DNA from: a virus
Length of the DNA stretch: 30,831 nucleotides
Direction: 5' to 3' (one strand)
Virus record (IMG/VR): IMGVR_UViG_3300023294_000063
Span: 1-30,831 of that record
Positions 1 through 30,831 of the stretch are shown piece by piece (position 1 is the stretch's first letter; every line of letters starts with the position of its first letter). A model generated the notes under the pieces. It was not told the DNA's origin. It saw nothing but the letters and a program-made list of their open reading frames with translations, and did not search any database. A program made the position numbers and the translations under genes.

Positions 1-1489
1 TACCATTTGAACCTGTTGAACCGCTACTATTACTTAGAGCACTTGCACCTGCTTCTCCTGAAGTACCATCTACTCCTGAAGAGCCTGAGGTTCCTGTTGT
101 ATTACTTAAACCTGATTGACCTGCATTCCCGTTTGAGCCTGTTGCACCTGAAGTACCATTTGTACCGCTTGAACCGCTACTATTACTTAGAGCACTTGCA
201 CCTGCTTCTCCTGAAGTACCATCTACTCCTGAAGAGCCTGAGGTTCCTGTTGTATTACTTAAACCTGATTGACCTGCATTCCCGTTTGAGCCTGTTGCAC
301 CTGAAGTACCTGAACTACCGGTTGATCCTGAAGTACCACTCTCACCTGATGAACCCACTGTACCTGAGGAACCTGAGGTATTTGATGAACCTGATGTTCC
401 TGCTTCTCCTGAAGTACCATCTACTCCTGAAGAGCCTGAGGTTCCTGTTGTATTACTTAAACCTGATTGACCTGCATTTCCGTTCGAGCCTGTTGCACCT
501 GAAGAACCATTTGTACCGCTTGAGCCTGAGGAAGAGCTTAAGGCACTTGCACCTGCTTCTCCTGAAGAACCATTTGAGCCACTTGAGCCTGAGGTTCCTG
601 TTGTATTGCTTAAACCTGATTGCCCTGCATTTCCGTTTGAGCCTACTTCACCTGAAGTACCATTTGTACCGCTTGAGCCTGAGGTACCATTTGATCCGGA
701 GGTTCCGGAAGTATTTGATATGTTAGATGAACCAGCAGTACCTGCTTCCCCTGAAGTACTATCGACTCCAGATGTTCCAGATGTTCCAGATGTACCCGCT
801 GTATTACTTAAGCCTGATTGTCCTGCGTTTCCTGAAGAACCTACTGTACCTGAGGAACCGTTTGTTCCTGATGAAGAGCTTAACCCACTTGTACCTGATA
901 AACCAGAGGTACCTGAAGTGCCACCTACACCTGAGGTACCTGAAGTACCAAGTGTTAATCCTGATGTACCCTTTGATCCCGTTGTACCTGAAGTACCTGA
1001 AGTACCGGTTGCTCCTGAAGTGCCACCCTCACCAGTTGTGCCAGATTCACCTGTGGATCCTGCTACACCCGATGTACCAGATGTACCAGATGTAAGGCTT
1101 CGACCTGATGTACTCGCTGTACCACTAGTTCCACTTGATATTTTAACGTATCCTATTTTACCTGATCCCGTAGCATATGTTAATAAAAATGGAAAATCTT
1201 GAATAGGTGCTGATTTTATTGAAAACTCATCACCGTTACCACTTATATCAAATGTACTGCTACCTGTTACAGCAAAACCCCCACCATATGATCCTGTGAT
1301 TTGGGCTGATCCTGTGAATGGGAATCCTGTTTCTCCTATCTCTACACTATGGGTAACACTACTACTGGGGAAATGGAATGTAAGAATAGATCCATCCAGA
1401 GAGCTAGAGTAGTAGAGTGATTGGAAATTGCCATCTACATCCGTAAAGGTTAATTCTGAGCCTTTATCTTGTCTTAATATAATCCCCAT
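1..1489 (-). CDS. Collagen-like phage fibre protein (partial, C-terminus off left edge)
   Basis: Read on the minus strand from an ATG at 1489, the frame is open to the window edge, so the C-terminus is missing. Residues 1 to about 120 form a non-collagen head that opens MGIILRQDKGSELTFTDVDG; this 'TxxDVDxNF' type of opening is familiar from phage tail-fibre N-termini. From about residue 120 on it is almost pure Gly-X-Y (GTS, GSS, GNA, GQS, GVD, GEA), broken by short LSNTT/ALSNSS interruptions. This should trimerise as a collagen-like rod outside the virion, probably in adhesion. It follows the neck and tail-completion genes by 34 bases, with an ATATTTATA motif in between. The plus-strand reading frames here are artefacts of the repeat. 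Fibre identity is strong; the exact position on the particle is unknown. Confidence 0.85.
   Translation of the reverse strand, partial: MGIILRQDKGSELTFTDVDGNFQSLYYSSSLDGSILTFHFPSSSVTHSVEIGETGFPFTGSAQITGSYGGGFAVTGSSTFDISGNGDEFSIKSAPIQDFPFLLTYATGSGKIGYVKISSGTSGTASTSGRSLTSGTSGTSGVAGSTGESGTTGEGGTSGATGTSGTSGTTGSKGTSGLTLGTSGTSGVGGTSGTSGLSGTSGLSSSSGTNGSSGTVGSSGNAGQSGLSNTAGTSGTSGTSGVDSTSGEAGTAGSSNISNTSGTSGSNGTSGSSGTNGTSGEVGSNGNAGQSGLSNTTGTSGSSGSNGSSGEAGASALSSSSGSSGTNGSSGATGSNGNAGQSGLSNTTGTSGSSGVDGTSGEAGTSGSSNTSGSSGTVGSSGESGTSGSTGSSGTSGATGSNGNAGQSGLSNTTGTSGSSGVDGTSGEAGASALSNSSGSSGTNGTSGATGSNGNAGQSGLSNTTGTSGSSGVDGTSGEAGASALSNSSGSTGSNG
18..323. repeat. Tandem 153-bp repeat inside the collagen-like gene
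   Basis: The segment starting at 18 recurs at 171, giving a period of 153 bp (51 codons). The first roughly 140 bases of the two copies are essentially identical. Diverged copies of the same unit continue to about 640. The period is a whole number of codons, so the fibre can lengthen or shorten without frameshift. Confidence 0.85.
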
Positions 1490-1500
1490 CTAGTTTTGTT

Positions 1501-1509
1501 TATAAATAT
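1501..1509 (-). promoter_or_regulatory. ATATTTATA motif, putative promoter of the collagen-like gene
   Basis: The coding strand reads ATATTTATA, 11 bases before the ATG at 1489, followed by an A-rich leader. The same 9-mer sits before several other genes in the same orientation (4702, 11642, 13560, 17412, 26340, 30451). The promoter role is inferred. Confidence 0.45.
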
Positions 1510-1523
1510 TATAAAACCTTATA

Positions 1524-2483
1524 TTATAAAGATGGTTCGATAAAATCTGTAAAACTATCATCGCTTTTAATTTGGGTTGTTGTGGTTGAGTGGGATAATG
1601 TATTATTTATACCCTCTAAATTTGAAGTAGTTTCCATATTGAAAATAATTTTTGTTTTACTTGAAAATCTTTTCAATGATGAAAGTTGTTTTTGTATATT
1701 ATCAGGAACTAGATACCCATACAATTTTAAGGTAAAAGTTGATTTAACTACTCTCTCCCCTTGTGATGGAAGTTCTACGGGTGTTGAGAAGTTATCAATT
1801 CTAGCTCTAAATTTAAATCTTTCGGGATCTCCCCAATACGAATCAGAGGCATAGTTAATAGCTTCAATTATCTTATTTAATTGTTCTACGTAATATGTAG
1901 AAACTATAAAATCATAAGTTATATTAACATAATCGGGGACTACTACTGCGTAGTTTACTTTTTCAGGGCGTCTATTATTTAATATTCCGAAATTATCATA
2001 AGCATTATTTACAGAATAACTCTTTTGCCAAACGGCCACATTATTAGGATGATTAGCATCTAATTTATTGGAGACACTTCTTATCTTCTCAACATTATTA
2101 CGTTTAAATGTAATTAAGGGTAACATAATTTTACCTTTTTTATCCCTATAATAACCATCCTTTTGAACTTGTTTCCACCTTTCAGGTGAACCGTAAATAA
2201 ATGGTACTCTTTGTACCACACCATTTTGCTGGACTGTAGGTTTAATGACATTGTTCATATAATAAGCTATAGCTTCATCAATTTCTTTAAAACCTAAGGT
2301 AAAGGGTTTTGTAGTGTCATCTCTAAAGGATACCTGCCCCCCCCTATTAAATTCTGGTGTTTGGTTTGGGTTCCCAGTTTCAGCAAACCCAGAGGCACCC
2401 GAAGGTGGATTATAGGGTTGCTGTTGTGAGATACTTATTTCTCTTTGGGTCTTTGGTATTGGTGTTTTTCCTTTATTCGCCAT
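1524..2483 (-). CDS. Probable tail-completion / gp15-like structural protein
   Basis: This protein has 319 residues. It has a low-complexity, Gln/Pro/Gly-rich start (residues 1-50) and a mixed alpha/beta body; around residues 215-260 is a segment containing WGDPERFKFRARID and then a VVKSTFTLKLYGYLVP stretch. I do not recognise a definite domain by motif alone. Its place right after two neck proteins matches T4-type order 13-14-15, where gp15 caps the tail tube and sheath and joins the tail to the head, so a tail terminator/stabiliser is the best guess. The start ATG at 2483 lies inside the upstream neck gene (11-base overlap), suggesting coupled translation. The assignment is mainly from position. 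Confidence 0.5.
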   Translation of the reverse strand: MANKGKTPIPKTQREISISQQQPYNPPSGASGFAETGNPNQTPEFNRGGQVSFRDDTTKPFTLGFKEIDEAIAYYMNNVIKPTVQQNGVVQRVPFIYGSPERWKQVQKDGYYRDKKGKIMLPLITFKRNNVEKIRSVSNKLDANHPNNVAVWQKSYSVNNAYDNFGILNNRRPEKVNYAVVVPDYVNITYDFIVSTYYVEQLNKIIEAINYASDSYWGDPERFKFRARIDNFSTPVELPSQGERVVKSTFTLKLYGYLVPDNIQKQLSSLKRFSSKTKIIFNMETTSNLEGINNTLSHSTTTTQIKSDDSFTDFIEPSL

Positions 2484-3057
2484 TGTTTCCAGTATATAAT
2501 CTTGATTGTGTAATTCCTACTTTATCACTAGGTACATAATGTGTTTCAACAATAATTGAAATTGAAGACCCAAAATCTTCTAACCCTGGATTGAGTGGGT
2601 TGGTATTATTTGGGTAATCTGGGTTTTTCCCCATAAAATATTGGTTAGCGTTAGTATTATCTATTTCATAATATCCATCTTGATACATTATTATATCACC
2701 CACTTCAGGAACCAAATTGGCCCCATATTGATAGTTTGTAGGGTTGAAATTCTTGTTAAAATCCTCCATCTTATCTAGTAAATCATCTCTTAAGAACTTA
2801 AATGTAGCCCCCCAAGTAAAATCTGTACCTAAATCGGTTTCTGGGTATTCTTGGGCTTTTCTTTCTATTAAACAGTTTAATAATACAGGACCCATATAAT
2901 ATTTCCCCCCAGAGGCCTCTCCGTAAATATTTACTTTTGTTTCTTCTAATTTATATTTGTAAAAAGAACATTGTTGGGTGATGATATCAGCCATCAATTC
3001 TCGATTAACGTGTCTAAATAAACTTATATCTCTTGCAGATCCAAAAAGTGCGCACAT
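2473..3057 (-). CDS. Neck protein, gp14-like
   Basis: This protein has 194 residues. It contains a central VGDIIMYQDGYYEID stretch typical of gp14-type neck proteins, where a 'GDI(I/V)xxxxxYYEI' beta segment recurs, and a C-terminal beta segment ending IIVETHYVP. Neck proteins gp13 and gp14 close the portal vertex after DNA packaging and provide the tail docking surface. It starts 3 bases after the stop of the gp13-like gene with an AGGA about 7 bases upstream of the ATG, one of the clearer Shine-Dalgarno sites here, and overlaps the next gene. Family assignment rests on the motif plus its position next to gp13. Confidence 0.7.
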   Translation of the reverse strand: MCALFGSARDISLFRHVNRELMADIITQQCSFYKYKLEETKVNIYGEASGGKYYMGPVLLNCLIERKAQEYPETDLGTDFTWGATFKFLRDDLLDKMEDFNKNFNPTNYQYGANLVPEVGDIIMYQDGYYEIDNTNANQYFMGKNPDYPNNTNPLNPGLEDFGSSISIIVETHYVPSDKVGITQSRLYTGNNGE

Positions 3058-3059
3058 AA

Positions 3060-4217
3060 TTATCCTATATAAATTGGAAATGGACTTTTGCTTAGTTCTT
3101 TTTCTAAAAAGTCACCCTCAGTAGCTCTTCTTTCTAATAACTTTTCCCTTGAAGTATCATCAAGATAAGTTCTTAACCTATCAATTAGTTTTTCTTTTTC
3201 ATTAGTTGCAGCTGATATTAAATCTGCTTGATTTAAAGTAACTGTATCCCCAGGGATTGGTACTGATTGATATTTACCACGAACATATCCTAACATTTCT
3301 TTACACAGTGCCAAAGCATATTCAAATATCCAACTTCTACCTATAGAGTTAATTTTACTATAAACTGGATTAGTATAGGGAACCTCTGATATTTGGGTTA
3401 TTCTCCCGTTTCCATTTTCAAACGAAGCTGATGATCTTTCTGAGTTTAATATATATTCAAATTTCATAGAAGTAGGTCTTCCATCGGGTATTGGGAATAT
3501 TTTTAAATGGTTGTTATGCATTTCAAAAGAGTAATTAGCTCTTCTAATCATATCATTAAATTCTATTTGTTGAATTACTTGTAAATCATAATTAATAGGC
3601 ATTAACATGAAATTTACCCCGGCTGGTGAGTAGTTTTCCCAACCAAATGAATCCATCATATCCATGGTACCTGTTCCTGTACCTGCATAGGGGTCAAAAA
3701 ATCTTAACATAGCAGGTGGTGCTTCGTAAAATACTCTCATAATTTCTATATCATGACCTCTATAATGTGGGATGTTTACTTCAGCCCATTCCTCTAAATT
3801 ATAATCTTGAATAGATTCTGTCAATGCAATTGAACCTTTATGCCAATCTACATTACCACCCGTTCCCGCTTCAACCCCATACTGTTTTGATATTGCTATA
3901 ATTCTACCTAAGTTGGGGGTAATTATAACATTATTAACATCAGTAGTACTATCTGCTCCTTCTAAAGTTAAATAATTTTCTCTAATTTTATAAGCATATA
4001 TCTCATTTCCATAAACTGTAACTGCTTCTTCAAAGGCTGCATAAAAATTTAGGTCTTGAAGTTCAACATCTACAATAGGGTAACCTAGACGACGTGAGGC
4101 AAAAGTTGTAAATTTATTGGCATCAGCTTGAAATTCTAAATCATTATCATAAAACCCAAAAGGTGTATCACCTGGGGTAAATGAACTAGATCCTGGGTAT
4201 ATTTGTATATTTGCCAT
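3060..4217 (-). CDS. Neck protein, gp13-like
   Basis: This protein has 385 residues. The C-terminal third carries a signature I associate with T4-type gp13 neck proteins: WIFEYALALCKEMLGYVRGK followed by a 'SVPIPGDTVTLN' stretch (roughly residues 285-325), then a Lys/Glu-rich helix. The N-terminal half holds a tyrosine-rich domain (YGNEIYAYKIRENYLTLEG). Gp13 binds the portal ring and, with gp14, seals the filled head. The product should be a virion component at the head-tail junction. It is followed at once by the gp14-like gene, so the two are probably co-translated. The gene is full length for the family, with no sign of damage. Confidence 0.8.
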   Translation of the reverse strand: MANIQIYPGSSSFTPGDTPFGFYDNDLEFQADANKFTTFASRRLGYPIVDVELQDLNFYAAFEEAVTVYGNEIYAYKIRENYLTLEGADSTTDVNNVIITPNLGRIIAISKQYGVEAGTGGNVDWHKGSIALTESIQDYNLEEWAEVNIPHYRGHDIEIMRVFYEAPPAMLRFFDPYAGTGTGTMDMMDSFGWENYSPAGVNFMLMPINYDLQVIQQIEFNDMIRRANYSFEMHNNHLKIFPIPDGRPTSMKFEYILNSERSSASFENGNGRITQISEVPYTNPVYSKINSIGRSWIFEYALALCKEMLGYVRGKYQSVPIPGDTVTLNQADLISAATNEKEKLIDRLRTYLDDTSREKLLERRATEGDFLEKELSKSPFPIYIG

Positions 4218-4228
4218 ATTTTTATATG

Positions 4229-4690
4229 TTATGCATTAACTACTACATACTCTACATCTAAACTTGAACTTAGAGAATATACAGCAATGTTTGTTATATC
4301 ATTATTAAATGTCCCATTAAAATTACTTCCTGTAACTTTGGTACTTGAAAACATCAATGATGAAGTTGGAAGACATTCCATACTCCAATAAGAAGGACCA
4401 CTACCTACATCAGATGATGTGAATGATACTGATAGAGATGATGATGTATCTAGATTAGAAATTCTAACGTATTTTATACTACTTGAAGGAAATGTTCCTG
4501 CGCCTGGGTTTACACCGTTTACATTTATCAAGTCAATAGATGTTGTAGGGGGAATTGTTATAATTCTTCTATCCACATTAGTTACATTATTTACTGAGAA
4601 ATATGTTTCATTAAGTGTTTTAATACCCTTAACTATATGTTCTTCCTTAATTTTGATTTGGAATACTGTTGGGGTTAATATAGATGCCAT
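4229..4690 (-). CDS. Small beta-rich structural protein of unknown role
   Basis: From the ATG at 4690 this encodes 153 residues beginning MASILTPTVFQIKIKEEH. An in-frame upstream start at 4714 is possible, but it lies in the terminator hairpin and before the putative promoter, so I prefer 4690. The protein is rich in Ser, Thr, Val and Asn, has no cysteine-rich or catalytic motif, and looks all-beta. It sits between the major capsid gene (beyond two terminators) and the neck genes, so a head decoration, tail or fibre-associated protein is plausible. It has its own ATATTTATA motif 11 bases upstream, suggesting a new transcription unit begins here that runs into the neck genes. Confidence 0.6.
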   Translation of the reverse strand: MASILTPTVFQIKIKEEHIVKGIKTLNETYFSVNNVTNVDRRIITIPPTTSIDLINVNGVNPGAGTFPSSSIKYVRISNLDTSSSLSVSFTSSDVGSGPSYWSMECLPTSSLMFSSTKVTGSNFNGTFNNDITNIAVYSLSSSLDVEYVVVNA

Positions 4691-4701
4691 GTTATTTTTG
4701 T

Positions 4702-4710
4702 TATAAATAT
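4702..4710 (-). promoter_or_regulatory. ATATTTATA motif directly after a terminator
   Basis: The coding strand reads ATATTTATA, 11 bases before the ATG at 4690 and just downstream of a hairpin with T-run. A terminator followed by this motif and then a gene is the best contextual support in the window for the motif being a promoter element. Confidence 0.5.
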
Positions 4711-4712
4711 AC

Positions 4713-4743
4713 AAAAGGGGTGGTTCCGTTTAGAAATCACCCC
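4713..4743 (-). terminator. Probable rho-independent terminator upstream of 4690
   Basis: On the minus strand GGGGTG (4738-4743) pairs with CACCCC (4717-4722), enclosing about 15 bases, followed by TTTT (4713-4716). The stem is short but GC-rich in a very AT-rich setting. It would end a transcript coming from the noncoding stretch 4744-4936 or reading through from the capsid gene. Confidence 0.55.
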
Positions 4744-4936
4744 AATATATATGCTTTATAATTACGTTTTGACTCTCCCACTACTTCCGGAAGTACCTTG
4801 TATGTAAGCGTATAATCTTTAGGTGTATGTAAATAGCATGATGTGGTATCAATGTGTGGTACTTGTGGAATTTATACGTTTATATATAGCGTTAACCCAC
4901 TAATTAATAATAATAAAGTATAATATATACCCCTAT
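4744..4936 (-). other. Noncoding stretch between two terminators; possible small RNA
   Basis: About 190 bases downstream of the capsid gene with no open frame longer than a few codons on either strand. It is bounded on the upstream side by the capsid-gene terminator (4937-4963) and on the downstream side by a second hairpin with T-run (4713-4743). In a genome where most gaps are under 40 bases this is an unusually long noncoding island. It could be a small RNA with its own terminator, or a regulatory leader. No known RNA family was recognised. Confidence 0.3.
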
Positions 4937-4963
4937 AAAAAAGGGACGCAAAATGCGTCCCTT
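4937..4963 (-). terminator. Strong rho-independent terminator after the major capsid gene
   Basis: A perfect 10-bp stem AAGGGACGCA / TGCGTCCCTT (4941-4950 with 4954-4963) has a 3-base loop and runs into T's on the minus strand (complement of A-run 4937-4942). It lies 31 bases beyond the capsid stop codon and ends the capsid transcript. Confidence 0.9.
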
Positions 4964-4994
4964 CTTATTATTTAACCTTTGTAGTTAATTAATA

Positions 4995-6638
4995 CTATAG
5001 AGTATTTAAACCTTCTACGAAAATTTTAGCATAAAATTCTGGTCTAACTACTTTCTTAGCATAACGAGTAAGTAAACCTTTACGTGGAGTAAATGTTTCT
5101 GGATCGTATACCAATGGAGTCATAATTAAAGGAATGTATGGGGCAAATACAGCACCTGCTTCTAAGAACTGACCACCTCTGAATCCCATAAGGATTGTAT
5201 TTTCAGTCATATAAGGGTTTTTATAAACAGTATATCTACTATTAATAGTACCTGATTTCTGTACACCAAATGCGTATGAAGCTTTTGCAGCATCACCATC
5301 TGAAGTACTAGCAAATCCCGGAATTGATTCCAAAATAGTAGCTACTGAAGGAGAACATACTAAGAAATTAGCACCACCTCTAAGAGTTTTCTGATGAATA
5401 ACATTACTTAACTTTTGAATCTTAGTTCCTAATGTTTGGAACCATTGGCCTTGAGAATTATAAAAACCTAAATCACTATTTACAACACCCGTTGATGCTA
5501 TGGATAAGTTGTTTTGTGCACTCCAGTATTCAGTACCAGCAGAAGCTGATTCGATCAACATATCAAGTATTTCCATATCAATTTCTAATGAGATATACTC
5601 ACTCATGATAGAAGTTAATTCAGCTTCAGCATCTAAACTATGGTAAGCGTTAAGATCTTGAGCAAATTCAGGAGTCCAAACAGCTTTCAATTTACGTGTC
5701 TTAGCAACAATGGCTTCAGAAGACATTTGAACGTTGATTTCTGGGATTGTGATTGGTGTGTTGTTGTTGTTTAAGTTATTATTTCTATCTTCAAAATCAC
5801 CTCTTTGGAAGTCTTTTGTTTCTAGTAAATACTCAACTTTAACTGCTCCACCCTTAACTACAGAACTACTGACAAAGAAGTCGATTGTTGTACTATCAGC
5901 ACTTACAGTAGTAAACTGTGGGTATTGGGTAGTAGAAGCTGGTAAGACAGCAGCTGAACCTGAAAGGTAGAATGCTCTTACTGCTCTTGTATCATAGTTA
6001 GGTAAAGATCCTACAGGAACTGACAACTTCACAATTTGATTTGAGGCACCCGCTACATAAGACTGGGAAACTGAAGAATCAGCATGTAGATCTGTATACC
6101 AGTTAACTGAAGCAGAAGCTACAGTGTAAGCTGCAGATTGTGTGTTGTTGATAGAGTATCCAAAACGACCCGCACCATAAGCACCACCTGTAGATCCATT
6201 ACCAAATGGAGTATTACCATCAGTATCACCATACATAGAATCACCTGATGTGAATGGAGCTTTTGTAGTACCATATTGGAAATCTAGATAAAATACTAGG
6301 CCAGAAGGAAGATTCATTGGTTGAACCGAAACGAATTCTTTCGCTGCGATTTGACCAAATACTTTTCTTACCAATGGTAAAGCAACACCTGCCCACTGAG
6401 CACCTGTTCCAGCTGTAAATGTACCTGATGTTCCTGCAGGACCTCCAGTTTGACTTGTTTCTACAACAAGCTGTTTAGCTTGATTTTCTAGGATCATAGA
6501 CATATTGTTCTTGTCAGTATCGTTTGGAATACCTTCTAACAATCCTGTCTTGCTCCACTTATTGGCTAATCTTGCAGCATCACTTTGTAATGACTTATAA
6601 GGATTAGCACTTTCTAATAAAGAATTTAATTGACTCAT
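4995..6638 (-). CDS. Major capsid protein, T4 gp23-like
   Basis: This protein has 547 residues. Near residue 80 the ALPLVRKVFGQIAAKEFVSV stretch leads into 'QPMN.PSG.VF', the hallmark N-terminal region of gp23. The C-terminus has the family pattern NPYMTENTILMGFRGG and then APYIPLIMTP, ending with RPEFYAKIFVEGL. It forms the hexamers of the head. In T4, gp23 is cut by gp21 near residue 65; here candidate (I/L/V)-x-E sites are ILE at 49-51 and VVE at 58-60. The leader is AT-rich without a clear Shine-Dalgarno, and a strong terminator follows. The gene lies directly after the core-protein gene, as in T4. Confidence 0.95.
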   Translation of the reverse strand: MSQLNSLLESANPYKSLQSDAARLANKWSKTGLLEGIPNDTDKNNMSMILENQAKQLVVETSQTGGPAGTSGTFTAGTGAQWAGVALPLVRKVFGQIAAKEFVSVQPMNLPSGLVFYLDFQYGTTKAPFTSGDSMYGDTDGNTPFGNGSTGGAYGAGRFGYSINNTQSAAYTVASASVNWYTDLHADSSVSQSYVAGASNQIVKLSVPVGSLPNYDTRAVRAFYLSGSAAVLPASTTQYPQFTTVSADSTTIDFFVSSSVVKGGAVKVEYLLETKDFQRGDFEDRNNNLNNNNTPITIPEINVQMSSEAIVAKTRKLKAVWTPEFAQDLNAYHSLDAEAELTSIMSEYISLEIDMEILDMLIESASAGTEYWSAQNNLSIASTGVVNSDLGFYNSQGQWFQTLGTKIQKLSNVIHQKTLRGGANFLVCSPSVATILESIPGFASTSDGDAAKASYAFGVQKSGTINSRYTVYKNPYMTENTILMGFRGGQFLEAGAVFAPYIPLIMTPLVYDPETFTPRKGLLTRYAKKVVRPEFYAKIFVEGLNTL

Positions 6639-6681
6639 TTTAATTTTTTTTTTGTTTTATTAATTTATTAATTTTTACCTA

Positions 6682-7764
6682 TTAACGGATAATACCCGCT
6701 AATTTTTGGAATCGTGCCACCATCTCATCTGATTCAAGGATGGGGCGTTTAGTATTTGATGCAACATATGTTGAAGCAGAAGCACTACCTTTAAAGCTTT
6801 CGCTAATTGGTTTAATAAATTTTGATTTAACACTACTATTAATAGTTTCAAATACAAGTTTCGCTTCTTTAATATTTGTAGCTTTATCAAAAGCACCTAA
6901 TACTTTAACTTTTTGACTTTCAGATAAATTTTTAGCACGGAATACTTTATTTGTGTAAAGTAATTTGGCATTTAGTAAGTTAATTTCATTAAGCTCTGAT
7001 CTTAAAATTGCAACAGTTTCCATTGCTTCTTTTAAATCTTTACTTAAATCTTCTTTCTCATCTTCCATACCATCTTTATAACCTTCCTCTTCAGCATCTG
7101 TACGAGCATTTTCATCTACAGTTACATCATCTTCAACGTCAATATCTATATCATCTTCCGAATCCATATCCATATCCATACTATCATCTTTAACTTCCAT
7201 TTCTTCTCCAGGTCCTAACTCACCGGCTGCTACCATATCTTCGATTACATCTTCGATAAATGATTTAAGGTCGTCTTCTGACATATCTTCAAGGTCAATT
7301 TCATCATCTTCCATATCCATATCTTCTTCCGAATCCATATCCATATCTTCTTCCGAATCCATATCCATATCTTCATCAGATTCTTCTTCTTTGAGGGTTT
7401 TTATTTTAGAAGCTGATTCTTCTAATTCATTTTCGAGTTCTGCTAAGATTTCATCTAAATCCATGTCTTCATCCATTTCACGTTCGTATTCTGTTTCTCT
7501 TTCGGCTTTATTATCACCTCTAAAACCACTACGCATTATAGGGTTTGACATTTTTTCCTCGACCTTAACATCGTCTTTAGCTTCTTCCATCTCGTTGTAA
7601 TCTTCTTCCATTTCTTCTCTTTCCATTGCTTCTATTTTACTAGAGAACATTTCTTGGACTTTTGGGGAGAATGCTTCTTCGAGAGCGAATTTAGCATTTG
7701 CTATCGCAGATTCTTTGATTGATTTAGCATCAGCGATTGCTTCTTTTAAAAAGTTTTTATTCAT
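6682..7764 (-). CDS. Acidic prohead core (scaffold) protein, gp22-like role
   Basis: This protein has 360 residues. It starts with a charged helix (MNKNFLKEAIADAKSIKESA). The middle, roughly 85-235, is extremely acidic with repeated DMDMDSEE units, followed by a coiled-coil segment (DLKEAMETVAILRSELNEI) and a C-terminal end RFQKLAGIIR (351-360). Position between the prohead protease and the capsid protein equals that of T4 gp22, the scaffold core that gp21 digests; many L-x-E sites fit that fate. The C-terminal motif recurs at the end of the protein encoded at 29877-30422. It has an AGGA-type Shine-Dalgarno just upstream and two hairpins in its leader. The acidic repeat makes a false Leu-rich frame on the plus strand. 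Confidence 0.75.
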   Translation of the reverse strand: MNKNFLKEAIADAKSIKESAIANAKFALEEAFSPKVQEMFSSKIEAMEREEMEEDYNEMEEAKDDVKVEEKMSNPIMRSGFRGDNKAERETEYEREMDEDMDLDEILAELENELEESASKIKTLKEEESDEDMDMDSEEDMDMDSEEDMDMEDDEIDLEDMSEDDLKSFIEDVIEDMVAAGELGPGEEMEVKDDSMDMDMDSEDDIDIDVEDDVTVDENARTDAEEEGYKDGMEDEKEDLSKDLKEAMETVAILRSELNEINLLNAKLLYTNKVFRAKNLSESQKVKVLGAFDKATNIKEAKLVFETINSSVKSKFIKPISESFKGSASASTYVASNTKRPILESDEMVARFQKLAGIIR

Positions 7765-7790
7765 TTTTCCTAAATTTTTTGTTGGGAAAC

Positions 7791-7810
7791 TACGTTTATT
7801 GAGAAACGTA
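7791..7810 (-). promoter_or_regulatory. Hairpin in the leader of the core-protein gene
   Basis: A perfect inverted repeat TACGTTT / AAACGTA with a 6-base loop lies about 27 bases before the core-protein start. No T-run follows, so it is more likely an operator or leader structure than a terminator. Function is inferred. Confidence 0.35.
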
Positions 7811-7837
7811 ATAGGGATTATTTAATAATAATTTATC

Positions 7838-7858
7838 ATGTCATATAAGAGATGACAT
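7838..7858 (-). promoter_or_regulatory. Second hairpin in the same leader
   Basis: A perfect inverted repeat ATGTCAT / ATGACAT with a 7-base loop lies between the protease terminator and the core-protein start. Together with the hairpin at 7791-7810 it makes a structured leader of about 130 bases. Function is unknown. Confidence 0.35.
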
Positions 7859-7894
7859 ATTGTGATAATACGTATGTGGAGGGGGGTAAAACAC

Positions 7895-7918
7895 AAAAAG
7901 CACTCAAAAAGAGCGCTC
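7895..7918 (-). terminator. Rho-independent terminator after the prohead protease gene
   Basis: On the minus strand AGCGCTC pairs with GAGTGCT (7911-7917 with 7899-7905, one G-T pair) over a TTTTT loop, followed by a T-run. It lies about 45 bases beyond the protease stop and separates protease from core/capsid transcription. Confidence 0.75.
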
Positions 7919-7964
7919 AATGTTTAAAATCCACAGGTGGAGATGTTTTTTCGTATTATTTATT

Positions 7965-8567
7965 TTATATAATAGGACATACCCCATAGGAACATAATAT
8001 TTCACCTAATATGGTACTTACTTCTTGGTATCTATCTTGTGCTTTAAATTCTTGACTTTCTTTTACTAAATTCATAAATGAATCGGGATTTGATGGGGTT
8101 GAAACAAAATCCCAACACAGCAATTCAAAATCATCTTGCACTTCCATTAACCCACCTACATCTTTAAGTGAACCCATTCCTCTAGATGATACACCCACAG
8201 TAATACCACTTTCAACTAATGCTTTAAGTATGTTTCCATTTGGGGTGGGTAATATTTCTATCTTACCCATCACATTATCCCCATCCCACCACATATCTGC
8301 AATGTTATGGGATACGTTTTTGAGATTGATTACTGATGATTCTGGGTGATCTAATTCCCCCATAGCTCTGTGTTCTTTAACTAATGGGAGATATTTAGCT
8401 ATTTCTCTTTCCCATAATTCTCTTGAGTAATATCTACCATTTCCATTTTTAACCTCGGCTGTGGCTAAAATACCCTCAACTAAAGGAAGTCCTCTATTGG
8501 ATTTATTTTCAGACAGTCTTGATCTAACTGGTTTGAAAATGTGGGTTTCTACAAGGATTTTTTTCAT
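7965..8567 (-). CDS. Prohead core protease, T4 gp21-like serine protease
   Basis: This protein has 200 residues. The catalytic His lies in the GELDHP motif (His74) and the Ser in VGVSSRGMGS (Ser127/128), the layout of the gp21/herpesvirus-assemblin protease family. A DFVSTPSNPDSF stretch follows at 153-164, typical of the family. It acts inside the prohead, cutting scaffold, capsid and internal proteins after (L/I)-x-E, and then itself. The last 30 residues carry LVKE and ILGE, possible self-cleavage sites. It lies between the prohead-region genes and the core protein; a terminator follows. Confidence 0.9.
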   Translation of the reverse strand: MKKILVETHIFKPVRSRLSENKSNRGLPLVEGILATAEVKNGNGRYYSRELWEREIAKYLPLVKEHRAMGELDHPESSVINLKNVSHNIADMWWDGDNVMGKIEILPTPNGNILKALVESGITVGVSSRGMGSLKDVGGLMEVQDDFELLCWDFVSTPSNPDSFMNLVKESQEFKAQDRYQEVSTILGEILCSYGVCPII

Positions 8568-8581
8568 GTTAGGTTTTAAAT

Positions 8582-9661
8582 TTATGTTCTATCATTTGTT
8601 CGTAATTTATCTAAAACTGCTTCGTATTCACCATCCGACTCATCATCTTCACTTACCATTTCTTTTTTGGTATAAGATTTACCACACATTTTTTCATACA
8701 ATTTTTCCATCACTGTTTTTCTTTTTTCTAAAAGATTGATTTCTTTTTGCATTTCTTTAATTTTCTTTTTATCCATTAACTCAGATAAGCTGTCATCTTC
8801 AGATACCATTGAGATTCTTTCATTTTTACTTGAAATGATGTCATCCAGAGCTTCTATTTGTATTTCTAAGGTGGCAATCCTACCATTTTTATCTATTTCG
8901 GCTAATTTAGAATCTGTTGTTTCTTTTTTAGCCTTTTTTGGTGATTTCTTTTTGGGATTTTTTTCTCCTAATGGCATATTCTCCATTAAATCTACTAATG
9001 ATATCCTTTTATTTTCTTTAATTGTTAAATAACCCGTACCTGTTTCTCCTTTTGGAAATTCTTTTTTAGTTGCTTCACCATAACCCCCACCCACACCTGG
9101 GTTTTTTATTTGAGTTGGTTTAAGCCCGGGTTGGTCTTTACTATATCCAATTCCTTTAATGCCGAATTGAGCTTCCTCAACATAATATTGTGGGTTATTA
9201 TCAATGTTTTTAATAACTAAAGCAATTAATTCTTGTTTTGTTTTACCAACATTAGCTTCATCTATAAGTTCCGTGTAATATCCTTGACGGAATTGTTCAC
9301 CTGATACATTATTGAGAAGTTTATCATCTTTATAATCATATCCTTTATCAGGAGCCTGGAGGTTTGTTACTTGTTTAGATGTTTGTTTCTCAACAGCTTT
9401 AACCTTTGCTTCTTCTTCAGAAATTATATTCATATTTTTATCAAATATAGAGAACCAATCTGGTTTTTTATTTGAGGTGGTTGCTACACCCCATAGATTT
9501 TCTGATATAATAGAACGTTTTGTAAGGATTGAAGTGGCTTCATCAAAATCAGCTGAGTTGCGAACTAAATTTGGGTAGTTTTTTTTAACTTCCTTAAGGA
9601 AAATTTCCTTACTTCCTTTACCTTTTTTAATTAGGTTGTATTGGTTTTGTAGTGTTTTCAT
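8582..9661 (-). CDS. Conserved prohead-region protein with C-terminal coiled coil
   Basis: This protein has 359 residues. The N-terminal 55 residues (MKTLQNQYNLIKKGKGSKEI and on to RSIISENLWG) resemble a module I have seen at the start of uncharacterised proteins in marine T4-like phages. Residues 180-210 are Gly-rich. Residues 235-245 are a Lys-rich basic patch (KNPKKKSPKKAKK), and 255-330 form a charged coiled coil. It lies between portal and protease, where T4 keeps its small core genes 67 and 68, so a prohead core or internal head component is plausible. No enzyme motif was seen. It is spaced 3 bases from the preceding gene. Confidence 0.55.
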   Translation of the reverse strand: MKTLQNQYNLIKKGKGSKEIFLKEVKKNYPNLVRNSADFDEATSILTKRSIISENLWGVATTSNKKPDWFSIFDKNMNIISEEEAKVKAVEKQTSKQVTNLQAPDKGYDYKDDKLLNNVSGEQFRQGYYTELIDEANVGKTKQELIALVIKNIDNNPQYYVEEAQFGIKGIGYSKDQPGLKPTQIKNPGVGGGYGEATKKEFPKGETGTGYLTIKENKRISLVDLMENMPLGEKNPKKKSPKKAKKETTDSKLAEIDKNGRIATLEIQIEALDDIISSKNERISMVSEDDSLSELMDKKKIKEMQKEINLLEKRKTVMEKLYEKMCGKSYTKKEMVSEDDESDGEYEAVLDKLRTNDRT

Positions 9662-9664
9662 TTA

Positions 9665-10552
9665 TTATTCTTTTAATAGGTCTTTAATATCTTTTATATA
9701 ATCCAAAACTAAATCTGTTGGTTTAATAACTGTATATGATGAAGGGTTATTATTATAGTAATTAATAGCTTCATTTTTAGCGTTACTTAACATCTTATAA
9801 ATATCATTCATTTCATGTTCGATTAAATCAAACGCATTAATTCTTTCACTTTGAAAATCCTTAGAGGTTTGACTAACTTCAAATAAATCTACAACTTCTA
9901 ACCCTGATCCTTTAATTTTTTTTGGAACTAGCCTATATTTAAACTGTTTAATATAAGCATTATCTTTAACACCATCCTTAGATGATTTAGGACCTGGTCC
10001 TAAACTAGAACCTGCATTTTCTTTAACTTCTTTATATCCTACTTTGGTATAAGCTTTATCATTTGTTTTTTGACCCTTTAACCTAAAAGCGTAAGGGGTT
10101 GAATATTGTCCCCCCACACCACCCGAAAAGTTGGATGAGCCTACTCCCCCACCAGTACCAGATATTTCTCTTAATTGATCTTTTATCTGTCTATATTGGT
10201 CGGGGTAGCTTGTTCTAAGGTGTGTTCTATATTTATTGAATATATCTCTGAAATCGATTAGGATATTTTGAATTATTTCATCATTACGGGCGTCATCTGT
10301 ACTTAGAAGTTGTTTTAATGATTTTAAAGCAGTATACATTTTCTCTAATGAATCACCAAAACTAGCTAATTTAATAACTTTATGGGTAACACCATTAGTT
10401 ACTTTATCTACATTTGTAGTTTTATAGTAAGTATCTAAATTACTAGTAAAGAAATCATGTTCAACATCAATAGGCCCATACTTATCCTCAAGTCGTTTGA
10501 GTAAAGCTTGGTCTACGTCTTTAGGTTTAAGTTGTTCATTTATATTATCCAT
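9665..10552 (-). CDS. Hypothetical prohead-region protein
   Basis: This protein has 295 residues, with helical ends and a central Gly/Ser-rich linker (about 135-155: GTGGGVGSSNFSGGVGGQYS). The N-terminal half includes a helix bundle (SLEKMYTALKSLKQLL, DFRDIFNKYRTHLR). The C-terminal part has an acidic-amphipathic helix rich in Asn and Tyr. I do not recognise the family. The ATG overlaps the end of the upstream gene by 8 bases and has AAAAGG about 5 bases upstream. Location between portal and protease suggests a head-assembly role. No signal peptide or membrane segment is visible. Confidence 0.5.
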   Translation of the reverse strand: MDNINEQLKPKDVDQALLKRLEDKYGPIDVEHDFFTSNLDTYYKTTNVDKVTNGVTHKVIKLASFGDSLEKMYTALKSLKQLLSTDDARNDEIIQNILIDFRDIFNKYRTHLRTSYPDQYRQIKDQLREISGTGGGVGSSNFSGGVGGQYSTPYAFRLKGQKTNDKAYTKVGYKEVKENAGSSLGPGPKSSKDGVKDNAYIKQFKYRLVPKKIKGSGLEVVDLFEVSQTSKDFQSERINAFDLIEHEMNDIYKMLSNAKNEAINYYNNNPSSYTVIKPTDLVLDYIKDIKDLLKE

Positions 10553-11402
10553 GTACCTTTTTTAATTCCCCCAACAATGAGTGATATTGTAACAAATTTA
10601 CTAAACTATCGCTTTTAATGTTTGAATTTTTATCTAGTTCTTTGATTAATTTAGAAACTTCTATTAATTTAATTTTTACAACTTCACTTTTAGTGACCTT
10701 AATCTCTTTTTGAATTGTTTCAATTATAAAAGCTACCTCTTTATTATAAAAGGCTTTAAGTGAAGGTGTATTGTCTACGGATTCAATAAATTCTTTAAGG
10801 ACCCCTTTTTGTCGTGGGTTTAGTGAAGAATATTTTTCATTGAACTTTTCTAGTAAAACATAATATGTTAGAGTACGTAAATCTTTATCATAAGATTTAA
10901 ATTCTTCAATTATGTCGCCTTTAACATCATCTCTTTCAACTGGTGCTTTTGTTAAAAATTCTAATAATGTAACTTTATTATCTATGATTTGGTTAGGGTT
11001 GATTAGTCTATCAGTGTTGTATGTCTCGAATAATGTATAAAGAGAGGCTTGTGCCTTATAATCATTTAATTTAGTTTTAAATAAATCTTCTACATTATAA
11101 TGTTCCTTTAATTCACTAATTAGATTATATTTTTCCTTTCTAATTCTAGTCCTATTAAGTTTTTTAGATGTTTCTAATATTGTAGAAAGTATAACATTAG
11201 CTCGGTTTTCATTTAGGTTTTTAGACTTAAATATAGTTTCATACAATTTATACTCCTTTCCTAATTCTGTATTAACGAAATATTTTTTCAATATTCCTAT
11301 AGAGGGTGAATCTTTCCCAGATAAAGTCTCTGAGGTGATTTTCCTCACTAAGACTTCAAATAGAATCCCAGTGTTTTTGTATTTCGAGTGTTTTATATAC
11401 AT
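10545..11402 (-). CDS. Hypothetical prohead-region helical protein
   Basis: I place the start at the ATG at 11402 (285 residues, MYIKHSKYKNTGILFEVLVR); an in-frame TTG directly before it would add one residue. An AAGGAT lies only 3 bases upstream of the ATG. The protein is Lys/Leu/Glu-rich and almost wholly helical, with repeated pairs such as VTKSEVVKIKLIEVSKLIKE near the C-terminus. It forms a tight cluster with the 71-residue gene upstream and the 295-residue gene downstream. By position it could match the T4 gene 67/68 region, but I cannot show homology. Confidence 0.5.
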   Translation of the reverse strand: MYIKHSKYKNTGILFEVLVRKITSETLSGKDSPSIGILKKYFVNTELGKEYKLYETIFKSKNLNENRANVILSTILETSKKLNRTRIRKEKYNLISELKEHYNVEDLFKTKLNDYKAQASLYTLFETYNTDRLINPNQIIDNKVTLLEFLTKAPVERDDVKGDIIEEFKSYDKDLRTLTYYVLLEKFNEKYSSLNPRQKGVLKEFIESVDNTPSLKAFYNKEVAFIIETIQKEIKVTKSEVVKIKLIEVSKLIKELDKNSNIKSDSLVNLLQYHSLLGELKKVHG

Positions 11403-11408
11403 CAATCC

Positions 11409-11624
11409 TTATTTTTTCTTTATTTCCCTGTATACTGATAATAGACCTTCGATTTCGTCCAAATATCGAGTCGCACTATCTATTTTTGAGCTCAACACAT
11501 TTACTAAATGTAATTCTGATGTGAACTGTCTCGGGTTATTAGCCAAAGGGATTTGTTTTTTACTAGGCTCATTCTTAAGAAGTTGTTTCTTAATATCTAA
11601 AAGCGTTTTAATCGTTTCCTTCAT
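11409..11624 (-). CDS. Small coiled-coil protein next to portal
   Basis: This protein has 71 residues and two charged helices (residues 1-20 and 38-70) separated by a short NNPRQF loop. Its start has the best Shine-Dalgarno of the region (AAGGA, 5 bases before the ATG), and the same 14-base leader segment recurs before the next gene at 11402, suggesting duplicated translation signals. It could be a small core component similar in position to T4 gp67; there is no sequence proof. Confidence 0.5.
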   Translation of the reverse strand: MKETIKTLLDIKKQLLKNEPSKKQIPLANNPRQFTSELHLVNVLSSKIDSATRYLDEIEGLLSVYREIKKK

Positions 11625-11641
11625 ATCAATCCTTATTTATT

Positions 11642-11650
11642 TATAAATAT
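11642..11650 (-). promoter_or_regulatory. ATATTTATA motif upstream of 11624
   Basis: The motif lies 17 bases before the ATG at 11624, between the portal stop and the small coiled-coil gene. Here a T4-type TATAAATA on the coding strand partly overlaps it (complement of 11638-11645), the only such case I found in the window. Confidence 0.4.
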
Positions 11651-11657
11651 ATTAGAA

Positions 11658-13547
11658 TTACTGTCCCTTAATATTTTTTTCATCAAGTAACGATTCATGG
11701 GATTTGTCTTGTTCGAATACTAACTTTTTACTATTTACTGGTATTTGATTCAACATACCTTTATGTTGGATAACTCGTAAATTATTCTCCATTGTTAGTG
11801 GGGTATTTTTAGTGTCATTATAATCTTTCTTCATCCCACCAACACCTAGTCTATCCTTACCAAAATTATCATCTTGAGTATTACGTTTTGACACCTTTTC
11901 TTTTGGGCGACCTAGTGGGTTTTTCTCATCATATACTTCTGGTTTTGGGATATTTCCTGGATCTGATTCCATTCTACCCTTACCATATAGAGAAGCTAAA
12001 TCATGAGGTGTACCGTATGATTTACCAGTTTCAACAGGGTCATTACCTTCAGCTTCAATTTGATTTATACGGAACTTACGTTTAGCATCTTCTCTAATTA
12101 AATCCCTGAAATCATCATATTGATCTTCACTCAAATGGAATAGATGATCATAAATAAAATCAGTTGGGAAGAGATTAGTTTCTGTCATTTGAGCCGCTAA
12201 GTCCATTTTTTCTTTCATCAATGCAACTCTTTCTTGGTCATATATAATCGAAGGGGTTGTTAATGATAATTCAAAATTAGCTAATTGTTCTTCTCTATAA
12301 CCCTGTGTATACAGGTGAACTAATGCTATTTTGTATAATTCGGATACTACAATTCTTTGAATACGTTCGATTGTGCGAGCGAATCTAATATCTTGCGCCG
12401 CGAGTGTGGCTTTGCCATCTGTATTTTCATCATAACCCATAAAGGCTTTAGGTACTTTAAGAGCGGCAAATAGTTTATCTCTTAAGTAGTTAACATCCTC
12501 AATACCATCCCACTGTAGGCCATTTGCACTTTCAATTTTAGTACTTGAATCATTTCCTCTAACAGGGATGTAATAATCTTCAAGTAGATTTTGCATGTTA
12601 TATCTTAAATTATACTCCCCGGTTTTCTCATCAACGTGGGGTGTACGTTTTAATTTACTTAATGTTTTTTCCATAAATGCATCTACTTCATTTGGAGGTA
12701 TTGCCCCAACATTCATGTAGAAAATACGTTTTTCAGGGGCACGAACAATTCTATGAATTAACATTGCATCCTCCATTAAAACATACTGTTTAAACAACTT
12801 ACGTGCGGGTTCAATATAACTCCTACCATAAGGTAAGAAGTTCATATCCGTTAATAAACGAAAGTGAGACATTTCATAATTGTCAAATATAATTGAGTTT
12901 GCTCTGTCTTGTGTCTGTCCTGGTACGTTGTAATATCCTGTATCGGATGCTGATATTCCTTCGGGGTCAAATCGGAATCTAATTTCATTTGGGTTATCTT
13001 TATTTACACCCTCTAGTCTTTCAATATGAAATGCTGTGTAAGGTATAACATTATAAATACCAAATTTCTCAGCGATTTCTAATTTTAAGAAAAAGTCACC
13101 ATATTTGCAAAGATTGCGAACCCAAGGCCAGAGGTTGAATTCAATATTTAATACATCATAAAATAAATTATAAAGTATTTTTTGAATATCTTCATCAGGG
13201 GATTTAATTTGTAATACTTCACCCATATCATTTTTAAGGGTGGATTCATCAGCAATTATGTCTAGAGCAGATGCTATAATTGCATCTGTATCCATTGCAT
13301 CATACTCCGAATAAAGCATAGGTCTTAAGTACTGGTAATTAAATCCAGATTGCTGACCATATAGGGAGGTGGATGAATTAGTGTAGATTTTATTAAACCT
13401 ATCAACTAGTGAATTTGTTTCAATTTCACCCGATTGTTGAATTTTATTTATATCAAAAACATTTAATTGGTTGTCTCCAGTATTGCGAATAATTACATCT
13501 GTAGAAAATAATCTTTTTAATCTCGGGAATAATCCTTTATCTGCCAT
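11658..13547 (-). CDS. Portal protein, T4 gp20-like
   Basis: This protein has 629 residues. The gp20 signature is seen as RAPEKRIFYMNVGAIPPNEV, then the Asp/Glu-Lys-Thr-Gly-Glu 'DEKTGEYNLRY' turn, a YYIPVRG strand and DVNYLRDKLFAALKVPKAFM. A C-terminal tail of about 120 residues is polar and low in structure. Twelve copies form the ring through which TerL pumps DNA and to which the neck binds. It follows TerL directly with no sheath or tube gene between, unlike T4 itself (17-18-19-20), so the order is rearranged. The start ATG (MADKGLFPRL) follows an A-rich leader and an ATATTTATA motif. Confidence 0.93.
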   Translation of the reverse strand: MADKGLFPRLKRLFSTDVIIRNTGDNQLNVFDINKIQQSGEIETNSLVDRFNKIYTNSSTSLYGQQSGFNYQYLRPMLYSEYDAMDTDAIIASALDIIADESTLKNDMGEVLQIKSPDEDIQKILYNLFYDVLNIEFNLWPWVRNLCKYGDFFLKLEIAEKFGIYNVIPYTAFHIERLEGVNKDNPNEIRFRFDPEGISASDTGYYNVPGQTQDRANSIIFDNYEMSHFRLLTDMNFLPYGRSYIEPARKLFKQYVLMEDAMLIHRIVRAPEKRIFYMNVGAIPPNEVDAFMEKTLSKLKRTPHVDEKTGEYNLRYNMQNLLEDYYIPVRGNDSSTKIESANGLQWDGIEDVNYLRDKLFAALKVPKAFMGYDENTDGKATLAAQDIRFARTIERIQRIVVSELYKIALVHLYTQGYREEQLANFELSLTTPSIIYDQERVALMKEKMDLAAQMTETNLFPTDFIYDHLFHLSEDQYDDFRDLIREDAKRKFRINQIEAEGNDPVETGKSYGTPHDLASLYGKGRMESDPGNIPKPEVYDEKNPLGRPKEKVSKRNTQDDNFGKDRLGVGGMKKDYNDTKNTPLTMENNLRVIQHKGMLNQIPVNSKKLVFEQDKSHESLLDEKNIKGQ

Positions 13548-13559
13548 TTTTTATTTTTT

Positions 13560-13568
13560 TATAAATAT
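13560..13568 (-). promoter_or_regulatory. ATATTTATA motif upstream of the portal gene
   Basis: The motif lies 12 bases before the portal ATG and touches the TerL stop codon. The A-rich leader resembles that at 1501 and 4702. Confidence 0.45.
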
Positions 13569-16312
13569 TATAAAAGCCATTGAATGCTTTCATTTTTACC
13601 CCCAATTTCTTGTGTGTAGGGGTTGGTTATACTATTATGTGAATATACCCCACTATAGTTTGATTTATTGGATTTTATCCCACCTAATGTTGCTCTAGCC
13701 ATATCTAAACTCTGTTGTTGGAATTTTAATGAAGTATCTCTCAGAAACATACCGACTGAGAATGGCATAACCAAGTCATCATTGTAGCCACTTTGGGCTT
13801 CTGGTCTTCCATTCTTCCAAACGAACACTTTCATCTCTTCTACTAAACGTTTTGAGCGAATTGTTACTGATCTATCACCAACAAATTCTCTGAATTTATT
13901 AATGCAAAGGGGTCTAGTTCTCATTGACATTGTAAATCCTGGGATCATTTCACTATTACCTTCATAAACACGAAGATATGATTCTGCCGTAATTTGGTCT
14001 CCTTTTGGTGAGTGGTATAAATTATTATACTCTCTCTCTTGTATTGCATCTAGAGTTGCCCATCCAATATTAGCATTTTCTACTACCAACATCCCATTAT
14101 TATATTCTGTAGCTAAACCTGTGAGGAAATAACCGAATTCTTTTGGGGGTAATTGGCCTTTATATTCTGCAACTTGTGTATTTGTTTGTATATCTATCAC
14201 ATGACATGCCGAGAAATCTTTACCATCTCCCCGGGCAACATCTGCTATAATCATATATTCTCTAGAGTAGTCAGCTGGTTCCCAAATCCATAAGTTTTGG
14301 TCTACACCTCTTCTCTCTAATGGTTCTTTTACAGTTGTTGAACTTATAAATTCTAACCATTCACTATAAAATACAGTATCACCTGATGTGTTAAAATCAC
14401 AGTCACAATTATGTACTATTCCATATTCTGTTACATATGTATGAGTATTTTCTATTTCTAGGTTAAATACTTCTAATGTTCTAGGAGAGGGGGTAAGTTT
14501 TAAACTTGTAAGAGGTTCAGATATAAATTCAAAATTACTATTTGAATTAGATTTCCCTATAGTATTAATTCTACTCCAATCCTTTATCCTTTTACTAAAT
14601 ATCTTTTCATCCGAATTTATAATACTGTTAGTCCAAGTTAATGTAAAGTTATCTCTCCAACTATCCTTATCAGGGTTATTTGGGTTTTGTGATTTACCTT
14701 TTTTTAAGGTGACATTATGGATTCCTAAGATATTAGAAATATATAACATATCATATATTAATTTTTCGGATGTAAGGAGGAGTTGGACATTATATTCAGA
14801 TTTTAACATCCCATCTCCAACTAACACCCCATCAAGTATACCTTTTAAGGTTTCTTCATTAGATGTAGAATATAAAAATTTACTTATATGTTTATTATAA
14901 CTATATTTTCCCCCTTGAATACATAATTTTATAAAATTGTGGAAAATTTGATCTTTTATATATAATTTACTACTACCCTCCCAAATTTTAGAAGTATAAT
15001 ATGAAAAATTTGTTATATTAAATTTCTCAGTTAATATTCTTTCAATTTCTAAAGGAAAACCTTCTCTTTCTGTCTTCCCATTAAATGAAAACTCAACTTT
15101 ATTTTTAGCTAAAGATCCTTCTGATAAAAAACAGCCTATTAAAAATCCTAAATCATAATCAATTTTAATAAATCTGTTAATTTTACTAGTTTTTGTAAGC
15201 CATATAAATTTATCATCAATTTTTAAAGGGAATGATTTTGGAGAATTAGAAATAATATAATTTGAAAGATCAATAGTTTTACATTCAACTTTGTATTCAT
15301 CTACTTTAGGGAAATACTTAACCTTATTATTAGAATCTATAATTGAACCTACGTCTTCCCATTCTCCTAACATATTGAGGAATGGGTGGTTTAAGGTGGT
15401 ATATTTTTGAATGTTATTTAATCCCCCCTTTATTTCTATGGATTTGTCTGTAATATGGGAATGTTTTTTTATTACTTTATTATAAGACCCATCATGGCTT
15501 AATACTAAATCTCCCAATTTAATATTTTTTATATATTGAGGGCCAAATTTTGTATATATTATTGTATCTTTACTAAAACATTCTTGTGCTGCTAGTCTAG
15601 GATCACCTAATAAGGTATCTTGAGCATCTCTCCATGTTTGGTCTCGTTCAGGGTGAACGTACCATGGAAGTTTAATTGGTAAGAAATCGTTTTCTCCGGA
15701 TTCTGCTTTAACCCATGTTTGATGAAACCAATTACCAGTACCATATGGGGTAGATAGTACAATAGCTCCACCCCCCGTAGCTAGAGTTTGCTGTGCAGAA
15801 GCCCACGTTTCACCAATGTTATCAATGAAGGCTGCTTCGTCAATTATTAGTAAAGATACTGCTTCTGAACGTGCTGCATCGGCATTTGAGGATTTTGCTT
15901 GTATTTTCGACCCATTAGAAAGTCTAAGGGATAATTTGTTATTTTCTACAGAGTCTACTTTTAACCATGAGGGTAAGTTTTCCCACATAAATTGTACCTT
16001 GGTTACTAAGTTTTTAGCTGTTGCTTGTGTTGTTGCTAGTGCTAATATATTTTTATCCTTATGGAAGGTCATTAACCAAAGACCATAACCTGATACTAGA
16101 GTTGATATACCTAATTGTCTAGATTTTAATATAGTACTATAATCGTTGTTTTGAAATAACGCTAATACTTTTTCTTGAAAGGGGTACAGGTTAAACTGTA
16201 TACGACCCCGTTGTGGGTGTTGTATATAACAGTATTTACGCATAAAATGTATGGGGTCTTTACAACATTTTAAATACTCATGTCTAATTATTTTTTTAAA
16301 ATCTTCAGCCAT
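13568..16312 (-). CDS. Terminase large subunit (gp17-like) containing an intein
   Basis: I take the start at the ATG at 16312 (MAEDFKKIIR), which overlaps the upstream stop as TAATG; an in-frame ATG at 16330 would add 6 residues. The precursor is 914 residues. ATPase: LKSRQLGIST (62-71) as the Walker A region, in the variant form with no Lys before the Ser-Thr, and LLIIDEAAF (154-162) as Walker B with D158/E159. Nuclease: IADVARGDGKDFS (D691, D699), E745 and NDDLV (D845/D846), so all catalytic acids are present. An intein occupies residues 245-635, between ATPase and nuclease. The spliced protein would be 523 residues, normal for a packaging motor. TerL cuts concatemers and powers DNA into the prohead. 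Confidence 0.95.
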   Translation of the reverse strand: MAEDFKKIIRHEYLKCCKDPIHFMRKYCYIQHPQRGRIQFNLYPFQEKVLALFQNNDYSTILKSRQLGISTLVSGYGLWLMTFHKDKNILALATTQATAKNLVTKVQFMWENLPSWLKVDSVENNKLSLRLSNGSKIQAKSSNADAARSEAVSLLIIDEAAFIDNIGETWASAQQTLATGGGAIVLSTPYGTGNWFHQTWVKAESGENDFLPIKLPWYVHPERDQTWRDAQDTLLGDPRLAAQECFSKDTIIYTKFGPQYIKNIKLGDLVLSHDGSYNKVIKKHSHITDKSIEIKGGLNNIQKYTTLNHPFLNMLGEWEDVGSIIDSNNKVKYFPKVDEYKVECKTIDLSNYIISNSPKSFPLKIDDKFIWLTKTSKINRFIKIDYDLGFLIGCFLSEGSLAKNKVEFSFNGKTEREGFPLEIERILTEKFNITNFSYYTSKIWEGSSKLYIKDQIFHNFIKLCIQGGKYSYNKHISKFLYSTSNEETLKGILDGVLVGDGMLKSEYNVQLLLTSEKLIYDMLYISNILGIHNVTLKKGKSQNPNNPDKDSWRDNFTLTWTNSIINSDEKIFSKRIKDWSRINTIGKSNSNSNFEFISEPLTSLKLTPSPRTLEVFNLEIENTHTYVTEYGIVHNCDCDFNTSGDTVFYSEWLEFISSTTVKEPLERRGVDQNLWIWEPADYSREYMIIADVARGDGKDFSACHVIDIQTNTQVAEYKGQLPPKEFGYFLTGLATEYNNGMLVVENANIGWATLDAIQEREYNNLYHSPKGDQITAESYLRVYEGNSEMIPGFTMSMRTRPLCINKFREFVGDRSVTIRSKRLVEEMKVFVWKNGRPEAQSGYNDDLVMPFSVGMFLRDTSLKFQQQSLDMARATLGGIKSNKSNYSGVYSHNSITNPYTQEIGGKNESIQWLL
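14408..15580 (-). mobile_element. Intein with LAGLIDADG homing endonuclease in TerL
   Basis: This intein has 391 residues. It begins at Cys (CFSKDTIIYT, block A), has a block-B TTLNH (Thr and His three apart) and ends with GIVHN, followed by Cys as the +1 extein residue. All splice-junction residues needed for cis-splicing are in place. The endonuclease carries two LAGLIDADG-type helices: LGFLIGCFLSEG and LKGILDGVLVGDG, each ending in an acidic residue plus Gly. The insertion is between AAQE and CDCDF of TerL, at the boundary of the motor and nuclease domains. The frame is intact, so it is probably active in splicing; whether the nuclease is active is unknown. Confidence 0.93.
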
Positions 16313-16908
16313 TATTTTCCAATTTTCCAATACATACTACCCGATAAAACAGGTTGGAAATTAGGGTTAATTCCTATCCCCAAACCATATATTTGTTTTT
16401 TCTTTGTTCTTAACAGCAACTTACCACCTAAATAATTAATTTGATTTGCTCTACCCATTAAACCTAAACCCCAATAAAATTCTCGTTGGTTGGTATACAC
16501 TGTATTTGTAACCGTTGTAATCGGTATTAAAAAATTAGTCGCCACACTGCGTGAGAATATTGTATTGCGCGTTATAGTATCATTAATTACGGCATAACCC
16601 ATGGTATCTATGTGTATAGTGTCATTATAAACATACTTGGTATAGTAATCTTTTAAAATTGCTAAGGTGTCTACTAATGATGGTACTGTGTCTGTTCTAG
16701 TTATTATTTTTTCTTTCCATTTAGGAATATATTTAGGGGTATATTTAATAATTGTGTCATATTTAACTTCAACTTTTGTTATTGTTATAGGTTCAGATAT
16801 GTTTACCCCACTACCACCACTACCCCCACTACAACTACGCATTATGAAGATAATACCAATTAATATTACTATCAGTAAAGTTTGAATATTTTTAAAGAAG
16901 TCCTTCAA
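16312..16908 (-). CDS. Membrane-anchored protein, unknown function
   Basis: This protein has 198 residues. A hydrophobic segment at about 8-24 (IQTLLIVILIGIIFIM) is followed by RSCSGGSGGSG, so it is either a single transmembrane anchor or, less likely, a lipoprotein-like signal. The rest is Thr/Asp/Tyr/Ile-rich beta strands with repeated DTI and DTV units, a style often met in inner-membrane or periplasmic proteins of Bacteroidota and their phages. The C-terminal 60 residues look like paired strands of alternating polarity (YWGLGLMGRANQ, IYGLGIGINP). An envelope or lysis-accessory role (spanin-like) is possible but unproven. It overlaps TerL by the TAATG junction and the preceding gene by 17 bases. 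Confidence 0.55.
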   Translation of the reverse strand: MKDFFKNIQTLLIVILIGIIFIMRSCSGGSGGSGVNISEPITITKVEVKYDTIIKYTPKYIPKWKEKIITRTDTVPSLVDTLAILKDYYTKYVYNDTIHIDTMGYAVINDTITRNTIFSRSVATNFLIPITTVTNTVYTNQREFYWGLGLMGRANQINYLGGKLLLRTKKKQIYGLGIGINPNFQPVLSGSMYWKIGK

Positions 16909-17395
16909 GTTCTTTTTTGATTTTAGTAAGTTCTTTTAAACGGTTAATTAATTTTTCCTTTTCCTCACCTAAATCAGCATTTTTCCACCTATTAAGTACA
17001 GTTTTCATTTCTTGTGAATTTTGTTGGAGTTTATTTGCTATTTTAGATATGGAGTCACCTTTTTTAGCTGATTTGGATGCTTTTTTATCCATAGTATCCT
17101 CATCCTCTTCTTCATTTAAACCATCGTATTTTCTTTGTTTTAAAGCTGATTGAATGGCATATACAGCATCTTGTTCACTATAACCATACCTTTTAGACAT
17201 GGCAGTGATAAAACGGGATAATGCTTTGGTTATTTCGGGGTTGATTGATTCTTTCATAAGGTCTTTAGTTATTTCTAATTCCTTATTTAATTTAGATTGT
17301 GCTGATGTTTTGTCTTTAATGTCTTCTGCGGTTTCTTCTGAGAGTATTGATTTTATTTCTGTTTGAATTTGGTGTCGTAATTCTGATTTTTTCAT
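16892..17395 (-). CDS. Leader-bearing virion-type protein with DAVYAI module
   Basis: This protein has 167 residues. Residues 1-20 (MKKSELRHQIQTEIKSILSE) form a charged helix ending LSE, a likely prohead-protease site. Residues 52-96 hold a module (core YGYSEQDAVYAI, end YDGLNEE) that aligns without gaps, 22 of 45 identical, with residues 211-255 of the 626-residue protein at 27328-29208. A Lys/Ser patch and a coiled coil fill the C-terminus. It is probably a capsid-internal or core-associated protein. It has an ATATTTATA motif 16 bases before its ATG and overlaps the membrane-protein gene downstream. Confidence 0.6.
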   Translation of the reverse strand: MKKSELRHQIQTEIKSILSEETAEDIKDKTSAQSKLNKELEITKDLMKESINPEITKALSRFITAMSKRYGYSEQDAVYAIQSALKQRKYDGLNEEEDEDTMDKKASKSAKKGDSISKIANKLQQNSQEMKTVLNRWKNADLGEEKEKLINRLKELTKIKKELEGLL

Positions 17396-17411
17396 TATGG
17401 TATATTTTTGT

Positions 17412-17420
17412 TATAAATAT
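17412..17420 (-). promoter_or_regulatory. ATATTTATA motif upstream of 17395
   Basis: The motif lies 16 bases before the ATG at 17395, just after the kinase stop. It may start the transcript leading into the membrane-protein and TerL genes. Confidence 0.45.
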
Positions 17421-17950
17421 CATGAAAAAATTGTTAGTTTAATTTGCTCTATACGTTCTTCAGTAGTTCCATATAGTGTGTTAAGGTTTTTAATACGATG
17501 GTTGTAACAATTTAGTAAATTATTAATTTCTAAATCAATTTTATTCCTATAATCTGGGTTTGTCTCCCGAACACCATTATCTTCAATTTCAACCCCTTTA
17601 GGTGAAATGTAAAAGATATAATCATATTCTCCTATTAATAGGGAAGCTAAGGCCTCAAAATCGTCTTTTTGATATATACTCATGGATGAGGATGATTTGG
17701 AGAAAGCCATAACATCAATTATAGTTCTATCTGTAATGATATCATCACACATCAATTCACAGGCTCGTTCAGCTAAAAAAACACATTGCCCTTTTAAAGT
17801 TGAATCTGTGTTTAATGGTATTCCCCTTCCCATTAAATATTTAGAACGTTCTGTTGTAAATGTGTAATCCTTAAATTCTGGTAGCTCCTTAAGAGCATTT
17901 ACTAAAGTAGTTTTGCCAATACTTTGAGTCCCGGTAAATCCTATCTTCAT
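17420..17950 (-). CDS. P-loop nucleotide kinase-like ATPase (NadR-kinase / AAA_28 type)
   Basis: This protein has 176 residues. The Walker A motif GTQSIGKT lies at residues 7-14 directly after the first beta strand (MKIGF). A TERSKYL stretch and an acidic 'DDIITDRTIIDVMAF' segment (about 68-82) match the small kinase fold seen in the NadR nicotinamide-riboside kinase domain and related phage ATPases. The size suits a single kinase domain. The substrate could be a nucleoside, nicotinamide riboside or a polynucleotide end; sequence alone does not tell. It lies in an accessory island with the FkbM methyltransferase, not with replication genes. Confidence 0.7.
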   Translation of the reverse strand: MKIGFTGTQSIGKTTLVNALKELPEFKDYTFTTERSKYLMGRGIPLNTDSTLKGQCVFLAERACELMCDDIITDRTIIDVMAFSKSSSSMSIYQKDDFEALASLLIGEYDYIFYISPKGVEIEDNGVRETNPDYRNKIDLEINNLLNCYNHRIKNLNTLYGTTEERIEQIKLTIFS

Positions 17951-17982
17951 ATTATATTTTTTAAAATGTTCATAATTTTAAT

Positions 17983-18669
17983 TTATTTCCAAAAATACAT
18001 AAAACTTTGGGCATATCCAAGGTGAATGTGATGGTTTTTATATCCTTTATAAGTTATACCTTTTATAAATTCTAACCTTATACTATTTCTTTCATTGTCC
18101 CCAATTTCAACATCTTCATGATATTCTATAAAGATTTTGCTTATTTTATCCCATGTTTCTTGTTTTACATTTTCAAATGAAGTTTTTTCGTGACCCTCAA
18201 TATCAACCTTCATATAGTCGATGTGGGTGATGTTATTATTTTCAAAAAAACTATCCAGTGTAAAACAGGGTCGGGGTACATCTTCCCACCAATTAGGCCA
18301 TTTTGGGATATCTATCTCACCGTTGAAGTTTGCAATGGCTATATTAAACACTTCCCAATTTTCACCTTTATTCATTTCAAGTGCTGCAAATACCCCAGGA
18401 TCTGGTTCAACACAATATAATTTAGAAGCACCTTTTAATTCAGCATTAATAGAAGACATACCAATATTTGCTCCTAAATCAAGGTAAACATCTCCGGGTT
18501 TGATTCCAGGACCTCTGGCATTTAACTCGTCATGTATTAAATTACCCCAAGCCATAGCTCCCTCCCAACCATAACGATTTGTTAAATCTGAAATATTACC
18601 TGATGTATCCCATTTAGTAATGTCGATTTGTTTTTTATCTTTAGTGTAGAATTGTTTACCCCTTACCAT
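17983..18669 (-). CDS. FkbM-family SAM-dependent methyltransferase
   Basis: This protein has 228 residues. SAM-binding motif I is DVYLDLGANIGMSS (60-73), the acidic strand-2 end is CVEPDP (86-91), and the FkbM hallmark DYMKVDIEGHE lies at 151-161. FkbM enzymes commonly O-methylate sugars or small hydroxylated substrates, so it may methylate a surface glycan or lipid of the host, or a phage component. There is no signal peptide, so it is cytoplasmic. It begins 2 bases after the stop of the 89-residue gene and is probably in one transcript with it. Complete for the family. Confidence 0.85.
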   Translation of the reverse strand: MVRGKQFYTKDKKQIDITKWDTSGNISDLTNRYGWEGAMAWGNLIHDELNARGPGIKPGDVYLDLGANIGMSSINAELKGASKLYCVEPDPGVFAALEMNKGENWEVFNIAIANFNGEIDIPKWPNWWEDVPRPCFTLDSFFENNNITHIDYMKVDIEGHEKTSFENVKQETWDKISKIFIEYHEDVEIGDNERNSIRLEFIKGITYKGYKNHHIHLGYAQSFMYFWK

Positions 18670-18671
18670 AG

Positions 18672-18941
18672 TTAATTTCTATATGTTATTCCCTTAGGTG
18701 GTGCTTGTTTGTAAAAAGGTAATCCTTCTCTCTCGGACATTATTTCAGTATATTCTTCAGCTCCATATTCAATGCCGTTTAAGTAAAATGATTTTTTCCA
18801 CTTTGAATCTTTATTTATAGGAACAATTGCGGGACCATCGTACCTATGATGTTTAAAATGTTTACTGTCTTTTGCCTTAATTAAATAGTGCCTAGCACCT
18901 TGATACTTAATTACTTTTTCTTCATATAACTTTTCGCTCAT
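18672..18941 (-). CDS. Small DGPA/NG-repeat protein
   Basis: This protein has 89 residues. The centre, HHRYDGPAIVPIN, then KSFYLNGIEYGAEEY, matches a repeat of the form 'R.DGPA...NG..x(W/Y).NG' that is frequent in phage and bacterial proteins of unknown function, here with a single unit. The remainder is basic and Lys/Glu-rich. No enzyme motif is visible. It lies directly before the FkbM methyltransferase (2-base gap) and may act with it; function unknown. Confidence 0.55.
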   Translation of the reverse strand: MSEKLYEEKVIKYQGARHYLIKAKDSKHFKHHRYDGPAIVPINKDSKWKKSFYLNGIEYGAEEYTEIMSEREGLPFYKQAPPKGITYRN

Positions 18942-19011
18942 AATATTTTAAAATAAGTTTTGATTTAATTCTTTTTATCTAGTATTCTTAGTATAGGTAA
19001 CCCTGGAACTA

Positions 19012-19800
19012 TTATACCTCGTTCAAAAATGATTCGGCCACATAAACACCCTGCGAACCCGCAACAGTGATCCCTCTAGCAGATAATGCGTCTCCTACAA
19101 AATGAACGTTAGGATATTTAGTTAAAGACAAATCCTTATAATTAACTAGGGGTTCTGCTGACAGATATTTTACTTCTGGTACATATACACCCCAATCATC
19201 TTTTAATGTAGGAAATACTTTTTTCATATCCTCTATAAAATCTTCAATATACGAGTAATAACCCCCCATTGTTTCTCTTACATATTCCATACCTGCTTCA
19301 TCTATTTGGGTAGCTGATACATTTTCACCTTCTGATGTTGTTGTAGGTTTACGTGTAGGACTATAATATAAACCTGTGCCTCCTATTTGTAATTTTTTAA
19401 CTACATCTCTTGACCACTCAAATGGGTTTTCTATTCCTTGAACCTCCATTAAAATTCCAAAATTTGTCATGTTGTTTCTAAAAGATTCATCCTTTTTAGC
19501 ATGACCATTATAGCTATGATTACCATATGTTTCCTCAACAGCAACATAGGCTGCGTTGTTGTTTGTACAGAATGAACGAAGTGATACTCCTTTATCCTCG
19601 TACTTACGATATAATTTGAAGTCATAGGATACATCAATCAATTTTTGAAAGTGTTTTTGTGGTGCTTCAAATCGAACACCTATTTGTACTGGTTTTGGTT
19701 CTGTAGGTAAGTCATATTTTTCAGCTAATTCTTTACCAAAGTCAATACCTGATTTGCCTACACCAAATATAAGTTTATCATATTTTATTGTTTCTTTCAT
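19012..19800 (-). CDS. FAD-dependent dehydrogenase, C-terminal piece of a split gene
   Basis: This protein has 262 residues from an ATG at 19800. It has no N-terminal Rossmann motif but starts with KYDKLIFGVGKSG, a strand that normally follows the FAD-domain 'xxxADxLIxAxGRSG' region, and ends PNVHFVGDALSARGITVAGS then GVYVAESFL, the usual C-terminal FAD-closing motif of COG2509-type dehydrogenases. The missing first part is encoded at 20848-21390. Together they give about 440 residues, a full-length enzyme. The gap is filled by endonuclease and GNAT genes. It may be made as a separate chain that pairs with the N-terminal chain, or the enzyme may be dead. The GNAT stop is in the same frame 12 bases upstream. 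Confidence 0.8.
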   Translation of the reverse strand: MKETIKYDKLIFGVGKSGIDFGKELAEKYDLPTEPKPVQIGVRFEAPQKHFQKLIDVSYDFKLYRKYEDKGVSLRSFCTNNNAAYVAVEETYGNHSYNGHAKKDESFRNNMTNFGILMEVQGIENPFEWSRDVVKKLQIGGTGLYYSPTRKPTTTSEGENVSATQIDEAGMEYVRETMGGYYSYIEDFIEDMKKVFPTLKDDWGVYVPEVKYLSAEPLVNYKDLSLTKYPNVHFVGDALSARGITVAGSQGVYVAESFLNEV

Positions 19801-20850
19801 ATCTATTTGTTTTTATATATCTCTAACCATGAAAATTTCATCTCCCCCAAATGAAGATAAATCTGGTTTTGTTTTAAATCCAAATTTAGAATAAAACTTT
19901 ATTAGTTCTTCTTGAGTAAAATTTGTTTTAGTATCATAATGCCCACCTACGGATGCTCTAAGAGCAATAGGTATATCATTTTCTTCAGAGTATTTAATAG
20001 CACTTTTCAGTATATCAGTTCCATATCCTTTTCCTTGAGATTGAGGGGAAATTGAAATATCATCTATGAATAAAGCTTCTCCACCATCAGATAATTGTTC
20101 TAAACCAAACTCTATAGTTCCATAAGGTTTAGAAATTTTTACATAATTTCCAGTTTCATAAAATTCATAAGATCTACCCCAATCAATATTTTCTATTAAA
20201 AATTTTATAACTTCTTCTTTTATTAGTTTTTTTATTTTATTTTCCATTTTTTATATGTTTTAGCTTTCCCTTTGATTAAATTATATATTCCTTTATATTT
20301 AAAATTATATCTATTTTGGAAATCATATCTTATCCCTTCAAATATCTCTTGAGTTTCTATATTATAAAATTTATATATAGTTGGATCAGCAAATTTAATT
20401 TTTGTTTCTATAGTATGTTTAGGTTTTCCAATTTGTTTTTGATTTTTAGTTTTTCTTACTTTTTCACTCATTTTCCAACCCTTAGGTGAACCTATTTTTA
20501 TTCCAGGTTTTTTAATTCTTATAGTTCCCTTATCTTTCCTAACTTTGGTTCTATTTTGTTTTTTACCTATTTTTTGTTTTCTAATTAACTCTATAACTTC
20601 ATCAGAATGTTTTTCTAAACCTCCACCTCCTTTATTTTTGTTAATTAGATCAAAACCCCAACCTTTTAATTGTTCTATCCAGTAACATTCCCAAAACTTC
20701 CAATTTTCTTTATTAACTTCATCTATAATATTAAAACTAATAGAATCTTTATATTCTCTTAACCAATCTGCTTTTCTAGATTTAGGATTTTTTGTTTTAC
20801 CTATATAGAATGGAATATTATTTCTTTCTAGAGAGTAAATAAACACTCTA
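19801..20850 (-). mobile_element. Endonuclease-GNAT insertion splitting the dehydrogenase gene
   Basis: About 1.05 kb lies between the codons for EYEPYKK (then TAG) of the N-terminal piece and MKETIKYDKL of the C-terminal piece. It holds only a GIY-YIG homing-endonuclease gene and a GNAT gene, overlapping by 16 bases. The endonuclease starts inside the end of the first piece in another frame, and only 12 bases follow the GNAT stop. There is no room for a group I or II intron core outside the genes, so this looks like free-standing homing-endonuclease insertion with gene splitting. The exact borders are inferred. Confidence 0.7.
19813..20247 (-). CDS. GNAT-family N-acetyltransferase with leader-like N-terminus
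   Basis: This protein has 144 residues. The acetyl-CoA-binding motif SPQSQGKGYG is at 67-76, followed by a helix (TDILKSAIKYSEEN), a strand ALRAS, and the FYSKFGF motif at 118-124, the standard GNAT order. The first 19 residues (MENKIKKLIKEEVIKFLIE) are not part of the fold; they look like the charged helices ending in L-I-E at the start of other proteins here, so it may be packaged and trimmed by the prohead protease. Acceptor unknown. It overlaps the GIY-YIG gene by 16 bases and probably moved with it into the dehydrogenase gene. Confidence 0.85.
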   Translation of the reverse strand: MENKIKKLIKEEVIKFLIENIDWGRSYEFYETGNYVKISKPYGTIEFGLEQLSDGGEALFIDDISISPQSQGKGYGTDILKSAIKYSEENDIPIALRASVGGHYDTKTNFTQEELIKFYSKFGFKTKPDLSSFGGDEIFMVRDI

Positions 20851-20879
20851 TTTTTTATATGGTTCGTATTCAATTTCAT
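20232..20879 (-). CDS. GIY-YIG homing endonuclease
   Basis: From the ATG at 20879 it has 215 residues (a TTG at 20888 is an alternative). GIY-YIG core: FIYSL (13-17) and FYIGKT (24-29), Arg35, the metal-binding Glu in WECYWIEQL (Glu64) and LINKNKGGGG (79-87), all in order. The C-terminal half is highly basic, with KPKHTIETKIK and a YNFKYKGIYNLIKGK then TYKKWKIK end, resembling NUMOD-type DNA-recognition segments. Its start overlaps the end of the dehydrogenase N-terminal piece in another frame. It is complete, so probably active or recently so. Confidence 0.88.
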   Translation of the reverse strand: MKLNTNHIKNRVFIYSLERNNIPFYIGKTKNPKSRKADWLREYKDSISFNIIDEVNKENWKFWECYWIEQLKGWGFDLINKNKGGGGLEKHSDEVIELIRKQKIGKKQNRTKVRKDKGTIRIKKPGIKIGSPKGWKMSEKVRKTKNQKQIGKPKHTIETKIKFADPTIYKFYNIETQEIFEGIRYDFQNRYNFKYKGIYNLIKGKAKTYKKWKIK

Positions 20880-21390
20880 TTGTATCAAAGTTTATATTTG
20901 TTACCTTATGTTCCCATAAGAAATTAACGTTCTTCGATAATAAATATGTATACCAGTTCTTTCCTATACAAGAAAGGTAATCAGTACCAACATGCCATAC
21001 TGGGAATAATCTTAATCCAAAGTGTGGTTTAATAAAATCCGGTTCTTCTTTTGGATCTGAACATTGTACTTCTTCAGGTTTTGGGTGGAAACGTTTAAAA
21101 TTTGCTATTACTTGATCAAATAAATTCATGGATTTTTCCTCACCACAATATTTACTTAATTGACCCCCAATTGATGTGTGGTAGGTTAATTTACCATCAC
21201 TCCAACCACCAGCTCCTAAGAAACCTTCCATTACTTCAGAATATTCTCTTCGGTATGGATCTTTACCCATATCAATGATAGTTATTAATTCTCCAGGATA
21301 ACCATTATCTACTAATTTGGTAGCAGCGTTTACTCCTGCAACACCTGCACCTACTATTACTATTTTTTCTTGCATTAGTTTTACCATCAT
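20848..21390 (-). CDS. FAD-dependent dehydrogenase, N-terminal piece of a split gene
   Basis: This piece has 180 residues. The Rossmann FAD-binding motif VIVGAGVAGVNAA lies at residues 11-23, followed by a GFLGAGGWSDGKLTYHTSIG segment (57-75), typical of COG2509-type dehydrogenases. It stops at TAG after EYEPYKK, just where the rest of the enzyme (19012-19800) should continue. A start at 21375 (MQEKIVIVGAG) is at least as likely as 21390, because it puts the dinucleotide fold right at the N-terminus as usual. A strong terminator lies 22 bases upstream, so transcription must begin in the short gap or come by read-through. In isolation this piece holds FAD-binding but not the complete active site. 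Confidence 0.8.
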   Translation of the reverse strand: MMVKLMQEKIVIVGAGVAGVNAATKLVDNGYPGELITIIDMGKDPYRREYSEVMEGFLGAGGWSDGKLTYHTSIGGQLSKYCGEEKSMNLFDQVIANFKRFHPKPEEVQCSDPKEEPDFIKPHFGLRLFPVWHVGTDYLSCIGKNWYTYLLSKNVNFLWEHKVTNINFDTNEIEYEPYKK

Positions 21391-21412
21391 TTATTTACGT
21401 TAAGATACGAAC

Positions 21413-21449
21413 AAAAAGTGACATCTCCAAATTATTTGGTAGATGCCAC
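21413..21449 (-). terminator. Strong terminator before the split dehydrogenase
   Basis: On the minus strand GTGGCATCT-A-CCAAA pairs with TTTGG-AGATGTCAC around a TAA loop (14 bp, one bulged A, one G-T pair), followed by TTTTT (21413-21417). It closes the operon of the 109-residue acidic protein and LRR genes and isolates the accessory island. The rest of the 139-base gap shows nothing further. Confidence 0.8.
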
Positions 21450-21529
21450 AGATATCTATTATTATTTTTAAAATCGAATGGGCTATGAATCCATTCTATA
21501 AGTTTTTTTGTTTGTATTATGGTATTTTA

Positions 21530-21859
21530 TTATTCATCACCAAAAGGAGTATATCCTTCTTCTGAATCGTCATATTCTTGGGGGTTTCGGAGTTGTTGTC
21601 CTGAGGAGTTGTAGTAATATTCACCATCAAACCATTCGTAACTATCTGAGGGTGGGTAATATTTTTCTTCCATGTTAGATGTATCAAATTCGTCATACTC
21701 CCCATCGTATTCAACTTCCCCTCTATCTGCTTTATCAAACCATTCTTCTTCTTCTACTTGTCCAAAATCCCCAGCATCCATACGATCTTCTAAATCATCA
21801 TCGGGTTGGGGGGTTTTTACTTCTGCTAAGTATTTTCTAAATGCTGTTAATTCTTTCAT
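21530..21859 (-). CDS. Small, highly acidic leader-bearing protein
   Basis: This protein has 109 residues. Residues 1-13 (MKELTAFRKYLAE) match the short charged leader with L-A-E seen in neighbours, a probable prohead-protease site. The rest is very rich in Asp, Glu, Tyr and Gly (for example YDGEYDEFD) and almost without Lys or Arg. No fold is recognised. An acidic packaged protein could balance charge or mimic DNA, but that is speculation. It starts 16 bases after the LRR gene stop and is followed by a terminator. Confidence 0.5.
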   Translation of the reverse strand: MKELTAFRKYLAEVKTPQPDDDLEDRMDAGDFGQVEEEEWFDKADRGEVEYDGEYDEFDTSNMEEKYYPPSDSYEWFDGEYYYNSSGQQLRNPQEYDDSEEGYTPFGDE

Positions 21860-21875
21860 TTTAGTTTTATTATAA

Positions 21876-22403
21876 TTATATATAAATATTACCTTTTACA
21901 CTAGGTACCATTTGTTTGATTTGTTCTTTACTATATTTTTCAGAGATGGGGGTATTAAGTAAATAAAGATCACCTCCTACTGTTAAGCCTTGGGGGAGGG
22001 AGGTTATTAGAGTATTTCTTAAATTAAGACTACCTCCTACTGTTAAACCTTGAGGTAGGGTGGTTATTGGGGTATTTCTTAAATCAAGAGAACCTCCTAC
22101 TGTTAAACCTTGAGGTAGGGTGGTTATTGGGGTATTACTTAAATAAAGATCATCTCCTACTGTTAAACCTTGAGGTAGGGAGGTTATTGGGGTATTATTT
22201 AAATAAAGAGTACGTCCTACTGTTAAACCTTGAGGGAGGGTGGTTATTGGTGTACTTGACAAATCAAGATCACCTTTACCTCCATCCTTCATGTATTGTT
22301 GAATCTTCTTTTGAGTAGCAATTAAATAGTTCTTAGAGCGTTCTTCTTTGGAACGTCTAGGGACTAGGATTTTATTTTCTAATATGTCTATTAATTTTAT
22401 CAT
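21876..22403 (-). CDS. Leucine-rich-repeat protein, 5-repeat paralogue
   Basis: This protein has 175 residues: a 52-residue cap (MIKLIDILENKIL, then KNYLIATQKKIQQYMKDG), five exact 20-residue LRR units of the form ITxLPQGLTVGGxLxLxNTP, and a 23-residue tail (SKEQIKQMV). Cap and tail are nearly the same as in the 11-repeat gene just upstream, so they are tandem duplicates that differ in repeat number. The cap includes I-L-E at residues 7-9, a possible prohead-protease site. LRR solenoids bind proteins; the partner is unknown. It overlaps the upstream paralogue by 4 bases (ATGA). Confidence 0.8.
   Translation of the reverse strand: MIKLIDILENKILVPRRSKEERSKNYLIATQKKIQQYMKDGGKGDLDLSSTPITTLPQGLTVGRTLYLNNTPITSLPQGLTVGDDLYLSNTPITTLPQGLTVGGSLDLRNTPITTLPQGLTVGGSLNLRNTLITSLPQGLTVGGDLYLLNTPISEKYSKEQIKQMVPSVKGNIYI
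21948..22247. repeat. 60-bp LRR-coding tandem repeats (5 units)
   Basis: Five 60-bp units encode the LRRs of the shorter paralogue. They are in-frame coding repeats with a shared TLPQGLTVG core, not a CRISPR array. Confidence 0.85.
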
Positions 22404-23290
22404 TTTATATAAATATCACCTTTAACTCCAGGTACCATTTGTTGAATTTGTTCTTTGCTATATTTTTTAGAAAGTGGGGTATTTCTTAAATCAAGATAAC
22501 CTCCTACTGTTAAATCTTGAGGTAGGGAGGTTATTTTAGCCCGAGATAAATGAAGATTACCTCCTACTTTTAAATCTTGAGGTAGGGAGGTTATTGGGGT
22601 ATCAGTTAAATGAAGATTACCTCCTACTTTTAAACCTTGAGGTAGGGAGGTTATTTTAGCCCAAGATAAATGAAGATTACCTCCTACTTTTAAACCTTGA
22701 GGTAGGGAGGTTATTGGGGTATCAGTTAAATCAAGATTACCTCCTACTTTTAAACCTTGAGGTAGGGAGGTTATTGGGGTATTAGTTAAATCAAGATTAC
22801 CTTCTACTCTTAAACCTTGAGGTAGGGAGGTAATTGGTGTATCAGTTAAATGAAGATCACCTCCCACTGTTAAATCTTGAGGTAGGGAGGTTATTTTAGC
22901 CCGAGATAAATGAAGATTACCTCCTACTTTTAAATCTTGAGGTAGGGAGGTTATTGGGGTATCAGTTAAATGAAGATTACCTCCTACTTTTAAACCTTGA
23001 GGTAGGGAGGTTATTTTAGCCCAAGATAAATGAAGATTACCTCCTACTTTTAACCCTTGAGGTAGGGAGGTTATTGGGGTATTTCTTAAATGAAGATTAC
23101 CTCCTACTTTTAACCCTTGAGGTAGGGAGGTTATTGGGGTATCAGTTAAATTAAGATCACCTTTACTCCCATCCTTCATATATTGTTGGATTTTCTTTTG
23201 AGTAGCAATTAAATAATTCTTAGAACGTTCTTCAGGGGAGCGTCTTGTAACAAGTATTTTATTTTCTAATATGTCTATTAGTTTAATCAT
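22400..23290 (-). CDS. Leucine-rich-repeat protein, 11-repeat paralogue
   Basis: This protein has 296 residues: a 52-residue N-terminal cap with I-L-E at 7-9, eleven 20-residue LRR units (ITSLPQGLKVGGNLHLTDTP type), and a 24-residue tail (KKYSKEQIQQMVPG). Variable positions at the unit end alternate TDTP, SWAK, SRAK and RNTP; one block of units recurs after six units, showing recent internal duplication. Such T/S-LPQGLxVGG repeats occur in many phages, often linked to WCT-motif proteins as here (its start overlaps the stop of the WCT gene, TAATG). It probably forms a binding solenoid, possibly carried in the capsid. Confidence 0.82.
   Translation of the reverse strand: MIKLIDILENKILVTRRSPEERSKNYLIATQKKIQQYMKDGSKGDLNLTDTPITSLPQGLKVGGNLHLRNTPITSLPQGLKVGGNLHLSWAKITSLPQGLKVGGNLHLTDTPITSLPQDLKVGGNLHLSRAKITSLPQDLTVGGDLHLTDTPITSLPQGLRVEGNLDLTNTPITSLPQGLKVGGNLDLTDTPITSLPQGLKVGGNLHLSWAKITSLPQGLKVGGNLHLTDTPITSLPQDLKVGGNLHLSRAKITSLPQDLTVGGYLDLRNTPLSKKYSKEQIQQMVPGVKGDIYIK
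22475..23134. repeat. 60-bp LRR-coding tandem repeats (11 units) with a 360-bp duplication
   Basis: Eleven 60-bp units. Units at 22501-22680 match those at 22861-23040 almost base for base (the 22561-22680 and 22921-23040 stretches look identical), a 360-bp period. This indicates duplication of a block within the array. Confidence 0.85.
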
Positions 23291-24039
23291 TATGAAATTC
23301 CTATTATATTAGTATATTCTTTTATATCGTTAGATGAAATTTGTTTATCTAACCCATCATACCCATCAATTCCCCCATTATCTAATACCGCCAAAGCAAC
23401 AACTACTAAATTCTTCCAAGTTTTTGGAAATTTATCTTGAAGTTGATTTATCATTTGCTGTGACTTTACTTTAACATAATAAAAAGTTACATTATTTGTA
23501 TAGTAATAATCATTAAAGTGATCGGGGGCTTTATATGTTGTACACCATGAAGAATCTTTTCCACCATCCCCACAGTCTCTAAATGCAAATTGGGATAATC
23601 CAAGTTTACGAGATGCTTCGTGGGTGTGGGGGGACATTATTAATAGGTCTGAATTCTCTAATACAGTATCGTAGTCGGATTCTAATTCTTTGGTGGATAT
23701 GTTTTCTCCGGCGTTGTTTATTTGGTCAACTTCATCTTGAAGGGCTTTAAAGGATTTAATTTGGTAAATATCTTTGGTTTTTGTTTTACCTTTTTCTAAG
23801 AGTGTATTGAACTCTTCAATGGTGTTTCTTAAATCGTCTATATCTGTAATTTGTTTTTCTACCCATTGTTTCGCCATCCACCCCACATACTTACGTGTTG
23901 GGGAAGGGTCTATATCAGTTAATATTTTTAACTCCTCTTGGGTTAGTTTATCTGAATCAACATATTGTTTGGCCTGTCTTATGTTTTCTAATATTGAATG
24001 TTTGTTTTCAATTAATAGTTTTGAATAATTAAATTTCAT
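23290..24039 (-). CDS. Phage WCT-motif protein, unknown function
   Basis: This protein has 249 residues. It opens MKFNYSKLLIENKHSILENI, with L-I-E and I-L-E sites (9-11, 16-18) as in other leader-bearing proteins. Residues 38-62 include TDIDPSPTRKYVGWMAKQW. Residues 150-190 contain DSSWCTTYKAPDHFNDYYY and FYYVKV; I associate the 'WCT(A/T)...F..Y......YY(I/V)' pattern with a widespread uncharacterised phage family frequently joined to the LPxxLxVGG LRRs. Here it is in the same operon as two LRR genes. No catalytic activity can be assigned with confidence. Confidence 0.65.
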   Translation of the reverse strand: MKFNYSKLLIENKHSILENIRQAKQYVDSDKLTQEELKILTDIDPSPTRKYVGWMAKQWVEKQITDIDDLRNTIEEFNTLLEKGKTKTKDIYQIKSFKALQDEVDQINNAGENISTKELESDYDTVLENSDLLIMSPHTHEASRKLGLSQFAFRDCGDGGKDSSWCTTYKAPDHFNDYYYTNNVTFYYVKVKSQQMINQLQDKFPKTWKNLVVVALAVLDNGGIDGYDGLDKQISSNDIKEYTNIIGIS

Positions 24040-24078
24040 ATTGTTGTTTTTTATATAATATGTTGACTATTGAATAGG

Positions 24079-24792
24079 TTATGAATTCGTTGGGATCCAA
24101 AATGAAGCATTTCCATCTAATGTTAAACCATATCCATTGACTAGTAGATGTGCTGCGGCTAATTCATCGGAACCACCAGATGTGAGTGTCCACTCACCTG
24201 AGTATGCTTCGTAGGGGTATATCTCTTCCATAACCCAAGCAGCTAAATTACCTACTGCGACTTGATATGTTATCCTCATACCCCACTTATCTGATAATTC
24301 GCCCGCTCCCCTTACAGGTGAGGAATGCATTATTACAGTGTAATCTCCATCAATTATAGGGTTACCAGGGAAAAGTTGTTGGTTATTACCACTTGTATTA
24401 TAAAAACCCCCTATTGATGAAGTGAGAGAATCCCATGAGGGGTTACCATTGATGTCTCGGTATTCTAGTGCAAAAGTTTCAAAATTTACTACTCCTAATG
24501 ATGCTAGTTGGTTTTCCCCTGCTGGTAGAGTAGATGATGAATTTATATCAAATGCAAACCCCTTACTAATATCAGCTATACCATCAATAAACACACCTGA
24601 GGCTTCTTCATGAACTGCAACCCCATTAATGTTGGTTACTCCAGGGGTGTTGATTTTAATCAGTGTGCTCTTTTGATATTCTCCACTTTCTCCGGCCCCA
24701 TTATCCCATGTTCCAAAATTTAAAATCCCTTCATAGGAACTGGAAAAGGGTAGTGAGTGTAATCCTCCTATCTGTAATGATAAATCTGGCAT
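24079..24792 (-). CDS. Beta-rich hypothetical protein, possibly structural
   Basis: This protein has 237 residues, rich in Gly, Ser, Asn and aromatic residues, with no Cys and few Lys. It opens MPDLSLQIGGLHSLPFSSS and has a central AFALEYRDINGN-like strand region plus a C-terminal GYGLTLDGNASFWIP. The composition fits an all-beta virion surface, fibre or carbohydrate-binding protein. I do not recognise a family. It lacks the charged L-x-E leader of the genes around it and sits between the WCT gene and a Cys-cluster protein, so it may be an insertion in that operon. Confidence 0.5.
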   Translation of the reverse strand: MPDLSLQIGGLHSLPFSSSYEGILNFGTWDNGAGESGEYQKSTLIKINTPGVTNINGVAVHEEASGVFIDGIADISKGFAFDINSSSTLPAGENQLASLGVVNFETFALEYRDINGNPSWDSLTSSIGGFYNTSGNNQQLFPGNPIIDGDYTVIMHSSPVRGAGELSDKWGMRITYQVAVGNLAAWVMEEIYPYEAYSGEWTLTSGGSDELAAAHLLVNGYGLTLDGNASFWIPTNS

Positions 24793-24798
24793 GTTTTA

Positions 24799-25179
24799 TT
24801 ATAATTTAATAATGTTCATATTTGGGTATAAGTGGGCACTTTTTGAACCTTTAATATACACCGTATTTTCTATGGGGAAATCTAAAGGAACTTTTTTTCC
24901 TTCAAATATACCGAAATATCCTAAATCTGTTTCCCTTAAAATCTTTAAATCTTTTTTATTTTCTACTTCTAAAATACCACGAGAGTACATATAACGAGCT
25001 TCAGCCCATAAGTTAAAATATTTAGGTGAACCCACACGATGTAGTGTGTCTGTTAATGGTTTATTAGCGTATATGTAGCGCTGTATATCATTAGATAATA
25101 TACCACGAGGGGCTTTATTTTCATTAAGTTTTAACGTGGGTTTTTCAGTTCCACAAGTATCACATCCACAGTTACACAT
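24799..25179 (-). CDS. Conserved phage protein with Cys cluster and LNE site
   Basis: This protein has 126 residues. The N-terminus carries four Cys in nine residues (C2, C4, C6, C9), a possible metal site, and KLNE at 17-20, a candidate prohead-protease site that would remove the cluster. The body (IQRYIYANKPLTDTLHRVGS, then FNLWAEARYMYSRGI) resembles a module of uncharacterised proteins I have met in marine T4-like phages. Function unknown; probably virion-associated. It lies between the 377-residue protein and the beta-rich protein with gaps of 6-7 bases. Confidence 0.5.
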   Translation of the reverse strand: MCNCGCDTCGTEKPTLKLNENKAPRGILSNDIQRYIYANKPLTDTLHRVGSPKYFNLWAEARYMYSRGILEVENKKDLKILRETDLGYFGIFEGKKVPLDFPIENTVYIKGSKSAHLYPNMNIIKL

Positions 25180-25186
25180 ATTTATT

Positions 25187-26320
25187 TTATATTATATCGT
25201 TATAAGATAATTCTCTAACATTAGATGTGATTTTAGCATCTTTAGAGGGTATTATTCTAAAATCTAACCCTTGACTTTTTCCTCTATGTTGAGCAACTGC
25301 AAATACTGGGTCTATATTTGCCTTTTCTAAATCTTCTAATGTGTTGTAAATATTAGAGACTTTTACATTAATTACCCCGTTTTCTAAAGAGTATTCTCCT
25401 TTTTCAGGTTTACCAACTATTATTACTTGGGGGGTTTCTGGTCCAAAAACCCAGTTATTTATGTCATCTTTAGGAAAATCTGGGATTATAGCTTTTGAGA
25501 TTCTATTTCCTGTAATAGGATCATACATCAAATACTTACCAGGGACATCTGGATTTTGTTTTAACTCTAAATCAGTTAATTTACCATTAATGGCATCATT
25601 AATAAATTTTGTGATAAATTCTTTATATATAGATATAACTGACGCCCACCTAAAACCACTATCTTTTTTTAATGAAATGTTTGAATCTACTTTACTATTA
25701 GACATAAACTGGACATCTGATTTAGCTCCTTTCCCAGCATCTGTTTTGGAAGAATCTCTAATATTTGTTATATTGTAAAAAGGAAGTTTTTTATCGGGGG
25801 ATATGAGTACTACAGTTGCTTCACCTCCGTTCTCTTCAATTAAACTATTAATATTCTCTATAAAATCACCTTCACTTCCTTTACCATCACCTCCTGGGGG
25901 TTTGTTACTTACAACTATGCTAACTTTGCCGAATTCTTGGGTGTTAAAAACATACATATTAAATGTTCCGCTAGGGTTGGGGGGTTGATTTTTAGGGATA
26001 ACTTCTATGTCTAACTTTTCACCAAATGCTTCTTGAAATAAATCAATAAAAAATTGGATTTCATTTTTACCCTCAATACCCAATCTAGTTTTATCTGATT
26101 TTTCTACAAAGTTATACTTACCCCCTAAGGTATCTATTATAAATCGTATTGCTTCTTTAGTACCATTGCGATTTTCTAATTCATTTAACCTAAATTTCTT
26201 ACCCAATATATCACCCACCAAGGATTCCAATATCAAAACATCCTTCTCATTATTCATGTCAGGATATCCTTTTGGGAATTTATATGCTATTTTATTTAAA
26301 TATTTAGTAAGGGTGCCCAT
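25187..26320 (-). CDS. Hypothetical protein, possible nuclease-like fold
   Basis: This protein has 377 residues. The first 50 are charged and include RLNE (44-47), a possible processing site. The middle has IDIEVIP-type and 'GKVSIVVSNK' strands. At about 199-219, AKSDVQF followed by ISLKK resembles the D...(S/E)xK half of PD-(D/E)xK nucleases, as seen in 'ISLK' phage proteins, but this is a weak match. The C-terminus (RGKSQGLDFRIIPSK) is mixed. It starts after five ATT (AAT on the coding strand) repeats and an ATATTTATA motif, in a gap of 68 bases. An internal virion nuclease is one idea only. Confidence 0.45.
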   Translation of the reverse strand: MGTLTKYLNKIAYKFPKGYPDMNNEKDVLILESLVGDILGKKFRLNELENRNGTKEAIRFIIDTLGGKYNFVEKSDKTRLGIEGKNEIQFFIDLFQEAFGEKLDIEVIPKNQPPNPSGTFNMYVFNTQEFGKVSIVVSNKPPGGDGKGSEGDFIENINSLIEENGGEATVVLISPDKKLPFYNITNIRDSSKTDAGKGAKSDVQFMSNSKVDSNISLKKDSGFRWASVISIYKEFITKFINDAINGKLTDLELKQNPDVPGKYLMYDPITGNRISKAIIPDFPKDDINNWVFGPETPQVIIVGKPEKGEYSLENGVINVKVSNIYNTLEDLEKANIDPVFAVAQHRGKSQGLDFRIIPSKDAKITSNVRELSYNDII

Positions 26321-26335
26321 ATTATTATTATTATT
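26321..26335. repeat. (ATT)5 microsatellite directly before the 26320 start codon
   Basis: Five perfect ATT units (AAT on the coding strand) abut the start ATG. Length change would alter the distance between the ATATTTATA motif and the start codon. Confidence 0.6.
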
Positions 26336-26339
26336 CTTG

Positions 26340-26348
26340 TATAAATAT
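26340..26348 (-). promoter_or_regulatory. ATATTTATA motif upstream of 26320
   Basis: The motif lies 19 bases before the ATG, separated from it by the ATT repeat. Confidence 0.4.
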
Positions 26349-26388
26349 ACTAAAAATCTTTAACGTATCCCCACATAGTGCCCTATAT

Positions 26389-26895
26389 TTACCAAGCTTT
26401 ACAAGACCAATATCTTGCCATTGTTTTAGGTCCGGGAGAATCACAATTAAATCGTGATCTAAATGCTTTTCTACGTTTTGGGTTAGATTTTCTAATACTC
26501 ATAGTTGGACGTTTTGCAGATGTACCACCATGTCCAAAATTTACTTTTTTTACTTTAATAGAACCATCAGCATTTTTCTTACCTGAGTTGACATATACTT
26601 TAAATTTTTTACTATCACCTCGTGTTGGTTTGTTTAATATAACTGTTTTACCTTGGTATTTTGCTTCTGTAATATTTTCATCAATGATTTCCATTTCCAT
26701 TAATTCATTAATGTCCATATCTTCTTCCATAGGTACACAATTATCAACGGTTTTACCACCTTTCTTTTTTGTGCCTACTAATTTATATCCTTTCCAACAT
26801 GCTTTTCCATCTATTCCCTTAAGTTTTTCATCTATTTCACCTTCACTTAATAGTTTACCTTCAGCTAAGTATTTCCTTAAATCGAAATTATCCAT
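26389..26895 (-). CDS. Leader-bearing two-module protein with basic RYWSCKAW end
   Basis: This protein has 168 residues. MDNFDLRKYLAEGKLLSE carries L-A-E (10-12) and L-S-E (16-18); the first nine residues are nearly the same as in the 29434-29850 protein. Module 1 (33-53) is CWKGYKLVGTKKKGG...NC. I-T-E at 75-77 then precedes module 2, a basic domain with VNFGHGG, RKSNPKRRKAFRSR and the end CDSPGPKTMARYWSCKAW. Both modules resemble ones I recall from uncharacterised marine-phage proteins. The arrangement looks like two packaged peptides joined by cleavable linkers. The basic end could bind DNA. Confidence 0.6.
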   Translation of the reverse strand: MDNFDLRKYLAEGKLLSEGEIDEKLKGIDGKACWKGYKLVGTKKKGGKTVDNCVPMEEDMDINELMEMEIIDENITEAKYQGKTVILNKPTRGDSKKFKVYVNSGKKNADGSIKVKKVNFGHGGTSAKRPTMSIRKSNPKRRKAFRSRFNCDSPGPKTMARYWSCKAW

Positions 26896-26918
26896 TTTTA
26901 TTTAATTGTGATTTATTC

Positions 26919-27353
26919 TTAAATTTCTACGTCTGGTATATCATCTATTTCAACATCATCTCCTTCCCCGGTTTCAGCCGTATCCTCTGATTTTGGTCCA
27001 TATCGTAATATACGAGATATTGCTAACGTTGCTCTTTCCTCTTCAGGTAGGTTTAATAGATAATATTTTTTACCCTCTACTTGAGCTATCCAACTTCTCC
27101 TAGAATATATTAGATAGAATTCTTGGTCGTTTTTTAAGTTGATTCTAAATGTGGTGGGTTTAGGAGAAACCCAATCTATGGAAGAGAGGAATGAATCAAA
27201 ATCTGACGTTAACAGATCGACTATAATCGATTTTAGTTCAGGGAATTTTGTAAGTTCATCGTATTCAACGGCCGCTATATCAGATTTCTGTTGGGATTTA
27301 TATACAAGGGGCACAATTGACTTAATTTTATCCCTTAGTTCTACCTTTGTCAT
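26919..27353 (-). CDS. Conserved small phage protein with acidic tail
   Basis: This protein has 144 residues. MTKVELRDKIKSIVPLVYKS starts with a leader-like helix but has no clear L-x-E. The core, FLSSIDWVSPKPTTFRINLK and then FYLIYSRRSWIAQVEGKKYY, is a compact beta domain that resembles others in large marine phages, function unknown. The last 25 residues are acidic (EGDDVEIDDIPDVEI). It overlaps the 626-residue gene by 26 bases, so they are probably translated together. Confidence 0.5.
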   Translation of the reverse strand: MTKVELRDKIKSIVPLVYKSQQKSDIAAVEYDELTKFPELKSIIVDLLTSDFDSFLSSIDWVSPKPTTFRINLKNDQEFYLIYSRRSWIAQVEGKKYYLLNLPEEERATLAISRILRYGPKSEDTAETGEGDDVEIDDIPDVEI

Positions 27354-29208
27354 TTTGCAATAGTTTTTCGTTATTTATCAGATCAATTATATCCTTAATT
27401 TTATCTCTTTCGGGGTGAGCTTCTAATCTATCTTCTTCTTTAGCTTTAGCCCATTCCTCTTCAGACATTCCTTCATTTGTATCTCTACTTACCATCAATC
27501 TTTTAGCTAATTTTTTAGCAACTGATTCAAAGGTTGGTGAATTATGTTTGGGGATTGGATTTAGAGTATCAACTGCGATATCAATTTTAGGTTCATTAAT
27601 TTCAAAGTCAAGATAGTGTTTTGCACCAACTATTGCTGTTTTAGCATTTGTTATTTTTGCTTGCCACCATGATGGAAAATCAACTTCCCCTTCACCTTCA
27701 AACCCATCAACCATGTTATACAATTCCATAGCATATTTTCCAATACGATATAAATCTGCTTTTAACATATGTGGTTCATTGTCTTCGTGGCCTAAATCTA
27801 AGTCTTCGTTTAAATCATCTTGTTTAACCCAAAATGTATCTAATTTACCTAATATAGCTGAAGGTTCGTTACGACGAATATAAATTCTGTCGTCTTCACG
27901 TCTTACTACTTCATGGTCTTCACCATTATATTTTACAATTTCTGATTTGTTTTCGTTTAAACCATATTTTAAATTTGACTTAAAAATATCACTCATACCA
28001 GAACTTTGTTCTACAGCATTTTTAATTTCTTGTAATACTTGACCCACAGTCATTTTTCTACTAACCATATTTTCTATGGCTCTAGTAATCATTTGTCTGT
28101 CTCCGTCAATAGCACCTTCGTTTAAACCTTTAGATATTTCATCTTCATCCTCATTGTAATCTTCAACCACCATATTTCCAACTATTTTTTTAATTGCTGA
28201 AACTAATGTATCAATATAATTTGGATCTTTTTTACTTCGGACACTAACTGAGTATGCTCCCTTTTGGGTTAAAATCAAAATAAATTGACCGTTTTTAATT
28301 CCAATATCAAAGTAGTTATGGGTAAATTGCATTGTTTTATTTAATTCCAACCCAACCTGAACTGTTAATTTTGGTAACGTTTGTGATGATTGTGATGTTT
28401 TTATCCCCAAGGGGATTGTAACCTTATTACCTTCAGTAACTAATTCTTCATTTAAACCATCATAGTTTTGTTTTCTTAGTACTTGCGTAATAGCGTAGAC
28501 AGCATCCTGTAATGAGTAGTCGTACATATCTGCTAATTTTCTTACAAACCCATTTACCAATCTATCTAATTCAGGGTTAACATTCTCATTCATATTATAT
28601 CCAGTTTTAGAGGATAGTTTTAAACCTTTCTTTTCAGCATATTTTTGTGCTTCTAAAGGTGAGTCGAATATCATGTCAATTTGAGCTGAACCATTTGGTT
28701 TTTCTAACACGTATGAGGGTATAGCTTTACTACCTGTTTTAGATATCATTACTTCATCTCCAACCTCACCCATATATTCCTCAATTGATTTTGTTTGTTT
28801 TTTATACTTAGATAGTAAATTAGCTATTTTGTCATCTTTCCCAACCATTGTATTAATTTGACTAGGTTCTAATTTTCTACCATAGTATTTTTCTATTTGA
28901 TTTTTGAGGTCTTTAAGTTGAGAGGGTTCGTTTACTTCTATTTTACGTTCCTCAAGATTTTCATTTTGGGTTTTATTTAAATCGGCTTTTTTAGGGTTCA
29001 TTAGAGAGGATTTAATCATCTCTTTTAGTTTTTCGTTATTCATTGATTTTGTTTGTTTTTTAGCCTGATTTGTTGCTCTACCATACATCACAGCTTCAGC
29101 ATCCTTACCATACTGTTTTACTAAAGCACGTTTATTACCCTTCATATTCATAATGATATCTTCGCGTTTTGCTAATTCAGTTTTGGTAAGTTTGCGTTCG
29201 TTAAGCAT
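27328..29208 (-). CDS. Mosaic 626-residue protein with repeated LNE sites; probable polyprotein
   Basis: Modules separated by charged linkers: residues 20-52 (KGNKRALVKQYGKDAEAVMY type); 58-70 NEKLKEMIKSSLM, a copy of the leader of the 30422 gene; 140-205 a mixed domain; 211-255 the DAVYAI module shared with 16892-17395; 262-348 a beta/alpha domain; 370-415 a small helical unit; 420-465 a strand unit; 478-540 a helical unit (LYRIGKYAMELYNMV, PSWWQAKI). L-N-E occurs at 2-4, 252-254, 362-364, 417-419 and 466-468, mostly at module borders. L-x-E is the gp21 cleavage rule, so I infer a polyprotein cut into head-internal peptides. No enzyme is recognised. Confidence 0.6.
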   Translation of the reverse strand: MLNERKLTKTELAKREDIIMNMKGNKRALVKQYGKDAEAVMYGRATNQAKKQTKSMNNEKLKEMIKSSLMNPKKADLNKTQNENLEERKIEVNEPSQLKDLKNQIEKYYGRKLEPSQINTMVGKDDKIANLLSKYKKQTKSIEEYMGEVGDEVMISKTGSKAIPSYVLEKPNGSAQIDMIFDSPLEAQKYAEKKGLKLSSKTGYNMNENVNPELDRLVNGFVRKLADMYDYSLQDAVYAITQVLRKQNYDGLNEELVTEGNKVTIPLGIKTSQSSQTLPKLTVQVGLELNKTMQFTHNYFDIGIKNGQFILILTQKGAYSVSVRSKKDPNYIDTLVSAIKKIVGNMVVEDYNEDEDEISKGLNEGAIDGDRQMITRAIENMVSRKMTVGQVLQEIKNAVEQSSGMSDIFKSNLKYGLNENKSEIVKYNGEDHEVVRREDDRIYIRRNEPSAILGKLDTFWVKQDDLNEDLDLGHEDNEPHMLKADLYRIGKYAMELYNMVDGFEGEGEVDFPSWWQAKITNAKTAIVGAKHYLDFEINEPKIDIAVDTLNPIPKHNSPTFESVAKKLAKRLMVSRDTNEGMSEEEWAKAKEEDRLEAHPERDKIKDIIDLINNEKLLQNDKGRTKG

Positions 29209-29217
29209 GTGTATTTT

Positions 29218-29373
29218 TTATTTATGTTCTCTTTTGAAATCAGCAGATAAATTTTTAATTTTGTTAGCGGCAGATCTACATCTTCCTTTAGCAGCAGATG
29301 ATGTTTTGTCAATTTCTGCTTCAATCAATAGTACTTGTGCTTTGATTCCTTCTAGTAATTCTTTAGTTTCCAT
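29218..29373 (-). CDS. Histone H1 / Hc1-like small DNA-binding protein
   Basis: This protein has 51 residues, starting METKELLEGIKAQVLLIEAE. The C-terminal half, KTSSAAKGRCRSAANKIKN then LSADFKREHK, is Lys/Arg/Ala-rich and matches the style of Bacteroidota histone H1-like (Hc1) proteins, which have an N-terminal coiled helix and a 'KAAGxRxRKAxxxLxKLxKEFRK' region. It may coat phage or host DNA. It is a small gene missed by a minimum-length filter but has an A-rich leader with an ATTTATAA element about 13 bases before its ATG, and lies tightly between its neighbours (9 bases to the next start). Family call is by eye and should be searched. Confidence 0.65.
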   Translation of the reverse strand: METKELLEGIKAQVLLIEAEIDKTSSAAKGRCRSAANKIKNLSADFKREHK

Positions 29374-29433
29374 AATTTTTATTTTTTATAAATTTGATTG
29401 TTTGTTTACCTTTATTTTATTTTTTGATTCCTG

Positions 29434-29850
29434 CTACTTTTTAGAAATACCCATCATCCTTAGATATTCTTTTCTATTTTTATCTTGATCAATAGTATTT
29501 CCGGGGTTGATGAAATCATCTGACTCATCATCACCAAACTCTTTAAGTTTTTTATCTCTTAATTTGTTAACCCCCTCAATGATGCTATCTATAAATTTGT
29601 TAATATCTTCTTTATTTTCAAATTCACTATGCATCATATCATCCTCAATCTGATCAATAAGATATTTAGAATTTTGATCTACAATGTAATCATCGGAGTT
29701 TTCTTTAATTTTGTTTTTAGCTTCGTAAGCAGCTTTAATACCCTCTAGTGTTGGTAATGCTTCGCCTTGTTTTCTTGTGTCGTATCCAGGTGAATTTTCT
29801 TTTAGTAGCGTTCTTGCACTAACGAATTTTTTTAAATCGAAATTATCCAT
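29434..29850 (-). CDS. Leader-bearing hypothetical protein
   Basis: This protein has 138 residues. The first 18 (MDNFDLKKFVSARTLLKE) end in L-K-E and share the MDNFDL(K/R)K start, and more than 20 bases of DNA around the start codon, with the gene at 26389-26895. The rest is helical and polar, with many Asp/Glu/Lys/Asn. It ends KEYLRMMGISKK, which recalls the 'RF.KLAGII' ends of the core-like proteins. Function unknown; probably packaged in the head. A pentanucleotide repeat fills the gap upstream and reaches its start codon. Confidence 0.5.
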   Translation of the reverse strand: MDNFDLKKFVSARTLLKENSPGYDTRKQGEALPTLEGIKAAYEAKNKIKENSDDYIVDQNSKYLIDQIEDDMMHSEFENKEDINKFIDSIIEGVNKLRDKKLKEFGDDESDDFINPGNTIDQDKNRKEYLRMMGISKK

Positions 29851-29884
29851 TTTATTTTATTTTATTTTATTTTATTTTATTTTA
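29850..29884. repeat. (TTTTA)7 pentanucleotide microsatellite
   Basis: Seven perfect TTTTA units (TAAAA on the coding strand) run from the start codon at 29850 back across the stop codon of the upstream gene (29877-29879). They serve as the leader of the 29850 gene, so copy-number change would alter its ribosome-loading region. Confidence 0.85.
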
Positions 29885-30422
29885 TGATCCCTGCTAGTTT
29901 TTTAAACCTAATAGACTCAGATAAATCTTCTTCCTCATTAACACCACTTTCATCTACTCTTGCAATATGTGCTCTAGTAAAATATGTAATTGTATTACCA
30001 ATTTGATCTGTTAGTTTTTCATCTCCAAGTTTAGTTGCTTCTTCTTGAGCTTTCATTAATAAACCTTGAATTGCTTCTTCGCTTTCGCTTTCGCCTGGCA
30101 TTGAAGTTTCAATTTCAATATCTGTTTCTTCGTCATCGATTACAACATCTTTTTCAATGTCAACATCTATATCTTCATCTTCTTCAACGTCTACGTCTTT
30201 AGCTTCCTCAATTGAAGTTGATTCGGCCATAGCTGCATTTTTAACTGTTTCGATACCTGCAAATAAATCATCAGATAAATATAGTTCTGCATGGTATTCT
30301 TCTACAAGATCATCAAGTTCTCTTAAAAATGATTTTATTCGTTCTGGTTTGTTAGTGTGAAATTCTGATGCTTCGGCTAACATAGCAGACTTGATCATTT
30401 CTTTTAATTGAGATTTTTTCAT
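29877..30422 (-). CDS. Acidic core-like protein with cleavable leader
   Basis: This protein has 181 residues. MKKSQLKEMIKSAMLAE (1-17) ends in L-A-E, the best T4-type capsid-targeting and cleavage signal in the window. Residues 75-105 are nearly all Asp/Glu/Val/Ile (DVDVEEDEDIDVDIEKD). The end, RFKKLAGIIK (172-181), matches RFQKLAGIIR of the core protein at 6682-7764. The same plan of basic leader, acidic middle and KLAGII end suggests a paralogue or partner of the prohead core. It probably goes into the prohead and is cut there. Confidence 0.6.
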   Translation of the reverse strand: MKKSQLKEMIKSAMLAEASEFHTNKPERIKSFLRELDDLVEEYHAELYLSDDLFAGIETVKNAAMAESTSIEEAKDVDVEEDEDIDVDIEKDVVIDDEETDIEIETSMPGESESEEAIQGLLMKAQEEATKLGDEKLTDQIGNTITYFTRAHIARVDESGVNEEEDLSESIRFKKLAGIIK

Positions 30423-30450
30423 TGGTTTTAACGTTTTGTGTAAATTTTAT

Positions 30451-30459
30451 TATAAATAT
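30451..30459 (-). promoter_or_regulatory. ATATTTATA motif upstream of 30422
   Basis: The motif lies 28 bases before the ATG at 30422, in the gap after the partial gene. A run of seven C's (coding strand) lies between it and the upstream stop. Confidence 0.4.
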
Positions 30460-30477
30460 GCGTGGGGGGGTTATTAA

Positions 30478-30831
30478 TTAGATTCTTTTACCTTTTAACT
30501 TAGATACTAACTCAGATATAAACCCATCTTTATTAAATTGGTTTAGATTTATAGATGAAGTTGTTTTACCATTTGATATTTTAATGGTATACCCATTTGA
30601 GTCTATTACGTTATAACTCGAGCCAGAGTATTTGATTTTTTTTCCTTTTAATTTTGAAAATTTATCTAGGGTGATTTTATCACCATAATTTTTTGTGGGT
30701 TCCCCAATTTTTCCTTCAACTTTTAATTTTGATGGATTAGTTTTGTTATTAGATTCAACTAACTTATGTAATTCCCTAATTAGAGGTCCAGCTATTGAAA
30801 ATAATTTGGGACTTTTTTTAGAATTATCACC
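30478..30831 (-). CDS. C-terminal part of an unknown gene (runs off the right edge)
   Basis: An open minus-strand frame from the edge to TAA at 30478-30480 gives 117 residues with no start. The piece is Lys/Asn/Ser-rich: FSIAGPLIRELHKLVESNNK, a KIKYSGSSYNVIDSNGYTIK beta region, and a final helix ending VSKLKGKRI. It looks like a small beta domain with a basic tail. No family is recognised. The coding character (continuous frame, local codon use like its neighbours) supports a real gene. Confidence 0.6.
   Translation of the reverse strand, partial: GDNSKKSPKLFSIAGPLIRELHKLVESNNKTNPSKLKVEGKIGEPTKNYGDKITLDKFSKLKGKKIKYSGSSYNVIDSNGYTIKISNGKTTSSINLNQFNKDGFISELVSKLKGKRI

Follow-up and report, generated by a model that had tools for sequence, protein, structure and literature searches.

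A modular protein of a T4-like phage with junctions at hydrophobic-x-Glu: a probable head polyprotein for the prohead protease

The window, which is the whole 30,831-bp stretch of viral DNA analysed here, is a fragment of a T4-like phage whose host is probably a member of the Bacteroidetes, and it encodes gp23, gp20, terminase and an S77 prohead protease. The terminase large subunit gene (13568-16330) is interrupted by a Hint/LAGLIDADG segment, a probable intein. A gene for an FAD/NAD-binding protein is apparently split (19012-21390): 20848-21390 encodes its N-terminal part and 19012-19800 probably the C-terminal one, with a GIY-YIG endonuclease-like ORF (20232-20888; no Pfam match) and a GNAT acetyltransferase (19813-20247) between them; no Rfam intron was found. 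Positions 21876-23290 hold two tandem related genes composed of TPITSLPQGLKVGGNL repeats of about 20 residues, with matches at many offsets both between the genes and within each, and the 5' end of the window (7-1202) codes for low-complexity VPEVPEVP and leucine-rich repeats of a collagen- or fibre-like kind.

The gene of main concern reads on the minus strand from an ATG at 29208 to 27328 and specifies a modular protein of 626 residues. The initial annotation had taken it for a probable polyprotein, a fused chain of unrelated head-internal modules joined by L-N-E tripeptides and released by a gp21-like protease. Its parts, and two related genes, are as follows, with Ψ standing for L, I, V or M.

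27328..29208 (stop ends at 27328), minus strand: ORF of the whole 626-aa modular protein; LNE 5 against 0.39 expected
28972..29208, minus strand: module N, residues 1-79 (LTKxELxKREDII...YGKDAExVMYGRATNxAKK...); Ψ-(N/T)-E directly before it in most relatives
29197..29205, minus strand: LNE site 1, residues 2-4; MINE, MVNE, MNE, NITE or PITE at the same place in relatives
28999..29043, minus strand: leader-like internal peptide, residues 56-70; LKEMIKS in common with the 30422 N-terminus; conserved within module N
28777..28926, minus strand: module P, residues 95-144 (PSQLKDLKNQIEKYYGRKLEPSQ...); relatives L089, L090
28585..28764, minus strand: module K, residues 149-208 (MISKTGSKAIPSYVLEKPNGSAQIDMIF...GYNMNE); relatives L038, L040
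28585..28593, minus strand: MNE site, residues 206-208, at the K/B junction
28447..28584, minus strand: module B, residues 209-254 (NVNPELDRLVNGF...YDGLNE); also in the 17395 gene and in L004, L013, L089, L090, L091, L066
28447..28455, minus strand: LNE site 2, residues 252-254; YDGLNE, YDGINE or DADGVNE in relatives
28117..28431, minus strand: module C, residues 260-364 (GNKVTIPLG...); no relatives found
28117..28125, minus strand: LNE site 3, residues 362-364
27952..28116, minus strand: module R, residues 365-419 (GAIDGDRQMITRAIENMVSRKMTVGQVLQEIKNAVEQS...KYGLNE); L085/L086, L087
27952..27960, minus strand: LNE site 4, residues 417-419; LRE in relatives
27805..27951, minus strand: module W, residues 420-468 (EIVKYNGEDHEVVRREDDRIYIRR...LNE); L005, L011, in differing contexts
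27805..27813, minus strand: LNE site 5, residues 466-468, at the start of module D
27559..27804, minus strand: module D, residues 469-550 (DLDLGHEDNEPHMLKADLYRIGKYAMELY...HYLDFE); shared with relatives
27328..27558, minus strand: C-terminal segment, residues 551-626 plus stop; partial similarity in relatives
16892..17395, minus strand: separate gene with a second copy of module B; 43% identity
26919..27353, minus strand: 144-aa gene overlapping the 3' end of the 626-aa gene; domain fused in immuto gp079

The five LNE tripeptides lie precisely where they had first been placed, at residues 2-4, 252-254, 362-364, 417-419 and 466-468, and none of 20,000 shuffles of the protein's own composition reached five. 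The dipeptide NE is also abundant (15 against 4.5 expected by shuffling), and [LIVM]NE (ΨNE), at 8 against 1.16, is the only strong excess of its kind among the genes of the window. The generic pattern L/I-x-E is not in excess (10 against 8.9 by shuffling); the signal is thus one of LNE and ΨNE specifically, and the claim rests on these together with the module boundaries. Two boundaries had escaped the initial annotation, one at MNE 206-208 and another, probable, at MGE 146-148. At VNE 92-94 and INE 537-539 the following residue (P1') is proline, which may block cutting at these two sites.

Searches with the 626-aa protein returned little: nothing was matched in Pfam, including any enzyme or peptidase domain, PHROGs gave only an anti-repressor family (E=0.004), and Foldseek of the model against the PDB gave no match at E<=0.001. 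The AlphaFold model, from an alignment of 18 sequences, is of low confidence (mean pLDDT 57, pTM 0.26) and consists of several pieces in a non-compact arrangement, with local helical or mixed elements and no common core. It had been suggested that the LNE sites be looked for in disordered linkers. All five lie in stretches of pLDDT below 50 (rotation test 0.006), as do seven of the eight ΨNE sites (rotation test 0.002), and low mid-protein pLDDT also reflects the shallow alignment, so that this evidence is supporting rather than decisive. In the model the LNE sites are not buried in a single folded domain, and they are predicted to be accessible and in linkers, as in a protease substrate. Other tripeptides (LKE 61, VLE 167, LQE 392, INE 537) fall in predicted helix or strand, and hence the motif alone cannot suffice.

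A scan of IMG/VR with the 626-aa protein identified 80 related viral loci, whose proteins have only pieces of it in common, in other orders, with other partners or as separate genes. Modules N and D are the commonest pair and are separated by unrelated sequence of very different length; module D begins at residue 92 in L041, 102 in L038 and 466 in the 626-aa protein. It starts sharply, at E|DLDLGHEDNEPHM, and the stretches upstream of DLDLGHEDNEP are unrelated among the proteins, yet end in LNE, MNE, LKE, ISE, LDE, MKE, VKE, VTE, LEE and others. Similarly, module N is preceded by LNE, INE, VNE, MNE, ITE or VTE in most relatives. Modules K and B sit in other genes of L038, L040, L004, L013 and L010, module K being found in L038 (1213-2622) and L040 (4781-5779) at 55-59% identity. 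In L090, and at residues 663-726 of the 902 in L089, module B is followed, not preceded, by a segment 87.5% identical to module P; L089 carries module B twice (88% identity). The modules run N-D-B in L091 and N-B-D in L066, where module B passes directly into D with one shared VNE. Module R occurs in small separate proteins, of 227 aa in L085/L086 (after SLNE) and of 195 aa in L087, and for module C a dedicated search found no relatives.

The idea of unrelated modules joined by LNE-type tripeptides is therefore strongly supported, with modules permuted, duplicated, swapped and, for several of them, present as separate genes in relatives, as it had been proposed to check. LNE does stand at module joins, but the recognised site is broader than LNE, namely (L/I/V/M)-(N/K/T/S/D/E)-E. 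Two internal copies reported earlier were also recovered: the leader-like stretch given as residues 58-70 lies within residues 56-70 (MNNEKLKEMIKSSLM), which have the exact heptamer LKEMIKS in common with the N-terminus of the 30422 protein (MKKSQLKEMIKSAML), and the copy of a 17395 module given as residues 211-255 extends over residues 200-257 (43% identity, E=4e-11).

A general junction rule was sought in all non-redundant genes of the loci by trimming homology breaks and grouping them into start-boundary families, counting only mutually unrelated upstream contexts and retaining families with at least four (n=38). Trimming and grouping by independent contexts are needed because raw BLAST HSP ends blur the signal, giving a peak of about 5-fold in the whole set and 0.10/0.09 against 0.026 in a 62-protein family. 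Glutamate occupies P1 in at least 65% of contexts in 23 of the 38 families, a frequency that is optimised because the P1 offset was picked per family; P3, which was not optimised, is L/I/V/M in at least 80% of contexts in 18 of these 23. P3 is hydrophobic in 78% of 176 contexts, as opposed to a background of 22.6% (binomial 2.6e-55), contexts that are not fully independent because the phages are related, a dependence reduced by the low identity cut-off. When K, D, A, S, N, T, L, G or I is picked as P1 in the same way, P3 is hydrophobic in an average of 0-36%, and it is the P3 and control figures that form the fair part of the comparison.

The module D junction, with 33 distinct upstream contexts, has Glu at P1 in 97% and L/I/V/M at P3 in 84%. 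Other modules that obey the rule include Ψ-N/T-E|ELCxKGKAYRKRR, Ψ-N-E|AIVGDKIECDNCxW (a zinc ribbon), Ψ-x-E|SYxxLVxKIKKQGK and Ψ-T-E|AMNMNKWRRAYNGK. An excess of Ψ-x-E at N-terminal residues 9-20 is present in modular and other genes alike and so does not mark out the modular class. Codons at ΨNE match the background (AAT/AAC 0.74/0.26 in both, GAA 0.88 in both); the junctions are thus conserved at the protein level, where selection acts, and a DNA repeat as the cause of LNE is ruled out. That modules are shuffled at Ψ-x-E in these phages is, on the comparative data, beyond reasonable doubt.

One such exchange is preserved in a neighbouring gene of 181 aa (29877-30422; L003:6616-7332):

30204..30371, minus strand: swapped cassette, residues 18-73 of the neighbouring 181-aa gene; an unrelated cassette lies in L003 between two x-x-E|A sites

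Over 20421-30206 (9.8 kb) the window and contig L003 are 99.88% identical; the identity stops at 30206 and resumes over 30370-30463, with both breaks inside this gene. The shared leader ends at MLAE|A (MLDE|A in L003), the shared C-terminal part starts after IEE|AKD (FNE|AKD in L003), and the cassette that L003 holds in between is unrelated and longer. As both breaks are at x-x-E, one recombination product replaced exactly one cassette. The L003 cassette is flanked by an 11-nt repeat, ATGAAGCTAAA, which may help the exchange. A second difference between the two sequences, near 30705 at about residue 126 of an upstream gene that is cut by the end of the window, has its break away from Ψ-x-E, and hence the rule is not universal.

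The enzyme that would act on such junctions is encoded in the window, as is a second presumed substrate:

7965..8567, minus strand: gp21-like prohead core serine protease (Peptidase_S77), presumed to do the processing; PF03420 E=4e-32, phrog_207 E=7e-59
6459..6467, minus strand: V58-x-E60 of the major capsid protein, presumably its maturation site; conserved in clade capsid proteins

The gp21-like protease invoked in the initial annotation is thus real, and an S77 protease is encoded in all six relatives tested. T4 gp21 cuts after L/I-X-E and cleaves the core proteins gp22 and gp67 into multiple fragments (PMC9026906). In the capsid protein, V/L-x-E at residues 58-60 is about 98% conserved in 52 aligned clade proteins, with variable P2 and P1'. 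V-x-E60 lies just before the mature domain, near the T4 gp23 propeptide length of 65 (PMC9026906), which suggests that it is the maturation site, corresponding to the cut in T4 gp23. Given the T4 gp21 rule, the S77 protease and this capsid site, Ψ-x-E is the expected specificity in this phage, and the 626-aa protein has hydrophobic-x-Glu at the expected cut positions (five LNE and MNE at module junctions). Counting against the match, P2 is often N at these sites, as compared with V/M/T at P2 of the capsid site. Judged from sequence, processing of the 626-aa protein by the gp21-like prohead protease nevertheless appears likely.

A location inside the head is suggested by the late-gene position upstream of terminase and by neighbouring N-termini that are like T4 capsid-targeting sequences. 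Several neighbouring genes, such as those at 26895, 29850 and 21859, start with MDNFDLRKYLAE, MDNFDLKKFVSARTLLKE or MKELTAFRKYLAE, which resemble T4 capsid-targeting leaders. The 626-aa protein itself starts MLNERKL and lacks a T4-like N-terminal targeting leader; only in some relatives is the N-terminus longer, by about 20 residues that end in Ψ-T-E. The internal leader-like stretch at 56-70 resembles the beginning of a formerly independent gene, and gp079 of phage immuto has a similar internal stretch, SKSELKEIMLE.

The T4 internal proteins have been described as diverse injected defence proteins with only a targeting leader in common (PMC3012670). In L003, the contig near-identical to the window, a modular protein of 1223 aa is encoded upstream (L003:339-4010). 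Its N-terminus is nucleotidyltransferase-like, and it further contains AHEMIHH (an HExxH stretch), a zinc ribbon, a 5'-nucleotidase and a weakly matching ParB-like stretch; the 5'-nucleotidase is a separate gene in immuto and other T4-like phages. With these enzyme domains nearby and the T4 internal proteins as an injected defence set, head cargo is favoured, and discarded scaffold is the main rival.

Together, these observations point to a head polyprotein of swappable cassettes, cut in trans by the prohead protease, whose fragments are retained or injected rather than discarded; we consider this explanation probable. The polyprotein would consist of short cassettes that evolve independently and are strung together, each ending in (L/I/V/M)-x-E, here mostly L-N-E. 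The chain would be made late and enter the prohead core, where the gp21-like S77 protease would cut after the junction glutamates during head maturation and so release some six to eight small products, proteins or peptides. At least some of these would probably stay with the DNA and be injected, by analogy with T4 IPI-III and Alt. As each junction would be a protease site, the gain, loss or reordering of cassettes, or their transfer to an adjacent gene, would leave the ends of the final products unchanged.

The same cutting could serve assembly instead, if the chain were a core or scaffold component whose fragments, mostly small peptides, are expelled to make room for DNA, like T4 gp22, gp67 and gp68, the modules then being assembly parts and not delivered cargo. 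Fragments of T4 gp22 and gp67 do mostly leave the head (PMC9026906), and the modules here are short (45-110 aa), mostly helical by prediction and, by Pfam, devoid of a recognised enzyme domain. However, a separate acidic gene (6682-7764) adjoining the capsid gene already holds the scaffold position, neighbouring modular proteins of the same phage have enzyme domains or motifs (nucleotidylyltransferase-like, 5'-nucleotidase, HExxH, zinc ribbon), and fast cassette swapping fits cargo better, which makes expelled scaffold unlikely.

Somewhat less likely again is a beads-on-a-string protein that works intact, Ψ-x-E being no more than a linker that is tolerated or a seam left by recombination. Cleavage by the prohead protease is inferred, not observed, shuffled multidomain proteins need no cutting, and the 11-nt repeat around the L003 cassette means that recombination alone could set the seams. 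Yet a DNA seam would fix nucleotides, whereas ΨNE codons are at background usage, and Glu at P1 with any of L/I/V/M at P3 has the form of a protease specificity, in line with gp21 and with no rule known for linkers. Finally, chance runs of LNE in a protein rich in L, N and E, as the unremarkable count of generic L/I-x-E might suggest, can be dismissed, being at odds with the shuffles and refuted by the coincidence of sites with module edges across dozens of proteins.

The cassette polyprotein thus being preferred, the prohead-protease site may further be a universal cassette connector, through which Ψ-x-E-closed modules are plugged in, moved, removed, released in the head and injected; we put the chances of this wider reading at about even. 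If it holds, the polyprotein cluster would be a fast-evolving cargo bay, perhaps of anti-defence or takeover proteins, and gene fusion and fission would be neutral, since the protease restores the same products. The head polyprotein itself, if real, would mean that a DNA phage relies on genuine polyprotein processing in trans. Environmental T4-like phages encode large hypothetical proteins that could then be split into functional units after hydrophobic-x-Glu at homology breaks, which would predict where to seek new injected phage proteins, and phage heads might be loaded with proteins through a naturally occurring system. Present database families mix such modules: one module of the 26389-26895 protein, 'CWKGYKLVGTKKKGGKTVDNCVP', recurs in eight PHROG families with differing placement, and the C-terminal half of that protein matches proteins of pelagiphages, roseophages and a Methylophilales phage.

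Of the known systems, gp21 processing is the nearest in mechanism. The T4 gp21 substrates (gp22, gp67, gp68, IPI-III and Alt) resemble the system of the window in the S77 family, the hydrophobic-x-Glu P3-P1 rule and the late head region, and neighbouring window genes begin with sequences (MDNFDLRKYLAE, MKELTAFRKYLAE) similar to the T4 targeting leader. The T4 internal proteins, however, are single cargoes with one short propeptide and an N-terminal leader, whereas the 626-aa chain is without the leader and has many unrelated modules swapped at the motif. In the giant phage SPN3US, according to the part of the account considered here (PMC10052503), a gp21 relative cuts head proteins after Glu (A-X-E) at several sites per long propeptide, while about 80% of head proteins are uncut; the sites reported there serve to take off propeptides at the N-terminus and, in the protease itself, one at the C-terminus, and that part of the account holds no description of a chain of shuffled modules.

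The nearest concept is that of the polyvalent proteins (P1 DarA/DdrB type) of phages and conjugative elements, which are proposed to be packaged, processed and injected and which their describers compare to the polyproteins of RNA viruses (Iyer et al. 2017, PMC5512222). Like the 626-aa protein, they are multidomain, mosaic and encoded among phage late genes (PMC5512222), and several unrelated modules in one chain, in mosaic architectures, are what is found here. Their release is proposed to occur via embedded peptidase domains (PMC5512222), whereas the sites of the 626-aa protein match a separate prohead protease. Pfam detected no embedded peptidase in the 626-aa protein, HExxH being present only in its 1223-aa neighbour in L003, and no polyvalent-protein domains in this system.

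The closest individual counterpart is gp079 of Flavobacterium phage vB_FspM_immuto (Immutovirus), a cultured relative with a complete genome. It is a modular hypothetical protein of about 841 aa encoded upstream of terL, with module D and the same junction type. Its ΨNE count (7 against 0.70 expected) is by far the largest excess among immuto ORFs of at least 100 aa, while p<=0.02 is attained by three unrelated genes with 2-3 sites. The module set of gp079 differs from that of the 626-aa protein, and its C-terminus is the domain of the separate 144-aa gene of the window, 26919-27353 (43% identity, 97 aa, E=7e-25). No description of a cassette polyprotein cut in trans at its recombination motif was found in the literature searched, which lay outside subscription journals, and a study of phage protein shuffling (PMC10684548) mentions neither polyproteins nor proteases. 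The underlying themes, gp21 substrates and polyvalent proteins, are already known; what appears to be new is the combination of a polyvalent-type mosaic with gp21-type processing at the very motif where the cassettes recombine.
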